Notes under the pieces: generated by a model | Seen by the model: the letters and a program-made list of their open reading frames with translations, nothing else | Database searches by the model: none | Told to the model about the DNA's origin: nothing | Shown: one piece after another, positions 1 to 64,000 of the stretch | Position numbering within the stretch: position 1 is the first letter of the stretch | How the letters are laid out: each line of letters starts with the position of its first letter | Translations under genes and position numbers: made by a program | NCBI GenBank assembly: GCA_017553505.1 | Contig: JAFZLD010000006.1 | Coordinates: forward strand, 124,001 to 188,000 | From: Lachnospiraceae bacterium | Lineage (GTDB): Bacteria; Bacillota; Clostridia; Lachnospirales; Lachnospiraceae | Direction: 5' to 3' | Length of the DNA stretch: 64,000 nucleotides

Positions 1-1
1 G

Positions 2-865
2 CTTTCCGATTACATCAACGCAGCCGATGAAGCAAGAAAAGTCTGGACCATCGAAATTCCTTTCCTGATTGCTTCCGTGCTGATGGTTATTTCCGCACTC
101 GTTCTTTTCTTTACCATTAAGGAAAATAAGCTTGAAGAAGAATTGAAACCCGAGATGGAAGAAGGCGAGCGCCTGGCCGCTATCGAGACTCCCGTCGACG
201 ACGACAAGCCTATGTCGGCTGCCAATAAGAAGATGCTTCTTGCTATCCTCGGCGCTGAGTTCTTATGGTTCATGGCAGATAACGCTATCGGAACTTACAT
301 CGGTAACTACGTAATTTATTACTTACAGTCTTCATCCGGTAAGACCATGATTCTTACAATCCTCGGCGGTCTTGCTTCGGTAATCGGTTTTGCTACCGCA
401 GGTTCAATCGCTGATAAGATTGGTCGTAAGTGGACCATTTCAATCGGTCTCGGAATCACGGTTCTTGGCTACATCGTAATGCTCTTTGCGAAGCCTACGG
501 GTGTTGTGGTCGGTGTTAACGGCGAGTTCAGCTTCCCTGTAATCCTCTTTGTGGTATGGGCTATCAAGGGATTCGGTATGGCACTTGTTCATAACTGTTC
601 CTTCCCGATGGTTGTGGAACTTTGTTCCTCTGCAAAGATTGGCAAGTTCACCGGTTACTACTACGCAGCCAGCATGTCGGCTCAGACGGTTACACCTATC
701 CTTCTCGGTCTTGTATTCATGGCTACAAGCGCATGGGGCGTGCTTCCTATCTATGCAGGCATCCTGATGATCTTAAGCTTCACGGTATTTACCGCACTTG
801 TTAAGAACATTAAGGCAAGCAAGGTTGCCAACGCCAAAGGTCTTGAAGCTTTGGGCGATGATTAA
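2..865 (+). CDS. MFS transporter, C-terminal part (5' end outside window)
   Basis: The reading frame is already open at base 2, so the N-terminal half lies outside the window. The visible part ends one hydrophobic helix, then has an acidic cytoplasmic loop, then about six further membrane helices. The stretch GSIADKIGRKW matches the conserved loop motif of the major facilitator superfamily between two helices, which supports a secondary transporter of the plasma membrane. The substrate cannot be read from this half. The gene ends in TAA and is followed within 20 bases by a hairpin terminator, so it is not co-transcribed with the aldehyde dehydrogenase behind it. An ATG at 77 is internal and not the true start. 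Confidence 0.85.
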   Translation, partial: LSDYINAADEARKVWTIEIPFLIASVLMVISALVLFFTIKENKLEEELKPEMEEGERLAAIETPVDDDKPMSAANKKMLLAILGAEFLWFMADNAIGTYIGNYVIYYLQSSSGKTMILTILGGLASVIGFATAGSIADKIGRKWTISIGLGITVLGYIVMLFAKPTGVVVGVNGEFSFPVILFVVWAIKGFGMALVHNCSFPMVVELCSSAKIGKFTGYYYAASMSAQTVTPILLGLVFMATSAWGVLPIYAGILMILSFTVFTALVKNIKASKVANAKGLEALGDD

Positions 866-883
866 TAAGATATGTAATACTCG

Positions 884-915
884 GCGGCACCCCGTAATGG
901 GATGCCGCTTTTTTA
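884..915 (+). terminator. Rho-independent terminator after MFS gene
   Basis: Ten-base arms GCGGCACCCC (884-893) and GGGATGCCGC (899-908) pair with one mismatch around a five-base loop, followed by a run of six T. It lies 19 bases after the MFS stop codon. Confidence 0.85.
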
Positions 916-1003
916 TTGTTTACGTTCTGTCTTGCTTGATAAAAAAACAATTATGGATTATCTTATTAATACAGACATTATTCTCAAAAAAGGGGGAATA
1001 CCT

Positions 1004-2416
1004 ATGATTAGTGAACAAAATGTCCACGATATTGTAAATTCGCAAAAAAAGTTTTTCTCTACGGGAAAGACTCTTGATATTAAGTTCAGACTCGCTCAGT
1101 TAAAGGCCCTGAAAAAAGCTGTTGAGAGTCATGAAGCGGCTCTCGTCTCAGCGCTCAATAAAGACCTCGGCAGGCAAAAGGTTGAAGCATATATTTGTGA
1201 TGTAGGCTTAGTAATTGCCGAAATCAACGAAGCGATTCATCATTTACGCAAGTGGAGCCGGACTGAAGTTCATTTCAGCGGTATGCTATGCTTCCCGAGC
1301 CTTTTTACAAGAGTATATAAGATGCCTTATGGTGTCTCTTTGATTATGAGTCCGTATAACTTTCCTTTTACACTTTCTCTCGGTGTGCTCGTAGCCGCTA
1401 TCTCAGGCGGAAATACGGCGGTGATAAAAGCAAGTTCCAAGACTCCCAATTGTACGCAGGCATTACAGGATTTAATTGCAAATACGTTCCCCCCCGAATA
1501 TATTACCGTCATTGCAGGCGGGCATGATGTCGCTGACATGTGTCTTAACGAATGCTTTGATAAAATTTTCTATACAGGCTCCACCAAGGTCGGCAAGCAT
1601 GTTTTGGAATGCGCATCCAAGAATCTTACTTCCACAGCCTTGGAGCTCGGTGGTGAAAACGGTAACTGGTGCATCATCAGAAAAGATGCCAATGTCAAGG
1701 ACGCCGCTCGCAAACTCGCCTTCTTTAAAATGTTCAACAGCGGACAGGTATGCATTAACGTCAATCAGGTTGCAGTGGCTAGGGAAATTGCGGAGGAATT
1801 CATAGAAGAATTCAAAAAGGCCGCTATCTCTCAGATAGGTGAGCATGCTTGCATGAACCCTGAATATGCTTGCCTGGTCAATGAATCCGCATATGAAAAG
1901 TGCGCCTGCGAAGCTGAAGAGTACAGAGACCGAATAGTTTTCGGCGGGGAAGGTTGTCCGGAGACGCGTAAATATTCTCCTACGCTTATTTATCCTGTTG
2001 ATATCAACGAGTCGATAGTGCAGCATGAGCTTTTCTGCCCGCTTCTGCCTATTGTTCCTTTTGATGATGAAAAAATTGATGATTTGCTCGCCACCATCAG
2101 TTCGCGCGAGCATGGGCTTTCTTTGTACCTCTTTACAAGTGATATTAAATGGGCCAAGAAAACCATGGGCCGCATGCAATATGGTAACGGCGGCATCAAC
2201 GAAGTCTGCATGCAGATTACCGTCAAAGGTGTTCCTTTCAACGGCACCGGGCACTCAGGCATGGGTGCTTACCACGGTGAATGGGGCTTCAGGGAGTTTA
2301 CGCATCCTTCAACGGTGCTGATGGGCTCAAGAGACTTCAATACAAGTTTGAGAGAACATCCTTATGAAGGCACCAAATTTAATAAGTACAAGTTCTTTAA
2401 ATTTATAGAGAAATAG
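1004..2416 (+). CDS. NAD(P)-dependent aldehyde dehydrogenase, ALDH3-like
   Basis: A 470-residue member of the aldehyde dehydrogenase superfamily, which oxidises aldehydes to acids with NAD(P). The catalytic cysteine is Cys250 in GQVCI and the general base is Glu214 in ELGG. The cofactor-domain stretch SPYNFPFTLSLG is typical of the class 3 branch (fatty and aromatic aldehydes). The usual ELGGKSP reads ELGGENG here, a local departure. I chose ATG 1004 because AGGGGGAA (991-998) is a strong ribosome binding site five bases upstream; the frame stays open to an ATG at 902, but that lies inside the preceding terminator. There is no signal peptide, so it is cytoplasmic. It stands alone between two terminators. 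The substrate is not known. Confidence 0.88.
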   Translation: MISEQNVHDIVNSQKKFFSTGKTLDIKFRLAQLKALKKAVESHEAALVSALNKDLGRQKVEAYICDVGLVIAEINEAIHHLRKWSRTEVHFSGMLCFPSLFTRVYKMPYGVSLIMSPYNFPFTLSLGVLVAAISGGNTAVIKASSKTPNCTQALQDLIANTFPPEYITVIAGGHDVADMCLNECFDKIFYTGSTKVGKHVLECASKNLTSTALELGGENGNWCIIRKDANVKDAARKLAFFKMFNSGQVCINVNQVAVAREIAEEFIEEFKKAAISQIGEHACMNPEYACLVNESAYEKCACEAEEYRDRIVFGGEGCPETRKYSPTLIYPVDINESIVQHELFCPLLPIVPFDDEKIDDLLATISSREHGLSLYLFTSDIKWAKKTMGRMQYGNGGINEVCMQITVKGVPFNGTGHSGMGAYHGEWGFREFTHPSTVLMGSRDFNTSLREHPYEGTKFNKYKFFKFIEK

Positions 2417-2421
2417 TAAAA

Positions 2422-2447
2422 GGGCTCGACATTTTACTGTCGGGCCC
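2422..2447. terminator. Bidirectional terminator between convergent genes
   Basis: Arms GGGCTCGACA (2422-2431) and TGTCGGGCCC (2438-2447) form a ten-pair stem with one G-U pair and a six-base loop. T-rich sequence follows on the plus side. It separates the aldehyde dehydrogenase (+) from the exonuclease gene (-) and also ends the six-gene minus-strand run. Confidence 0.85.
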
Positions 2448-2450
2448 ATT

Positions 2451-3149
2451 TTATTTGCCGTATCGTGCAATTAATTTATCTATATACCTCGACGCCTCAT
2501 TCCTCGTCATCTTCTCAAGCTCATAAGGGCAATCGACGTGGTACAAATCTATCAGTCGCTTTAGCTTCTCAATCTGGAAGGGTCTTATGGGACTCTCCCT
2601 TTTAATCTGATATATGAGTTTCTTAGGCTCAAAAGAATCCGGGTACTTAGCATCAAATTCCTTCTTTAAGCATTGAAACAGCTGAGATGTCGCCAGCGCG
2701 TCGTTATAGGCTCGGTGTGCCTGAAGCGGGATGCCGTAGTGCTCGCACATAGCGGTGAGTTTCTTGCTTTCGAGCTCGGGGTGGCATGCTCTGGATATTT
2801 TGAGTGTGTCGACTCCATCCTTTTCAAATGTGAGTCCCAGATTCACGGCAGCATGCTTCACAAAGGAAAAATCAAACATGATTCGATGACCCACAAGGGG
2901 CAAGTCCTCGCAGAATCCAATAAGGCGCGGTATCACTTCTGCTGCCTCGGGAGCATTGCATAGGTCTGCCTCGGTTATGCCGGTGAGGGCGATGGTTTTT
3001 TCCTCGAGTTTTCGACCGGGGCACAAAAATTCGGAGAAGTTATCCACAACTTCCCCGTTTATAACCTTAACAGCGCCGATTTCTATTATTTTGTCAAGCT
3101 TGGGACTTAGGCCCGTGGTCTCTAAGTCAAGTGATACGTATGAATTCAT
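2451..3149 (-). CDS. DnaQ/PolC-epsilon-like 3'-5' exonuclease
   Basis: A 232-residue stand-alone DEDDh exonuclease. The metal-binding acids are Asp8 and Glu10 (DLETTG), Asp93 (HRIMFDFSF), and Asp150 with His145 (HRAYND), the standard order of the family. These enzymes remove nucleotides from 3' ends of DNA or RNA in proofreading, repair or RNA turnover. No polymerase, BRCT or helicase part is attached; the last 60 or so residues are an unassigned tail. Its start codon overlaps the stop of nth by four bases (ATGA), so the two are translated together, which suggests a repair role. It is the last gene of the run that begins at 10633. Confidence 0.85.
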   Translation of the reverse strand: MNSYVSLDLETTGLSPKLDKIIEIGAVKVINGEVVDNFSEFLCPGRKLEEKTIALTGITEADLCNAPEAAEVIPRLIGFCEDLPLVGHRIMFDFSFVKHAAVNLGLTFEKDGVDTLKISRACHPELESKKLTAMCEHYGIPLQAHRAYNDALATSQLFQCLKKEFDAKYPDSFEPKKLIYQIKRESPIRPFQIEKLKRLIDLYHVDCPYELEKMTRNEASRYIDKLIARYGK

Positions 3150-3778
3150 GCTTCCTTCTTAAATGTGGGACATATATCTTTCAGATAGCATTCCGAGCAT
3201 TTGGGTCTCGGAGCCTTGCAAATGGTGCGGCCGAGGGCGATGAACCAATGATTGATGTAAAGCCAGTAATCTCGGTCCACGACCTTCATGAGGTCAAACT
3301 CTGCTTTAACGGGGTCGGATGTATCTACGAGCCCCAACTTATTAGATATGCGCAATACGTGAGTGTCGACAACTACCGACGGTTCCCTGAAAATGTTGCC
3401 GCGGATAACGTTGGCGGTCTTGCGTCCTACGCCCGGAAGACTTGTAAGTGACTCAATGTCTGAAGGCACTTCGCCTCCGAAACGGTCACACAGAGCGCGT
3501 GAGCAGCCTATGATGTTCTTGGCCTTATTATGATAAAAGCCCACCGAATGGATAATATCCTCAAGTTCGAGAAGATCGGCTGAAGCCAAATCCGCTACTG
3601 TAGGATATCTCTTAAACAATACCTTGGTGACTTCATTGACTCTCGCATCGGTACATTGGGCGCTCATGATGGTGGCAACAAGAAGCTGCCACGCATCATC
3701 GTGATTTAAGTAACATGTCAGATCACGCCCATATTCTTTTTCCATTCGGTCAAAGATTTCTTGTATATATTTCTTCAT
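3146..3778 (-). CDS. nth: Endonuclease III (DNA glycosylase/AP lyase)
   Basis: A 210-residue base-excision repair enzyme that removes oxidised pyrimidines and cuts the abasic site. The helix-hairpin-helix LPGVGRKTA carries catalytic Lys120, Asp138 follows in VDTHV, and the C-terminus has the C-x6-C-x2-C-x5-C pattern that holds a [4Fe-4S] cluster (CKAPRPKCSECYLKDIC). Length and residue numbering match the E. coli enzyme. It starts two bases after the GH3 beta-glucosidase stop and overlaps the exonuclease gene, so a repair pair is appended to a sugar operon. Confidence 0.96.
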   Translation of the reverse strand: MKKYIQEIFDRMEKEYGRDLTCYLNHDDAWQLLVATIMSAQCTDARVNEVTKVLFKRYPTVADLASADLLELEDIIHSVGFYHNKAKNIIGCSRALCDRFGGEVPSDIESLTSLPGVGRKTANVIRGNIFREPSVVVDTHVLRISNKLGLVDTSDPVKAEFDLMKVVDRDYWLYINHWFIALGRTICKAPRPKCSECYLKDICPTFKKEA

Positions 3779-3780
3779 TA

Positions 3781-6204
3781 CTAGTCCAGTTTCATGATAA
3801 ATTGAAGGATACGCTTAACGGGTGCCTCGAGGTCCTTTCTCTTAAGCAGACCTTTCTCCATAGCGGCTTTTACTCTGTCAGGGAAGCCTGTAGCCATCTT
3901 TACGTCTTCACCGGCAAGGATTTCTTTGTAGTGCTCGCTTCTGTTCCACCAGTCGGAAATGACGATGCCGTTGTAGCCCCATTCTCCGCGAAGGATGCCT
4001 GTAATAAGATCATGGCACTCAGCAGCTCTGTAGCCGTTAATGGTGTTGTAGGCGGTCATGATAGACCAAGGGTCGGATTCTTTGACTGCTATTTCGAAGC
4101 CCTTTAAGTAAATCTCGCGAAGAGCTCTTTCTGATACTCTGGAGTCGCAGTGTTTTCTGTTTGTTTCTTTGTTATTGCATGCAAAGTGTTTGATACATGC
4201 GCTTACACCGTTCTTCTGCACTCCACGTACGACTGCTGCCGCAAACTTACCCGAAAGAAGGGGATCCTCCGAATAATACTCAAAGTTACGTCCGTTCATG
4301 GGGTTTCTGTGAATATTAAGTGCGGGTGCAAGCCACATGCCGAGGTTGTTTTCTTTTAACTCCTGTCCTACGGCATCGCCCAGTTCTTCTAAAAGCGCAT
4401 CGTTCCAAGTGGATGCAAGAAGTGTAGCGCAAGGCCATGCGGTAGTGTATACACCTATCTCGGGAGCAAGACGCACGCCTGCAGGTCCGTCGGCTGTCAT
4501 GATGGAAGGAATGCCGTATTCGGGAAGATTACCGATTCCCCATGTATTGGCAACGCCCGTGTTAGGCTGGCCGCCAAGAAGATGTATAAGTTCATCGTCG
4601 GAAAGCTGCTTAATAAATTCATCAAGGGTAATCTTGCCTTCAAACACATCTATGAAAGGACGCTTGCCGTTGAAAGGCTTAAAGAGACTGTACTGGTCGC
4701 GACCTCTTGAAGCGGGCACGATACACTCTTCGGTACCGGGTTTCATCTTCTTGATGCCGCACTCGTCCATATTGCGATGTTTGCCCTTGGGAAGCTTCTC
4801 AAATGAACCGTCAGCCAAAAGTCTTTCTTTTAAATCTACGGAATTAAGCTTTTCGCTTAACTGCTCGGTAACAGTGTCCTTGGATATCTTAACGGTATAG
4901 TCAAGCTCAAGAGCTTCTCTTACGGAACTGCCCACATAAAGCTTGTACTCGCCCTTCTCAAGCACCCACGCAGACTTGGCAATCTTGCCGAGGTCGTCGT
5001 AAGAAGCCATCTTATTGATGTCGATTTCAAAAGAAAGTGTCCTGGTCTCGCCGGGCTCAAGTTCCTTCGTCTTAGCATATGCCAAAAGAACGCGCGCGGG
5101 CTTACTGATCTTACCCTGAGGAGCCTCGAAGTATACCTGAACAACTTCCTTGCCGGGCACCTTACCGATGTTGGTAACCTGCACGAAAAGGTTAAGCTTG
5201 TTGTCGTCTTCCCACACATCGCTGGTCTGGATGCTGAAGTCGGTATAGGAAAGACCGTATCCGAATGGATATACGACCTTCTTGGCCGCGCCGGGAACAG
5301 TTTCAAAATATCTGTAGCCTACGAATATATCGTCGGTATAATCTACGTAATCAAAAGAATCATGGAAGTGCTCGGTGGAAGGATAGTCAGTAAGTTTCTC
5401 CGCGAATGTATCGGGAAGTTTACCCGAAGGATTGGCAAGTCCGAGTAATATTCTTGCAGCCGCAAGTCCGCCTTCCATACCGCCCTGCCATGCAAGCAGT
5501 GCCGCGCCGATTTTCTTGTCCTTCTTAATCCATGTGGTATCTACAATACCGCCTACGTTAAGAAGTACTACAACCTTGTCAAAAGCACCTGTTACAGCCT
5601 TGATAAGTCTCTTCTCCGCCGCGGACAGATAGAAGTCTCCGTCGGGGAACAATCTGCCGGAACGCTTGGGCATGGACTCGTAATTCGGGTCGCCTTCGCC
5701 CCAGGGATTGTATTCGTTGTTACACTCAATGTCGGAACGATCCCAGCCTTCGCCTGAGAAACGGCTGATAGAAATAACAGCTACTTCACTGACTGCTGCC
5801 GCATCCTTTAAAAGGTTCTCGGGAAGCTTGGGCTCCTCGAGCATACCGGGAGCAATACCTTTTTTGTACTGCTCTTCAACGTTAGCTTTGTAGAAGGAAT
5901 TAAGAGGTTCATAAGTCTCGGTAAGTCCTACCTCTTTGAGACCTTCATAAATGTTGCGAATATACTTGGTGAATACGTCACCGCTTCCGCCGCCGCCTTT
6001 AACATAGTCAAAGGTTCCCTTACCGAAAAGTGCAAGCTTGGTGCCTTTCTTAAGGGGAAGAAGGCTGTCTTCGTTCTTAAGAAGTACCATTCCTTCCTCG
6101 GCTGCTTTAAGTGATAATGCAATGTGCTCATTCGAGCAGGTTACTCTTCCGCTTTCGTAAAGAGGAAGGTTAGGCTGATACAAGTGTCTGGCCCATTTTT
6201 TCAT
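3781..6204 (-). CDS. GH3 beta-glucosidase with swapped domain order
   Basis: An 807-residue glycoside hydrolase family 3 enzyme that should release glucose (or a related sugar) from beta-linked oligosaccharides. The order is reversed from most GH3: the (alpha/beta)6 domain comes first (about residues 20-290, with EEGMVLLKNE), then a fibronectin type III-like domain (about 315-430), and the TIM barrel last (about 520-805), holding nucleophile Asp751 in VISDWW. The same permuted layout is known from Butyrivibrio and Ruminococcus beta-glucosidases. ATG 6204 is taken as start because GGGAG sits just upstream; an in-frame TTG at 6219 would consume that site. No signal peptide, so it is intracellular. 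It lies 30 bases after galK and two before nth. Confidence 0.92.
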   Translation of the reverse strand: MKKWARHLYQPNLPLYESGRVTCSNEHIALSLKAAEEGMVLLKNEDSLLPLKKGTKLALFGKGTFDYVKGGGGSGDVFTKYIRNIYEGLKEVGLTETYEPLNSFYKANVEEQYKKGIAPGMLEEPKLPENLLKDAAAVSEVAVISISRFSGEGWDRSDIECNNEYNPWGEGDPNYESMPKRSGRLFPDGDFYLSAAEKRLIKAVTGAFDKVVVLLNVGGIVDTTWIKKDKKIGAALLAWQGGMEGGLAAARILLGLANPSGKLPDTFAEKLTDYPSTEHFHDSFDYVDYTDDIFVGYRYFETVPGAAKKVVYPFGYGLSYTDFSIQTSDVWEDDNKLNLFVQVTNIGKVPGKEVVQVYFEAPQGKISKPARVLLAYAKTKELEPGETRTLSFEIDINKMASYDDLGKIAKSAWVLEKGEYKLYVGSSVREALELDYTVKISKDTVTEQLSEKLNSVDLKERLLADGSFEKLPKGKHRNMDECGIKKMKPGTEECIVPASRGRDQYSLFKPFNGKRPFIDVFEGKITLDEFIKQLSDDELIHLLGGQPNTGVANTWGIGNLPEYGIPSIMTADGPAGVRLAPEIGVYTTAWPCATLLASTWNDALLEELGDAVGQELKENNLGMWLAPALNIHRNPMNGRNFEYYSEDPLLSGKFAAAVVRGVQKNGVSACIKHFACNNKETNRKHCDSRVSERALREIYLKGFEIAVKESDPWSIMTAYNTINGYRAAECHDLITGILRGEWGYNGIVISDWWNRSEHYKEILAGEDVKMATGFPDRVKAAMEKGLLKRKDLEAPVKRILQFIMKLD

Positions 6205-6234
6205 ACTGTTTTCTCCCAATACTGTTTATAAAGT

Positions 6235-7401
6235 TTATAATTCGTAAGGTCCGTCGCCGATTTCCACTACGTAGAATTCAGCGGTAAGGCCTGTTTTTTC
6301 CGTGTATTCCTTGCCGACGTTCTCGATAAAAGCATCGATGTATTCGTTCTTAACGATTGATACGGTACATCCGCCGAAACCGCCGCCTGTAATACGTGAG
6401 CCTACTACTCCGGGCTGCTTCCATGCAGAATCTACAAGGACATCAATTTCTTTGCACGATACTTCGTAATCGTCACGAAGTGAAATGTGGCTCTGATTCA
6501 TAAGCTCACCGAAGTGCTTGATATCGCCTGCGGCAAGAGCCTTAACGGCCTCGATGGTACGCTGGTTCTCGTATACTGCATGCTTGGCACGCTTCTTACA
6601 CACGGGATCCTTGATGACGTCTGCATGCTTGTCATATTCTTCATTGGTGAGGTCACCGAGAGTCTTGATATTGCAAACTGTCTGAAGGTCTTTAAGAGCT
6701 TGTTCGCTTTCGTTTCTTCTGTCGTTGTAAGCAGAGTCTACAAGATGATGCTTAACCTTGGAATTGGTGATAACAATCTTGGCATCGGGCATCTTAACGG
6801 ACGCATACTCATAATTGAGGGTTGCACAGTCAAGGAAAATAGCGTGGTCTTTCTTACCCATTGAAGAAGCGAACTGGTCCATGATACCGCAGTTCATACC
6901 GTTGAACTTATTCTCAGAAAACTGTCCGATAAGCGCGAGATCGACGTTGGAAATATCAAAACCATAGAGGCTTCTTAAGGTAAACCCTGTAAGCACCTCG
7001 ATAGATGCTGATGAAGAAAGTCCCGAACTGTTGGGGATGTTACCGTTAAATAAAATATCAAAGCCGTGGTCAAGCTTCATTCCCTTCTGAGCAAAAGCCC
7101 AGATTACGCCTGCGGGATATGCTGCCCATCTTAGCTCCTTAGACGGCTTTAACTCATTGTTCAAATCTATACTGATGACTCCACTTGTGGGGATATTCAT
7201 AGAATAGAAATTGACGATCTTATCCGTTCTTTCTTTGACCGCTGCATACGTACCGATTGTCAGCGCGCAGGGAAAAACGTGTCCGCCGTTATAGTCTGTG
7301 TGCTCGCCTATAAGGTTCACTCTTCCGGGGGCAAAGAAAAATCTTAATCCGTCGGAAGCTCCGTAAATCTTGGCAAATTCCTGTGTTAATGTTTGTCTCA
7401 T
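6235..7401 (-). CDS. galK: Galactokinase
   Basis: A 388-residue GHMP-family kinase that phosphorylates galactose at C1, the first committed step of the Leloir pathway in the cytoplasm. The galactokinase signature GRVNLIGEHTDYNGG is near residue 26, the ATP loop GLSSSASIEV follows mid-protein, and the third motif GGGFGGCTVSIV is near the C-terminus. Length is normal. The gene sits 23 bases after a hybrid histidine kinase and 30 bases before the GH3 enzyme, so galactoside use and sensing appear co-expressed. No galT or galE is in the window. Confidence 0.97.
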   Translation of the reverse strand: MRQTLTQEFAKIYGASDGLRFFFAPGRVNLIGEHTDYNGGHVFPCALTIGTYAAVKERTDKIVNFYSMNIPTSGVISIDLNNELKPSKELRWAAYPAGVIWAFAQKGMKLDHGFDILFNGNIPNSSGLSSSASIEVLTGFTLRSLYGFDISNVDLALIGQFSENKFNGMNCGIMDQFASSMGKKDHAIFLDCATLNYEYASVKMPDAKIVITNSKVKHHLVDSAYNDRRNESEQALKDLQTVCNIKTLGDLTNEEYDKHADVIKDPVCKKRAKHAVYENQRTIEAVKALAAGDIKHFGELMNQSHISLRDDYEVSCKEIDVLVDSAWKQPGVVGSRITGGGFGGCTVSIVKNEYIDAFIENVGKEYTEKTGLTAEFYVVEIGDGPYEL

Positions 7402-7424
7402 AACCTTCTCTTCTTCTCCTTTAT

Positions 7425-9581
7425 TTAAAGCATCGCAAGCATCTCAACTGCTGCCTGCCTGGTGCCTTCATAATCTATATCTTCTATCCTATCCTGCATT
7501 TTTTCAAAGACTGCTTCAAGCCTGTCATCGAAATTGTAGATGCTTATTGCAGAAATAATGTCCTTGGCGCCGTCGTAGTCAAAGTCATCCGCAGCATAAA
7601 ACAGACTTCTCATGGACTGTCGTATCGCTTCTCTGTCCACAGGCTTTCTTTTGACAATAGGGGCTTCTTCCTGAACGCTGAAGGATCTTAAGTCCATAAT
7701 AATCTTGTCAATCTCCTCATTGAGCGAAGGAAGCTTTTCGTGAATGGCCTGAATGTCTCTCTTATGTCCGAGGCGCTCAAGTTCAAGGGCTTTCTCGCTG
7801 AGAGACAACGCTCCGAGCATCTTGGAGGTAGATTTAAGGGAGTGTACCTCTATCGTAAATCTGCCCACATCCTCTATCTCCGCAAGCTGGTCGATGGAGT
7901 CTTTCTTGTCCCTGATGGAAGCCGAAAAATCCTTAATGAGGGAATTGTACATATCGGCGTTGCCGTTTGTGTATGTAAGTCCCGTCGTAACGTCGATGTA
8001 CTTAAAGCCGCCGAACTTATTGCCTGTCTGCGTGGAATCATTGGTATATTCAATGGTAGTGACCGTAACCTTCTCGGGCGGAAGCCATTTCTTAAGGCAC
8101 GCTTCCAAAAGACCTATCTCTACAGGCTTCGGAAGGAAATCGTTCATGCCCGCACTCTTAAAGAGCGCCTCCACACCTTCGATGGTATTGGCAGAAAGGG
8201 CGATAATCGGCACGCTTCTGTGATATGCATCATCATATCCGCGGATAGCCTTCGTCGTCTCGACTCCGTCCATACCGGGCATCATGTGATCCATAAAAAT
8301 AATGTCGTACTTGGTCTTATTGATAAGTCGAATGGCCTCTGTGCCGGAACCCGCTGTATCCGTGGCAAGGCCGTATGGCTTAAGTAATCCCTGCGAAACC
8401 TTTAAGTTAATATCGTTATCGTCGACAATAAGCGCTCTGGCACCGGCGATACTGATGGTTTCCTTGGTCTCTGTCTTACTTAATTCACCGGTGATACCCT
8501 CGCCGTTGAATACATCGGCGATGCCCTTGTACCATACCGGTTTCTTAACGTAAAGCGTATTGTGGTCGTATACGACTTCCTTGGTGGAATCGATAAAATC
8601 GACAAAAGTTATACCCAGGTCTCTTAACTCGGACACATCCTTAATCTGAATAAATTTGCTGTGCTCGAGGAAAAGATGCGTAAATTTCTTTTTACCGTCT
8701 TCTACGAATATCTCGCCGATGTTGCCAAGGGATACGTGGCCGACTCCCAGCTTATCAAGGAGGTGGGTAACTACGGCTTCCTCGTCCTTGTTGGGTATGT
8801 ACAGAGCGACGTATTTGTCCTCGGGAGAGTTAATCTTGCAGGCTTCATCCGCACACAGAATCGGCAGTGAAAGGGTAAAAGAAAAACTCGTGCCTTCACC
8901 TTCTTTGGAATCGACGATGATGCGTCCGTCCATTCGCTCCACAAGCGCCTTGCCTATGGTGAGACCGATTCCGAGACCGCCCTCATCGCGGGAGGCCGTG
9001 TTATTCTCCTGTTCGTAAGGAAGAAAGATTCTGCTGATAATATCTTCAGACATACCCTTACCGGTGTCCGATACCACAAAAGTAAGCTTGCAGGTCTCGT
9101 CATCCGCTTTGCCAAATACGGAAAGGGTTATATTTCCTTCTTTGGTGAATTTGTCTGCGTTAGAGAGAAGATGCACAAGAACCTGCTTGATGCGTGTGGC
9201 ATCCCCCTTCATGATTGCGGGAAGATCGGGGTCGGCATCCACCAGAAAGTGAACGTTCTTGTCTCCGATATTGATTCTCGCAATGGAGGTAACTTCGTTA
9301 ATCAGTTCATTGATTTCAAACGGGGCATTATTGATAGAAATATTGCCGTCGAGCATACTTTCGTAATCCAGTATGCTGTTGATGGTCATGAGAAGGTTTC
9401 TCGTGGCGGTCTGCATATCGCTTAAGTGCTCGCGCTCCTCGGAATCCTTGACCTGACTTAACAGCATATTGGCTATTCCCATGATGGCATTCATAGGTGT
9501 TCGGATTTCGTGGCTCATGTTGGCCATGTAAAGTCTTCTGTTATCCTGGTTAAACTCCGATTTCTTTCCTCGTTTAAACAT
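7425..9581 (-). CDS. Soluble hybrid histidine kinase (HisKA-HATPase-REC-Hpt)
   Basis: A 718-residue phosphorelay protein with no membrane segment and no N-terminal sensor domain. In order: HisKA with phospho-acceptor His24 (NMSHEIRTP), HATPase_c with Asn141 and the glycine loops DTGKGM and GGLGIGL, a degenerate receiver-like part (about 255-330) lacking a clear phospho-acceptor, an intact receiver with Asp431 (IIFMDHMMPG), and a histidine phosphotransfer domain with His580 (EVHSLKS). The start at 9581 has AGGAAGG nine bases upstream. A full relay in one chain, but no DNA-binding regulator adjoins it, so the final target is unknown. It is followed by galK after 23 bases and preceded by a DUF4003 gene. 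Confidence 0.9.
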   Translation of the reverse strand: MFKRGKKSEFNQDNRRLYMANMSHEIRTPMNAIMGIANMLLSQVKDSEEREHLSDMQTATRNLLMTINSILDYESMLDGNISINNAPFEINELINEVTSIARINIGDKNVHFLVDADPDLPAIMKGDATRIKQVLVHLLSNADKFTKEGNITLSVFGKADDETCKLTFVVSDTGKGMSEDIISRIFLPYEQENNTASRDEGGLGIGLTIGKALVERMDGRIIVDSKEGEGTSFSFTLSLPILCADEACKINSPEDKYVALYIPNKDEEAVVTHLLDKLGVGHVSLGNIGEIFVEDGKKKFTHLFLEHSKFIQIKDVSELRDLGITFVDFIDSTKEVVYDHNTLYVKKPVWYKGIADVFNGEGITGELSKTETKETISIAGARALIVDDNDINLKVSQGLLKPYGLATDTAGSGTEAIRLINKTKYDIIFMDHMMPGMDGVETTKAIRGYDDAYHRSVPIIALSANTIEGVEALFKSAGMNDFLPKPVEIGLLEACLKKWLPPEKVTVTTIEYTNDSTQTGNKFGGFKYIDVTTGLTYTNGNADMYNSLIKDFSASIRDKKDSIDQLAEIEDVGRFTIEVHSLKSTSKMLGALSLSEKALELERLGHKRDIQAIHEKLPSLNEEIDKIIMDLRSFSVQEEAPIVKRKPVDREAIRQSMRSLFYAADDFDYDGAKDIISAISIYNFDDRLEAVFEKMQDRIEDIDYEGTRQAAVEMLAML

Positions 9582-9622
9582 AAAGATACCTTCCTTTACT
9601 TGTAATCCCCCGAAATGTATCG

Positions 9623-10633
9623 CTAGTTAGATGATGATGAAAAATGTACGTTATTGGCCGCACTGCAAATTGCGTAGGACATGCATGCCACCATTATAAG
9701 ATGCTGAGTGAACATGGTGCTCACAATACCGTTAACCGCAGCTGCTTCTATATTGGTCTTCTCCTCTTCGGAGTAAGTGGCAGTCACAATTGCGGAAGAA
9801 AGAAGATTTCTAAACTGTCTTCCTACTCCGAGATTGCCTAGACCTCTTACCGACTTAAGAGCGTCACTTACCTCTTTTACGTCGTTAATATAGTTCTGAA
9901 GGTCTTCAGGCTTAACAACCATAGCGATTGTCGCAAGCGTTCCGAGAGATCTGTCGCCAAAAGAAATCTTTGCTTTCTTAAGTATCTTCTCGACTTCGAT
10001 TACCTTATCGCATCTTTCCTCGGCAGTTCCGGGGAAAAGGCTCAAAACACAAGCTACAGTCTGAGCGTTGTTATTGATAACGAATTTCTTTTTAAGTATG
10101 TCGAAGCACTCTTCGCTGTCATTGACAATGTCTTCAACGCTCTTATCGGTAAGCGCCATGAGTGTACAACCGACGATGTCTTCGTATGAGGTCAGGAAAG
10201 GATGCTTCTTTCTGAGACCTTTATATATCGCGTTAACCCTCTCAATGGTGTCCTCGTGATGAACGTTCTGGACGTATTTAAATACTATTGATGCCGGAAC
10301 TCCGAAGAAATCTGAGCCGGAGCAAATCTTTCTGAGTGTGTTGTAAAGCTCGTTAATCTTCTGAGCCGCATAGTCGGGGTCTGAGCTTTCCGCAACTGCT
10401 GCCGCCGCAACTTCTTTGGCCAGAGTGCTCTTGATGTTTACAAATCCGGAAGAGTGTCTGCCGATGAGCTTCTTGGCTTCTTTGAGCCTGTCTTCGTCGA
10501 TCTTGGCATCGCTTCCCAGAAGTGAAGCCGCATACGATGATGCTGCGTAGTAACCGTCAAGCTTATAGACCTTCTTGGCGGTCGTAAAATCGTCAATAAA
10601 TCTGCTTGTTAACTTGTTAAGTGTCTCGTTCAT
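9623..10633 (-). CDS. DUF4003 family protein
   Basis: A 336-residue, largely alpha-helical soluble protein that I match from memory to the DUF4003 family; no enzymatic motif is visible. There is no signal peptide and no clear membrane helix, although residues 315-330 are fairly hydrophobic. It is the first gene of the run leading to the hybrid kinase (41 bases downstream), galK and the GH3 enzyme. A possible partner or input protein for the sensor-less kinase is a reasonable guess from position only. Confidence 0.65.
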   Translation of the reverse strand: MNETLNKLTSRFIDDFTTAKKVYKLDGYYAASSYAASLLGSDAKIDEDRLKEAKKLIGRHSSGFVNIKSTLAKEVAAAAVAESSDPDYAAQKINELYNTLRKICSGSDFFGVPASIVFKYVQNVHHEDTIERVNAIYKGLRKKHPFLTSYEDIVGCTLMALTDKSVEDIVNDSEECFDILKKKFVINNNAQTVACVLSLFPGTAEERCDKVIEVEKILKKAKISFGDRSLGTLATIAMVVKPEDLQNYINDVKEVSDALKSVRGLGNLGVGRQFRNLLSSAIVTATYSEEEKTNIEAAAVNGIVSTMFTQHLIMVACMSYAICSAANNVHFSSSSN

Positions 10634-10681
10634 ACCTTATACCCTGTACCTTTCATTTTCTCATATTCCCCTTACATTCCT

Positions 10682-10710
10682 ATTATACGGTCAGAATCCG
10701 CGCACCTCAA
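10682..10710 (-). promoter_or_regulatory. Putative sigma-A promoter of the DUF4003-kinase-galK run
   Basis: On the minus strand a -35 TTGAGG (10710-10705) is followed after 17 bases by a perfect -10 TATAAT (10687-10682). The -35 lies inside the 3' end of the SGNH gene. There is no terminator between that gene and DUF4003, so read-through is also possible. Confidence 0.55.
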
Positions 10711-12106
10711 TCACTTCGCCCGTAAAGCAATCGTAGGTCAGGATGCTCATGAAGTCCCCAAGACTGTAGTAGCTGTCCTTATTAATGACTATATTTTCCC
10801 CATGCATATAGTCGCCGTTATACGATATCTTAAGGGTCTCTGTGTTGCTAAGTTGGTATAAGAACGGTTCTTCGTTTAAATCATTTCCGTGAACCTTGGT
10901 AAGCTCTCCGTTCTTGTATATCCACTTGCCGCCGGCTCTGTATTCTTCTTCGGTCATGCCGAGCTTAGAGAGAGATGCGTAATAGTCCGTCTCGGCTCTT
11001 TCCGTATAATCACCTTCGAGGCTGATTACCGCGAGCACATCTTTAGACTGCGATAACATGGAAATGTACTCTTCGTAAGCCTCCGCGCTCTTAAGCTCGT
11101 GAATTGCCTTGGCACTGTAATACCACTCAAGGTCCTTGTCCCACTGCCAATATCTTGAATCGCCGCGATGGTCGGTAAAAGAATACCTTTCAGAGAGATA
11201 CTGCTCAAAATATTCGGCCATCTTTCTGGCGCCATATGCGTTACTGTGGCCGCTATCGATTAAGTCATTGTCGTAGTCAAAATTTATTTCTGCCCTGATC
11301 TTATTGAAGTCAATGACGGGTATGCCGTTGGCCTGTCCGTATTCTGCTACAGAATCCGCAACTCCCTGCTCTGCTTCCGTCATGTATCCGGGAGCGAAAT
11401 AAAGTACCAGGTCGAAGCCTTTCTTGGCCGAAAGAGCCTTGAGGTCTTCAAGCCACTTCGTCTGACCCGCATCAAGCGGAACCGGGAAAGGTGCTCCGTC
11501 GGCATAAGGCGGAACTCCCTGACCGTTCTTGACCCATGTCATGTATTCTCCGCGTCCGAAGTAATTGGGGGCACGAAGCTCAAAATCATTTTTCTTAAGT
11601 TCTTTGTATCTGCTGTGTATTATCGGGAAGCGGAAGAGGTAGTCCAACCAGCTTTTTTTGTCCGCGCCTTCGGTAATCAGTTGAACCGAATTGATGCTCG
11701 GCTTCATGGAAAGCATGTTGCGATACTCATTGCCGATTATCTGCTGCTTGTCGTACAAAATGTCATGTGCTTCCACAAATACCACCTTGGGGGACTGCGT
11801 CTTAAGGAGTTCCTTTAAATGGTGATATCCCGAAATTCTGTCCTGAGACGACACCGCAATGTCAAACGCCGCGATACCGAGGTCTTCCCAGTAATACGCC
11901 GGATATGTTCCAAAGTAGCACAGACTGGAGCCCAGAAACGCCACATCCACAAGGTTATCTTCCGTCTCGTATAATTGAGTCAGCGAAGAAATCTTGTCTC
12001 CGGACGTGTCCTTCCAGCTGAGCGGTCCGTACACCGCCGCCAGACACAAATATGCAATTATTACGAAGCCTAAGGCTGCGATTATCTTGGTAATTCTTGA
12101 TTTCAT
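10691..12106 (-). CDS. SGNH-like extracytoplasmic partner of MBOAT acyltransferase
   Basis: A 471-residue protein with one N-terminal membrane helix (about residues 8-26) and the rest outside the cell. Residues FLGSSLCYFG provide the serine block of an SGNH/GDSL-type fold, and DSGHSNAYGARK near residue 285 provides the Asp-x-x-His block. It shares layout with DltD and AlgX/AlgJ-type proteins that finish O-acylation of surface polymers. It begins 13 bases after the MBOAT gene, which fits the two-component acyl-transfer design. The acceptor polymer and acyl group cannot be told. The C-terminal 120 residues are an extra part I cannot name. Confidence 0.75.
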   Translation of the reverse strand: MKSRITKIIAALGFVIIAYLCLAAVYGPLSWKDTSGDKISSLTQLYETEDNLVDVAFLGSSLCYFGTYPAYYWEDLGIAAFDIAVSSQDRISGYHHLKELLKTQSPKVVFVEAHDILYDKQQIIGNEYRNMLSMKPSINSVQLITEGADKKSWLDYLFRFPIIHSRYKELKKNDFELRAPNYFGRGEYMTWVKNGQGVPPYADGAPFPVPLDAGQTKWLEDLKALSAKKGFDLVLYFAPGYMTEAEQGVADSVAEYGQANGIPVIDFNKIRAEINFDYDNDLIDSGHSNAYGARKMAEYFEQYLSERYSFTDHRGDSRYWQWDKDLEWYYSAKAIHELKSAEAYEEYISMLSQSKDVLAVISLEGDYTERAETDYYASLSKLGMTEEEYRAGGKWIYKNGELTKVHGNDLNEEPFLYQLSNTETLKISYNGDYMHGENIVINKDSYYSLGDFMSILTYDCFTGEVIEVRGF

Positions 12107-12119
12107 ACTGTCCCGTTAT

Positions 12120-13604
12120 TTAAAAGTCAAAATAGATAAATTTATTGGATGCAAATTCGGCACCGTACTCACCGAATACAATTATCGCTACCAGCAAAAG
12201 AATAAATACCGCCCACCTGAAAGCCATGTTCTGCTTAAACAGGAACTCTCCGATATCGAGCTGCTGCTTGTACCTGACGATTGATACAAAAAGAAGCAAT
12301 ACCAGCGATGCAAACAGTATTCCCACTTCAAAATGATTGAGTCCCCAGTTATAAAGGCTGTCGTTAAAGATTACCCAGGGGTTCCACTTGGTAAACATTC
12401 TGAGGATATACTTAAGCGCAAGTTTAAGTGAACCCGCGCGGAAAAAGATAAGTGCAAAGCTGACCAAAAGGTTGGTTCCGAGAACTTTTCCGAAACGGTA
12501 GCTGAACACGTTCTTTTGCACTTTAAGCTTGTCGTCTATCCAATCTCTTAAAGGCTTAACAATGTCGGCGATAATCTGATAAACACCGTGAATACCGCCC
12601 CACACAACGTACTTCCACGAAGCTCCGTGCCAGAGGCCGCTTATGAGGAATGTGACCATGATGTTTCTGTACTTGGTTATCTTGCCGCGACGGTTACCGC
12701 CCAAGGGGATGTAGATGTAATCTCTGAACCACGTAGTCAGGGAAATGTGCCATCTACGCCAGAAATCCGCAATACTTGTGGCAAAAAGAGGCGTGTTGAA
12801 ATTCTCCATAAGGTCGATACCGATTATTCTGGCCGCGCCAATTGCAACTGCGGAATATCCGGCAAAATCGGCGTATATCTGAACCGAGAAGCCCAACATC
12901 GCAATGAAAGTCTCAATCGTACCGGCCGCGTAAATATCACTGTAGACCGCATCGACAAAAATCGCTATTCTGTCAGCGATTACCATCTTAACGAACAAGC
13001 CCCAAAGCATCATGCCAAGGCCTGAAACAACTCCCTTGTAGCTCCAAAGCCTTCTTTTGCCAAGGTCGTCTATCTGCTTGATAAGCTTACCGCTTCTCTC
13101 GATAGGTCCCGCTACAAGCTGAGGGAAGAAGCTTACGAACAATGCATACTTAAAGAAGTTCTTCTCCGCCTGCGAGTCGCCCCGATACACATCGACAACA
13201 TATCCGATAGCCTGGAATGTGTAAAAAGAAATTCCGACGGGAAGCAGGAAGTCAAATGGCTTATCGACAGCCCGAATACCCGCAAGACTCAAAATCTTAT
13301 TCAAATTCAAGAAGAAAAAGTCAAGATACTTAAAAGTAAAGAGCACCGCAAGATTCACTACGATTGCAGATACCAGCCAGAACTTCTTCGCCGACGTTTC
13401 GGCAGCTCTGCCGATTAACAACCCGGCTATGTAAGTCACGACCGTGGTAAAGAGTATCAGAACTATATATTTGGGATTCCAACACATGTAAAAGAAGTAG
13501 CTGGCCACAAGCAGCCAGTACATCTTGGCCTTTTGGGGAATCACTATATATAAAAGCATTACTATGGGAAAGAATGCGAAAAATTGTACGGAATTAAAAA
13601 GCAT
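12120..13604 (-). CDS. MBOAT-family O-acyltransferase (AlgI/DltB-like)
   Basis: A 494-residue integral membrane protein of the membrane-bound O-acyltransferase family with about ten or more hydrophobic segments. The conserved catalytic histidine lies in SGLWHGASWKY, and the motif block FWRRWHISLTTWFRDYIYIP is typical of AlgI/PatA/DltB. It passes acyl groups across the membrane to a surface polymer. ATG 13604 is the start because AAAGGA precedes it; a longer frame upstream would run through a terminator and the tRNA gene, so I rejected it. The SGNH-like gene follows after 13 bases and should be its partner. Confidence 0.92.
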   Translation of the reverse strand: MLFNSVQFFAFFPIVMLLYIVIPQKAKMYWLLVASYFFYMCWNPKYIVLILFTTVVTYIAGLLIGRAAETSAKKFWLVSAIVVNLAVLFTFKYLDFFFLNLNKILSLAGIRAVDKPFDFLLPVGISFYTFQAIGYVVDVYRGDSQAEKNFFKYALFVSFFPQLVAGPIERSGKLIKQIDDLGKRRLWSYKGVVSGLGMMLWGLFVKMVIADRIAIFVDAVYSDIYAAGTIETFIAMLGFSVQIYADFAGYSAVAIGAARIIGIDLMENFNTPLFATSIADFWRRWHISLTTWFRDYIYIPLGGNRRGKITKYRNIMVTFLISGLWHGASWKYVVWGGIHGVYQIIADIVKPLRDWIDDKLKVQKNVFSYRFGKVLGTNLLVSFALIFFRAGSLKLALKYILRMFTKWNPWVIFNDSLYNWGLNHFEVGILFASLVLLLFVSIVRYKQQLDIGEFLFKQNMAFRWAVFILLLVAIIVFGEYGAEFASNKFIYFDF

Positions 13605-13627
13605 CGTTACGTTCCTTTCTTCTAACA

Positions 13628-13656
13628 ATTTTAGTATATGAAACGACGCTTCGCAA
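13628..13656 (-). promoter_or_regulatory. Putative promoter of MBOAT operon
   Basis: Minus-strand -35 TTGCGA (13656-13651), 17-base spacer, -10 TAAAAT (13633-13628), about 25 bases before the MBOAT start. Confidence 0.5.
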
Positions 13657-13681
13657 CTTAAAAAAGTCGCAATTCTGTAAT

Positions 13682-13712
13682 AAAAAAGCTCTGAAATCAT
13701 TGACTTCAGAGC
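13682..13712 (-). terminator. Terminator of tRNA-Gly
   Basis: Minus-strand hairpin with perfect eight-base arms GCTCTGAA/TTCAGAGC (13712-13688) followed by six T. It starts nine bases after the tRNA 3' end. Confidence 0.85.
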
Positions 13713-13720
13713 ATGATAAA

Positions 13721-13791
13721 AGCGGGTGATGGGAATCGAACCCACGTATCCAGCTTGGAAGGCTGGTGTTCTACCATTGAACTACACCCGC
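13721..13791 (-). tRNA. tRNA-Gly (anticodon TCC)
   Basis: The 71-base minus-strand sequence folds as a cloverleaf: acceptor arms GCGGGTG/CACCCGC, T-loop GGTTCGATTCC, and an anticodon stem CCAGC/GCTGG enclosing TTCCAAG-type loop bases with anticodon TCC. The discriminator base is T and the 3' CCA is not encoded, consistent with the cca gene in this window. It is a single gene with its own promoter and terminator, reading GGA and possibly GGG codons. Confidence 0.97.
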
Positions 13792-13798
13792 GTAATAA

Positions 13799-13856
13799 AA
13801 TATGGCTTGTATCTCACAACAAGCCATATTCTATAATAGTTAAATGTGTTTGTCAA
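13799..13856 (-). promoter_or_regulatory. ABC-F terminator hairpin overlapping the tRNA-Gly promoter
   Basis: A perfect -35 TTGACA (13856-13851), 17-base spacer and -10 TAGAAT (13833-13828) precede tRNA-Gly. The -10 overlaps the first arm of a twelve-base inverted repeat (13830-13819 with 13810-13799) that is followed by TTTTATT and so looks like the terminator of the ABC-F gene. Promoter and terminator therefore share bases. Confidence 0.7.
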
Positions 13857-13862
13857 TTCGTT

Positions 13863-15794
13863 TTAGCCAAGTTCCGAAAGAGATTTGTCGAGCTCGCCCC
13901 ACTCGTCCATGAGGTTAAGAAGATTCTCTTCCGCGGCATCGATTTCGCCTTGAATCTCGGTAAGCTTTGAGTAGTTGGAAGCATACTCGGGATTCTGAAG
14001 CTCGTCCTTTTTGGCCGCGATGGTATCTTCCAGGCCGGCTATCTGTTCCTCTAACTTCTCCATTTTCTTTTGAATCTTGGAGCGTTCTTTGCCGGGGTTG
14101 TTGTAGGCGTTCTGAGAGGACTTGGGCTGCTCGGTCACGGCTTCCTGCTTCTTGGAGGCGCCAAAATCAATCTTGGAGTCGTTGCCGCCGTTACGCTTCT
14201 CTTCGTACTCTTCGTAGCCGAAGTTATAGGTCTTTACTCCGTCAGAGGTGAATTCAAGGAGTCTTGATGCAACCTTCTTAACGAAGTATCTGTCGTGAGA
14301 TACGAATATTACGGAACCGGCGAAGTCCTTGAGCATGCTTTCAAGCGTTTCCTTGCCGACAATATCCATGTGGTTCGTAGGCTCGTCGAGGATTAAGAAG
14401 TTGGGGCCGGTCTTAAATATCTTACAAAGCGCCAGTCGGACTCTCTCGCCTCCCGAAAGCATATTTACCTGCTTAAATACATCATCGCCTCGAAGGAGAA
14501 AGGCTCCGAGGTCGCTTCTTACCTCTGTCTCGGTAAGATTGGGGAACATGTCCCAGTAATCGTCTATAACAGTCTTGTCGGATGTATACTGAGCCATCTG
14601 CTGGTCGAAATATCCCACGTCGACGTTCACACCGTACTTAAACTCGCCGGAAAGCGGCTCAACCGTTCCCACAAGCGTCTTAAGAAACGTAGACTTACCG
14701 ATACCGTTACCGCCAATAATGCCTATTTTCTCGCCCTTCTTCATGTCGAGATTAACGGTCTCAAGAAGTTTATCGTAACCGATTCCGAGTTCCTTAACAA
14801 ACAGCACATCCTTGCCGGTTTCACGTAACGGTACAAAAGAAGCCTTAAAGCTCTTTGTATCGTATCTGTCGGGAGCTTCGACTATCTCCATGTGTTCAAT
14901 CGCTTTAAGCTTCGAGCGCGCAGCCGCAACCTTGGTAGGTGTGTTCTTCCACTGTTCAACCCAGTCACGTAAACGCTTGATTTCTTTCTGCTGGGCTTCG
15001 TAGTCTTTCTTTTGCTTCTCGTAGGCTTCTTTCTTAAGCTCGATGAACTTAGTGTAGTTGCCGCTGTAGCGTGTCATCTTGCCGTACTCGATTTCATATA
15101 CGGTCTCGACGATGTTATCAAGGAACATTCGGTCGTGAGACACGAGCACGATGGCACGGGGGTAGTCCTTTAAGTATCCTTCAAGCCACTCAACCGTCTC
15201 GATATCAAGGTGGTTGGTAGGCTCGTCGAGAAGAAGTATGTCAGGCTTCTCCAAAAGAAGCTTTACAAAAGCAATCTTGGTACGCTGGCCTCCCGAGAAA
15301 TCGGAGAGGGGCTTCTTCTTGTCCTCGTCGGTGAAGCCGAATTTCTTGAGGACGATTTCGTATTCTTTTTCATAATAATAGCCGCCTATGTAGTTAAACT
15401 GCTCCTGTAGGCGGGTATATTGCTCGAGTAACTTCTCTGAGTGGTCGGTCTGCATGCGGGTTACCATATCATCCATGGTACGCTGCATGGCGCGAATCGG
15501 TTCAAATACCTTCTTAACCTCTGTCTCGAGAGTGACGGTATCGTCGGCAAAGGCCATCTGCTTAAGGTAGCCGATCTGAGGATTGCCGGTCTTAGCAATG
15601 TAGATGTCCTCGTCGGAGTCACGCTTGGCAAGGTCCACCTCACCTGTAATCAGCTTAAGAAGGGTGGTCTTACCGCAACCGTTTCGGCCTACGACCGCTA
15701 TTTTTTCTCTGTTGTTCTTTATCTCAAAATTGATGCCGGAGAGTATGGTATCCCCACCATACATAACCGCACCGTTATGAATCTGGTAAATCAT
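13863..15794 (-). CDS. ABC-F family ATPase
   Basis: A 643-residue soluble protein with two ATP-binding cassettes and no membrane domain. First cassette: Walker A GRNGCGKTT, signature SGGQRTK, Walker B ending LLLDEPTNHLD. Second cassette: GGNGIGKST, LSGGERVR, LILDEPTNHMD. A charged linker of about 80 residues joins them and a coiled-coil tail (about 555-640) ends the protein. ABC-F proteins bind the ribosome E site and affect translation or antibiotic protection; the long tail resembles YdiF/Uup-type members. Which subfamily cannot be settled by eye. Upstream, the GH13 gene ends 37 bases before its start. Confidence 0.9.
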   Translation of the reverse strand: MIYQIHNGAVMYGGDTILSGINFEIKNNREKIAVVGRNGCGKTTLLKLITGEVDLAKRDSDEDIYIAKTGNPQIGYLKQMAFADDTVTLETEVKKVFEPIRAMQRTMDDMVTRMQTDHSEKLLEQYTRLQEQFNYIGGYYYEKEYEIVLKKFGFTDEDKKKPLSDFSGGQRTKIAFVKLLLEKPDILLLDEPTNHLDIETVEWLEGYLKDYPRAIVLVSHDRMFLDNIVETVYEIEYGKMTRYSGNYTKFIELKKEAYEKQKKDYEAQQKEIKRLRDWVEQWKNTPTKVAAARSKLKAIEHMEIVEAPDRYDTKSFKASFVPLRETGKDVLFVKELGIGYDKLLETVNLDMKKGEKIGIIGGNGIGKSTFLKTLVGTVEPLSGEFKYGVNVDVGYFDQQMAQYTSDKTVIDDYWDMFPNLTETEVRSDLGAFLLRGDDVFKQVNMLSGGERVRLALCKIFKTGPNFLILDEPTNHMDIVGKETLESMLKDFAGSVIFVSHDRYFVKKVASRLLEFTSDGVKTYNFGYEEYEEKRNGGNDSKIDFGASKKQEAVTEQPKSSQNAYNNPGKERSKIQKKMEKLEEQIAGLEDTIAAKKDELQNPEYASNYSKLTEIQGEIDAAEENLLNLMDEWGELDKSLSELG

Positions 15795-15831
15795 TTGTAA
15801 ATCTCCATAAATAACCCAATTACCGAATTAA

Positions 15832-17928
15832 TTATCGCTCGGTTCTAAGTACGACACCCGAAACCGGCGGAAGTGTTATAACGAGCGAACCTCCGTCGAG
15901 ATTGTGAACTCTTCTGTCTATCGAGTATCCTTCGCGTGTCGAAAGAATAATCTGCTCCAAGCGTTCCGAAACGGGAGCCGCCTGCCATACGGGTACCGTG
16001 AATGTTCTCTCGGCTTCGTCTCTGTTGATGATGACAACTACGCAGGTGTCTCTTGAAAATCTTGCATAAGAAAGTGCATAGTTCTCCGAAAGAAGCTTAA
16101 CAAGCGAACCGCTCTTTAATTCGAAATTTTCTTTGTGAATGCGTATCATTTCCCTGTGGAAGCCGATAAGCTGCTTGTCTTCATTGCCCCAGGGGTATGT
16201 ACGTCTGTTGTCGGGATCCGTGAAGCCGGCGAGGCCTGCTTCGTCACCATAGTAAATGGTGGGCGCGCCTATCCAGGTCATCTGCATGATGACTGCAAGA
16301 CGCATTACTGCTTTGTCGGCGCCTTCGCTTGCCGCAGCGGCACCGAGTGTTCCTATACGACCTACCTTGCCCGTAGTTCTGGTAAGGAATCTTGAGTGGT
16401 CATGATTGGACAGCTGATTCATTGCAACCAGTTTAGAAGGTGCAAAGAACTTGTTGCCCGCATATAACATCGTGTCAAAGAAAGCGCCTGCGTTACCGAG
16501 TAAGTCGCCTCGGAACTCATCGCTGTGCTTCTGCATACCGGTTAGGAACCAGGTTACAGGCTCCATGAAAGCGTCATAGTTCATGACAGAGTCCCACTCC
16601 TGACCGTTTAACCAGCTCTTGGGGTCACCGTAGTGCTCGGCCAGAATAAGAGCTTCGGGATTGGCGGACTTAACCGCGCTTCTGAATCTCTTAAAGAACT
16701 CGTGGTTAAACTCGGGCGAATGACCTAAGTCTGCGGCAACGTCAAGTCTCCAGCCATCTGCGTTGAAAGGCTCTGAAACCCACTTGGCGGCGATTTCTAT
16801 TATTTTATCATAAAGATTCTTACTGCCCTCATAATTAAGCTTCGGGAGTGTATCATAGCCCCACCATCCGTCATAACTGCCGTTATAAGGCCAGCCTTCT
16901 TTGTTCCTGAAGTCAAAGTAGTCTCTGTAAGGGCTGCTCTCGGACACATATGCGCCCTTGGCGTAGCCTTCACTGTCTTCATATATACGTTCTCTGTCGA
17001 GCCACTTATTGAATGAACCGCAGTGGTTAAATACGCCGTCAAGGATAACCTTAATGCCCTTTTCGTGAGCAAGGCGTACAAGCTCGCAGAATAAAGCATC
17101 CGATGCCTCGAGATTCTCGTGGGCCGATACTCTTATCTGGTACTTGGTGGCGTGTTTATTATCGGTGTCGCCGTCCTTAAGGCACTCGCCGCCGTCCACA
17201 ACTATCTTACCGAAGTGAGGGTCGATGTGCTCATAGTCCTGCGTATCGTATTTGTGGTTGGAAGGCGAAACAAACAGAGGATTGAAATAGATTGCATCTA
17301 TTCCCAAATCCTTAAGGTAATCAAGCTTATTGATAACACCCTGAAGGTCGCCGCCGTAGAATTCCTTGGTACCGTCTATGGCAGGAACCTTATACCAGTC
17401 TTCAATCTTCTGAACAGGGCCACCTACATAATAGTACTCGCCCGTCTCAACGTCATTCGAAGGATCGCCGTTGCAGAAACGTTCAGTGTAAATCTGGTAC
17501 ATAACAGCGCCCTTGGCCCAGTCCGGAGTGTGGAATCCGGGCACGATAAAGAAGGGATTTCTGGACTCACTGTCTCTTGAAACTCCCGCACTGTCGTAGA
17601 TGTAGTGAAGTCTTCCGACTCTGACTTTGAAATAATAAGGGATTTCTTTGTCCGAAAGGGTGATGGTGCATGAGTAAAAGTCAAACCACTTGTTGCTGCT
17701 CGTAACCGTCATAGGATGAACTTCGTCCTGCACTACAAGTGATACCTCATCCACATTATCTATAGCCGTCCTGAAAGAAACCGTCACCTCGGAAAAAGGA
17801 GCCGGCTCAGGGGGATTTAAATAATTGGCCGTGGTATCGGCATAGAGCGCCTTCTTGATAAAGATAGGTCGCATCGTATTGATGTACCACAGATTATGTT
17901 CTGTTTTATCGTTAAACTGATGATTCAT
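15832..17928 (-). CDS. GH13 alpha-glycosidase (neopullulanase/maltogenic amylase type)
   Basis: A 698-residue alpha-amylase family enzyme acting on maltodextrins or related alpha-glucans. An N-terminal beta-sandwich (about 20-130) precedes the TIM barrel. Catalytic residues are Asp396 (DGWRLDVAAD), Glu431 (LILAEHYGD) and Asp510 (SNHDHSRF); a C-terminal beta domain ends it. No signal peptide, so it works on imported glucans in the cytoplasm. The start at 17928 is modestly supported by GGG eight bases upstream; ATG 17874 is an alternative without a visible binding site. It is separated from ftsH by 378 bases. Confidence 0.88.
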   Translation of the reverse strand: MNHQFNDKTEHNLWYINTMRPIFIKKALYADTTANYLNPPEPAPFSEVTVSFRTAIDNVDEVSLVVQDEVHPMTVTSSNKWFDFYSCTITLSDKEIPYYFKVRVGRLHYIYDSAGVSRDSESRNPFFIVPGFHTPDWAKGAVMYQIYTERFCNGDPSNDVETGEYYYVGGPVQKIEDWYKVPAIDGTKEFYGGDLQGVINKLDYLKDLGIDAIYFNPLFVSPSNHKYDTQDYEHIDPHFGKIVVDGGECLKDGDTDNKHATKYQIRVSAHENLEASDALFCELVRLAHEKGIKVILDGVFNHCGSFNKWLDRERIYEDSEGYAKGAYVSESSPYRDYFDFRNKEGWPYNGSYDGWWGYDTLPKLNYEGSKNLYDKIIEIAAKWVSEPFNADGWRLDVAADLGHSPEFNHEFFKRFRSAVKSANPEALILAEHYGDPKSWLNGQEWDSVMNYDAFMEPVTWFLTGMQKHSDEFRGDLLGNAGAFFDTMLYAGNKFFAPSKLVAMNQLSNHDHSRFLTRTTGKVGRIGTLGAAAASEGADKAVMRLAVIMQMTWIGAPTIYYGDEAGLAGFTDPDNRRTYPWGNEDKQLIGFHREMIRIHKENFELKSGSLVKLLSENYALSYARFSRDTCVVVIINRDEAERTFTVPVWQAAPVSERLEQIILSTREGYSIDRRVHNLDGGSLVITLPPVSGVVLRTER

Positions 17929-18306
17929 CTTCTTACCCTAATATATCCTAACAATGATGCCGTGATGCCAGCCTCGCATCCTGCAGCATAAGGTATTCAA
18001 AAACTTTGATATCCCATCATACTACTTAATAGTTAACGCATCATGTTATAACCCGCATAACCATACTTTATAAGTACTAAAAACATTATATCAGTTTATA
18101 TATATTTTTGAATAGTAAAACAGACAGTAGAGGTCTACTGTCTGTTTTAGAGAAGGTATTTCTTCTTATGGGGTATAGCAAAAAACTATATAATGTATTG
18201 GGGGGTTACAAGAAGTATAATATCAGAGGTCCCCCTTTTTGCAAATGCTCACCATTCACAAAATATATAAATTCGGACAGTATTTTTTGTGAATATTTCA
18301 CAAAGC
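17929..18306. other. Intergenic region between ftsH and the GH13 gene
   Basis: 378 bases with no credible gene. It holds the ftsH terminator (18116-18147), a G6/C5 clamp (18200-18205 with 18231-18235) followed by five T on the plus strand, and AT-rich sequence with a perfect minus-strand -10 TATAAT (18090-18085) that may start GH13 transcription; its -35 (TTCAAA, 16-base spacer) is weak. A 68-codon plus-strand frame across 18108-18314 lacks a ribosome binding site and is not called. Confidence 0.5.
18116..18147. terminator. Terminator hairpin downstream of ftsH
   Basis: A fifteen-base perfect inverted repeat (AAAACAGACAGTAGA and its complement) with a two-base centre. T-rich sequence follows on the minus strand, so it should end the ftsH transcript about 160 bases past the stop. 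Confidence 0.75.
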
Positions 18307-20127
18307 CTATTTGACTATATTAAACAAAGCCTCGAATTCTTCTCTGTTCACTTTTTCTTTTTCAATCAAAAGTTCCGCACAGGCCTTTAAAACACCCATA
18401 TGCTCGCGAATGACTTTCTCGGCTTCCTTGTAGCATTTGTCGATGATTGCCTTGACTTCTCTGTCAATCTCACCTGCAACAACTTCGGAATGATTCTTGG
18501 CATGAGCTAGGTCGCGACCGATAAATACTTCATCCTCGTCCTCATCCTCGTAGCAGATAACGCCGATGTTGTCGGACATACCGTACTTGGTAACCATCTT
18601 ACGCGCAAGCTTGGTGGCACGCTTGATATCGTTGGAAGCGCCGGTGGTGATGTCGCCAAAGGTAATAGCCTCTGCGATTCTGCCGCCGAGGAGTGTCATA
18701 ATCTCCTGCTCCATACGGCTCTTTGTATAGTGAATATCGTCGTGCTCGGGAATAGGCATGGTGTAACCTGCCGCACCGGGGCCTGTAGGAATAACCGAAA
18801 TGGTATATACAGGATCGGTATCGGGAAGCACGTGGAATAAAATCGCATGACCCGCTTCGTGGTATGCGGTAATCTTCTTGTCTTTGTCTGAAATAATCTT
18901 GCTCTTCTTCTCTACGCCGATTCCGACTTTGACAAAAGAATCCTTAATATCCTGCTGGGTAATAAAGGCTCTGTCGTCCTTGGCAGCCGCAATGGCCGAT
19001 TCGTTAAGAAGGTTCTCAAGATCTGCGCCGGTAAAGCCTGCAGTGGTAGCTGCAATTCCGTGAAGGTCAACATCATCGCCGAGAGGCTTGTTCTTGGCAT
19101 GAATCTGAAGTATCTCTTCGCGTCCGCCCACATCCGGAACTCCGACAGCAATCTTACGGTCGAATCGTCCGGGACGAAGAATAGCGGGATCGAGAATATC
19201 TACACGGTTGGTAGCCGCAAGAACGATAATACCTGAGTTCTCCTTAAATCCGTCCATTTCAACAAGGAGCTGGTTAAGTGTCTGCTCTCTTTCATCGTGG
19301 CCGCCGCCCATACCGGTACCGCGGCGTCTTGCAACTGCGTCTATCTCGTCGATAAATACCATACAAGGTGAGTTCTTCTTGGCTTCTTCGAATAAGTCTC
19401 TTACACGGGAAGCACCCACACCTACGAACATTTCAACAAAGTCTGAACCTGAAATGCTAAAGAAAGGAACTTCCGCCTCACCTGCGATAGCCTTGGCAAG
19501 GAGTGTCTTACCTGTTCCGGGAGGTCCCTCAAGAAGTACACCCTTGGGGATACGCGCGCCAACCTTGATAAACTTAGCGGGGTTCTTAAGAAACTCTACT
19601 ATCTCGTCGAGTTCTTCCTTTTCCTCTTTGAGGCCTGCTACGTCCTTAAGCTTGATAGGGTTGTCATCGCCTACGTACATTCTGGCGCGGGACTTGCCGA
19701 AATTCATCATCTTGGCATTCTGACCGCCACCGCTCTGCGATGTCATAACCACAAACAGGAACACTCCTATTATAAGGATAACAAGCACCGGAAGAGCATA
19801 CGATAAGAACCAGTTCTCTCTGGGAATGTCCTCTACATATAACTTAACGTCAGTTTTACTTATTTCTTCTTCAAAAGAAATTACATCCGTAACAAATAAC
19901 TGCTTGGCAGTGTTGTTGTTAAATTTAACTTCTACCGCGCCTGTTCTGTTCTCCGCGTTGGGATTGATTATTACCTCGCTTACGAACTTATCGGAAATAT
20001 CCTTCATAAGCTGGTCTTTGGTGTAATAATCCCTCGGTCTTTGCACAAAAGAAAGGAATATGGCAAAGGCCAGAAGCGCAAGCATCAGGGCAAAAGAAAC
20101 CCGATACCCCTGTGTTTTTTTTCTCAA
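18307..20127 (-). CDS. ftsH: ATP-dependent zinc metalloprotease FtsH
   Basis: A 606-residue membrane-anchored AAA+ protease that degrades damaged or regulatory membrane and cytoplasmic proteins. Two membrane helices (about 9-27 and 108-127) frame an extracytoplasmic part; then come Walker A GPPGTGKT, Walker [10 protein letters not shown], the second region of homology, and the zinc motif HEAGH with His423. The start is a TTG at 20127, eight bases after AGAGG; no ATG offers a better site. The gene is 21 bases after hpt, giving the tilS-hpt-ftsH order common in Firmicutes. Confidence 0.97.
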
Positions 20128-20148
20128 AATTAAATCCTCTGTCTTTCT

Positions 20149-20676
20149 TTATTTGAATACAACCTCTCCGATATAAGGAAGGTTTCTGTATACCTGGTCA
20201 TAGTCAAGGCCGTAACCTACTACGAACACATCAGGGATCTTAAATCCCGTATAATCAACATTAACATCCACTACTCGACGGTCGGGCTTGTCAAGAAGTG
20301 TGCAAAGCTTGAGGCTTGCGGGCTTTCTGTCCTTAAGCATCTCAAGAAGGTAGCTTAATGTACGACCTGAGTCCACGATATCCTCTACAACAAGAACATC
20401 CTTGCCGATAAGGGGCTCGTCAAGGTCCTTAACAATCTTTACAACGCCGCTGGACTTGGTATCGCCGCCGTAGCTTGAAACAGACATAAAGTCAAGGGAA
20501 ACGGGAAGGTTAATACGCTTAGCAAGCTCGCACATAAAGAAACTTCCGCCCTTAAGTACGCATACAAGGTGAACTGTCTTACCGGCATAATCCTTGGTAA
20601 TCTGGTCGCCGATTTCTTGAATTCTCCTATCAACCTCTTCCTCTGTCAAAAGAACCTTTACTTCATGATCCAACAT
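20149..20676 (-). CDS. hpt: Hypoxanthine phosphoribosyltransferase
   Basis: A 175-residue purine salvage enzyme that joins hypoxanthine or guanine to PRPP. The PRPP-binding motif VLVVEDIVDSGRT lies near residue 95 and the base-binding end DVFVVGYGLDYD near the C-terminus. Length is normal. It begins three bases after the tilS stop, so the two are co-transcribed. Confidence 0.96.
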   Translation of the reverse strand: MLDHEVKVLLTEEEVDRRIQEIGDQITKDYAGKTVHLVCVLKGGSFFMCELAKRINLPVSLDFMSVSSYGGDTKSSGVVKIVKDLDEPLIGKDVLVVEDIVDSGRTLSYLLEMLKDRKPASLKLCTLLDKPDRRVVDVNVDYTGFKIPDVFVVGYGLDYDQVYRNLPYIGEVVFK

Positions 20677-20679
20677 CTC

Positions 20680-22074
20680 TTAATCCTCCTTCAAAACGGT
20701 AATCCTTATAACCCGTTTTGTCTCTTTAGTTACTTTGTAATTTTCACTAATCCGATATCCCACAACCCACAGAACATCGCTTCCGCATGCAATTACAGGC
20801 ACGCTGTCGCGAACTCCCGCAGGTATCTTTACATCAATCATGTAGTCTTTGAGTTTCTTGGTGCCGCCGCCTGAAGTAACGGAAATTGTGTCCCCCGTTC
20901 TTCTGCTTCGCATCACCAAAATATCCTTTATTTTACCATAATCAAAGCATTTAGTATACTTTAATTTCCCATAGTCAAAGCCTTCGCTGTTATCGAACAA
21001 CTCAGCCTTAACAGTATATCCCGATGCCTTGAACGAACTACCGTCCGGAACGATCTCTGTCTCGCTTAAACTCTCCGAAACAATGCCCTCGCGAGTCAAA
21101 GTCAAAGTGTCGTAAGACGAAACCGCTGTGATATTGTAAGGAAGATTAACGCTCTTCGTACCGCTCTTATTAAGAAGCGATAAAATATCATTCAAATGAA
21201 CGTGCGTAATATCCCTGTTACCCGGAACTAACGTATCGATGGCCTGCTTAATAAGCATACTCTGCAGGTATTCATCCATTGTTAAAATCTTACGGGCGTC
21301 CAAAGAAATCTGCGTCTCAGTCTCTCTTACGCACGCATCTCTATAGCATTCCTCGCAGCGCTTAAGGGCGAACTCATACAGCCCCGACAGCTGCTCGGCC
21401 GTCTCAAACATATGAAGCGTAGCGCCTCCGTTAATACTGTCCTCAAGTGCCGGAAGTATGTTATTACGGATACGGTTACGCGCATAATCGTCGGTAAGAT
21501 TGGAAGCGTCGGTACAGAACTTAACTCCCTCAGCCGCCAGAAACTCTTCAATCTCCGCCCTTGTGGCAAAAAGAAGAGGTCTAATAATATTGTCACGCTT
21601 GGCAGGAATCGAGATAAGTCCCTTGATACCTGTGCCACGAGCAAGATTAAACAGCATAGTCTCGGCTCTGTCGTTGCAATTGTGAGCCACTGCAATCTTG
21701 GTAGCGCCTACTTCGGTCAGAACCTCCTCAAAAGCCTCATATCTGGCCTTTCTGCCGGCGTCCTCGGTACCGATCTTTAATTCCCGTGACAACGCCTTAA
21801 TATCGACCTTACGAAGGAAGAACGGAATGTCCCGCTCCTTGCAAAGCGCCTCAACATATAAAGCTTCCGAATCCGCCTCGGGTCTTAAACAATGATTAAC
21901 ATGAACAACATACAAGGAAAGTGACCTTTTCACTTTTAAAGAATTCAGCAAAAGAAGGAGCGCCACTGAATCCGCTCCGCCCGATACACCCATAACAACC
22001 TTATCGCCCGGTTGAATAAGTGTCTTGTCCTTAATGAATTTCTCTGCTTTCGTAATAAAAATGTCTGTCTTCAT
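20680..22074 (-). CDS. tilS: tRNA(Ile)-lysidine synthetase
   Basis: A 464-residue enzyme that adds lysine to C34 of the CAU-anticodon tRNA-Ile so that it reads AUA. The PP-loop SGGADS sits near residue 30, the N-terminal ATP pyrophosphatase domain continues to about residue 215, and the C-terminal TilS substrate-binding domain ends with GTKKLKDYMIDVKIP. It precedes hpt by three bases. The gene is separated from divIC by a hairpin but no strong promoter of its own was seen, so partial read-through is likely. Confidence 0.95.
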   Translation of the reverse strand: MKTDIFITKAEKFIKDKTLIQPGDKVVMGVSGGADSVALLLLLNSLKVKRSLSLYVVHVNHCLRPEADSEALYVEALCKERDIPFFLRKVDIKALSRELKIGTEDAGRKARYEAFEEVLTEVGATKIAVAHNCNDRAETMLFNLARGTGIKGLISIPAKRDNIIRPLLFATRAEIEEFLAAEGVKFCTDASNLTDDYARNRIRNNILPALEDSINGGATLHMFETAEQLSGLYEFALKRCEECYRDACVRETETQISLDARKILTMDEYLQSMLIKQAIDTLVPGNRDITHVHLNDILSLLNKSGTKSVNLPYNITAVSSYDTLTLTREGIVSESLSETEIVPDGSSFKASGYTVKAELFDNSEGFDYGKLKYTKCFDYGKIKDILVMRSRRTGDTISVTSGGGTKKLKDYMIDVKIPAGVRDSVPVIACGSDVLWVVGYRISENYKVTKETKRVIRITVLKED

Positions 22075-22104
22075 TAAATGCTATTATGCCACTGTAATCA
22101 TAAA

Positions 22105-22140
22105 TATAAAACACCTTCCGTCAAATAATCAACGGAAGGT
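22105..22140 (-). terminator. Terminator or attenuator between divIC and tilS
   Basis: Perfect nine-base arms ACCTTCCGT/ACGGAAGGT (22140-22132, 22121-22113) with a ten-base loop and GTTTTAT on the minus strand. Confidence 0.75.
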
Positions 22141-22169
22141 AACAATTTTGTATGAATTATAAACAGATT

Positions 22170-22478
22170 TTAATTATCTGCTTCAAGAATAATCTCATCC
22201 TTGTACACAAGACCGAGTCTTTCCTTGGCCAAATCTTCCACGTACTGCTTGGTCTGAGTGTATTTTCTGTATTCTTCTATCTCTTCGCTGCGTCTCTCCT
22301 GCTCTTCAATCTGCTCAACCAGATACTTCTCGCGCTTCTCGTAGGCGGCTTTCTTGTCTCTTAATTCGTTACTCTTGAATAAAACGACAAGGACAATCAT
22401 AGCTACTACGGCGGTTACAAGAAACATCCCACCAAAATTGACTGAGCGGCGACGCATTTTCATCTTACGTCTTGCCAT
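22170..22478 (-). CDS. divIC: Septum formation initiator, DivIC/FtsL family
   Basis: A 102-residue single-pass membrane protein. A basic N-terminus (about 1-14), one membrane helix (about 17-34) and an extracellular coiled coil (about 36-75, rich in Glu/Arg/Lys heptads) are the layout of DivIC/FtsB, which recruits and activates the septal wall synthase complex. Position between rqcP and tilS matches the Firmicutes order. GGGGAT lies eight bases before the ATG. Confidence 0.88.
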   Translation of the reverse strand: MARRKMKMRRRSVNFGGMFLVTAVVAMIVLVVLFKSNELRDKKAAYEKREKYLVEQIEEQERRSEEIEEYRKYTQTKQYVEDLAKERLGLVYKDEIILEADN

Positions 22479-22516
22479 CAGTTGATCCCCGTTTACATAA
22501 TTCTGTTAACATAATT

Positions 22517-22545
22517 ATAATATGTCAAAATTAACTATTCGTCAA
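22517..22545 (-). promoter_or_regulatory. Putative promoter of divIC
   Basis: Minus-strand -35 TTGACG (22545-22540), 17-base spacer, -10 TATTAT (22522-22517), about 40 bases before divIC and just after the rqcP stop. Confidence 0.65.
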
Positions 22546-22566
22546 CACCCAATGAAAAGCGATTCT

Positions 22567-22806
22567 TTAGAGATATTTGAAGAGTTCTCCCGCGGTTTCT
22601 TTTTTGACGGTTTCCTGAATATCGAGTACTTCCGCCTTAACTTCCTTATTGCCAAAAGAAATCGCAATGACATCCCCCACCTTAACCTCGGTAGAAGCCT
22701 TAGCCACCTTGCCGTTGATGGTCACACGTCCGTTATCGCATGCCTCATTGGCTACGGTTCTTCTTTTGATAAGCCTTGATACCTTTAAATACTTGTCCAA
22801 TCTCAT
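22567..22806 (-). CDS. rqcP: S4-domain RNA-binding protein, RqcP/Hsp15-like
   Basis: A 79-residue protein made of a single S4 fold (MRLDKYLKVSRLIKRR at the start, then GRVTINGKVAKAS). RqcP (YabO) binds stalled 50S subunits with RqcH and drives alanine tailing in ribosome quality control. Position next to divIC supports this over the heat-shock Hsp15 branch. AAAGGA lies upstream of the ATG. It starts only about 30 bases after the HU terminator. Confidence 0.88.
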   Translation of the reverse strand: MRLDKYLKVSRLIKRRTVANEACDNGRVTINGKVAKASTEVKVGDVIAISFGNKEVKAEVLDIQETVKKETAGELFKYL

Positions 22807-22833
22807 TACAGTGAGTTCCTTTCAATGTTAATA

Positions 22834-22866
22834 ACAAAAAAATAGGGCTACTCAATGAGTAGCCCC
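22834..22866 (-). terminator. Terminator of the HU gene
   Basis: Perfect nine-base arms GGGCTACTC/GAGTAGCCC (22865-22857, 22853-22845) with a three-base loop, then TATTTTTTTG on the minus strand. Confidence 0.9.
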
Positions 22867-22883
22867 GAATTTACCTAAGCGGA

Positions 22884-23162
22884 TTATTTGCCGTTAACTA
22901 AATCCTTTAAAGCCTTGCCTGCGCTGAACTTAGGAGCCTTGGAAGCCTTAATCTTCATCTCGGCACCGGTCTGAGGGTTACGTCCGGTTCTAGCTGCTCT
23001 CTTGGTAACTTCGAAAGTACCAAAGCCAACTAACTGAACCTTTCCGCCCTTCTTTAATTCCTTACCAACTACTTCTGTGAAAGCCTTAACAGCCTTCTCA
23101 GCATCCTTCTTGGTTAATCCTGCGGAAGCAGCGATAGCATCAACTAATTCTGTCTTGTTCAT
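22884..23162 (-). CDS. hup: HU family DNA-binding protein
   Basis: A 92-residue nucleoid protein that bends DNA as a dimer. MNKTELVDAIA at the N-terminus and the DNA-gripping arm with GRNPQTG near residue 62 are diagnostic of HU. A very strong ribosome binding site (AGAGGAGGAG) and a near-consensus promoter fit its abundance. It is first in the block that continues with rqcP and divIC. Confidence 0.97.
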   Translation of the reverse strand: MNKTELVDAIAASAGLTKKDAEKAVKAFTEVVGKELKKGGKVQLVGFGTFEVTKRAARTGRNPQTGAEMKIKASKAPKFSAGKALKDLVNGK

Positions 23163-23226
23163 TGAGAACTCCTCCTCTTATAATGAGTCTAGTTAATACG
23201 TTCCCCTTTGGAAAACGTCTATATTA

Positions 23227-23255
23227 GTTATATATTTTTTTGAGTTTTTTGTCAA
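23227..23255 (-). promoter_or_regulatory. Promoter of the HU gene
   Basis: Minus-strand -35 TTGACA (23255-23250), 17-base A-rich spacer, -10 TATAAC (23232-23227). The transcript would have a leader of about 55 bases ending in AGAGGAGGAG. Confidence 0.85.
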
Positions 23256-23394
23256 GGAAAAATGCCCATTTTTCGCGGTTTTCGCGACTTTTTTTATTAA
23301 TAAATTGCGAAAAATTTATGACGCTAATTTTATAAAATATCGCCTCTTAATTAACGAAAAATTATTGCCTAATTTGGCTCGCACATTTTTGTGA

Positions 23395-24726
23395 CTAATT
23401 ACCCGAAACAGAGTTGTTACCGCTTACGGAGCTTGTTTTTTCTTCTTTTTCTTTTTCAAGGCTTTCGAAACTGTAGTATACATTTTCGGCCGTGTTTTCT
23501 ATTTTAACCGTGTAAGTTCTGGTAATATATCCGTTCTTTCGAAGCGTAATGGTGTGACTGCCCGACTCCTTTTTGATGGAAATAGGGGTCATGCCCATGT
23601 AATTACCGTCGAGAGATACCTCTACGCCGGTAGGTGCCGATATGACGATAAAGTATCCGTCGGTCTTGGATTCTTCTTTTTCCTCGGTCTTGGTCTCGGA
23701 TTTCTCAAGTGAAACCGGGAGGGTCGCCTGTGACTCCGCTACTTTAAAATGCCTTGTAAGCGTCTCGTAGCCGCTTGCGGAGGCTACCAGCTTGTGAAGG
23801 CCGTATGTATACTCCTGAAGTCTTGAATGGTCTATCAGTCTGCCATCCACGTAGACTTCGGCATTCTCGGGGGTGACACTGAACAATACCTTACCGATCT
23901 TGACCTCTTCGACCTCAATGTCGCTTACGTCGAGCACAGTTTTTTCGTTCCTGTCTATAGTGACCGTTTTCTCCGCCTCGGTGAGACCCTTGGTAAAAGA
24001 AATCTTATGCTCGCCTTCGGGAAGAGTAACCTCCATACCTTTGATGATATGGACATTTAAATCCTTGCCTACCTGAAGCGTTCCGCCTACCAACGCGTCC
24101 TCGCCCCTGAGCTTGAGGGTACCGTGGCCTTTTAAAACGGTTATGGCGTATACTTCATTGTTCTCGCCCACAAGTGTAAGTACATCTTCGGGCTTTAAGT
24201 CGCGTATCGTCTCTCTGGACGATGCGCCGAGAAGAATTGTGCCTTCGGTTAGCTTGTAGCTTTCGGTCTTGTATTTAAGCACCTTGGCCGCCGAGTCAAC
24301 AGAGAAGCCGGCTGTATCTTCCATTACGAGAGTTGCCTTAACTTCACGTAACGACACGAGGAGCTTCTTGCTTTTTAAAAAGGTTATATCGTAAATATAT
24401 CCTTCTTTGATCTGGTCAAGGGTGATTGCTGAGCCGTACTTGTCTGCATAAGTGGATACGGAGTCGTAGGAAAGCGTGTAGTATTTCTTTAACTCATAAT
24501 TGTAAAAAGAAATCGTGCCGTTAACCTTGCTGACTGTCGTAACTACCGCGGTATCTGCGGAATCGTACTCGCCCGGGCGGGAAGCTTCGAATTCGTGCTG
24601 AATCTCTGCGGAAGACTTGCTTGCGGATGACGTTTCGGTAACTTTTCCTTTACCTGAAAAGGTGCAGGCCGCACAACCTAAGCACAATATTAAAATCGAT
24701 AACAGAATTGTTATTCGCTTTTTCAC
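23395..24726 (-). CDS. PEGA-domain lipoprotein
   Basis: A 443-residue secreted protein. A signal peptide ends in LGCAAC, where Cys18 or Cys21 could be lipid-modified, although neither has a perfect lipobox. Residues 60-290 hold beta-rich repeats I cannot name. Two PEGA modules follow: about 288-352 (ENAEVYVDGRLID) and about 364-430 (GVEVSLDGNYMGMTPI), small surface beta domains of S-layer and sensor proteins. A Glu/Lys-rich spacer separates them and the tail is Ser/Asn-rich. It starts ten bases after the cca stop. The role is unknown, possibly an envelope scaffold. Confidence 0.8.
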   Translation of the reverse strand: MKKRITILLSILILCLGCAACTFSGKGKVTETSSASKSSAEIQHEFEASRPGEYDSADTAVVTTVSKVNGTISFYNYELKKYYTLSYDSVSTYADKYGSAITLDQIKEGYIYDITFLKSKKLLVSLREVKATLVMEDTAGFSVDSAAKVLKYKTESYKLTEGTILLGASSRETIRDLKPEDVLTLVGENNEVYAITVLKGHGTLKLRGEDALVGGTLQVGKDLNVHIIKGMEVTLPEGEHKISFTKGLTEAEKTVTIDRNEKTVLDVSDIEVEEVKIGKVLFSVTPENAEVYVDGRLIDHSRLQEYTYGLHKLVASASGYETLTRHFKVAESQATLPVSLEKSETKTEEKEESKTDGYFIVISAPTGVEVSLDGNYMGMTPISIKKESGSHTITLRKNGYITRTYTVKIENTAENVYYSFESLEKEKEEKTSSVSGNNSVSGN

Positions 24727-24736
24727 TTTTCTCCCC

Positions 24737-26068
24737 TTATTTAAGACTGTCTATTCGTGACAGCAGATAATCTTTGTTGTTCTTGGCGGGATCGTCAAGC
24801 ACTTCTTCAAGAAGGGCCTTTAATACGGCACCGACCCCGGGACCTGCGGGAACACCGGCCTTAATAACGTCGCTTCCCGTAATGACAAGGTCCTTTATAT
24901 TGATGCAGTCTCCTGCTTCTTTGACTTTCAGATATGCTTCTTTGAGCACTTCGAGGTCTTCAAGCTTTTCTTCTCTGTTATAGAAGCTCTGAGCCATAAT
25001 GTCGGCCTTGTTGAAGTCAAAAATCATAGGGAAAAACTCTTCCCCGATTCGATTCATATATCTTCTGATATGAGACGGTACGGCACCGATAAACCAGTCG
25101 TGGCACTCCACGAGTCTGCATACCTTGGTCTTGGTATCATTGTCAAACTTAAGCCTGTTAAAGACCTCTGCGGCAATCTTGGCTCCGACTTCGGGATGTC
25201 CGTAGAAATGATCTACGCCCTTCTCGTCCGTAGTCTTAGTATCCATCTTGCCTATATCATGGAAGAGCCCAGCAAGTCTCATGACCTTGTCCGGAGGAAG
25301 GTACTGCATAACCTTAAGAGAGTGCTCGCCCACAGAATATGCATGATTGGGGTTGTTCTGTTCGCTCTCCATAGCTCTGTCGAACTCGGGAAGGATAACC
25401 TTTGTGATTCCAAGTTCCCAGGCAAGTTTTAAAAACTCCGGGTGGTCGCTGGTAAGTAACTTAATCAGCTCTACCTGAATACGCTCGGCACTGATCTTGG
25501 ATAATGTACCCGCAAGTTCTCTGATGGCTTCCTGAGTCTTTTCTTCTATTGTGTAATCAAGCTGAGCCGCAAATCTGACAGCTCGCATGATTCTTAATGC
25601 ATCTTCGGAAAGTCTGTCGTGAGGTACTCCAACGCAACGTATTACATGATTCTTTAAGTCCTCGATGCCTCCGTACAGATCCACAATTCCGCTTGTGGGA
25701 TTGTACGCCATAGCATTTATGGTAAAGTCTCGTCTTAAGAGGTCTTCTTTTAACTCAGCGGTAAAAGTAACTTCCTTGGGGTGTCTCGCGTCTTCGTATT
25801 CGCCGTCTATTCTGTAGGTTGTTACCTCGTAGATTTCTTTGCCCAAAAGAACGGATATGGTTCCGTGCTTAATTCCTGTATCAAAGGTCTTCTTGAAAAG
25901 TGCCTTGGTCTCAAGGGGCTTGGCGGAAGTGGTGATGTCCCAGTCATTGGGAGTCCTTCCTAAAATCGAATCGCGCACGCAGCCGCCCACAGCGTAGGCT
26001 TCGTAACCCGCCGATTCAAGTGTATCTATTATGAACTTAACATTCTTGGGTAGGTCTATTTTGATCAA
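24737..26068 (-). CDS. cca: CCA-adding tRNA nucleotidyltransferase with HD domain
   Basis: A 443-residue class II nucleotidyltransferase that builds or repairs the 3' CCA of tRNAs. The head domain has GGCVRDSILGR and the catalytic DWDITT; the neck follows, and a C-terminal HD domain shows GLFHDIGKMDT. I chose TTG 26068 because AGGAGT lies seven bases upstream; the frame opens at GTG 26092 but that lacks a site. It matters for this genome because the tRNA-Gly in the window has no encoded CCA. Confidence 0.92.
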   Translation of the reverse strand: MIKIDLPKNVKFIIDTLESAGYEAYAVGGCVRDSILGRTPNDWDITTSAKPLETKALFKKTFDTGIKHGTISVLLGKEIYEVTTYRIDGEYEDARHPKEVTFTAELKEDLLRRDFTINAMAYNPTSGIVDLYGGIEDLKNHVIRCVGVPHDRLSEDALRIMRAVRFAAQLDYTIEEKTQEAIRELAGTLSKISAERIQVELIKLLTSDHPEFLKLAWELGITKVILPEFDRAMESEQNNPNHAYSVGEHSLKVMQYLPPDKVMRLAGLFHDIGKMDTKTTDEKGVDHFYGHPEVGAKIAAEVFNRLKFDNDTKTKVCRLVECHDWFIGAVPSHIRRYMNRIGEEFFPMIFDFNKADIMAQSFYNREEKLEDLEVLKEAYLKVKEAGDCINIKDLVITGSDVIKAGVPAGPGVGAVLKALLEEVLDDPAKNNKDYLLSRIDSLK

Positions 26069-26096
26069 AAAGTGTACTCCTAAATAATCCACAACT

Positions 26097-26136
26097 AAAA
26101 GGGGAACCCTTTTCAGGATTCCCTTTTATTATAACA
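26097..26136 (-). promoter_or_regulatory. ackA terminator abutting an extended -10 promoter for cca
   Basis: A hairpin (26127-26116 with 26108-26097) followed by TTTT ends ackA. Directly against its first arm lies an extended -10, TGTTATAAT (26136-26128), which could start a cca transcript inside the hairpin. The matching -35 (TTCAAT) is weak. Confidence 0.55.
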
Positions 26137-26161
26137 TATGATTTGTTCTAATTGAAAAACC

Positions 26162-27355
26162 TTATTTCACAAGTCTTACAGTCTCTCTGCAGATTGCGAG
26201 CTCTTCGTTGGTGGGAACTATCATGGTAACTACCTTGCTGCCGGGAGAAGAAAGAACTACTGTCTCACCGCGCATCTTGTTCTTCTCGGGATCGATGTCG
26301 GTTCCGAGATAGCCCAAGTACTCGCCTACCATTTCTCTTACGATAGAAGTGTTCTCACCTACGCCTGCGGTGTAAGCGATAACGTCAACACCGTTCATGG
26401 CAGCAGCGTATGCGCCGATGTACTTGGCTACGTGATAAGAGAATGTCTCAAGGGTAGTCTTGGCAAGTTCGTTGCCTTCATTATATGCTTTCTCTAAATC
26501 TCTGAAGTCGCTTGATACTTTGGAAAGGCCGTATACACCGGACTTCTTGTTAAGAATATTAAGTACTTCGTCTGCATCTGTGTTAAGCTTGCCTGCAAGG
26601 AAAGTTACGATTGCAGGGTCGATGCTGCCGGAACGGGTACCCATGATAAGACCGTCAAGGGGAGTAAGACCCATTGAAGTGTCTACGGACTTACCGTTCT
26701 TAACCGCTGAAATAGATGCACCGTTACCTAAGTGACATACGATGATCTTTAAGTCTTTTCTGTCCTTACCAAGGAACTTGGCAGCCTCGGTGGATACATA
26801 GTCGTGGCTGGTTCCGTGGAAACCGTAACGACGTACCTTATACTTTTCATAGTACTCGTAAGGAATTCCGTAAAGGAAAGCCTTAGGAGGCATGGTCTGA
26901 TGGAAAGCGGTATCAAATACTGCTACCATGGGAACATTAGGCATAAGCTTCTTGCAAGCGTTGATGCCGATAAGGTTAGCGGGATTGTGAAGAGGTGCAA
27001 GGTCGTTACACTCTTCGATTGCCTTAACCACTTCGTCGTTGATGACAACTGAAGTAGCGAACTTCTCGCCGCCGTGTACGATTCTGTGACCTACGGCATC
27101 AATATCGGAAAGAGACTTAACTACGCCGGTCTTGTCGTTGGTAAGAGCATCGATAACGAGCTGAACTGCAACGGTGTGGTCGGGCATGGGAGTAACGGTT
27201 ACTTCCTTGTCACCGCCCTTGGGCTGATAGGTAATCTGACTTCCGTCGATTCCGATTCTTTCGCAAAGACCTTTTGCAAGGACTTCTTCGCTGTCGGAGT
27301 TAATAAACTGGTACTTAAGTGATGAACTACCGCAGTTAATAACTAATACATTCAT
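26162..27355 (-). CDS. ackA: Acetate kinase
   Basis: A 397-residue enzyme that makes ATP from acetyl phosphate, giving acetate. [16 protein letters not shown] at the N-terminus, the signature [10 protein letters not shown] and the ATP loop CHLGNGASI are all present. Length is normal. Phosphotransacetylase is not next to it, unlike many relatives; instead proS lies 17 bases upstream, so the two are probably one transcript. Confidence 0.98.
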
Positions 27356-27372
27356 GATTCAAACCTCTCTTC

Positions 27373-28809
27373 TTAGTATGCTTTGCCCCAGTATACCATC
27401 TTGGTGGCGGGCTTACCGCAACATACGCACTTGTCTGAAATTGTCTCCTGCTTAAAGGGCATGCATCTGCTGGTAACGGCAAGTTCTTCTTTGATCTTAT
27501 TCTCGCACTCTACGTCGCCGCACCACATAGCCTTTACAAAGCCGGTCTTCTCTTCGAAGATCTTCTTAAACTCATCCCAGCTTGTAGCCTGATAAGTTTG
27601 AGAATCGCGACGAGCCTTGGCTGCTTCGAACATATCGTGCTGAACTACGGGAATAAGCTCTGCAATCTTAGCGGAAATCTCGGAGATAGGGCACTCGAAC
27701 TTCTCGCCGTTATCACGACGGGCAATTACGCACTTGCCTTCTTCAATATCCTTGGGGCCGATTTCAACACGGAAAGGAACACCGCGCATCTCGGTCTCTG
27801 CAAACTTAAATCCGGGGCTCTTATCGGTATCGTCTACCTTAACTCTGAAGCCCTTCTGCTTAAGTTCTTCTCTGATTTCATATGCTTTATCAAGAACGCC
27901 CTCAGCTTTCTGCTTAATGGGAACAATTACTACCTGAGTGGGAGCTACAAGCGGAGGAAGCTTAAGTCCCGAATCGTCACCGTGTACCATGATGATAGCG
28001 CCGATAAGTCTGGTGGTGCATCCCCATGAAGTCTGGTGAACATACTTTAATGTATTGTCTTTATCTGTAAACTGAATGTCAAAAGCACGAGCGAATCCGT
28101 CACCGAAGTTGTGGCTGGTACCGGACTGAAGTGCCTTACCGTCGTGCATCAAAGCTTCTATAGTATAAGTAGCTTCTGCGCCGGCGAATTTCTCCTTGTC
28201 AGTCTTGCGACCTTTAACTACAGGCATTGCAAGCACCTGCTCGCAGAAATCAGCGTATACATTGAGCATCTGAATAGTACGCTCTTCAGCTTCCTCAGCG
28301 GTGGCATGAACAGTATGTCCTTCCTGCCAAAGAAACTCTCTCGAACGAAGGAAAGGTCTGGTCTCCTTCTCCCAACGTACTACAGAGCACCACTGGTTGT
28401 ATACCTTGGGAAGGTCTCTGTAAGACTGTACTTCATTTTTATAGAAATCGCAGAAAAGGGTCTCCGAGGTAGGTCGTACACACATCTTCTCCTGAAGGGG
28501 CTGAAGTCCGCCCTGAGTTACCCATGCTACTTCGGGAGCAAAGCCCTCGACATGGTCTTTTTCTTTCTCCAGTAAGCTTTCGGGAATAAACATGGGAAGA
28601 TAAACATTCTCAACTCCCGTTGCCTTGAAGCGCTCATCAAGCTGTCTCTGAATAAGCTCCCAGATAGCATATCCGGCGGGCTTAAAAACCATACAACCTT
28701 TAACGCTTGTGTAGTCGCACAAATCGGCTTTCTTAACAATGTCTGTATACCATTGTGCAAAATCCTCGTCCATAGAGGTTATCGCCTCTACCATTTTCTT
28801 GTCTGCCAT
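27373..28809 (-). CDS. proS: Prolyl-tRNA synthetase, archaeal/eukaryote-like type
   Basis: A 478-residue class II synthetase that charges tRNA-Pro. It is the short form without the editing insertion of the usual bacterial enzyme. Motif 2 contains [16 protein letters not shown], and the C-terminus has a cysteine cluster (CVCCG) and ends in Tyr (WGKAY), features of the archaeal and eukaryotic form that some Clostridia also carry. It has a strong promoter, a structured leader and AGGAGG before the ATG. Confidence 0.96.
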
Positions 28810-28845
28810 TGGTTCCTCCTAAATATCATATAACTAATTGAGCTG

Positions 28846-28868
28846 GAATGAGTCCAAATGACTCATTC
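28846..28868 (-). promoter_or_regulatory. Leader hairpin of proS
   Basis: Perfect nine-base arms GAATGAGTC/GACTCATTC with a five-base loop, 37 bases before the proS start. No T run follows, so it is not a simple terminator. T-box features (such as the GGTGG/ACCGCG block) are absent. Confidence 0.5.
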
Positions 28869-28879
28869 GAAAGCGATCG

Positions 28880-28930
28880 ATAATAAAACGCGTAGTGTTT
28901 TATTATAGTTTTAACATCCTTCTTTGTCAA
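28880..28930 (-). promoter_or_regulatory. proS promoter with inverted repeat over the -10
   Basis: Perfect consensus: -35 TTGACA (28930-28925), 17-base spacer, -10 TATAAT (28907-28902). A perfect ten-base inverted repeat ATAATAAAAC...GTTTTATTAT (28906-28897 with 28889-28880) overlaps the -10 and the start point. Confidence 0.8.
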
Positions 28931-28945
28931 CCTAATACCGCGCAA

Positions 28946-30547
28946 TTACTCGCTCTGTGCCTTCACGACTGCTGCCGCGCCGAGCGCTATCACAAGGAAA
29001 AAGAAAGGGGTATTGGTAACCTGCTGGAAACTGAATACGTTATTGGCAAGATAACATATCACGGAAAGCGCAAAGGCTATGATGTAAGGGCGTTCTTTTG
29101 CTGCCTTTACAAAGGCTTTCACGGCGGAAATGCTCATGAATAAGAATGCTGCCGTTCCGAGTAATCCGACATTTACCAGTAACGTTATAATCTCGTTGTG
29201 AGCATTGGTCAGTCTTGATTTGCCAAATACCGATTCCGCAAAGGCAAATGCAGTCGGATTGTCCTTAAGCGCAAAATAGAACGTGTCTGGGCCGGTACCT
29301 ATCAGCTTCTTTCCTAAACTTAAATCCTTATACAAGAGGCCGCCGGAAATCCATGTCGCACCTCTGTTGGAGCCCCATCTCTTATCGAACACGAACATTC
29401 CGCGGTTTCCGATAATGGGAAGTGCTCCCCCGGTCTTCGTATTAATAAATACCAAAAGAACATATACGACAAGGCCTACCGCAAGCAGTATTAAAATAAT
29501 CTTTCTTAATTTGGCACCAAGCTTTTCGGGATAGTTTATTTTGCCCTCTTCGCAAAGCCCCATAAACACAGCCAAGGCAAGGCATGCCACGAAAATCATC
29601 ACTGCAGTTATTCCTTTGGTGAAAATATCGGAAAACCTCGAAGTTCCTTCTTTAACGCCCGGAAGCGCCTTGTCTATAAAGAATAAGCCCATTCCTGTCG
29701 CAGAAAAAGAAAACGCAAGCCAGGTAAAGCGTAACATTCTATCCTTATTATCAAGTGAATAGCAAAAAAGGAACAGGAACATTACCGCATACGCAAACAC
29801 AATACTGTCTGAATTGTTAAGTAATACTATTCCATTGGAAAGAATAAGTGGTATGAGCAGCAATGCTTTTTCTTTGGCCGATTTGGCGGCATAAAACAAA
29901 CCTGCTACTATCGGCGCAAGCACACTGACATATCCCGCAAACCAGTTGATATTGCCAAGCGATGCAATAAATGATTCATTGGCGAAAGTCATTTCAATAG
30001 GGAATACACCGTATCTGTTCAACATTCCCCACAGGAATATAAGTGATGTTGCTACCATAATGGGGATCCATATGATGTTTGAGTACTTAAGAAATCTTGA
30101 TACTGCAAAATACATAAAGACCAGAACCAAATAGGTAAGAAATCCTATGTACCAGCCTTGCGTACCGTATAAGCTTCCTTCGTAAAACCATGCCCCCTCT
30201 TCCTTGGGTGCTACCATCTTATAAGAGCTTAACAGATAAGAACCATACGCCACAGCGATAAATATCAGCATTCCTATATCTATCTTTGTAAGAGGCTTAA
30301 AAACTGCTCTTTCCTCTTTATTAAAGCCCCAAGTGCACAGATATACCAAAATGAAGATACCGATAAATATTGCAGAATTTTTGGATATCGCCATGAAGCA
30401 TTCGTATTTGCGAGTGGCTATCTTAGTGTATCCATCCTGAAAATACAAAGGGACCAAAATGAAATAGGCCAATACCGATATCCATAACAAAGTATTCCCA
30501 ATAAACCCCAATATTTTTCCGTAATTGTTTTCCGAGCTTTTACCCAT
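28946..30547 (-). CDS. O-antigen ligase/polymerase-like membrane protein
   Basis: A 533-residue integral membrane protein with about twelve hydrophobic segments. The region near residue 470, with LTNAHNEIITLLVNVGLLG, matches the conserved core of the Wzy_C (WaaL/Wzy) family that joins or polymerises glycans on the outer face of the membrane. The large loop before it (about 380-465) is where catalytic arginine and histidine residues usually sit. ATG 30547 is preceded by GGGAGG at eight bases; the frame extends to 30619 without a site. No glycosyltransferase adjoins it. Confidence 0.78.
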   Translation of the reverse strand: MGKSSENNYGKILGFIGNTLLWISVLAYFILVPLYFQDGYTKIATRKYECFMAISKNSAIFIGIFILVYLCTWGFNKEERAVFKPLTKIDIGMLIFIAVAYGSYLLSSYKMVAPKEEGAWFYEGSLYGTQGWYIGFLTYLVLVFMYFAVSRFLKYSNIIWIPIMVATSLIFLWGMLNRYGVFPIEMTFANESFIASLGNINWFAGYVSVLAPIVAGLFYAAKSAKEKALLLIPLILSNGIVLLNNSDSIVFAYAVMFLFLFCYSLDNKDRMLRFTWLAFSFSATGMGLFFIDKALPGVKEGTSRFSDIFTKGITAVMIFVACLALAVFMGLCEEGKINYPEKLGAKLRKIILILLAVGLVVYVLLVFINTKTGGALPIIGNRGMFVFDKRWGSNRGATWISGGLLYKDLSLGKKLIGTGPDTFYFALKDNPTAFAFAESVFGKSRLTNAHNEIITLLVNVGLLGTAAFLFMSISAVKAFVKAAKERPYIIAFALSVICYLANNVFSFQQVTNTPFFFLVIALGAAAVVKAQSE

Positions 30548-30630
30548 GAAGGTACCTCCCTCAAATACTATAAAATTGAAATGTTCCCAATTAAAGTCAT
30601 TATAACTCAATTGCCGCATTTGTGCGACAA

Positions 30631-30660
30631 AAGAAAAAGCGAAACCTGTTTAGGTCTCGC
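30631..30660 (-). terminator. Terminator of the RluA-family gene
   Basis: Nine-base arms GCGAGACCT/AGGTTTCGC (30660-30652, 30647-30639) with one G-U pair, followed by CTTTTTCTTTT on the minus strand. Confidence 0.85.
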
Positions 30661-30669
30661 CTTTAATTA

Positions 30670-31311
30670 CTATATGGAGAATTCCATGTGCCCGCCGGTC
30701 TTGGGATGATTGAACTCAAGGTGGTAAGCACATAGCTTGACGTTTGATATTTTCTCGCTCTTAGAGTAATTGATACTTGTCTCTGTCCCGTATTTAAGAT
30801 CCCCGAGAATAGGCATTCCGGCGTTGGCAAGCTGGACTCTTATCTGGTGATGTCGGCCGGTCTTAAGGTGTACCAAAAGACTTGCTGTCTTGTCACGGTC
30901 TTCCTCGACTTCGTAGGTAAGAATTGCTTCCTTGGCTCCCGGTACGTTCTTAGGAACTACGCAAGAAGTGTTGGTCTTGCCGTCTTTAATAAGAAAATCG
31001 ACGAGTTTGGCTCCGGGCTTAGGTTCGGATTCTTTGTACACGATTGCCCGGTAGTCCTTGGAGAAATCGTCTTCTTTCATCCCCTTGGTAAGTGCCGCCG
31101 CCGCTTCACGGGTCTTGGCAAAAACAAGTATGCCCGATACCGGCTGATCGAGTCTGTGCACCACGTAAATCTCGGGCGCCTCACCCTTAGACTTCCTGTA
31201 TTTCTTGCACTCGCTCTCCAGGTCTCTTGCCGCCACGCCTTTCGACTGCGTAGCTATGCCTGCCGGCTTATTGACCACAAGTATGTGTTCGTCCTCAAAA
31301 AGAACTTCCAT
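30670..31311 (-). CDS. RluA-family pseudouridine synthase
   Basis: A 213-residue RNA-modifying enzyme. The catalytic aspartate is Asp55 in the family motif HRLDQPVSG. There is no S4 domain, so it is the short form. It converts uridine to pseudouridine in rRNA or tRNA; the exact target is not readable. It lies 26 bases after the response regulator and ends at its own terminator. Confidence 0.92.
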   Translation of the reverse strand: MEVLFEDEHILVVNKPAGIATQSKGVAARDLESECKKYRKSKGEAPEIYVVHRLDQPVSGILVFAKTREAAAALTKGMKEDDFSKDYRAIVYKESEPKPGAKLVDFLIKDGKTNTSCVVPKNVPGAKEAILTYEVEEDRDKTASLLVHLKTGRHHQIRVQLANAGMPILGDLKYGTETSINYSKSEKISNVKLCAYHLEFNHPKTGGHMEFSI

Positions 31312-31337
31312 CTATGCCCCTTTCGGTAAAAGAAAAC

Positions 31338-32030
31338 TTAGATTTTAAATCTGTAGCCTACTCCCCAAATCGTTTCGATATATTGAGGGTTGGCCGAATC
31401 AAACTCTACCTTTTCACGTATCTTCTTAATATGAACCGTAACGGTTGCGATATCACCGATGGAGTCCATGTCCCAGATCTCTCTGAAGAGTTCGTCCTTG
31501 GTGAATACGTGGTTGGGGTTCTCTGCAAGGAATGTGAGTAAGTCAAATTCCTTGGTGGTAAACTGCTTTTCTTCGCCGTCTACCCATACTCGTCTTGCGG
31601 TCTTATCAATCTTTAAGCCACGAATTTCAATAATCTTGTTGTCAGGCTTGGCATTGGAGTGAACGAGGCGCTCATAACGTGCCATGTGTGCCTTAACTCT
31701 CGCAACAAGCTCGCTGGGGCTGAAGGGCTTGGTCATGTAGTCGTCTGCACCAAGGCCCAGTCCGCGAATCTTGTCGATATCGTCTTTTTTGGCCGAAACC
31801 ATTAGGATGGGAACGTTTTTCTTTTCACGGATGGACTTGCAGACTTCGAAGCCGTCCTTGCCGGGAAGCATCAGGTCGAGAACGATAAGATCAAAGTCCT
31901 CTTCAAGTGCTTTCTTCTCGCCTTCTATGCCGTCGCCTGCTATTTCAACCGTAAAATCGCTTAATTCAAGATAGTCTTTCTCAAGATCTGCAATTGCGTC
32001 TTCATCTTCAATTATTAATATCTTGCTCAT
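31338..32030 (-). CDS. OmpR/PhoB-family response regulator
   Basis: A 230-residue two-component regulator: receiver with Asp52 (LDLMLPG) and a Lys of TKPF, then a winged-helix DNA-binding domain (about 130-229) ending WGVGYRF. ATG 32030 has GAGGAGG upstream; the longer frame from 32063 does not. It overlaps the end of the partner kinase gene by 23 bases, which implies coupled translation. Its targets are unknown. Confidence 0.95.
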   Translation of the reverse strand: MSKILIIEDEDAIADLEKDYLELSDFTVEIAGDGIEGEKKALEEDFDLIVLDLMLPGKDGFEVCKSIREKKNVPILMVSAKKDDIDKIRGLGLGADDYMTKPFSPSELVARVKAHMARYERLVHSNAKPDNKIIEIRGLKIDKTARRVWVDGEEKQFTTKEFDLLTFLAENPNHVFTKDELFREIWDMDSIGDIATVTVHIKKIREKVEFDSANPQYIETIWGVGYRFKI

Positions 32031-33144
32031 TGTCTCTAACCTCCTCGTATTTACGTAATACAAAGTGCATACAGGTTCCTTCGCCTTCTTTGCTGGTGGC
32101 CCATATGTACCCGCCGTGGTCTTCCACGATCTTCTTAACTATTGAAAGTCCGATTCCGCTTCCGCCCTTGGCAGAGTTTCTGGATGAATCGGATCTGAAA
32201 AATCTTTCGAAAATATTGGGTAAGTCCTTGGCCGCTATGCCGCGTCCGTTATCTTCAATCTCAACTTTAATAGCGTCGCCTTCGTCAACGATGGAGAAAT
32301 TGATGATTGCTTTTTCTTTCTCCTTGTCCATGTACTTGACGGAGTTGCTGATGATGTTGTTAATTACGCGCTTAAGCTGCTCAGGGTCGGCGATGACTCT
32401 GGTGTCCTCGGCAACCATGTTGGAGTAGTTAAGCTCTATGTGCTTGGACTCAAGGTCAAGTCCTACTTCCTCGATACAATCGTCAAAGAACTCGCGAACG
32501 TTAAGCCTTAAGAATGTATAAGGGATACGGTTCGCATCGATTCTTGAGTAAATGGTAAGCTCATTGATGAGCCTGTCCATGTCATTGGCCTTGTTGTAGA
32601 TGGTCTTAATGTACTTGTCCATCTTCTCGGGGGTGCAGCAAACACCGTCCATGATACCTTCCACATAACCTTTGATGGCGGTTATGGGGGTCTTTAAGTC
32701 GTGAGAGATGTTGGTGATAAGCTCACGGTTCTTGGCTTCGTTCTGAATTGATTCCTCGGCGCTTTCTTTGAGTCTTAGTCTCATGTCTTCGTAGTTGTGA
32801 TAAAGCTCGCCAATCTCACCGGTCATATTGGAATCGAGAACGTAGTCAAAGTTGCCGTCCGCAATCTGCTGCATGCCGTTCTTTAAATCATTGACGGGGT
32901 TGAATACGCCGCGCGCTATCCATCTGGTAAGTCCCGCCGCAATGAAGAACATAATTATGAAAAACGTTATGATAAGGGTAGTCAGAACGCCCTGCGGCAT
33001 AAGTCTGTCTACACGCTCGATGCCTCCCGTCTTCTGTAAGAATATCATTATCTTACCTATAACAAGGAACGCAAGCGAGAACAAACATACCGGCAATAGC
33101 GCGATGACACCGAAGGTAACTTGTAATCTTGTCTTAAGCTTCAC
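32008..33144 (-). CDS. Membrane sensor histidine kinase
   Basis: A 378-residue kinase with two membrane helices (about 10-33 and 52-72) and only a short extracellular loop, so it likely senses the membrane or a partner protein. HAMP (about 72-125), HisKA with His148 (NISHDLKTP), then HATPase_c with the GSGIGLSIVK loop. The start is a GTG at 33144 behind GGGAG. The downstream response regulator overlaps it. Confidence 0.95.
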   Translation of the reverse strand: MKLKTRLQVTFGVIALLPVCLFSLAFLVIGKIMIFLQKTGGIERVDRLMPQGVLTTLIITFFIIMFFIAAGLTRWIARGVFNPVNDLKNGMQQIADGNFDYVLDSNMTGEIGELYHNYEDMRLRLKESAEESIQNEAKNRELITNISHDLKTPITAIKGYVEGIMDGVCCTPEKMDKYIKTIYNKANDMDRLINELTIYSRIDANRIPYTFLRLNVREFFDDCIEEVGLDLESKHIELNYSNMVAEDTRVIADPEQLKRVINNIISNSVKYMDKEKEKAIINFSIVDEGDAIKVEIEDNGRGIAAKDLPNIFERFFRSDSSRNSAKGGSGIGLSIVKKIVEDHGGYIWATSKEGEGTCMHFVLRKYEEVRDNEQDINN

Positions 33145-33308
33145 GGTTGTCTCCCTTCTTTATTTCCCCACCATTCAAGAAAATCTTATCATATTTCCGC
33201 GTTTATTTGATAAAAGATGTGAAATATAATTCTAAAAAAACAATAAAACGAAAAATCGTGTTTTTTACCGTTTATTGCTGTCAATTAATATGTATATGCC
33301 TTTGTTTA

Positions 33309-33317
33309 TGATATAAT
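33309..33317 (+). promoter_or_regulatory. Extended -10 promoter of rubrerythrin
   Basis: TGATATAAT matches an extended -10 (TG-N-TATAAT); no good -35 is seen, which suits an extended -10 promoter. The ribosome binding site AAGGAGG lies about seven bases before the ATG. Confidence 0.6.
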
Positions 33318-33354
33318 AAACTAACTTTAAACCCATAATACAAGGAGGTTATTT

Positions 33355-33897
33355 ATGGCTAAATATGTATGTTCCGTATGCGGTTACGTTCACGAGGGCG
33401 ACGAGGCTCCCGATAAGTGCCCCGTATGTCAGGCTCCCAAGGAGAAATTCACCAAGCAGGAAGGTGAACTTACCTGGGCTTCCGAGCACGTTGTAGGTGT
33501 TGCTTCAGGTGCTCCCGAAGATATTATCAATGATTTAAGATCCAACTTTACCGGTGAGTGCTCCGAAGTTGGTATGTACCTTGCAATGAGCCGTGTGGCT
33601 TTCAGAGAAGGTTATCCCGAAATCGGTTTATACTGGGAGAAGGCTGCTTTTGAAGAAGCTGAACATGCTGCTAAATTCGCAGAATTACTCGGTGAGGTTG
33701 TTACTCCTTCCACCAAGAAGAATCTTGAGATGAGAATCGAAGCAGAGAACGGTGCTACCGCAGGTAAGACCGATCTTGCCAAGAGAGCTAAGGCGCTTAA
33801 TCTTGACGCTATTCACGATACCGTTCATGAAATGGCTCGTGATGAGGCCCGCCACGGTAAGGCTTTCGAAGGCTTATATAACAGATACTTTAAATAA
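33355..33897 (+). CDS. Reverse rubrerythrin
   Basis: A 180-residue peroxide-reducing protein of anaerobes. The rubredoxin-type iron site comes first (CSVCG and CPVCQ, residues 6-24), followed by the four-helix di-iron domain with EEAEH near residue 100 and DEARH near 170; this order is the reverse of classical rubrerythrin. Electrons pass from the Fe(SCys)4 site to the di-iron site to reduce hydrogen peroxide. It is a single cistron with its own promoter and terminator, and is one of few plus-strand genes. Confidence 0.95.
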
Positions 33898-33920
33898 GCT
33901 GATTTTTGAGCATTAAATTA

Positions 33921-33950
33921 CCCCGGAATCTTCGCGACTCCGGGGTTTTT
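33921..33950 (+). terminator. Terminator of rubrerythrin
   Basis: Stem CCCCGGA/TCCGGGG around a GC-rich centre, then TTTTT. Confidence 0.9.
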
Positions 33951-33966
33951 CTTTGGCTGTTTGTGA

Positions 33967-35241
33967 TTATTCACCGGCTACGGCTACATTCTTAAACATG
34001 CAAGCCTTGGGGCCTTCAAATTTTGAAAGCTTCTGTGTCTCGGATGAGAAGGTAAGCTCGCTCTGTGCTTCGAAGATGCTACCGTTAACGCTGCCTCCTG
34101 TTACACATTCTACATTGCCGTTACCGTCATAGTAGTAAGCAAGTCTGATTTCGCCTGCGAAGTGGCCGTCGAGGGCATCCATCTGGAAATCGGAGAAATT
34201 AACTACGTAGAGGCATTTCTTCTTGAACATGTCTGCCATGGATACTGTGCCTGCAGGCATAACAATCTTATTGTAAGTACCAATTGGCTCTACTCCCAGG
34301 TAATAGGAGAATCTCTGGTTGCCGTGGATGGTCTTAAGTACTCCATCTTTTACGAAGTCTCTTTCTTTCATCTCTATTCCTTCGTAGTCGAAAGGAACGG
34401 ATACGCCAAACTTCATGTTAAGCTTGTCGCCGGTGACGTTCTCGCCCTGAACATTATCACCGACCTTGAAGTCAGAATAGCCGGGATAGATATAGCCGAC
34501 GTGCGCTCTCTCTGCGTAGTAAGTAAGAACTTCAGGAACATAGCTGTCTGCAAGTACCACATCGTATGTGCCTGCCTTGGGCATCTTGGTAGCGGTTGCT
34601 CTGTCGGCAGTCATCTTAAGGGTGGTCTTAACAAGGTCCTTAAGGTCTGAAAGTGCGAGTGAGTCGTATTCGAAGCTCTTGTAGGTCTCAACGTCCTGAG
34701 GCTCCTTGCACTGAGCTACGAATTCGCCCCAGACACTTCTTTTGACATAAGATACGTCGGTGCCTTCGGAGCTTACCATGTGGACTTCGTTCTCCCTTAC
34801 AAAAAGTTCGAAAGAGTTGATAAATGCATGTGCGTCCTTGTCCTCGGAATAGAAAGCTTCCACGAACTTGTCGGCAATCTCAGAAAGCTCGTACTTGTTT
34901 AAGTCGCTTTCCTGAACCTTCTTGTCGGACTTAGTAGCCTTTGCGAACTCGAAGAAAGGATTCTTAACAAAAGAAGCCGCATAATCAGCGGATTTAATCT
35001 TCTCAGCAATCTCCTCATCAGACATGGTGGAGTTCACGTTAACGGTTGCAAAGCCGCGAAACTTCTTGCCGTCTTCTTCCATGTCTTTGTATATGGTAAT
35101 TTCAGCACTGTCATCGTCTTTCATACGGCGCATGTCGAGTTTCTTTTTGATAAAGAAAAGCTCTACGCTCTTAGCCGCAGTTTCTTTTACGAAGTAGGTG
35201 CCGACATTTGATTTATCAAGTATATCAATATATCTTTTCAT
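33967..35241 (-). CDS. tldE: TldE/PmbA-family protein
   Basis: A 424-residue member of the TldD/PmbA family, the partner that lacks the zinc-binding motif. It forms a heterodimeric protease with TldD that trims unfolded peptides, for example leader peptides of RiPPs. I prefer ATG 35241 (GGAGG ten bases upstream) over GTG 35250, which would sit one base from that site. The ribosome binding site overlaps the end of tldD, so the two are translated together. Confidence 0.85.
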   Translation of the reverse strand: MKRYIDILDKSNVGTYFVKETAAKSVELFFIKKKLDMRRMKDDDSAEITIYKDMEEDGKKFRGFATVNVNSTMSDEEIAEKIKSADYAASFVKNPFFEFAKATKSDKKVQESDLNKYELSEIADKFVEAFYSEDKDAHAFINSFELFVRENEVHMVSSEGTDVSYVKRSVWGEFVAQCKEPQDVETYKSFEYDSLALSDLKDLVKTTLKMTADRATATKMPKAGTYDVVLADSYVPEVLTYYAERAHVGYIYPGYSDFKVGDNVQGENVTGDKLNMKFGVSVPFDYEGIEMKERDFVKDGVLKTIHGNQRFSYYLGVEPIGTYNKIVMPAGTVSMADMFKKKCLYVVNFSDFQMDALDGHFAGEIRLAYYYDGNGNVECVTGGSVNGSIFEAQSELTFSSETQKLSKFEGPKACMFKNVAVAGE

Positions 35242-35256
35242 CTCAAGCACGCCTCC

Positions 35257-36672
35257 TTAACCCAATCTGATCTTGGCCTTGATGTAGGGGCCGCCGTCAG
35301 ATACTTTAACCCATTCTTTGTATCCCTTACCGCAGAAACCTGCGCCGCCGAGGGATTTCTCATCGGACATCATGGAGATACTCTTAAGAAGATCGGGTAC
35401 ATAGCCGGTTAAAACGATGGGTGAGAAGATCTTACCGGTAAACTTACCGTCCTTAATCTCGCGCGCATAGTTAACCATGCACTGAATACCCCAGTTCTTG
35501 GGATCTTCCATACCCGAGAAGGGCATTTCAAGTAAAAGTCCCTCCTTGACAGAGGCAATCATGTCCTCAACCTTGTCTGTACCGGGCTCGAAATAGGTAT
35601 TGGTCATACGGGTGTATGCTTTTCTTCTGTAGCTCTCACGTCTGCCGTTACCGGTAGGTGTGGTGCCGAGTGCCATAGCGGACTGAAGATCGCTGATACC
35701 TGCTACAAGAATACCCTTGTCGATGATAACCGTATCGCTTGAAACGGTACCTTCATCGTCAAAGAAATATGTCGCGGTCTGCTCAACAGCATTACCGTCG
35801 TGCATGGTAACGAGGGGTGATGCAACGTACTCGCCGATGTACTTCTGAGCAAGTGCTCTATCCTTAACAAACATATCCATCTCAACACCGTGGCCAAATG
35901 CTTCATGCACAATCATACCTGTTACTTCAGGTGTGCATACGCACTCGTACTCGCCGGGCTTGATAGGCTCGCTGTCGAGAAGTTCGATAGCAATCTTGGC
36001 AGTGTTCTCTACCATATCTTCGAGCTTATTGAGCATTTCCATTCCGCCCATGATGGAACCGGAATCGTAAGCCGTCTTAACTTCGTTGCCACGCTTTGTG
36101 TTGATGTTCACAGCTGCGCTGGTCCACATTACGTTCTGCTCAAGATCCTTGTTCTTTGAAAGAAAGAGCTTGGAATATCTCTGGAATTCGGTTCTTGCAC
36201 CACAGTTAAGAACCTTTTCGTCGTAAGCCATACCTTTCTTATGAATCTCGGTAAGCTTCTTAACAATTGCTTCGTCACCGAAAGCTTCCGGATCGATTTC
36301 ACACTCGGTGCTCTTAACAAAAGAAACCTCTTCATCTTCCGGAACCTTGTACTGAGACTTTTCAATTCCCTGTCCGAGGTTCACAAGCTTCTCTGACACA
36401 AGCGTCACAATCTTGGAAATCTCTTCTTCGGAAATTCTGTTGCCCGAATACTCGGCGTAACACCCACCGTCGTAAACCTTTACAACATATCCTCTTGAAG
36501 TGTAAATTTCATCTTCCGCAACATTGGTGCCGGTCTTCGAAACCGAGTATCTCTTACCCATGGAATCGTTAACCAGAACCGATGCATACTCATACTTTTT
36601 AAGAAGTTCCGAAACAAGCTTTTTAAACAAAGGCTTGTTACTCTTGATATAAGTACTCTCCTTAACCTTCAT
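35257..36672 (-). CDS. tldD: TldD-family metalloprotease
   Basis: A 471-residue zinc protease. The zinc motif HEAFGH gives His256, Glu257 and His261, and a conserved cysteine in GFCGKGYKEW near the C-terminus is the expected third ligand. With TldE it degrades unstructured peptides inside a barrel. GGAGGAG precedes the ATG. A 2-hydroxyacid dehydrogenase lies 49 bases upstream with no terminator between. No RiPP precursor or modifying enzyme was seen nearby. Confidence 0.92.
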   Translation of the reverse strand: MKVKESTYIKSNKPLFKKLVSELLKKYEYASVLVNDSMGKRYSVSKTGTNVAEDEIYTSRGYVVKVYDGGCYAEYSGNRISEEEISKIVTLVSEKLVNLGQGIEKSQYKVPEDEEVSFVKSTECEIDPEAFGDEAIVKKLTEIHKKGMAYDEKVLNCGARTEFQRYSKLFLSKNKDLEQNVMWTSAAVNINTKRGNEVKTAYDSGSIMGGMEMLNKLEDMVENTAKIAIELLDSEPIKPGEYECVCTPEVTGMIVHEAFGHGVEMDMFVKDRALAQKYIGEYVASPLVTMHDGNAVEQTATYFFDDEGTVSSDTVIIDKGILVAGISDLQSAMALGTTPTGNGRRESYRRKAYTRMTNTYFEPGTDKVEDMIASVKEGLLLEMPFSGMEDPKNWGIQCMVNYAREIKDGKFTGKIFSPIVLTGYVPDLLKSISMMSDEKSLGGAGFCGKGYKEWVKVSDGGPYIKAKIRLG

Positions 36673-36701
36673 GTTTCTCCTCCTGATAATACTTTAAATA
36701 A

Positions 36702-36714
36702 AGCGCTTAGCGCT
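36702..36714. repeat. Short inverted repeat before tldD
   Basis: AGCGCT-T-AGCGCT, two self-complementary hexamers with a single centre base, in the 49-base gap between the dehydrogenase stop and tldD. It may be an operator; it only partly resembles a cre site. Confidence 0.35.
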
Positions 36715-36721
36715 GTTATCC

Positions 36722-37681
36722 TTACTTATCGACTCTGCAAAGTTCCTTGCCTTCCAAGAACGCTTTGATGTTGTCATAATTAAGCTTCACGCATCTCTCA
36801 CGAGCTTCAACCGATGCCCACGCCAGATGAGGTGTGATAATGAGCTTCGTAGAATCCTTAATCTCGCCGAGGGGATTGTCCTTCGCGATGGGTTCTTTTT
36901 CCAATACATCGAGTCCCGCTGCCGCAATCTCATCACTGACAAGTGCGTCATAAAGATCGTTCTGAACGATTACGGGTCCTCTCGCTACGTTCAAAAGAAT
37001 GGCTGTCTTCTTCATCTTCTTAAGTGCATCTTTATTGATGATGCCTCTGGTAAGATCCGAAAGGGGACAGTGTAATGACAGATAATCCGACTCCTTAACT
37101 AATGTATCGAAGTCAACTCTCTCATATTCTGTTACAGTAGACTTACCGGTTACCGAATAGAAGATTACCTTGCAGCCGAATGCACTCGCAATCTTCGCAA
37201 CTTTTCTGCCGATGTTACCCATACCGATAATTCCCCAGGTCTTACCTGCGAGCTCGGTAAAAGGAAGCTCGAAATATGAAAATCGATTATGGTTAGCATA
37301 CTGACCGCTCTTGACAAACGTGTCATAATGGCTGAGCTTCTCCGAAAGAAACAGAGCCATAGCGAATGTATGCTGAGCAACCATATCGGTGCTGTAATCT
37401 CTTACGTTACATACTCCGATTCCGCGGCTCTTACAATATTCAACGTCGACGTTATCGAAGCCTGTTGCAAATTCACAGATAAGCTTAACGTTCTTCGCAT
37501 CTTTAAGAGTCTCTTCATTTAATCTGCTCTTATTTGCGACAACAATGTCAGCTTCTTTAATCCTCTCTGCTATCTCTTCAAAAGCAGTATTATTATATGC
37601 GGTTACATTGCCGAGTTCGCTGAAGCAATCAATTGATACGTCCATTCCGACGCTGCTACGTTCAAGTACTACAATATTCAC
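36722..37681 (-). CDS. D-isomer-specific 2-hydroxyacid dehydrogenase
   Basis: A 319-residue NAD-dependent oxidoreductase. The Rossmann motif is GIIGMGNIGRKVA, and the catalytic set is Arg in NVARGPV, Glu in LEKEP and His in TPHLAWAS. Closest in feel to glycerate/hydroxypyruvate dehydrogenases; the substrate is not determined. The start is a GTG at 37681 with GGAGGG six bases upstream. It may be the first gene of a transcript with tldD and tldE. Confidence 0.92.
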   Translation of the reverse strand: MNIVVLERSSVGMDVSIDCFSELGNVTAYNNTAFEEIAERIKEADIVVANKSRLNEETLKDAKNVKLICEFATGFDNVDVEYCKSRGIGVCNVRDYSTDMVAQHTFAMALFLSEKLSHYDTFVKSGQYANHNRFSYFELPFTELAGKTWGIIGMGNIGRKVAKIASAFGCKVIFYSVTGKSTVTEYERVDFDTLVKESDYLSLHCPLSDLTRGIINKDALKKMKKTAILLNVARGPVIVQNDLYDALVSDEIAAAGLDVLEKEPIAKDNPLGEIKDSTKLIITPHLAWASVEARERCVKLNYDNIKAFLEGKELCRVDK

Positions 37682-37721
37682 GCTAAGCCCTCCGTTTCGA
37701 TTGATTTTCCCCCTAAGTATA

Positions 37722-37748
37722 CAACAACCCCGAGAAGTTGTCTCGGGG
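37722..37748 (-). terminator. Terminator of the XRE-regulator gene
   Basis: Perfect eight-base arms CCCCGAGA/TCTCGGGG with a five-base loop, followed by TTGTTGT on the minus strand. A possible promoter for the dehydrogenase (GAGACA, 17 bases, TATACT at 37721-37716) has its -35 in this stem. Confidence 0.7.
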
Positions 37749-37777
37749 TCATTAATAATATTTTTCTAAATTATATG

Positions 37778-38764
37778 TTATTCGTCCTTTTTAACAATTG
37801 CATTGAGCATCGTCATTATAGCGGCAAATATCAAGCCGGCTATAGGCCAGATAACCCAGTTACTTTTCCAGTTATCATACACAAATCCCATGTAAAGAAA
37901 AATCGCTGTAACAACCAACCAATATGTTCCGGCAACAGCACCGACAAGCTTGTCACCTTTTTTGTGTTCTTTGCTGTATTCTTTTTCTTTTAGCAAAATC
38001 TTATAGCTGTCGGTAATGGAGCCAATCAATACAAAGATGTATGTTGCCAGAGCTACCATCACAAGAAGCAAGCCAACCATACTGATAATCATCATGGAGG
38101 ATGCACCGATTACTGCCATGATAACAAGCGGAACAGGACATACTACACACAAAAGAACAGCTGCCACAATCATTTTGTTGTAGAATTCTTCCGTCTTAGA
38201 CTTTCTGTCCTTAACCATTCCGTCTACACCGTAAGCGGTTTCAAAGTCTTCTTTAGTCAGATACTCATACTTTTCAGTTTTGATACCATAACCGACAAAG
38301 AGGAACACTGCTACCGCAATACATCCGAATAACGCGCCAAGTCCTATTGCTACCGCAACGTTCTCGGGAATATATCCGGATTCCGAAATTCCCGCAAGTA
38401 CAATTAAAAGAACGGGTGACACTACACACAAAAGAACACCTAACGCAAGCCTGGGTGCCAGCGCCTTCACCGTATCAAGAAACTCATTGGCTTCCTCCAT
38501 GGAAACCTTTCGGATATCGTAATCCTTGTCCTCTGTGTATCCTGTATTCTCTACAGGAGTACCTTCGATTTCATCTCTTAATAAATAATCTGTAGTTACA
38601 TTGAAAAGCTCCGCCATCTTCAATATCTTCTGTAAATCCGGAACCGCCTGAGCGCCTTCCCACTTTGAAACCGACTGTCTTGAAACCGAAAGCTTTTCTG
38701 CCAATTCTTCCTGCGACCAACCGCATCTCTTTCTTTCATTAATAATCTTATCTGCAAGTATCAT
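37778..38764 (-). CDS. XRE-type regulator fused to a six-helix membrane domain
   Basis: A 328-residue protein. Residues 5-62 form a helix-turn-helix of the Cro/CI type (WSQEELAEKLSVSRQSVSKWE). After a linker (about 65-95) come about six hydrophobic segments in three pairs; two of them share the phrase LLCVV-x-PV, which suggests an internal duplication. This would be a DNA-binding protein tied to the membrane. Ligand and targets are unknown; self-regulation is likely given operators in its upstream region. Confidence 0.85.
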   Translation of the reverse strand: MILADKIINERKRCGWSQEELAEKLSVSRQSVSKWEGAQAVPDLQKILKMAELFNVTTDYLLRDEIEGTPVENTGYTEDKDYDIRKVSMEEANEFLDTVKALAPRLALGVLLCVVSPVLLIVLAGISESGYIPENVAVAIGLGALFGCIAVAVFLFVGYGIKTEKYEYLTKEDFETAYGVDGMVKDRKSKTEEFYNKMIVAAVLLCVVCPVPLVIMAVIGASSMMIISMVGLLLVMVALATYIFVLIGSITDSYKILLKEKEYSKEHKKGDKLVGAVAGTYWLVVTAIFLYMGFVYDNWKSNWVIWPIAGLIFAAIMTMLNAIVKKDE

Positions 38765-38841
38765 TTTATGATTCCTTTCTGAAACTGTTTGATTTTGTCT
38801 CGCTTAAGCTAAGTACAATTTATCAATTTATACGGTTGCAG

Positions 38842-38870
38842 GCTATAAAGTTACCTTTTCAATTTGTCAA
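38842..38870 (-). promoter_or_regulatory. Putative promoter of the XRE-regulator gene
   Basis: Minus-strand -35 TTGACA (38870-38865), 17-base spacer, -10 TATAGC (38847-38842), with a leader of about 70 bases. Confidence 0.65.
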
Positions 38871-38921
38871 CCGGCAGTTTACATTTGGGCTGAAATCCCG
38901 CAATTTACGCCATTTTCTCGC

Positions 38922-38937
38922 ATGACACATGTGTCAT
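38922..38937. promoter_or_regulatory. Perfect 16-base palindrome, candidate operator
   Basis: ATGACACATGTGTCAT is fully self-complementary. It lies about 50 bases upstream of the XRE promoter and about 45 bases past the isomerase terminator, so it fits an operator rather than a terminator. Confidence 0.5.
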
Positions 38938-38982
38938 TGTACTCATAACTATCTACATCCTATGATACCTTCTTTTGCAGAT

Positions 38983-39020
38983 AAAAAAAAGGCTCACACC
39001 ACCAAAAAGTGATGTGAGCC
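38983..39020 (-). terminator. Terminator of the sugar isomerase operon
   Basis: Twelve-base arms (39020-39009 with 39002-38991) starting GGCTCACA, one mismatch, six-base loop, then eight T on the minus strand. Confidence 0.92.
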
Positions 39021-39047
39021 CGTTAAATCTAGCTTAATACCTTTATC

Positions 39048-40532
39048 TTATTTGAAAGGGTTCTCTGTAGGATAAGGTAAGGAAGCAGGCTGGTTGTAGT
39101 TGATGTCTTCCATGGGAACGCCAAGGTACTTGAATACTTCGAAGAGAGCCTTGCCGTAGTGACCGAATGCAACGGCACCGTGGTGAGGATAGTTCTTCTG
39201 GATGAGTACGTGACGATAGAAGCGACCCATTTCCTTGATAGCGAATACGCCGATACCACCGAAGGACTTGGTAGCTACGGGAAGTACTTCACCTTCTGCA
39301 ACGTATGCACGAATCTTGCAGTCTGCAGTAGACTGTAAACGATAGAATGTGATGTTGCCGGGAGCGATGTCGCCTTCAAGAGTACCGTTGGTAACTTCGA
39401 TAGGAAGTGCTCTAGCCATGATCTTCTGGTACTTCATTTCAAAAGCTGCAAGCTTCTTGGTGCAGGTGTTACCGCAGTGGAAGCCCATGAATGTATCAGT
39501 GAACTTGTAATCGAATTTGCCTTCGATAGATTCCTTGTACATATCCTTGGGAACGGAGTTGTTAATGTCAAGAAGAGTAACAACGTCGTCAGATACGCAA
39601 GTACCGATGAACTCGGATAAGCATCCGTAAATATCTACTTCACAAGATACGGGAATACCCATACCGGTAAGACGGCTGTTTACGTAGCAAGGTACGAAAC
39701 CGAACTGAGTCTGGAATGCGGGCCAGCACTTACCTGCGATTGCAACGTACTTACGATATCCTCTGTGAGCCTCAACCCAGTCAAGAAGAGTAAGTTCGTA
39801 CTGAGCAAGCTTAGCAAGAACTTCGGGCTTCTTGTTGCCGGCGCCGAGTTCTTCTTCCATTTCCTTAACCTTAGCGGGGATTCTGGAATCGCCTGCGTGC
39901 TTGTTGAAGGATTCAAAAAGGTCAAGCTCGGAGTTCTCTTCGATTTCTACGCCGAGGTTGTAAAGCTGCTGGATAGGAGCGTTACAAGCAAGGAAGTTAA
40001 GAGGTCTGGGGCCGAAAGAAATAATCTTTAACTCGGAAAGACCCTTGATAGCGCGTGCTACGGGGATGAAGTCGTGAATCATATCAGCGCAGTCCTCAGC
40101 ATCGCCAACGGGATACTCAGGGATGTAAGCGCCAACGCTTCTAAGCTTTAAGTTGTAGCTTGCGTTAAGCATACCGCAGTAAGCATCTCCACGGCCGTCC
40201 ATTAAGTCAGCCTGGCTTTCTTCTGCTGCTGCACAGAACATCTTAGGTCCATCGAAGTGCTTAGCAAGTAATGTCTCGGAAATTTCGGGACCGAAGTTAC
40301 CAAGGTATACGCAAAGAGCGTTACAACCTGCTTTCTTAATATCTTCAAGAGCCTGAACCATGTGGATCTCGCTCTCAACGATACATACAGGACACTCGTA
40401 AATGTCAGATGCGTCGTATTTCTTCTTGTAGGCGTCAACTAAAGCTTTACGTCTGTTAACGGAAAGGCTTTCAGGGAAACAGTCACGGCTGACTGCAACA
40501 ATACCTAACTTAATCTTGGGAATGTTATTCAT
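39048..40532 (-). CDS. L-fucose/L-arabinose isomerase-family protein
   Basis: A 494-residue cytoplasmic protein of the fucose/arabinose isomerase fold, which interconverts aldose and ketose sugars using a metal ion. The N-terminal Rossmann-like part carries LCVYLGNFGPE, and the last third has the conserved FHCGNT and HHGAVAFGHYGKALFEV, the latter with candidate metal histidines. The family covers several sugars, so the substrate is open. It is the third gene of an operon with an FGGY kinase and a DUF4867 protein. Confidence 0.82.
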   Translation of the reverse strand: MNNIPKIKLGIVAVSRDCFPESLSVNRRKALVDAYKKKYDASDIYECPVCIVESEIHMVQALEDIKKAGCNALCVYLGNFGPEISETLLAKHFDGPKMFCAAAEESQADLMDGRGDAYCGMLNASYNLKLRSVGAYIPEYPVGDAEDCADMIHDFIPVARAIKGLSELKIISFGPRPLNFLACNAPIQQLYNLGVEIEENSELDLFESFNKHAGDSRIPAKVKEMEEELGAGNKKPEVLAKLAQYELTLLDWVEAHRGYRKYVAIAGKCWPAFQTQFGFVPCYVNSRLTGMGIPVSCEVDIYGCLSEFIGTCVSDDVVTLLDINNSVPKDMYKESIEGKFDYKFTDTFMGFHCGNTCTKKLAAFEMKYQKIMARALPIEVTNGTLEGDIAPGNITFYRLQSTADCKIRAYVAEGEVLPVATKSFGGIGVFAIKEMGRFYRHVLIQKNYPHHGAVAFGHYGKALFEVFKYLGVPMEDINYNQPASLPYPTENPFK

Positions 40533-40582
40533 TTAATAGTCCTCCTTAAATATTTAAATGCGGAAAAATTTCCACATAATAC

Positions 40583-41227
40583 TTACTCGTTAATGTTTAA
40601 GTTCTTACCTTTAAGTCCTAAGAAAGAACCTGCGTCCAACCCACCTTCTTTGTGACCGATAAGCCACTTGTTAACTGCAGTGATGAGAGCATCCTCACTG
40701 GGAGCGGTACCGTCAGCGTTAACCTTAGCGTGAGGTGTGGTAAGAGGTAAGTTCGTTCCCTTGGGAAGAACGATGGATACCTGGAATCCCTTTCCGTCTA
40801 CGCCGCAGGGAGCATAGTGAAGTGTTGTAGCATATACTTCAACAGCGGTTCCTGCAGGTACAAAGAAAGCTTTAACCTTGGAAGTATCAAAGGTGAAATC
40901 CTTCTCAACTTCTCTCTTAAGACCGAGCATTAAAATTGCGTCGGTAGCTGCAACGTTAATCTCTGAATCTCTGTGATATTCAAGAGCGTTCAACATACAG
41001 TTGTGTCCGTTGCAGTAACCAATCTGTACGGGCATCTCGCCGTATACTACGTTAGAGATTTCCTTGGCAACAGAAAGGCTTTCGAGTTCCTTGATGCCGG
41101 GTTCATAAGCTACGCCTTCGGGAACGGGAGTCTTCTTCATAGCCTCAACAAGCTCGGAGAAGTCCACGTTGTCAACTACACGGCCGTATTCATTGAATTC
41201 AGCATCGTTAACAGACCAAATCTTCAT
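40583..41227 (-). CDS. DUF4867 family protein, cupin-like
   Basis: A 214-residue soluble protein that I match to DUF4867. Candidate metal or substrate ligands cluster as in cupins: His75 (NGHN), Glu83 and His85 (LEYHRDSE), Glu89, Glu130 and His137 (TTLHYAP), within a beta-rich middle part (about 60-160). It lies between the kinase (12 bases) and the isomerase (50 bases), so it should act in the same sugar pathway, perhaps as a mutarotase, epimerase or second isomerase. That role is inference from position and residues only. Confidence 0.7.
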   Translation of the reverse strand: MKIWSVNDAEFNEYGRVVDNVDFSELVEAMKKTPVPEGVAYEPGIKELESLSVAKEISNVVYGEMPVQIGYCNGHNCMLNALEYHRDSEINVAATDAILMLGLKREVEKDFTFDTSKVKAFFVPAGTAVEVYATTLHYAPCGVDGKGFQVSIVLPKGTNLPLTTPHAKVNADGTAPSEDALITAVNKWLIGHKEGGLDAGSFLGLKGKNLNINE

Positions 41228-41238
41228 ATCTTTTCTCC

Positions 41239-42708
41239 TTATTTGATAATTTCAAAAACAGGCTTTAAGGCAGGGTAAATCTCCTTAAACTGTTTATATC
41301 TCTCATCATACTTAGCTGCAAGCTCGGGATCGGGCTCTACAGTATCTACGACATGAACGAACTTGGAAGCGATTTCCTCAACTGATGAATACTCACCTGC
41401 CGCAACAGCCGCAAGCATTGCGCCACCCATGCTGGGACCTTCTTCGCTCTCGATAACGTCAACCTTAATGTTAAGAATGTTGGCAATCATCTTCTTCCAA
41501 AGAGGGCTCTTGGCACCGCCGCCGCAGATCTTGGTACGCTCAATCTTGATACCGAGGGACTTGGCAACTTCAAAGGAATCACGAAGCGCAAAAGCAACAC
41601 CTTCCAAAACTGCCTGAGTCATATCTTCTCTTGTGGTATCCATTGTCATACCTACAAAAGTACCTCTTGCATTGGGGTTGTTGTGAGGAGAACGCTCACC
41701 CATAAGGTAAGGAAGGAAGTAAACGTGGTTCTCACCAAGCTTGGTGATACCCTTCTGCTCAGCGCCGTAATCCTTGGTGCCGATGATTTCGTCCATCCAC
41801 CACTTGTTACAGGAAGCTGCGGAAAGCATACATCCCATAAGGTGATAAGTTCCGTCTGCGTGTGCAAAAGAATGTAATGCGTTGTTCTTGTCAACGCCGA
41901 AGTTCTTGGATGAAATAAAGATGGTTCCGCTGGTACCGAGGGAGATGTTACATCTTCCGTCGCCAACAGTACCGGTTCCGACTGCTGCTGCCGCATTGTC
42001 GCCTGCACCTGCAGCTACGATTGTATCCTCAGGGAATCCAAGCTCCTTGGCAATAGCGGGAAGAAGTGTTCCAACCTTCTCATAGCTCTCGTAAATCTTG
42101 GCAAGCCATGATTCCTTAACGGAACAGATTTCACACATTTCCTTGCTCCATGTACGGTTCTTAACGTCAAAAAGAAGCATACCGGAAGCATCTGATACGT
42201 CTGTGCAATGAACACCTGTAAGCTTGTAAGCAAGATAATCCTTGGGAAGCATCATCTTGTCAATCTTGGCGAAATTCTCGGGCTCTTTGTTCTTAACCCA
42301 TAATACCTTGGGTGCGGTAAAGCCGGTAAAAGAAATATTGGCTGTATACTGAGAAAGCTTGTCCTTACCGATTACATTGTTAAGATAGTCGCACTCTTCG
42401 GTGGTACGTCCGTCATTCCAAAGAATAGCGGGACGAATTACGTTGTCATCCTTATCAAGGATTACGAGACCATGCATCTGGCCGCCGAAGCTGATACCGC
42501 GAACCTTAGACTTGTCGATGTCCTTGGTAAGCTCCTTAAGACCTGCCATGCTCTGCTCATACCAATCTTCGGGCTTCTGTTCACTCCAGCCGGGATTGGG
42601 GAAATATAACGGATATTCCTTAGAAACTACGTTACAAATTTTACCTTCGGAATCCATAAGTAATAACTTAACTGCGGATGTTCCGAGGTCGATGCCGATG
42701 TAATACAT
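41239..42708 (-). CDS. FGGY-family sugar kinase, xylulokinase-like
   Basis: A 489-residue two-domain kinase. GIDLGTSAVKLLL at the N-terminus binds phosphate, and GGGAKSPLWKKMIANIL near residue 390 is the second FGGY signature; the spacing and EWQ-type substrate loops are most like XylB. It phosphorylates a ketose made by the isomerase of this operon. First gene of the operon, AGAGGTAAGAG-type site upstream. The exact sugar (xylulose, fuculose or other) is unresolved. Confidence 0.88.
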   Translation of the reverse strand: MYYIGIDLGTSAVKLLLMDSEGKICNVVSKEYPLYFPNPGWSEQKPEDWYEQSMAGLKELTKDIDKSKVRGISFGGQMHGLVILDKDDNVIRPAILWNDGRTTEECDYLNNVIGKDKLSQYTANISFTGFTAPKVLWVKNKEPENFAKIDKMMLPKDYLAYKLTGVHCTDVSDASGMLLFDVKNRTWSKEMCEICSVKESWLAKIYESYEKVGTLLPAIAKELGFPEDTIVAAGAGDNAAAAVGTGTVGDGRCNISLGTSGTIFISSKNFGVDKNNALHSFAHADGTYHLMGCMLSAASCNKWWMDEIIGTKDYGAEQKGITKLGENHVYFLPYLMGERSPHNNPNARGTFVGMTMDTTREDMTQAVLEGVAFALRDSFEVAKSLGIKIERTKICGGGAKSPLWKKMIANILNIKVDVIESEEGPSMGGAMLAAVAAGEYSSVEEIASKFVHVVDTVEPDPELAAKYDERYKQFKEIYPALKPVFEIIK

Positions 42709-42731
42709 ACTCTTACCTCCATTTTACTTCT

Positions 42732-42760
42732 ATTGTAGCCACAAAAGGCCCCCAATACAA
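42732..42760 (-). promoter_or_regulatory. Putative promoter of the FGGY kinase operon
   Basis: Minus-strand -35 TTGTAT (42760-42755), 17-base spacer, -10 TACAAT (42737-42732), 23 bases before the kinase start. Confidence 0.6.
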
Positions 42761-42816
42761 TTCATTTTTGGTTAAAACATATTCAAATGTTGCTATTCTG
42801 ACCGCTATTATAAGTG

Positions 42817-42844
42817 TAAAAAAAGGGTGGACAAAAGTCCACCC
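42817..42844 (-). terminator. Terminator of the six-gene transporter operon
   Basis: Perfect eight-base arms GGGTGGAC/GTCCACCC with a four-base loop and seven T on the minus strand, 36 bases after the last solute-binding gene. Confidence 0.92.
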
Positions 42845-42880
42845 AAATTTTTGTAAAATCTATTAAAACATACAACTTTT

Positions 42881-45148
42881 TTACTGTTTTTCGTTGATGT
42901 ATATATTAGCACGGCTCTGGATAATCTTAGCAACCTCTTCTGCGGTCTTCTGACCCTGGAAGAAAGGCTCCGCATCCTCGGTAATAATGTTCTGAATATC
43001 CTCGCTGTAGCTGCTGATTCTGTCTACAGACTTTACAAATTCCTTAATACCTGCTATCTCAGCTTCGGAGAGGGGTTCGATTACAATTTCCTGACCGTTG
43101 ATGTAGTAAGTATCGTCATATTCAACCTTTTGATTGTTTTCATCCATGTAGTAAGGCTTTTCCGTAGACTGCTTGGCATTCTCATCAAACTGAGCCATGG
43201 AAGCGGGGATTCCCCAGGTAAGCTTCTGCTGGTATTCGTTCGAGTAATAGTACTTCACAAAATCCCATGCCGCATCCTTATAAGCACTCTTGGCCGAAAT
43301 AGCGTAAGAAGCCATAGGATTGATGGAAGAACCGTTTCCTTCCTTGCAAGGATATCCGATAAAGGTTACCGCTTCACCGAAAGTACCTCTGATAAGGTAC
43401 TTAAGCTCTCTTATATCGTAAATAGATGTCGGCGAAAGAACAACTTTATTCTCTCTGTAAGCGGATTCGGCCGACTCATAATCGTAATTCTCCCAATATT
43501 CGTTAGTGTACATTTCTTCAGACTTGGGGAATTCCTTTAAGTACTCAAGAAGTGAAACAAATTCGGGAGTGTCGAAATAACACTTTCCTTTACCGAAATC
43601 CATGTAGTCACTTACGTTAACACTTAAGAAGTTGTAAAGCATATTCTCTCTTGTAGCGTCCGCAAACATGCTCATGCCGGGCTGAAGGGAATTCTTAAAC
43701 TGTAAGAACTCTTCCATTGTCCAGCTGTTTCTGTCGCCGAGAACAGATTTCTTACCTGCTACGGTGCTGATTGTAAAACTCGGTACTATCTCGTAAATCT
43801 TATCATTGTAGGAACTAGCCTTGATAAGGTTGGGGAAAATATCATCAAAATTAATATCGGGGTCATTCTTGATATAATCGGTCAAATCAGCGAAAAGACC
43901 CTTGGAAATATAGTTGTGAATAATGGAAGGATCGTTGGCAATCACAATATCGGGAGCCTGACCGGAAGCAACATCGCTGTTAAACTTCTTAGTACCTGCC
44001 ATCCAGTCTTCTTCGGTATCGTACTGAGAGTAGTCGGTAATTACTATTCTGTACTCGCTGCTTGTTTTGTTAAAAGAAATAACTCTCTTCTTAACATCGG
44101 TATCTACCCAAAGGCAACCGAGAGACAATACCTTCTTATCAACAACGTCCTCGGGAGCAACCTTGGTATACTTACCGTATCTTGCAACATCTCTTCCGTC
44201 GGTGTCATCGTCGTAGTAGTTGTAGAAACCGTAAATTGTATTATCATCCGCAAGATAAATAGTGTTGAATCCCGAAGTAACAATATCCGAATTTACGTAG
44301 TTAAGTAAAGCTCTGGGCGCAGTATCACCGATATTGTATACGTATACCTGAGTGCTGTCGGTCAAAATAAAGTCATATTTGCCACAGCCGTCACGCATAC
44401 CGAAATTGGCCATGCTGAAAGGAATCTGAATCTCTTCGCCACGTTCAAATTTGTTCACATCATATCTGTAAAGCTTGTTGCCGCCTTCTTCCCATGCAAG
44501 CACTGCCACCGAACCGTCTTTGATTTTGTAGAAAGTACCGTCAAAGCTGTCATATGCTTTGCTTCTTACTTCCTTTAAATCCTTGTCGAGTACGATGAAC
44601 TTATCTCCGGTAACCAACAATACATTACCGTCCGAAAGAGTAATAATATCTCTGGTCCATTCGGTCTGATACTTTTCCTTTAAGTTAACGGAAGCCTTCT
44701 CTGCACCCGAAGCATCGCATCTCTTAAGGTAATAGCTGTTCTCGTAAATATAATTATCGGGATCTGAATAATCTTCAAAGCTCTCCGAATAAAGAAGGTA
44801 CACATCTCCTTCTGCAGAAACCGCCATTCTTTCTATCCAGGAGCCTTCTTTGTCAAGCTTGTTGGAAGTCATTCCCGAGCCGTCATAATTGACAGTACCC
44901 CAAACGGAGCTTGCCATACCGTCGGTCTGGTTGTATTTATAGCCGAAGTAATATACCTTATCAGCTGAAAAATAGCTGTTATACACGCTTAAATCATCGG
45001 AAAACTTGATATTAAGCATTTCCTCTTTATAAACTGTGTTCTTGTCTATGGTAGCTGTCTGCTTCCCCTTCTTTTGGCACGCTGCCAAAGGAAGAATCAT
45101 GACAAAAATCAGCACCATGCAAAGCGCAAATCTTTTAATTGATTTCAT
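42881..45148 (-). CDS. Solute-binding lipoprotein with N-terminal beta-propeller-like module (copy 2)
   Basis: A 755-residue lipoprotein with signal peptide and lipobox LAAC (Cys24). Residues about 45-335 show repeated blade-like strands ending in Asp-Gly turns (SAEGDVYLLY, LSDGNVLLVT, KIKDGSVAVLAW, LADDNTIYGFY), as in beta-propellers. From about 338 a type 1 extracellular sugar-binding domain follows, opening SLGCLWVDTDVKKRVISFN and containing GQAPDIVIAND. Normal sugar-binding proteins are about 430 residues. It overlaps the MacB-like gene by 14 bases and is last in the operon; a longer paralogue is first. Confidence 0.82.
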   Translation of the reverse strand: MKSIKRFALCMVLIFVMILPLAACQKKGKQTATIDKNTVYKEEMLNIKFSDDLSVYNSYFSADKVYYFGYKYNQTDGMASSVWGTVNYDGSGMTSNKLDKEGSWIERMAVSAEGDVYLLYSESFEDYSDPDNYIYENSYYLKRCDASGAEKASVNLKEKYQTEWTRDIITLSDGNVLLVTGDKFIVLDKDLKEVRSKAYDSFDGTFYKIKDGSVAVLAWEEGGNKLYRYDVNKFERGEEIQIPFSMANFGMRDGCGKYDFILTDSTQVYVYNIGDTAPRALLNYVNSDIVTSGFNTIYLADDNTIYGFYNYYDDDTDGRDVARYGKYTKVAPEDVVDKKVLSLGCLWVDTDVKKRVISFNKTSSEYRIVITDYSQYDTEEDWMAGTKKFNSDVASGQAPDIVIANDPSIIHNYISKGLFADLTDYIKNDPDINFDDIFPNLIKASSYNDKIYEIVPSFTISTVAGKKSVLGDRNSWTMEEFLQFKNSLQPGMSMFADATRENMLYNFLSVNVSDYMDFGKGKCYFDTPEFVSLLEYLKEFPKSEEMYTNEYWENYDYESAESAYRENKVVLSPTSIYDIRELKYLIRGTFGEAVTFIGYPCKEGNGSSINPMASYAISAKSAYKDAAWDFVKYYYSNEYQQKLTWGIPASMAQFDENAKQSTEKPYYMDENNQKVEYDDTYYINGQEIVIEPLSEAEIAGIKEFVKSVDRISSYSEDIQNIITEDAEPFFQGQKTAEEVAKIIQSRANIYINEKQ

Positions 45149-46226
45149 AAATCTCCAAATCTCCTTCCTTCTTCCTCTTCTTGTCCCTATAATCCTCTAT
45201 CCTGTCCTCGAAGAAGTTTTTCACATCTCCACGGTGGATTGTACGCTTTTTCCACATACGAATCAATATAATTATCACAAGTACAATCGGGTACGCAAAA
45301 AGAATAGTTGCAAGAAGTGCCACCGGAGTAAGATAATCCTCCATGCCTCTTGCCATATTCTCCCAGTAAGGATAAACAACTCCCTTAGTGTTCATGGCCC
45401 ATGTACCGTACTTGGGAACTCTCATAAGAAGTTTGGTCCATTTAAATCTGCTTGTATTTTCAACCAGTTCAAAACGCTTCTCATCAATGTTTTTAAGCGC
45501 TTCACCGATTGATGTCATCGCATACGAAGTAATAGGATTGGGCATAAGTGCTTCGTAAGTATTGATATATGAAGCCACACCGTTAGCCTCAAGTGCTTCG
45601 TATGACATAAAAATCGTAGGCTCGTTGTTGCCCGCAAGCTTATCAAGACGGCTCTCGTCCTTCTTAATTACTCCGGATACGACATGCGTTACTCCGCCGA
45701 TTTCAACCACCATTCCGACACAGTCGCTGGAACCGAAAAGATTCGCGGCGGTTTCTTCGTCCAGGACCACAAGGTCCTTCATAAGATAGCTGTCATCAAA
45801 ATACGAACCGCTCACAAGTCTTATAGGATGAAAGAGAAAGAAATCTCCTCCCACACCGATAACCTTAACTTCGGCCGAATTCTTCTTAAAAGCAATCTTT
45901 GCTTTACCGTTGGCTGAGTATGCATATACCCAGGATCTTACGCCCTCTTCTTCTTTGGTAAGTGAGTCCTGTCTGAGCTTTTCGTCAATCTTGTATTTAA
46001 GTTCAGTGACATTTTCCTTTTTAAATCCCGAAAGTTCGGAAAAGAAAACGCTTACCTCGGCAAAATCCTTCTTATCTCCCCACCTGCTTGCAATTTGCTG
46101 GTCTTTTAAGGAAGCCGAAGAATGTACTCCTATGGCTGTCAGAACAAATCCGACAACCAAACAGATACCCGCAGCAATAAGAAGCCTTATATAAACTTTT
46201 GTAAAAACAGTTTTTAAGTACTCCAT
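45135..46226 (-). CDS. MacB/FtsX-like extracytoplasmic protein, two membrane helices, no ATPase
   Basis: A 363-residue protein with a membrane helix at each end (about 12-34 and 304-326) and about 260 residues outside, resembling the periplasmic core domain of MacB/FtsX-type permeases (VIGVGGDFFLFHPIRLVSGSYF, then LDEETAANLFG). True MacB proteins have four helices; two are missing. No ATPase gene adjoins. The C-terminal tail is basic and cytoplasmic. ATG 46226 follows GAGG by six bases. It lies between the adaptor and the second binding protein. Confidence 0.72.
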   Translation of the reverse strand: MEYLKTVFTKVYIRLLIAAGICLVVGFVLTAIGVHSSASLKDQQIASRWGDKKDFAEVSVFFSELSGFKKENVTELKYKIDEKLRQDSLTKEEEGVRSWVYAYSANGKAKIAFKKNSAEVKVIGVGGDFFLFHPIRLVSGSYFDDSYLMKDLVVLDEETAANLFGSSDCVGMVVEIGGVTHVVSGVIKKDESRLDKLAGNNEPTIFMSYEALEANGVASYINTYEALMPNPITSYAMTSIGEALKNIDEKRFELVENTSRFKWTKLLMRVPKYGTWAMNTKGVVYPYWENMARGMEDYLTPVALLATILFAYPIVLVIIILIRMWKKRTIHRGDVKNFFEDRIEDYRDKKRKKEGDLEIYEIN

Positions 46227-46251
46227 TACAATCCTCAATATTTAATAATCA

Positions 46252-47877
46252 TCACTGCTTAAGTCTTACAAGCATTCCGTCCGAAAGAGGCTTCGAGAAT
46301 GTTGTAATTACGGAATCCCAGCCTTCAAGCGGTCCGCTTACAGCGCTTCTTGTATCATCCTCGGCAATAACCGTAACGTTAACTCTTTCAACCGAATATC
46401 TTGTTCCGAGCGGTGAAGGCTTGGAAACAAGACGATAAACGTACTTACCGTTGTTGTCTTCTCTGATTGCACTGTTGGGAACAACAGTATCGTAGTTGGA
46501 ACTCTTTCTGCTTGTGATGGTCAAAGAAAGCTGTGTACCGCTTGTAACGCTTCCTTCAAGGTCAAATTCTACAATCTTATTCTTACCCTGACTTTCTTTA
46601 TCAGGCTTAATATTGCTTACCTTAGCGTGAACATCCGAATAGAACCATGAGTTACCTACATCGGCCTCATCGCCTTTATTAATCATAGCTGCCTGCTCAT
46701 TGGTAACTGTCATGGAAAGTGTGAAGCCCTTGCCCGCAACCTGAATTGTGGCAACAGTTTCTTCAGCTGTAGTAGTCTCGCCCGCAACTCTGGACAAAGA
46801 AAGAATTGTTCCGGAAACAGGAGCTACCACTTCATTGGTACCCTGATCGCCCTTAAGCTTTTCAATCTCGTCTTCCTTGGCGCGGATAGCGGAAAGTGAA
46901 GCTTCAAGGTCTATCTGGTTGGTAATACCGGTAACAAGCTCAGTGAGAGCCGATTCAGCTGCAGCTTTGTTGGCCTTAGCTGTTTCAAGCTGATTGGTTA
47001 ACTCAGTTTTCTTATTATCAATGACCTGTTTATTTGCTTCTTTGATGTATGTGTAGTTGTTGTACTGATCTTCGGCTATGTTATAAAGATTTACCTTTTC
47101 GTCATAATTCTTCTGAGCTGCATTCACAGCACTCTGAGCACTTGCCTTAGCAGCAACTTCCGCTTCATTGGCAGACGGATCGTTTTCTGAGACGCCGGCA
47201 TACTTGGCTAATTCTTCCTGTGCTGCTGTCAAATCTCTAAGTGCCGATTCTTTATTTCTTGCTCTTCCATCTTTCTCAATTGTCCAAGCGGTAAGAGTCT
47301 TATCTGCTTCCGTGTATGCGTTATACTCGGGGATATCTCCTGCTGTGTTGTATGTCCAACGATTCAACTCTTTCTCAAGGTTCTCTACTTCTTTCTCATA
47401 CTGCTCAACCTTCTTCTGAGCCGCATCAATCTTGGCCTGCTTCTGCTCGATGGTACCGGTTCTGCCGCTTTCGACTGCTTTTCTGTCGCTGGTGGAAACC
47501 TGTCCGGTTATAAGAGCCTTTTCGTAAGTAGCCTGCAAAGTATCAAGCTCTAACTGAGCCTTCTTAAGTTCCTCGGAATCGCCTTCCTCTAAAACGTAGA
47601 TAACCTGGCCCTTTTCTATCTCATCACCGACTCTGACCTTAACGCTGTCGATTTTTCTTGACTGCTTAAGTACCACGCTGTAAGGGTCCTGAGAGGCAAC
47701 CGTTCCCGTTCCTCTGACTTTGCTGCTCAAAGTATCGGAAGTTACGTATTGAACCGCCACTTCAGGCAACGAATAGTTCCTTATTGTGTTGGCAAAAAAC
47801 GTAAGCACCAACATAATCGAAAGAAAGATTATTGCGATTGTCTTAATCCATTCTTTTCTTGATTTTTTGTCCTGCAT
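46252..47877 (-). CDS. HlyD/MFP-type adaptor protein
   Basis: A 541-residue protein with one N-terminal membrane helix (about 12-31) and an extracellular remainder. Two half-lipoyl motifs (about 60-95, VRVGDEIEKGQVIYVLEEG; about 372-400, VVAPVSGTILSL) flank a very long coiled coil (about 95-365) rich in Ala, Glu, Lys and Gln; beta-barrel parts follow. This is the membrane fusion/adaptor layout used by export pumps. In this operon it sits 13 bases after a sugar permease gene and before a MacB-like protein, an uncommon context. Confidence 0.88.
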   Translation of the reverse strand: MQDKKSRKEWIKTIAIIFLSIMLVLTFFANTIRNYSLPEVAVQYVTSDTLSSKVRGTGTVASQDPYSVVLKQSRKIDSVKVRVGDEIEKGQVIYVLEEGDSEELKKAQLELDTLQATYEKALITGQVSTSDRKAVESGRTGTIEQKQAKIDAAQKKVEQYEKEVENLEKELNRWTYNTAGDIPEYNAYTEADKTLTAWTIEKDGRARNKESALRDLTAAQEELAKYAGVSENDPSANEAEVAAKASAQSAVNAAQKNYDEKVNLYNIAEDQYNNYTYIKEANKQVIDNKKTELTNQLETAKANKAAAESALTELVTGITNQIDLEASLSAIRAKEDEIEKLKGDQGTNEVVAPVSGTILSLSRVAGETTTAEETVATIQVAGKGFTLSMTVTNEQAAMINKGDEADVGNSWFYSDVHAKVSNIKPDKESQGKNKIVEFDLEGSVTSGTQLSLTITSRKSSNYDTVVPNSAIREDNNGKYVYRLVSKPSPLGTRYSVERVNVTVIAEDDTRSAVSGPLEGWDSVITTFSKPLSDGMLVRLKQ

Positions 47878-47890
47878 TGTAATGTCTCCT

Positions 47891-48805
47891 TTAACCCTTA
47901 ATACCGCCTTGGTACATAATACCCTCTACCAGATAATCTTCTCCGTACAAGAACACCAAAAGTCCCGGTATCATATATATTGTGGCAACCGCGAAGGCCA
48001 GTCCCGTCTCACCCGAGTTAATCTGCGAAAGAAAGACCGACAACGGATGCATTTCTTCATCCGAAAGCAAAATGAGCGGCTGCTCAACCATGTTCCAATA
48101 ATCAATAAACACAAGTATCGCTACCGAATACAAACAACCCTTACAAAGCGGTACGCAAATCTTTCTGAAAATCTGCCATTCGCCCGCTCCGTCAATCTGA
48201 GCCGCTTCAATATACGATGTAGGGATACGTCTCATAAACTTCGTAAGCAAATATACGGCAAAAGGCGACGCAATGCCCGGAAGCCAGATAGCCCATCTCG
48301 TATCGATAAGCGACAACCACTTGGATACCAGATAGTTAGGAACCAGCGTAACCTGATAGGGCATCAGCATAAGGATAATGTAGGAAAAGAAAATGATTTC
48401 TTTTAACTTACCCTTGGCTCTCGTAAATCCGTATGATGCAAACAGCGCAACTGCAAGCTGAAATACAACTATAGGCGCAACAAGAATAACCGAGTTCCAG
48501 AATTTGAAAAGGTACTCGGGGCTTTTAAGCAACACTGTAATATACTGCTTAAAAGAAACCATATCCGGTAAGAATTTAAGGTGTACAACATCCGAAATAA
48601 ATACCTTACCGCCCTTCTCACTACGAGCAAAGACAGCGCCGTAATTGGCGTTAATCTCTGTCTGCGACATGAAGGAATTGGTTATCGTAAGTATGATTGG
48701 TGTTAAGAAAATAATAGCAAATACTGCGGCTACGATAGTAAAAATTGCAGCCTGTACAAGTTGCCTTCTGCGTTTGGCCGATAAGGATGAGTGTCTTTTC
48801 ATCAT
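47891..48805 (-). CDS. CUT1 carbohydrate ABC permease, MalG-like
   Basis: A 304-residue inner-membrane permease with six helices. The EAA loop reads EAAQIDGAGEWQIFRKI, the docking site for an MsmX/MalK-type ATPase. Its start overlaps the stop of the MalF-like gene by four bases (ATGA), so the two form a heterodimer made together. No ATPase gene is in the cluster; a shared MsmX-type ATPase elsewhere is the usual arrangement in Firmicutes. A cytoplasmic loop near 50-70 is longer than usual. Confidence 0.93.
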   Translation of the reverse strand: MMKRHSSLSAKRRRQLVQAAIFTIVAAVFAIIFLTPIILTITNSFMSQTEINANYGAVFARSEKGGKVFISDVVHLKFLPDMVSFKQYITVLLKSPEYLFKFWNSVILVAPIVVFQLAVALFASYGFTRAKGKLKEIIFFSYIILMLMPYQVTLVPNYLVSKWLSLIDTRWAIWLPGIASPFAVYLLTKFMRRIPTSYIEAAQIDGAGEWQIFRKICVPLCKGCLYSVAILVFIDYWNMVEQPLILLSDEEMHPLSVFLSQINSGETGLAFAVATIYMIPGLLVFLYGEDYLVEGIMYQGGIKG

Positions 48806-49713
48806 TCTTCCACATCCTTTCCGAAATGATTTTCAACGATGAACAAAGCACCGATGATAATAATCATTGCTATCGACATGATAATCGCAGCCGATGACAA
48901 CTTCTGATAGTCAAGCGACTGGAATGTATTGTTCATAAAGTGCTGTAACATATATAAAGGATCGTACGGGTATCCGCCTGTGAGAAGATAAATCTCGCGG
49001 AATACCTTAAACGAGTTAATAAGCGAAAGAATAGTTACGAACAAAATCGTAGGAGAAAGGTATCTAATCTTGATGTTCCAGAATATCTGCCAGGCATTGG
49101 CACTCTCCATCTGAGCAACTTCAATAATATCCTTCGGTATGGATTCAAGCGCCGACAGAAAAAGAATCATGTTATATCCAAGGTTCTTCCATAAGAAAAG
49201 CAGGATAATAACCACCTGCGCATAATCTGACTTAAGCCAGTCTATCTTAGCTCCTCCAAAGTGCGAAAGAAACTGATTGACAGCTCCGTTCATATCAAAC
49301 ATAACCTGCACGATAAGTACGATTGAAGCAACCGGTACCATCATGGGGGTAAGAAAAGCAGTTCTGAACTGACTTCTGAAAGGAATATTCTTATCAAGCA
49401 TGGCCGCCAGCATCAGCGATAACACAACCGAAAGCGGCACGGCGATAAAAGAAAAATGAAGAGTATTACCGGAGGCTATCTTAAAAGAGCCGTTGTTAAA
49501 TACTCTTACAAAGTTCTCAAAACCCACAAAATTCGCGGTAATCGGGTTGTCGACCATTGAATAGTAGATTACCACGAAGAAGGGAAGTATGAAAAACAGG
49601 AAAACGCCAATGAGGCTCGGAGCCAGGAATAATCCCGCTCCGACCCTCTGACGCATGGTTCGTTTCTTTAATTGACTTTTTTGTTTTTTGGTACTTTCTT
49701 TAGTAACTTTCAT
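48802..49713 (-). CDS. CUT1 carbohydrate ABC permease, MalF-like
   Basis: A 303-residue permease with a basic N-terminus and six membrane helices. The EAA loop is EVAQMESANAWQIFWNI. It is 20 bases after the first solute-binding gene and overlaps the MalG-like gene. Together they form the channel for an oligosaccharide importer. Confidence 0.93.
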   Translation of the reverse strand: MKVTKESTKKQKSQLKKRTMRQRVGAGLFLAPSLIGVFLFFILPFFVVIYYSMVDNPITANFVGFENFVRVFNNGSFKIASGNTLHFSFIAVPLSVVLSLMLAAMLDKNIPFRSQFRTAFLTPMMVPVASIVLIVQVMFDMNGAVNQFLSHFGGAKIDWLKSDYAQVVIILLFLWKNLGYNMILFLSALESIPKDIIEVAQMESANAWQIFWNIKIRYLSPTILFVTILSLINSFKVFREIYLLTGGYPYDPLYMLQHFMNNTFQSLDYQKLSSAAIIMSIAMIIIIGALFIVENHFGKDVEE

Positions 49714-49733
49714 TATAAAACATAACCCGTTGT

Positions 49734-52184
49734 TTATTCATTCTCAGAAAGGTATATCTTTACACGGCTCTGAAGTACCGTAGCTGTTTCCTCGGCAGTC
49801 TTCTGTCCCTCAATGAAGGGCTGAACTTCTTCCATGAAAATCTCGGTAAACTTTTCATCAAGTCTGATTGTATCTTTGGCTTCATTCATCAATCCTTCAA
49901 GAATGTCAGCTTCAGCCTGAGTAGGAATTCCTACATCGATCATGCCGTAATCGGTACCGATGGTGTAGCTGGTGTCCTCTTCTACGACATTTCCGTTTTC
50001 ATCGGTATATGTATCGGGTGTAATCTCATCCTCTATCATATCATAAAATGCCTGCTTACGCACAGGAATTCCGCTTGATGAGTACATCTTATTGCCCTGG
50101 TCTTCCATGTAGAATTTAAGGAATTCAAAGCATCCTTCTTTTTCCGTAGTCTTAGCGGAAATTGCATACATAGAGTTAGGAATAACCTGTACTCTGATGC
50201 CTTTATCGTTGGGAGGTCCGACAATTACAGCATCATCACCCATAATCTGTCTGTACATCCTAAGCGAGCTTAAATCATAGAGATATAACTCACTTAAGAT
50301 AATATCTCCGTTAGCCATCATGCCGTACATATCGTAATTTTCATTATTTATTTCCTTGGGGAACGTGTCCGCAAAGTTCAAAAGGTCGTAGAAATTCTGA
50401 TTACAGAAATCGCAGGTTCCCTTTTCGTAATCCACAAATGTATTAAGCGAATATACTACCATGGTATAAAGTGCGTTTTCCTTGGTTCCTGATGTAAGGA
50501 AAGGAATATCGCTGTACTGCTTTCTTAACTCCACAAGCTCCTGAGGTGTAATGGTGGTCTTACCCTTGAAAATTTCTCCGTTACCGATCATAGCAAGAAG
50601 ACTCACGTGGGAAATAGCAAAATAATCCTTGCCGTTAACCTGGAATATATTAAGAATATTCTCAAAGTAATCGCCTCTGTTTATTGTCTCTTTGTAGAAG
50701 TCGGAAAGGTCTAAGAATGCACCCTTCTGAGCAAGCTTCAAAGCGATGGCATCCGTTGAATCTACGGATACAAGGTCAAATACATTGCCGGCTGCAAGGT
50801 CTGCCTTGAAACGAGCGTACTGCTCCGTGTAGGAGTTCTCGTCATAATCACCGTCATAGTCTATGTACTGCTTAACACGAATTTTGTATTTATCCTGGCT
50901 CTTGTTGAATGCTGAAATCTTGGTTCTTACGTTCCAGTCAAGATATGCGCAGCCGTAAACAAGTTCTGTTTTAGCCTTCTCAGGATCGATTTTTTCTTTG
51001 GATACGGTTACATAGTCATATGTAGTACTTTCGTCGTCGTAATTGGCAGCGATAAAGGAATATGTTCCGTCATCGTTTACCAAAAATGATTCGGTGTCAA
51101 CGTTGAATAAGTCAAGGTTAATCCAATCCCAAAGCTTTTTCTTTTCATTGGTCTTGGTATTGTATTCTGTTACGGCATCGCCGCCTGCCACTACATAAGT
51201 GTCCTCACCGGTCTGATAGATTCTTCCGTTAGATGCCGCAAAGCTAAGGCCATCGGAAAGAGTACCCTGCGCGAAATCAGCCTTCTTACATGCAACTCCG
51301 CTTTCAGCCTGTGACCAGAATGTTACGTAGCAATTGCCTTCTTTGTCTGTGAAAACGCTCTGAATCCAGTTTCCGACTTCGATTTCGCCTTCTTTTTTAC
51401 CGTCTTTGTCAACACTTACGATAGCGGTCTCTTTGCACAAGTACATTCCGCCGTCTTCCTTAAGATAAGCGCGATTTACATATTCATCTTTTGTCACCAA
51501 ATCAGTTGCCGAATATACAAGACTGAGCGAACCGCTATTGTCTCTCTTGCAGACATTGTAATTACGACCGGTCTCTGTATATGTTGCCAAAAGAAAAAGC
51601 ATTGAACCGTCATCATTTACGATAATATCGTCAACGTTCGGACTGCTGTCTCCGACTTCTTCATACATATAGGCATCACTCATATCACCGTCAAGGAGAT
51701 CACCTCTACCTTCTTCTTCCACAACTGTAAGCGTTCCGCCGGTTTCGCCTTCGCTCACATCACCGGTAGTTGCCTCTGTGTCAGTTGCCGGAGTCTCGTC
51801 AGCTGAAGTATCGCTTTCTGCAGGCTCTTCATTAGAGGGTTCGCCTTCAGAAAGGTTGTCTTCGTTCTCGGGTAATATGCTCTTGAAGTCTAACTCAATC
51901 GGATCGTCCGCAAGTGTTTCAAGATCGATTACGTGAAGCTTCTGTGTTCCTCTTAAGTTGTGAACCACATACAATTTACCGTTCTTGGCAATTGCTTTCT
52001 CCACATAACCTTCGGTTCCGATTACATCGGAAATCGACTGGCTCTTGGCTACGAATTCATAACCTTCGCCTGCGCCGTCTATCGGCTCTTTTACTTTCTC
52101 TTCTTTTTTACCGCAGGCAGATAAACTTATTGCCAAAATCATAACCGCCGCGATGGAAACCAATTTAATCAGTTTCGATCTCAT
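49734..52184 (-). CDS. Solute-binding lipoprotein with N-terminal beta-propeller-like module (copy 1)
   Basis: An 816-residue lipoprotein, lipobox LSAC (Cys24). Residues about 45-400 look like a beta-propeller built of strands with DG turns (NDDGSMLFLL, KEDGGMYLC, NDDGTYSFIA), broken by an acidic Glu/Ser/Thr insert at about 105-160. The sugar-binding domain begins about 405 (YGCAYLDWNVRTKISAFNK) and is clearly related to that of copy 2 downstream. First gene of the operon with a strong site (GAGGAGGAG) and a cre-like sequence on its promoter. Confidence 0.83.
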   Translation of the reverse strand: MRSKLIKLVSIAAVMILAISLSACGKKEEKVKEPIDGAGEGYEFVAKSQSISDVIGTEGYVEKAIAKNGKLYVVHNLRGTQKLHVIDLETLADDPIELDFKSILPENEDNLSEGEPSNEEPAESDTSADETPATDTEATTGDVSEGETGGTLTVVEEEGRGDLLDGDMSDAYMYEEVGDSSPNVDDIIVNDDGSMLFLLATYTETGRNYNVCKRDNSGSLSLVYSATDLVTKDEYVNRAYLKEDGGMYLCKETAIVSVDKDGKKEGEIEVGNWIQSVFTDKEGNCYVTFWSQAESGVACKKADFAQGTLSDGLSFAASNGRIYQTGEDTYVVAGGDAVTEYNTKTNEKKKLWDWINLDLFNVDTESFLVNDDGTYSFIAANYDDESTTYDYVTVSKEKIDPEKAKTELVYGCAYLDWNVRTKISAFNKSQDKYKIRVKQYIDYDGDYDENSYTEQYARFKADLAAGNVFDLVSVDSTDAIALKLAQKGAFLDLSDFYKETINRGDYFENILNIFQVNGKDYFAISHVSLLAMIGNGEIFKGKTTITPQELVELRKQYSDIPFLTSGTKENALYTMVVYSLNTFVDYEKGTCDFCNQNFYDLLNFADTFPKEINNENYDMYGMMANGDIILSELYLYDLSSLRMYRQIMGDDAVIVGPPNDKGIRVQVIPNSMYAISAKTTEKEGCFEFLKFYMEDQGNKMYSSSGIPVRKQAFYDMIEDEITPDTYTDENGNVVEEDTSYTIGTDYGMIDVGIPTQAEADILEGLMNEAKDTIRLDEKFTEIFMEEVQPFIEGQKTAEETATVLQSRVKIYLSENE

Positions 52185-52457
52185 AATGCTCCTCCTCGTT
52201 ACCTATATAAACTATTTGTCGCCAAATCACTTCATGTATCCTCGGTTTATAATCATAGCAAACGCTTAAAAAGAATACCTTGCTAAAATGCTTAAGGTTT
52301 TCTTAACCAAGCCCAAAGTTTTCCCGAAAAAAGGCATTTTTTCGGTAGACCGACGTTAAGAATTGTCGTAACATTACTTTAAAAGTACCAAAAAACGTTT
52401 TTCCGACGTCTTCCACCTGATTGGTGGCACCTACGGATTTCTTAATACGGGGGTTTT
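52185..52457. promoter_or_regulatory. Divergent control region between the transporter operon and GH2
   Basis: 273 bases. Minus strand: extended -10 TGCTATGAT (52260-52252) for the transporter operon, overlapped by a cre-like site. It also holds hairpins CCGAAAAAA/TTTTTTCGG (52324-52345) and CCACC/GGTGG (52412-52426). No confident plus-strand promoter for GH2 was found; its ribosome binding site is GGGGG before the ATG. Confidence 0.55.
52257..52270 (-). promoter_or_regulatory. cre-like (CcpA) site on the transporter promoter
   Basis: TTTAAGCGTTTGCT matches 13 of 14 positions of the degenerate cre pattern TGWAARCGYTWNCW and overlaps the -10, where CcpA binding would repress in rich sugar. 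Confidence 0.6.
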
Positions 52458-55400
52458 ATGACAAAAAGTTTATTTAATAACGATTGGCAGTTTTCTGAGT
52501 TTGAACTTAACACTCATTTCGATAAGATGTTTAACTCTACTCTATTAAAGACGACAAATCTTCCTCATGATTACATGATTTGGCATGTAAATGATTTATA
52601 TAAGTCTGAAATCGGTTTTTATCAAAAATCTTTTGATATGTCTGTTGAGCCGGGGCACACGTACATACTGCGCTTTGAAGGCGTCTACATGGATTCCGAG
52701 ATATATCTTAACGGTACAAAGATTTTTGAGTGGAAGTATGGCTACTCGACCTTTGATGTAGATTTAACTTCTTATATTAAAGAAGGAACCAATACCGTCT
52801 GCGTCATTACCACCTACCGAAATCTCAATTCCAGATGGTACTCCGGCGCCGGAATCTACAGAAATGTATGGCTTTATGATTTTGACGAGACTTACATTCC
52901 TTTGGACGGTGTATACCTTAACGCAGTCAAAGAAAACGACGACTTCTTGCTTAATGTTGAGGTTGAAGCGATTTCTTCTCGTGGCGGTGAATTCACTCTT
53001 GAAAATACTCTTATAGATGTTTCGGGCGTTGAGTGCGCTACGGTTTCTTCAACGGTTTCTTTGGCAGGTGCCGTCTCGGTCTGCTCTCAGAGCATGACTG
53101 TTAAAACGCCTACGCTTTGGGATATCGATAATCCTTACTTATATAAAGTACGTACCCGTATCCTTGCCGACAATGTGGTCAAAGAAGAAGTCTATAATAC
53201 CTTAGGCTTCCGAACCATAGAGTTTGACTGCGATAAAGGTTTCTTTTTAAACGGGCGAAATGTAAAGATTCAGGGTGTATGTCAGCATCACGATCTGGGT
53301 GCTCTCGGCGCCGCTATGAATAAGTCCGCTCTTCGCAGGCAGTTTGAGAAGCTTGTTAAGATGGGCGTTAACTCGATTCGTACTTCCCACAATATGCCTG
53401 CGGTTGAAGTTATGGAACTTGCCGATGAAATGGGCATTCTCATCTATTCCGAGAGCTTCGATATGTGGGAACTTCCCAAGACCGAGTTCGACTACGGCAA
53501 TTACTTCCCGACCTGGTGGGACAAGGACGTTACTTCCTGGGTACGCCGCGACAGGAATCATCCGTCGCTGATTATCTGGGGAATCGGTAACGAAATATAC
53601 GATACTCACCTTGAAAGCGGCTTAAAGTGGACGCGCCTCCTTCGCGACAAAGTTCGCGAGCTTGACCATATGCACAACGCTTTTATCGGTATCGGCTCTA
53701 ACTATATTGCCTGGGAAAATGCTCAGAAGTGTTCCGACGAGCTTGAGCTTTCGGGCTACAATTACGGCGAGCGCCTTTATGATGAGCATCATAAGAAATA
53801 TCCTCACTGGCGTATCTTTGGAAGCGAGACCGGTTCGACGGTTCAAAGTCGCGGAATCTACCATTTCCCGCTTGAGACTTCTTTGCTTACTCATATGGAT
53901 GCGCAGTGCTCCTGCCTCGGTAACTGTACTACCAACTGGGGCTCGAAGAGTGTCGATCAGGTAGTGGCCGACCACCGCGACAGAGATTACGTCTTCGGCC
54001 AGTATATCTGGACCGGCTGGGACTATATCGGCGAGCCTACACCATATCACTCCAAGAACTCTTTCTTTGGCCAGATTGATACCGCGGGCTTTGAAAAGGA
54101 TACTTATTATCATTATCAAGCCGAGTGGACCGATTACAAAAAAGCCCCGATGGCACATCTGCTGCCGTACTGGGACTTTAACGAAGGCCAGATTATTGAC
54201 GTTATCGGTTACTCCAACGCTCCTGTGGTTGAGCTGTTATTTAACGGCAAGTCTCTTGGGAGAAAGGACATTGACCACCTTCATGGAAAGAAGCTGTATG
54301 CTCAGTGGAAGGTTCCCTACTCTGTAGGTGAATTGAAGCTTGTGGCTTACGATGAGTGTGGCGCTGTTGTGGCTGAAGATGTTAAGCGTTCTTTCGGCGA
54401 CCCTGCAAAGATTAAGCTTGCCTGTACGGTCAAAGAAATTCCTGCGGATGGCGAAACACTTGCTTTTGTCGAGATTTCTGCAGTGGACAACGCCGGAACA
54501 TTTGTGGCTGATGCCAGAAATCGTGTGAGCGTTTTCGTTTCCGGTCCCGGCAGACTTGTGGGGCTTGATAATGGCGACAGCACAGATTATGAAGAATATA
54601 AGTGTACATCCAGAAGGCTTTTTTCCGGTAAGCTTCTTGCTATTATCGCTCCTACCTTTGAACCCGGAGAGATTAAAGTAACTGTAGAATCTGTCGGACT
54701 GCCTTCAGAAAGTATTATAATCAACAGCGCGGTTACGGAATCACACGCTTCTTGCATGTATTGCGAGGCCAATTTCGCAAGTCCCGCTTCCGATGATATT
54801 CCCGTAAGAAAGATTGAACTTACAAGACAGGGTGGTGATTCTTTAAGCAAGGTGAATCCTACCTCGGCGGTTTCTTATAAGATTTACCCCGAGAATGCAA
54901 CCTACAGAGATATTGAGTTCATTGCTCTTACACCCAATTCTGTCACCGCAGATTACGTAAATGTTGAGGTTAACGACAATGTCGCTCGCATTACTGCTGT
55001 CGGCGACGGTGAATTTACTCTTATGGCTTATTGCTGTAACGATAAGGACCATGCGGAAGTAATATCGACTTTGGACTATAAGATTACAGGACTGGGACAA
55101 GCCAAAAAAGACGCTTACTCCATGATTCCCGGAATCAATTTTGATAAGGCACATTCCGAAGATGTGAGCCTAAGCTTCCTCGGTGGCGCTTTCCTACCTG
55201 CGGGCTCCGACAACATTTCTTACGTTACTTATTCCAAGGTTGATTTCGGAAGTATAGGTTCGGCAGAAGTTCACGTTCCTATATTCAGTTTCAGGGATTC
55301 TTTGAAGCTTGATATTATTGACGGTGATTACGAAACCGGCGAGTGTGTATTTAAAGGTGAATATACCGCGAAGAGCATTTACAACACTTATCAGGAAAAC

Positions 55401-55871
55401 GTGTTTACCCTTTCCAAAACGCTTACCGGCGTTCACACTTTGACATTTGTCTTCCATACGGATGACAGGATTTCCTTCGAAGGTTTTTATTTTACCAAGA
55501 ACTTAAAAGCGTATTCTGTGATACCTGCGGTTTCTTTTTCCAATATTGCCGGTGATACCTATGTTGTGGGTACTGACGCTATCACTTCTATAGGTAACAA
55601 CGTTGCGATAGAGTACGATGATATAGATTTCTCGGAAGGGCTTAGTAAAATAATAATTCGCGGTCGCTCTCACAACGAGAAGACTTCCATACATATTCTT
55701 TACGTGGAGGACGAAGTAGTACGAAGGGACCTTGCAGAGATTCCTTACTCGGAAGATTATGAGACCTTTGAAATAGAGCTTCCCGATATTCGTACGAAGG
55801 GCAAAATTAATCTTGTGTTCCTTCCGGGAAGTAACTTTGATCTTAAAGAATTCAGATTCGTAGCTAAATAG
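52458..55871 (+). CDS. GH2 glycosidase (beta-galactosidase-like) with C-terminal accessory modules
   Basis: An 1137-residue glycoside hydrolase family 2 enzyme. In order: sugar-binding jelly roll (about 10-170), Ig-like domain, TIM barrel with acid/base Glu379 (WGIGNEIYD) and nucleophile Glu457 (FGSETGS), then further beta domains (about 590-800), and two beta-sandwich modules at about 895-1010 and 1015-1135 resembling CBM6-type folds. It has no signal peptide, so it is cytoplasmic despite the binding-like modules. Divergent from the transporter operon, it likely acts on the imported oligosaccharide. Galactosidase, glucuronidase or mannosidase activity cannot be separated by eye. Confidence 0.9.
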   Translation: MTKSLFNNDWQFSEFELNTHFDKMFNSTLLKTTNLPHDYMIWHVNDLYKSEIGFYQKSFDMSVEPGHTYILRFEGVYMDSEIYLNGTKIFEWKYGYSTFDVDLTSYIKEGTNTVCVITTYRNLNSRWYSGAGIYRNVWLYDFDETYIPLDGVYLNAVKENDDFLLNVEVEAISSRGGEFTLENTLIDVSGVECATVSSTVSLAGAVSVCSQSMTVKTPTLWDIDNPYLYKVRTRILADNVVKEEVYNTLGFRTIEFDCDKGFFLNGRNVKIQGVCQHHDLGALGAAMNKSALRRQFEKLVKMGVNSIRTSHNMPAVEVMELADEMGILIYSESFDMWELPKTEFDYGNYFPTWWDKDVTSWVRRDRNHPSLIIWGIGNEIYDTHLESGLKWTRLLRDKVRELDHMHNAFIGIGSNYIAWENAQKCSDELELSGYNYGERLYDEHHKKYPHWRIFGSETGSTVQSRGIYHFPLETSLLTHMDAQCSCLGNCTTNWGSKSVDQVVADHRDRDYVFGQYIWTGWDYIGEPTPYHSKNSFFGQIDTAGFEKDTYYHYQAEWTDYKKAPMAHLLPYWDFNEGQIIDVIGYSNAPVVELLFNGKSLGRKDIDHLHGKKLYAQWKVPYSVGELKLVAYDECGAVVAEDVKRSFGDPAKIKLACTVKEIPADGETLAFVEISAVDNAGTFVADARNRVSVFVSGPGRLVGLDNGDSTDYEEYKCTSRRLFSGKLLAIIAPTFEPGEIKVTVESVGLPSESIIINSAVTESHASCMYCEANFASPASDDIPVRKIELTRQGGDSLSKVNPTSAVSYKIYPENATYRDIEFIALTPNSVTADYVNVEVNDNVARITAVGDGEFTLMAYCCNDKDHAEVISTLDYKITGLGQAKKDAYSMIPGINFDKAHSEDVSLSFLGGAFLPAGSDNISYVTYSKVDFGSIGSAEVHVPIFSFRDSLKLDIIDGDYETGECVFKGEYTAKSIYNTYQENVFTLSKTLTGVHTLTFVFHTDDRISFEGFYFTKNLKAYSVIPAVSFSNIAGDTYVVGTDAITSIGNNVAIEYDDIDFSEGLSKIIIRGRSHNEKTSIHILYVEDEVVRRDLAEIPYSEDYETFEIELPDIRTKGKINLVFLPGSNFDLKEFRFVAK

Positions 55872-55885
55872 CCACAAACGCAAAA

Positions 55886-55911
55886 CAGGTCGGAAGAAAT
55901 CTTCCGACCTG
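55886..55911. terminator. Bidirectional terminator between GH2 and the TelA-like gene
   Basis: Eleven-base perfect arms CAGGTCGGAAG/CTTCCGACCTG with a four-base loop; T-rich flanks on both sides serve two convergent genes. Confidence 0.85.
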
Positions 55912-55930
55912 AATCTTTGTGTCTTAATTA

Positions 55931-57121
55931 TCAACCGTTGCTCTTTAACTCAAGTAACTTCTGCTTTAACTCGCCTTCGATACGGCCAAGTTCTGCTTCT
56001 GCTTCTTTACGCTTCTGAGCACCTTCGGTCTGAATCTTCATAACTTCATCAAGAGTAGTGATGAGCTGTTCATTGGTGTGCTTAAGAGTCTCGATATCAA
56101 CAACGGATCTCTCAGCTTCCTTGGCGGTCTCGATGGTAGCCATCTTGAGGGTATCAGCGTTCTTCTTAAGAAGATCGTTGGTCATCTGGGTAACTGCGGA
56201 CTGAGCTGCGGTAGCCTGACGACCATGCTCGATACCAAGTGCAAGTACCATCTGGCTCTTCCAAAGAGGAATAGTGTTGATGAGGGAAGACTGAATCTTC
56301 TCAAGCATCTGAGTATCGTTGTTCTGAAGAAGTCTGGTCTGAGGACCCATCTGAATGGAAATCATACGGGTAAGCTCAAGGTCATGAAGCTTCTTCTCGA
56401 AACGGTTGCAAAGGTTAGCGAAGTCATTGTATGCCTGAGCATCTTCCTGAGCCCCGGTCTCTTCTGCTTTCTTACGAAGCTCTTCGAGTTCAACGGTTCT
56501 GGCCTGCTCAAGTCTCTTCTTACCTGCAATGATGTACATGGTAAGTTCTTTGTAATATTTCATGTTAAGGTCGTACATCTGGTCGAACATTGCGATGTCC
56601 TTCATAAGTACTACCTGGTGATTCTCAAGGTTCTTAACAATCTTATCTACGTTAGCTTCTGCCTTAGCGTAAGTGTTCTTAAGTGAATCAAGCTCGTGTT
56701 TCTTCTTCTGGAAGAAGCCTGCGATACCTTTCTTCTCAACTTCACCTACAGTCTTAAGCTCGGTAACAAGTGATGCAAGGTCCTGACCGATTTCGCCAAG
56801 GTCCTTGGTACGAACATTGTTAAGTGCATTTTCCGAGAAATTAGCAATGTTCTTCTGAGCTGCCGCACCATACTGCATTACCATGTTGGAGTCTCTGATG
56901 TCTATCTTGGTGTAGAAATCGTTAACTGCAGCTTTTTCCTGCTCGGTAAGCATGTCTTCGTTAATCTGAATAGCGTTGGCTTCGCGCTTTGCTTCCTTGG
57001 CCTTTTCTTCTTCCACGCTCTGGAAAGTAGAGTCGGCAAAAGCAGCCATATCCTGAGCAACAGTACTTGCCTGATTGGGCTCAAGAGTTAAAGTAGGTAC
57101 GGATGTTTCCATTTCTGCCAT
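55931..57121 (-). CDS. TelA/KlaA-family protein (toxic anion resistance)
   Basis: A 396-residue soluble, mostly helical protein with long coiled-coil stretches, matching the TelA family, named for tellurite resistance but also linked to envelope stress. The conserved block is RMISIQMGPQTRLLQNN near residue 250. It starts 22 bases after an XpaC-like gene, a pairing seen in many Firmicutes. The biochemical role is not established. Confidence 0.88.
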   Translation of the reverse strand: MAEMETSVPTLTLEPNQASTVAQDMAAFADSTFQSVEEEKAKEAKREANAIQINEDMLTEQEKAAVNDFYTKIDIRDSNMVMQYGAAAQKNIANFSENALNNVRTKDLGEIGQDLASLVTELKTVGEVEKKGIAGFFQKKKHELDSLKNTYAKAEANVDKIVKNLENHQVVLMKDIAMFDQMYDLNMKYYKELTMYIIAGKKRLEQARTVELEELRKKAEETGAQEDAQAYNDFANLCNRFEKKLHDLELTRMISIQMGPQTRLLQNNDTQMLEKIQSSLINTIPLWKSQMVLALGIEHGRQATAAQSAVTQMTNDLLKKNADTLKMATIETAKEAERSVVDIETLKHTNEQLITTLDEVMKIQTEGAQKRKEAEAELGRIEGELKQKLLELKSNG

Positions 57122-57143
57122 ATCTTCATATTCTCCCTTTATA

Positions 57144-57974
57144 TTATAGTGTTAAAGTAATGTCATCTTCCGTAAGACCTTCGGACTTAAGCATGTTCTG
57201 CATAACCGTAATATCGGTAGATACGTCCAAAGCTTCATCGGCATAGAGGGCATCGAGCTGCTTGTCAAAAGCACCAAGTGCCATATCCATCATATTCTCA
57301 ACTTTTTCTTTTGTCGAGTCTATATTTACACCGGAGATACCGGCTTCGTCCATGTACTTGTAGGAATTAAGAAGCTTAATAGTGGTGGGAAGGTAGTAGT
57401 CAAAGAACTTACCCATCTGTTTCTTCTTCTTGGGATGCTTGATAAGGTACTCTACAATCCTCTCGGTTACGGTCTCGAGGTGAACAATCTGCTCGGAAAT
57501 CTTCTCATCTTCGATAGCTTCGTCGAGTCTCTTCATCTCATCGATTGACTTGTCCATCTCTTCTACCATCTTGTCGATCTCAGCATCGCCGGTCTTCTTA
57601 TGTCTGGTAGGCTGAACCTTGGGCTCGGGAGTGGGAACATTTAGTGTCGGTGCAGGATCTTTAACCTCTCTGTAAGTGGTATCGACTACGGGCTTGTTCT
57701 GCTGCTCGTATCTTCTGCGGCGCTCTTCATCAGCTCTCTCTGCTGCCTGTCTGTCGTAATTGACACTGTAAGGATTCTTGGTAGGCTTGTTATCTTTATT
57801 AATCTCTGTGAAGCCATGCTTCTTAAGTACAGATGTAAGAATTGCTATTCCGCCCAACATACAAATTATCGGCAACAAAACAGCCAACATTAGCGGCATA
57901 AACCTGGTCACGATATAAATTCCAAATATTATTGATAATATGGTTCCAAAAGTGGAACCTTTTCTTCTTCTCAT
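57144..57974 (-). CDS. XpaC-like 5-bromo-4-chloroindolyl phosphate hydrolysis protein
   Basis: A 276-residue protein with two membrane segments near the N-terminus (about 9-27 and 29-45), a polar linker rich in Pro, Arg and Gln, then a helical domain (about 130-270) typical of the XpaC family found with TelA. ATG 57974 follows AGAGAG; a longer frame to 58046 is not used because it lies over the promoter. First gene of the pair. Confidence 0.8.
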   Translation of the reverse strand: MRRRKGSTFGTILSIIFGIYIVTRFMPLMLAVLLPIICMLGGIAILTSVLKKHGFTEINKDNKPTKNPYSVNYDRQAAERADEERRRRYEQQNKPVVDTTYREVKDPAPTLNVPTPEPKVQPTRHKKTGDAEIDKMVEEMDKSIDEMKRLDEAIEDEKISEQIVHLETVTERIVEYLIKHPKKKKQMGKFFDYYLPTTIKLLNSYKYMDEAGISGVNIDSTKEKVENMMDMALGAFDKQLDALYADEALDVSTDITVMQNMLKSEGLTEDDITLTL

Positions 57975-58018
57975 ATAAATCTCTCTTATAATATAGTACT
58001 TTAATAAACTACATATAT

Positions 58019-58046
58019 AGTATATCGTGGAATGTAAGGGTGTCAA
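58019..58046 (-). promoter_or_regulatory. Putative promoter of the XpaC-TelA pair
   Basis: Minus-strand -35 TTGACA (58046-58041), 16-base spacer, -10 TATACT (58024-58019), about 45 bases before the XpaC-like start. Confidence 0.7.
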
Positions 58047-58143
58047 GAAATGTTACCCTCCAAAAACTTAAACTTATATAAAGAAAAGTGCAAAATACGC
58101 TATGTTATTTTTCGTAACCGCGCATATTCTCTTCGGGCAAAAG

Positions 58144-58173
58144 AAAAGACCTGCGAAAACAGGTCTTTTTTTT
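58144..58173. terminator. Terminator of the metallophosphoesterase gene
   Basis: Ten-base arms AAAAGACCTG/CAGGTCTTTT with a six-base loop, T run on both strands. Confidence 0.85.
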
Positions 58174-59026
58174 ACTCCATATAAAGCAGTTCATCCACCG
58201 CTTTTTTCATAAATCGTTCAGGAATCTTAGGCCATTCGCAATGCCCGGTTTCGTATTCGCACAGCTCCATTGCTTTGTTAAGTACAAGGTTATGGTCGAT
58301 GGTCCCGCCCTTTAAAAGGTCTTCGGTAATTACGCTCCAGTAAGGCGCGATTCTGTAAAGGCCTTCTTCACGCATACTCTTGATTTCTGCGCCGATATCG
58401 TAAGGAACCTCTATATATTCGGGGCGCCACGACTCTCTGCCTCCGTGAAGAATCATGCATCTTGCTATCATCTCTCCGCTTCCCGAAAGTCCGACGGAGC
58501 CGGGATTCCAGATAATCTTATTCGCTATATATGTTACCTTAGCCTTGTGTGTGTGGCCGCAGAGAATATATTTCTCTTCGATATTGTCAAAGAAAGCGGG
58601 ACTTTCTTTCTCTATATTACCCTTGTTATTATCTGTGGAACCATGGCAGATTCTGATGGCGGGATAGCCGTCTATCTTGATGGTATCTTCAATCGGAAGT
58701 GTCTTAAAGAATTCCACGGTTTCGGGCGAAACGTTCTCGTAAGCGTATCTTAACATCCCGACAATACTGGGGTAACCGTCCCAGTCGGTATTGTAACCGC
58801 CGAGTCCTTTAATAATGTAGTCTTCCTTGTTGCCTCTTAACATGAAGCATCTGCGATGTTTACGCAACTCATCTATTAATTTGAGGGTTTTCTCCGGACA
58901 AGGGAGCTCGCCTACATAATCGCCTAAGAATATGTAGGCATTTACCTTTCTTCGCTCTAAATATTGAATGCAGCTTTTGAAAGCTTCGTAATTGCTGTGA
59001 ATATCGGATAGTACCGCTAATTTCAT
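58172..59026 (-). CDS. Calcineurin-like metallophosphoesterase
   Basis: A 284-residue soluble hydrolase. Metal ligands appear in the family order: SDIHSN (Asp8, His10), GDYVGE, GNKED, then CHGS and CGHTHKA near residue 157. It is closest to the YfcE/MJ0936-type group of phosphodiesterases. Single gene; the substrate is unknown. Its ribosome binding site lies in the loop of a perfect hairpin. Confidence 0.9.
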   Translation of the reverse strand: MKLAVLSDIHSNYEAFKSCIQYLERRKVNAYIFLGDYVGELPCPEKTLKLIDELRKHRRCFMLRGNKEDYIIKGLGGYNTDWDGYPSIVGMLRYAYENVSPETVEFFKTLPIEDTIKIDGYPAIRICHGSTDNNKGNIEKESPAFFDNIEEKYILCGHTHKAKVTYIANKIIWNPGSVGLSGSGEMIARCMILHGGRESWRPEYIEVPYDIGAEIKSMREEGLYRIAPYWSVITEDLLKGGTIDHNLVLNKAMELCEYETGHCEWPKIPERFMKKAVDELLYME

Positions 59027-59054
59027 GTAACCACTCCTTTCGTCGATGGTTACA
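59026..59054 (-). promoter_or_regulatory. Hairpin enclosing the ribosome binding site of the metallophosphoesterase
   Basis: Arms TGTAACCA (59054-59047) and TGGTTACA (59033-59026) pair perfectly; the 13-base loop contains AAAGGAG, and the second arm includes the A of the start codon. Translation could be gated by this fold. Confidence 0.5.
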
Positions 59055-59125
59055 CTTTAGCATCCTAATCTTCATATATATAAGCGAAGTTCTTTAAGTT
59101 TCGGTTTACAAATCTGTCGATTTTC

Positions 59126-60157
59126 TTAAGGCTGGTTGGTAATGTTTCTTTTGGTGGCCTCTAAGCCCGCTATGACTTTGTCACACCATCTGTCAAAGTC
59201 GGGGTCCTCAATCTGAAGTGCAGGATTAAGCAAAACGTTATCAAGACATCTTCTTATTCCTTCTTCAAATCTGATACTTGGATTAAAGTCTGGAACGGCA
59301 CGCTTAAGCTTCGAGTTGTCAAAAATTACCGTGTTGGCCTTATCACCTATGAGGCTTCCCGTAAAATCGTATTGTCTTCCGACATCCGCAAGAAACTTCG
59401 AAGAAACGTAGTAAGGCTTAAGCTCAACTCCAAGAACCTTAGCGATTGTCTGATATATCTGGTTCCAGGTAAGATGCTCATCGTTGGTAATCTGAAATGC
59501 CTCGCCGATAGCGTGGGGATTGGCCATGAGTCCCACGAATCCTTTTGCAAAATCTTCATTATAGGTCATCGTCCAAAGAGATGTTCCGTCTCCGTGAATA
59601 ATTACGGGCTTGCCGTCAAGCATTCTTTTGATAACCTGGTAGCTGCCCTTGGCTCCGTGAACTCCGAGCGGTACGGATCTGTCGTCGTAAGTGTGGCTCG
59701 GTCTGATAATCGTAACCGGGAACCCTTCTTCGCGATACTTCTTCAAAAGAAACTCTTCGCAAGCAATCTTGTTACGCGAGTACTCCCAGTAAGGATTTGC
59801 AAGAGTGGTGCCCTCGGTAATCACGCAGTCCGCCGGAAGCTTATTGTATGCAGATGCCGAACTTATATACATAAACTGGTCGGTCTTGCCGTTAAAGAGC
59901 CTAAAATCTCTCTCCACCTGCGCCGGCACAAAACCGATAAAATCGCACACTGTGTCAAAATGCTTACCTTCCAGCACTGCTGCCGTGGTAGCTTCATCAT
60001 TGATGTCTACGGTTATAGTATCGACGCCCCTGGGAAGCTCTCCCATTCTTGTGCCTCGATTTAAAAGTGTAAGGTGCCATTCGTTCCCGGAAGCCAAAAG
60101 TCTCGTAATTGCCATACTGATGGTTCCTGTTCCGCCGATAAACAATGCTTCTTTCAT
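59126..60157 (-). CDS. NAD-dependent epimerase/dehydratase-family protein
   Basis: A 343-residue extended short-chain dehydrogenase. The NAD loop is FIGGTGTISMA near residue 7, unusual because the first glycines read GGTGTIS. The catalytic pair Tyr-x3-Lys may be YSRNK, and an SSASAY strand lies before it. It resembles CSP41/atypical SDR proteins and sugar-nucleotide epimerases. No glycan genes adjoin it directly, so the substrate is open. Confidence 0.82.
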   Translation of the reverse strand: MKEALFIGGTGTISMAITRLLASGNEWHLTLLNRGTRMGELPRGVDTITVDINDEATTAAVLEGKHFDTVCDFIGFVPAQVERDFRLFNGKTDQFMYISSASAYNKLPADCVITEGTTLANPYWEYSRNKIACEEFLLKKYREEGFPVTIIRPSHTYDDRSVPLGVHGAKGSYQVIKRMLDGKPVIIHGDGTSLWTMTYNEDFAKGFVGLMANPHAIGEAFQITNDEHLTWNQIYQTIAKVLGVELKPYYVSSKFLADVGRQYDFTGSLIGDKANTVIFDNSKLKRAVPDFNPSIRFEEGIRRCLDNVLLNPALQIEDPDFDRWCDKVIAGLEATKRNITNQP

Positions 60158-60284
60158 GTGTGACCCTCCTTGTATTCAATTAACCCTATACCTTCTGATT
60201 TAATTGTACGAAAGAACCGGAGAAAGATATATAGAAATAGAACGCTTTTTTATTATTTTTTGTTCCGCACGTATCTATACAAAA

Positions 60285-60315
60285 GAAAACGGGAAGGCTT
60301 TATGAGCCTCCCCGT
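60285..60315 (-). terminator. Terminator of the aquaporin-family gene
   Basis: Eleven-base arms ACGGGGAGGCT/AGCCTTCCCGT with one G-U pair, then TTTTCTTTT on the minus strand. Confidence 0.87.
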
Positions 60316-60326
60316 CAGAGAATTCA

Positions 60327-61019
60327 CTATTTGTCAGATTCAAGTGCCTTATATGTAAATGCCGCAAGAGCCGCACCTACAAGCGGGCCTACTATAAATA
60401 CGTAAAGGGCTTTAATCGGATCTGCATTACCTGCGATAGCCGCTACAATTGCAGGACCGAAGCTTCTTGCCGGATTAACGGATGTTCCCGTAAGTCCGAT
60501 TCCCAGAATATGTACAAGAGTAAGTGTCAAGCCAATTATCAATCCGCCGAAAGAACCCTGGCCGGCTTTCTTCGAGGTAACACCGAGAATTGTAAGTACA
60601 AAGATGAATGTAAGAACTATCTCAACCAAAAGTCCTGCTGCCACGCTGCCGTTCACACCTGCAAGGCCGTTAGAACCAAATCCGCCGGTCATATCAGTTA
60701 AGCCGCCCAGACTAAAGATTGCTGCAAGCACACCTGCTCCGGTCAAAGCACCCAGACACTGTGCGATAACGTATCCGCAGAAATCTTTACCGGTCATTCC
60801 GCCGTTAATCAATACGCCAAGTGAAACCGCAGGATTGATATGGCATCCCGAAATGTTTCCTACACAATACGCCATACCTACGATTACGAGACCAAATGCC
60901 AAAGCCGTAAGCAAATATCCGCTTCCGCTTGCCGCATCACATCCGACCAACATCGCGGTTCCGCAACCCAGGGTTACGAGTACACAAGTTCCGATAAATT
61001 CAGCAATATACTTCTTCAT
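60327..61019 (-). CDS. Aquaporin/glycerol facilitator family channel
   Basis: A 230-residue membrane channel with six helices and both pore motifs, HINPAVS near residue 65 and VNPARSFGPA near residue 180, the second in the form found in water-selective AqpZ. Gly-rich helices fit. ATG 61019 has AAAGGAGAAAG upstream; the longer frame from 61058 does not. Whether water or small solutes pass cannot be settled by eye. Confidence 0.93.
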   Translation of the reverse strand: MKKYIAEFIGTCVLVTLGCGTAMLVGCDAASGSGYLLTALAFGLVIVGMAYCVGNISGCHINPAVSLGVLINGGMTGKDFCGYVIAQCLGALTGAGVLAAIFSLGGLTDMTGGFGSNGLAGVNGSVAAGLLVEIVLTFIFVLTILGVTSKKAGQGSFGGLIIGLTLTLVHILGIGLTGTSVNPARSFGPAIVAAIAGNADPIKALYVFIVGPLVGAALAAFTYKALESDK

Positions 61020-61091
61020 TCTTTCTCCTTTCGCTGTTCGCATCAAAAAAAGATACATATATATTGAGAAGATTATTCTCCCCTTATATAT

Positions 61092-61119
61092 ATTGTATCC
61101 TTTTGTGATTAAAATGCAA
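61092..61119 (-). promoter_or_regulatory. Putative promoter of the aquaporin-family gene
   Basis: Minus-strand -35 TTGCAT (61119-61114), 16-base spacer, -10 TACAAT (61097-61092). A small hairpin GAGAA/TTCTC (61080-61066) follows in the leader. Confidence 0.55.
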
Positions 61120-61136
61120 GATATGGTATACCGTAT

Positions 61137-62177
61137 TTAATTTTTGCGAGCTTTTCTGAAATCTCTGTAAGCCCATAATAAGGAGTACTGTACGAAGAAT
61201 CTCAGCGAGCTTTTCATAAGTATGTCGACGTATTTCTTTTGCTCCGCATCCATATGTCGTCCGTACTCGGGATTATTTCTGAAGTTCGGGAACTCTTCAA
61301 GCATGCGCTTCTTCATATGTTCGACAAAAGAAAGCTTCTTTCCGTGCTTGATACGCATATAAGAGAAAAGCGTATTCACAAAATATGTCGTAGTGAAGTT
61401 ACTCTCGATTTCAGACTTGTACTCATCAAAGAAGCCTCGGCTCTTCATCTCCGAAAGCATCATCTCACTGGCCTTCAGTCTGTCCTCGCAACGGCTCACC
61501 GTAATGGTATGAACAGTGGAAGTGTCATGCTGATAGTAGTAATAGAGCGGTTCCCTGACATATTCAAAGTGCTTGTAATACATTTCCCAAATCGGGCCCG
61601 CACAATTGTCCTCATAAAGCATCTTCTCCGGGAAAGAAAGATTGTTGTTCCCAATCAGATCCGCACGATATACTTTCATAACCATGCTTCCTGCTTTTTT
61701 GAGTAACTTACAACGCTTTTCATGCGTCATGATTCCCGGCACATCTTCGGCTATATCATGATAAATCGGACCGACTTCAAAAGTCTGCTTTTCCACAACC
61801 GTGAACCCGCAGCCCACAACATCGGCCCCGGTTTCTTCTCCTCGTTTAATCAATTTCTCATAATAGTCCGGCGTAATCCAGTCATCCGAATCAATAAACC
61901 CAATCCACTCACCCTGAGCCTCTTTGATTCCGAGATTTCTCGCGCCACCCTGACGACGATTCTCGGGAGAATCTATTACCTTAAACTTCTCGGGATATCG
62001 CGCCTTATAGTCGTTTAAAATCTCAAGCGAATTATCGGGCGAAGCGTCATTAACAGCAATAATCTCATAATCGCCTATCGTCTGATTCACAAGTGAATCG
62101 AGGCAAAAAGACAACTTATTGTCGGCTGCGGTATTGTAAACAGGAACAATGATACTAAGTTTCATAGCAAAATCCAT
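61137..62177 (-). CDS. Family 2 glycosyltransferase
   Basis: A 346-residue GT-A enzyme that moves a sugar from a nucleotide donor. The N-terminal core has SIIVPVYNT, NDASPDNS and the donor-binding FIDSDDW near residue 97. The C-terminal 130 residues are helical and basic, suited to membrane contact. Start at ATG 62177 overlaps the previous stop (TAATG); ATG 62165 with GGA seven bases upstream is equally possible. Last gene of the visible glycan operon. Confidence 0.9.
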   Translation of the reverse strand: MDFAMKLSIIVPVYNTAADNKLSFCLDSLVNQTIGDYEIIAVNDASPDNSLEILNDYKARYPEKFKVIDSPENRRQGGARNLGIKEAQGEWIGFIDSDDWITPDYYEKLIKRGEETGADVVGCGFTVVEKQTFEVGPIYHDIAEDVPGIMTHEKRCKLLKKAGSMVMKVYRADLIGNNNLSFPEKMLYEDNCAGPIWEMYYKHFEYVREPLYYYYQHDTSTVHTITVSRCEDRLKASEMMLSEMKSRGFFDEYKSEIESNFTTTYFVNTLFSYMRIKHGKKLSFVEHMKKRMLEEFPNFRNNPEYGRHMDAEQKKYVDILMKSSLRFFVQYSLLWAYRDFRKARKN

Positions 62178-63253
62178 TATTCTTTAATGTATGCGTGTAT
62201 TGAAGGGTCCTCGTATTTGTCCATAAATTTCTTGCCCAAATGGATTTTCTCATCCGCAAAAGTTATGCTACCCAGTTCGGTAAAAACACTTACAACCTTC
62301 TTAAAGTGTACTTTCGAAAAGAAATTGAGGATTTCCATCGGAACCTTCTTATCAAACTGAAAAACATCGCTGAACAGATTCTCGTAATCCAAATCATCTC
62401 TGGGGTGAATCTTTAAGAAAACATTTCCCTCAGTCTTATACTCATTGACCAAGTCTCTGAAAAGCTTTTCTCTTACATCAAGCGTGCATAAGGGCTCGGT
62501 AAGAATCAAAATGTTATCGCTGCTTCCTTCCGTATTACTGATTTCCGAAAGCATACGATTGATATCTTTGACAAATACTTTGACTAGGGCATCCTTTTCT
62601 TCTTCCGTAAGAGAAGACTCAAGTTCAAGCCTCGGAACTTCTTTGTACTTGTAAAAAGTATCATCTATGATGGATAAATCGTTCACTTCCACATCAACCG
62701 CATATTTGCTGTAGCCTTCCTGCAAAAAGATAAGATTAAGTCCCATACTCATAAACTTCTTAAAGCCAAAGCCTTTGGGGTTGTCTCTCTTGGCAGGAAT
62801 GGAACGGCTTAAATAATTAAGTCCGTCCTCAACCACGTGATAACGTACTTTCTTTTGATTAAGGTAAAGACCTATGGGATCGGTATCGCAAAAAACATAA
62901 ACGTCATCGTAATCCTTGAAATTGACCGGAACATACTTCTCCTGAAGCTTCGCAAACTTCTTGGTGAACTGAATACGAGGAATGGTATTGGCAATAATAT
63001 TTCCTCTGTTCACTTTATACTTGGCAAGTTCGGGAAAGAAAGTCTCTCTCTTTTCATCAAATTCCAGCACTTCCTTAAAATATCCCGATTCGAGAATCCT
63101 GCCTTTGATATCACCGAAATCATTGGACATTAAGCTAAGCACCATAGTGGCATTACCCTTTTCTTCTGCGGGTTGCTTAAATTCCTTTAAGAAAGATATG
63201 TATAAATGATAAAACGTATGGCATACGTAAATTCTGCCCTTTTTGTGTGTCAC
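62177..63253 (-). CDS. GT52-like glycosyltransferase (sialyltransferase-type fold)
   Basis: A 358-residue protein I place near glycosyltransferase family 52: N-terminal VCHTFYHLYIS, a middle VVEDGLNYL and a C-terminal KIHPRDDLDY typical of the GT-B sialyl/lipooligosaccharide transferases. It overlaps the PseG-like gene by four bases (ATGA) and touches the GT2 gene, so the three are co-translated. With PseG upstream, the donor may be an activated nonulosonic acid, which is inference. Confidence 0.75.
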   Translation of the reverse strand: MTHKKGRIYVCHTFYHLYISFLKEFKQPAEEKGNATMVLSLMSNDFGDIKGRILESGYFKEVLEFDEKRETFFPELAKYKVNRGNIIANTIPRIQFTKKFAKLQEKYVPVNFKDYDDVYVFCDTDPIGLYLNQKKVRYHVVEDGLNYLSRSIPAKRDNPKGFGFKKFMSMGLNLIFLQEGYSKYAVDVEVNDLSIIDDTFYKYKEVPRLELESSLTEEEKDALVKVFVKDINRMLSEISNTEGSSDNILILTEPLCTLDVREKLFRDLVNEYKTEGNVFLKIHPRDDLDYENLFSDVFQFDKKVPMEILNFFSKVHFKKVVSVFTELGSITFADEKIHLGKKFMDKYEDPSIHAYIKE

Positions 63254-64000
63254 TTAATTATTTCCTCCAATTCAACGGCTAATCTTCTCGCACCGTTTCC
63301 GTCCACGAGATTGTGCGCTCTTTCCGATAATTCGCGACGCTTTTTTTCGTCCCGGGATAAATCCGTTATCATAGAATACATATTATTGTAAAAGAAAGTA
63401 TTATCCCTAACATCGCCCGCCGACATCATTACGCCTTTATCCCTAAAGCTTTCGGAAATCAATCTCTGATTATCGGCCAAAATGTAATTTATCGTCGGCA
63501 CACCGCAAGCACACAACTCATATAATGTACTTCCGGCGGCAGAAACTGCCAAGTCCGAAGAAGTCATCAGGCTCTTCATGTCGCTGACATTATGCTTAAC
63601 TTCTATTCTTCCTTGCGACTTATCAGCTATATCTTTAATCGCTTCCAAATCTTCGGACAGAGAACCCACTACAATATTATAGTGGTTATCATCCGAATGC
63701 TTCACTACTTCCTTGGCAAAGTTTAATGCAACATGCAACGGATCTGAGCCGCCTGCCAGAAAAAGAATATTCCCGGCAACTTCTTTAATCTCTATCGCCT
63801 TTAAGTCCTGAAACTCACGCCTGAGCGGAGCATACTTAGGACCCATAATCTCTACGGATTTAATGCCTTCTTCTCTGTTAGAAATTTTCTCCGAGTCTGC
63901 GAAAACATTATAATTTATATTTACCGCAACGGGCCTCAAAGTAAGATAATCGTTGATATACGCTGTCTTCTTATGCGCAGATAATGTGTAAAGATAATCA
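63250..64000 (-). CDS. pseG: PseG-like UDP-sugar hydrolase, C-terminal part (5' end outside window)
   Basis: About 250 residues visible; the frame is open to the window end, so the TTG at 63939 is not the true start. MGPKYAPLRREF and SAAGSTLYELCACGVPTI match PseG, the GT28-like hydrolase that removes UDP from a 2,4-diacetamido-trideoxy-altropyranose in pseudaminic acid synthesis. The catalytic histidine of the family lies in the missing N-terminal part. It is followed directly by the GT52-like gene. A related GT28-type transferase is the alternative. Confidence 0.78.
   Translation of the reverse strand, partial: DYLYTLSAHKKTAYINDYLTLRPVAVNINYNVFADSEKISNREEGIKSVEIMGPKYAPLRREFQDLKAIEIKEVAGNILFLAGGSDPLHVALNFAKEVVKHSDDNHYNIVVGSLSEDLEAIKDIADKSQGRIEVKHNVSDMKSLMTSSDLAVSAAGSTLYELCACGVPTINYILADNQRLISESFRDKGVMMSAGDVRDNTFFYNNMYSMITDLSRDEKKRRELSERAHNLVDGNGARRLAVELEEIIK

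Follow-up and report, generated by a model that had tools for sequence, protein, structure and literature searches.

A CUT1-like importer operon from Lachnospiraceae that carries HlyD-adaptor and MacB-core genes, and the joint inheritance of these genes across many Clostridia

The operon considered here runs from position 52184 to position 42881 on the minus strand of the window, that is, of the whole 64,000-nucleotide stretch of Lachnospiraceae DNA that was analysed. It begins with the gene of an 816-aa solute-binding lipoprotein (SBP1, 49734..52184; SBP_bac_8 at residues 448–712 by Pfam) and continues with a MalF-like permease (48802..49713, 303 aa) and a MalG-like permease (47891..48805, 304 aa), both of which match BPD_transp_1 in Pfam and show by eye a loop of the EAA type. 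These are followed by a HlyD-family adaptor (46252..47877, 541 aa; HlyD_3 and Biotin_lipoyl by Pfam), a MacB_PCD protein (45135..46226; MacB_PCD by Pfam) and a second solute-binding lipoprotein of 755 aa (SBP2, 42881..45148; SBP_bac_1 by Pfam). The open reading frames and the Pfam matches agree on the gene order given in the preliminary description, and all five of its gaps and overlaps (20, −4, 13, 25 and −14 bases) are correct; the 25-base gap presupposes that the MacB-like gene starts at the ATG at position 46226, and a TTG is present at position 46238. The two BPD_transp_1 permeases and the MalE-like solute-binding lipoprotein, with its visible lipobox, are the features that characterize a CUT1, or ABC type I, importer. 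No ABC ATPase gene, whether of the importer or the exporter type, is encoded in the operon or adjoining it, as had been noted before.

An intrinsic terminator lies on the minus strand 3' of SBP2 (42844–42825; eight pairs, six of them G-C, followed by seven T). This strong stem confirms the terminator proposed for the end of the operon and is the longest among those listed for the minus strand. The scan gave numbers of terminator-like sites (10 observed, 7.0 expected from shuffling) and promoter-like sites (20 observed, 20.1 expected) near the shuffled expectation, so that the weaker sites of both kinds carry no meaning. Downstream of the operon, genes for a xylulokinase, a DUF4867 protein and a sugar-isomerase-like (FucI-like) protein stand in a row on the same strand (39048..42708).

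The MacB-like protein is composed of a transmembrane helix, the MacB periplasmic core, a conserved YPYWEN segment, a second transmembrane helix and a cytoplasmic tail. Its structure model contains the fold of the MacB periplasmic core and predicts two transmembrane helices, at residues 14–42 and 291–330. The four-helix FtsX-type membrane domain of MacAB-type exporters is absent, and a Pfam search of the protein for the FtsX domain (PF02687) gave no match at E ≤ 0.1. Of the earlier name "MacB/FtsX-like protein", the first half is borne out by the match to the MacB core, and the FtsX half has to be withdrawn, there being no PF02687 match and only two helices. The two-helix form is conserved, with an external domain and two helices, judged by hydropathy, in most near relatives; forms with more membrane helices, counted in the same way, occur in other lineages of the MalF clade described below. 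A plasmid search with the MacB-like protein as the query gave no match.

The HlyD protein of the window comprises an N-terminal hydrophobic stretch, a split lipoyl domain, a coiled-coil span and C-terminal beta domains, and its RND_mfp match is below the cut-off. Among HlyD proteins of at least 400 aa, the coiled-coil span measures 255 residues in the window, 96–495 residues in group A of the permease pairs (n = 116) and 160–473 residues in group B (n = 22), these figures not being de-duplicated for loci fetched twice, and the rest of the protein is steady at about 280–329 residues (5th–95th percentiles, groups A and B). Eight members have short forms of 206–253 aa that seem too short for a hairpin, so that the reach of the adaptor is not universal. 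According to excerpts of a review (PMC4446572), the hairpins of Gram-positive adaptors are often very large, for a purpose that is unclear, and the membrane-proximal domain of MacA stimulates the MacB ATPase rather as SBPs do. Excerpts of PMC5768738 describe the pneumococcal MacA-like protein as a hexameric tube with a modelled reach of about 154 Å from the membrane. It should be noted that in two loci a gene 3' of MalG (L218:8743-9420 and L234:8773-9885) combines a HlyD-like start with several hydrophobic segments, and is possibly a shrunken or fused HlyD-MacB.

Both solute-binding proteins are unusually long. SBP1 has its solute-binding domain at the C-terminus (about 430–816) and an extra part at the N-terminus; SBP2 has an all-beta part (about 36–345) and then a solute-binding domain (338–755), and its modelled fold is MalE-like. 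The N-terminal SBP part is propeller-like in appearance, with 25 strands, and its matches to PQQ/propeller chains are weak (E 0.04–0.34). SBP1 belongs to an upstream-type and SBP2 to a downstream-type SBP clade; both clades are conserved and are separate from each other, and 41/49 upstream and 30/49 downstream SBPs show a simple lipobox pattern. Among solved structures, CbpC, which belongs to transporter C of C. thermocellum (PMC9601137, PMC8303734, PMC3492117), is the closest relative of SBP1, of SBP2 and of the SBP of locus L240; CbpC is numbered to 460 in the available excerpts, which leaves no room for the extra part of the window proteins. Excerpts of PMC9601137 report a blocked cleft in CbpC, no binding of the tested sugars, and normal growth of the transporter C mutant on glucose, cellobiose and Avicel; earlier work, as cited in the excerpts of a review (PMC11212667), reported binding by CbpC.

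Because the MacB-like protein was the query by which loci L031–L063, L096–L115 and L116–L195 were retrieved, the presence of MacB in them is by construction. Among 299 genomes of the same family, 84 matched this query at E ≤ 0.001; a clear gap in E-values separates 29 genomes (E ≤ 9e-23), that of the window among them, from the remainder, whose best value was 1.8e-9. The order MalF-MalG-HlyD-MacB is kept in 28/28 of the other strong loci (L031–L058; L032 and L045 are cut by contig ends). Five weak matches were also fetched: in L062 and L063 the match belongs to a divergent form of the module, and in L059–L061 no MalF lies beside it. When the best 80 of 396 relatives in named genomes were considered, the four core genes were adjacent in 71 (67 by ORF calling and 4 by tblastn), and the other nine loci were cut by contig ends, with the remaining genes in order; these 80 loci are for the most part Lachnospiraceae records, the closest being Lachnospiraceae bacterium YSD2013 (98%). 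At the class level, 70/341 genomes matched at E ≤ 1e-10, and the module was found in all 20 of the best-scoring places that were fetched (L099 and L112 are cut). HlyD is split across two ORFs in L149, and the core genes of L170, L183 and L184, missed by the ORF filter, were recovered by tblastn. Three loci have an alternative gene order, which in L209 and L210 reads SBP-X-HlyD-MacB-MalF-MalG-MalK.

The preliminary description regarded the link as accidental if related genomes had the adaptor and MacB-like genes away from the sugar permeases and next to an ATPase of their own. This arrangement is absent from the 28 strong matches and the 80 named loci, and was seen only in distant relatives, namely L250 (a weak HlyD match in an ordinary MacAB set) and L059–L061 (weak MacB matches without MalF). 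A degraded MacAB operon was also considered and rejected, because the pair always lies 3' of MalFG in the 28 and the 80 loci, contig permitting, and because relatives conserve the MacB form with two helices.

An independent test of the linkage is given by the set fetched with MalF from these same 299 genomes; per genome, no more than seven candidates (MalF) or four (HlyD) were scored in the family searches. Among the MalF matches listed, 107 had at least 145 bits, and 57 of these had a listed HlyD match just downstream. Forty of the remaining 50 were fetched, of which 31 have a HlyD-type gene by profile, two (L218 and L234) reach no more than a very weak HlyD score, and seven have no HlyD nearby; L196, L223 and L229 among these seven lie at a contig edge, and L198, L211, L213 and L235 do not. 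The count of adaptor and importer co-occurrence that had been proposed as a check thus stands at 88/97 examined MalF loci with HlyD. Six HlyD matches were without a listed MalF: two are at contig edges (G100 and G147), L209 and L210 have the other gene order, L249 does contain MalF, and L250 is the ordinary MacAB set without it.

In the MalF-fetched pairs scoring 250–350, de-duplicated by source (six loci had been fetched twice), HlyD was found in 29/32 and MacB in 19/32, which indicates that the core domain is not required by every member; HlyD is the steadier partner of MalF, and MacB is at times absent. The control from the window's own genome gave HlyD nearby in 1/18 CUT1-like pairs. A search of the phylum with MalF matched 14/398 genomes at E ≤ 1e-65, and 12 further places from this search showed the module in L236–L242 (L238 by tblastn) and not in the lower-scoring L243–L247. 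In the MalF tree (129 tips, the named loci having been thinned to 15 ahead of the length filter), the largest clade rich in HlyD (support 0.915) comprises 104 tips, and 98 of them are HlyD-linked, compared with 1/25 outside the clade. The six unlinked tips are L238, where HlyD was found by tblastn, L196, L223 and L229 at contig edges, L211 and L234. The importer is inherited jointly with the HlyD and MacB-like genes across many Clostridia, and the conserved order and the MalF clade test uphold the earlier proposal that these genes are part of the importer and not accidental neighbours.

Ten relatives have a MalK-type ATPase inside the operon (L237–L242, L114, L115, L209 and L210), and in L237–L242, L114 and L115 its gene adjoins MacB within the module. 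Four of these ATPases were examined with Pfam, giving OB_MalK in L114, L209, L237 and L240, and TOBE_2 in L209, L237 and L240. The 155 pairs of groups A and B, counted without removal of loci fetched twice, include 11 close to a MalK-type gene and 8 close to a MacB-type ATPase. In L132, L147 and L033/L143, the last being one locus, an intact importer module is followed by a MacB-type ATPase together with genes of HlyD and MacB size, apparently a separate MacAB-like set; the other loci near a MacB-type ATPase are L039, L109, L153 and L238.

The window's genome contains an orphan MalK-like ATPase (G000:C9:10323-11414) that is 59% identical to the MalK of L240, and no PF00528 permease was found near it. 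In the same genome, 15/18 other CUT1-like permease pairs are without a MalK-type gene among the genes checked, the exceptions being L064, L251 and L254. With these pairs and the orphan ATPase in view, the missing ATPase of the operon is not peculiar. The sharing of one ATPase among several importers is established in other Firmicutes (MsmX/MsmK; excerpts of PMC7658222). We also observed in this genome a locus (L267, G000:C1:26000-43000, positions 2327-13736) in which a CUT1-like pair and an SBP precede two genes of the HlyD type, one for an FtsX protein of 932 aa and two for MacB-type ATPases, so that a full exporter set adjoins an importer. Upstream of the module in another locus, a protein of 1012 aa (L133:3-3872) that combines two FtsX stretches with a MacB core lies beside a PHP protein, and genes of similar size occupy a like position in several other loci.

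As far as the excerpts of PMC7658222 describe them, CUT1 importers with shared ATPases of the MsmX/MsmK type have the same SBP, MalF and MalG types in an operon without an ATPase, whereas the window adds HlyD, a MacB-core protein and two long SBPs, each extended at the N-terminus. The MacAB-TolC, YknWXYZ and Spr0693-0695 pumps, as presented in excerpts of PMC4446572 and PMC5768738, share with the window the HlyD-type adaptor and the MacB core fold; unlike them, the window has neither an FtsX domain nor a MacB-type ATPase, has two transmembrane helices in its MacB-like protein, and pairs these parts with an importer. In PMC9601137, the legend of Figure 1 covers the sugar ABC clusters of C. thermocellum and includes an acrA gene without assigning it to one of them, and the available excerpts of the accounts of transporter C give no role for acrA and name no MacB-like gene. 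The literature searched, which covered few subscription papers, yielded no description of a gene set of MalFG, HlyD and a MacB-like protein; the link between HlyD and the importer may have been drawn before and is uninterpreted in the literature found.

HlyD adaptors and MacB core domains are regarded as parts of export machines. The existence of an importer subtype that includes them is well supported, and we lean, with some reserve, towards an ABC type I (CUT1-like) importer in which an extracellular adaptor tower is a fixed part that holds or guides the SBPs. The HlyD adaptor would be a fixed accessory subunit, as would the MacB-type periplasmic core in many members. The lipoproteins SBP1 and SBP2 would gather the solute, and MalF and MalG would carry it inward, powered by a MalK-type ATPase in trans, for which the orphan at G000:C9:10323-11414 is a candidate. 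The MacB-like protein of the window would not be a pump alone, and would display its MacB core outside the membrane on two helices. By analogy with MacA on MacB, the HlyD protein probably docks onto this core, with its coiled-coil hairpin presumably pointing outward to the wall. The tower most likely keeps or steers both SBPs next to the permease, and may regulate the ATPase cycle of the latter. Against this reading count the frequent absence of MacB, the eight short HlyD forms, the MalF loci away from contig ends that have no HlyD nearby or a very weak score, the want of sugar-specific genes among the listed flank families of the wider group, and the reported properties of CbpC. A more specific arrangement, which we consider doubtful, is a HlyD ring or tube standing on MacB-core domains around the MalFG entrance, a secretion tube turned uptake tube, with the variable coiled-coil hairpin fixing how far away the two SBPs load it. 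If the parts do act together, the adaptor and the core domain would form an extracellular unit of general use for the control or docking of ABC transporters of either direction; adaptors of bacteria that have no outer membrane would thereby gain a testable role, and the "efflux" gene names within sugar-importer operons an explanation.

The chief rival to the adaptor tower is a sensor, in which the HlyD protein and the MacB core would signal SBP load or transport flux, with import being secondary. Bce-type FtsX permeases, which signal to a histidine kinase, offer a comparison. An OmpR-type regulator and a histidine kinase are present within 8 kb in 15/33 group-B pairs, 6/122 group-A pairs and 0/32 lower-scoring CUT1-like pairs (counts not de-duplicated for twice-fetched loci, with Pfam applied to one regulator/kinase pair), and this distribution favors a sensor, as does the reported failure of CbpC to bind the tested sugars (excerpts of PMC9601137). 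However, no regulator/kinase pair scored close to the operon of the window, such a pair is absent from most group-A loci, and the EAA loops retained in the permeases, together with MalK in some operons, fit transport; we hold a sensor to be possible and on the unlikely side.

A split exporter, whose HlyD and MacB-like proteins would serve a distant ATPase of the MacB/FtsX type and only share the importer operon, seems to us improbable. In its favor, other lineages of the clade have MacB forms with additional membrane helices, L033/L143, L132 and L147 have a MacB-type ATPase and genes of HlyD and MacB size behind the module, and the window's genome has a separate HlyD/FtsX/two-ATPase cluster beside another CUT1-like pair. 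In the window form there is no FtsX domain and there are no further helices, the parts to which a MacB-type ATPase would be expected to couple; moreover, the ATPase within the module is of the MalK type in ten loci, and inheritance with MalF is near complete, all of which argues against a split exporter. Movement of a product outward through MalFG and a HlyD tube would agree with the export role in which HlyD adaptors are known elsewhere. A MacA-like tube is known from Gram-positive bacteria (excerpts of PMC5768738) and points the same way, but the MalE-like SBP folds and the MalE/MalF/MalG/MalK gene sets indicate the inward direction, and we give such export or hand-over very little credence. 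A chance gene neighborhood, for which the differing fold classes speak and nothing else, has a negligible probability and is excluded by the conservation counts, two gene orders being conserved across several families and the MalF clade test agreeing with them.

The substrate of the importer may be a carbohydrate. Xylulokinase and/or isomerase genes adjoin the operon in the window and in eight near relatives (L116, L117 and L119–L124), and L046 has a weaker XylB-family gene farther from the operon; the xylulokinase, DUF4867 and isomerase genes stand beside the operon in the closest relatives and lie outside the core. For the wider group, 66/186 flanking genes (120–620 aa, all from L125–L195) were scanned by Pfam. 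Among the flank families, of which 25 of 45 were listed, we found mixed housekeeping functions and no sugar-specific kinase, isomerase or glycoside hydrolase, so that the substrate may not be a sugar. An example of a regulator/kinase pair beside the importer module in group B is found at L203:12247-14370. In the window itself, positions 52458-55871 encode a divergent GH2 enzyme of 1137 aa, which also matches CBM6 and has a beta-galactosidase GalB-like match below the cut-off.
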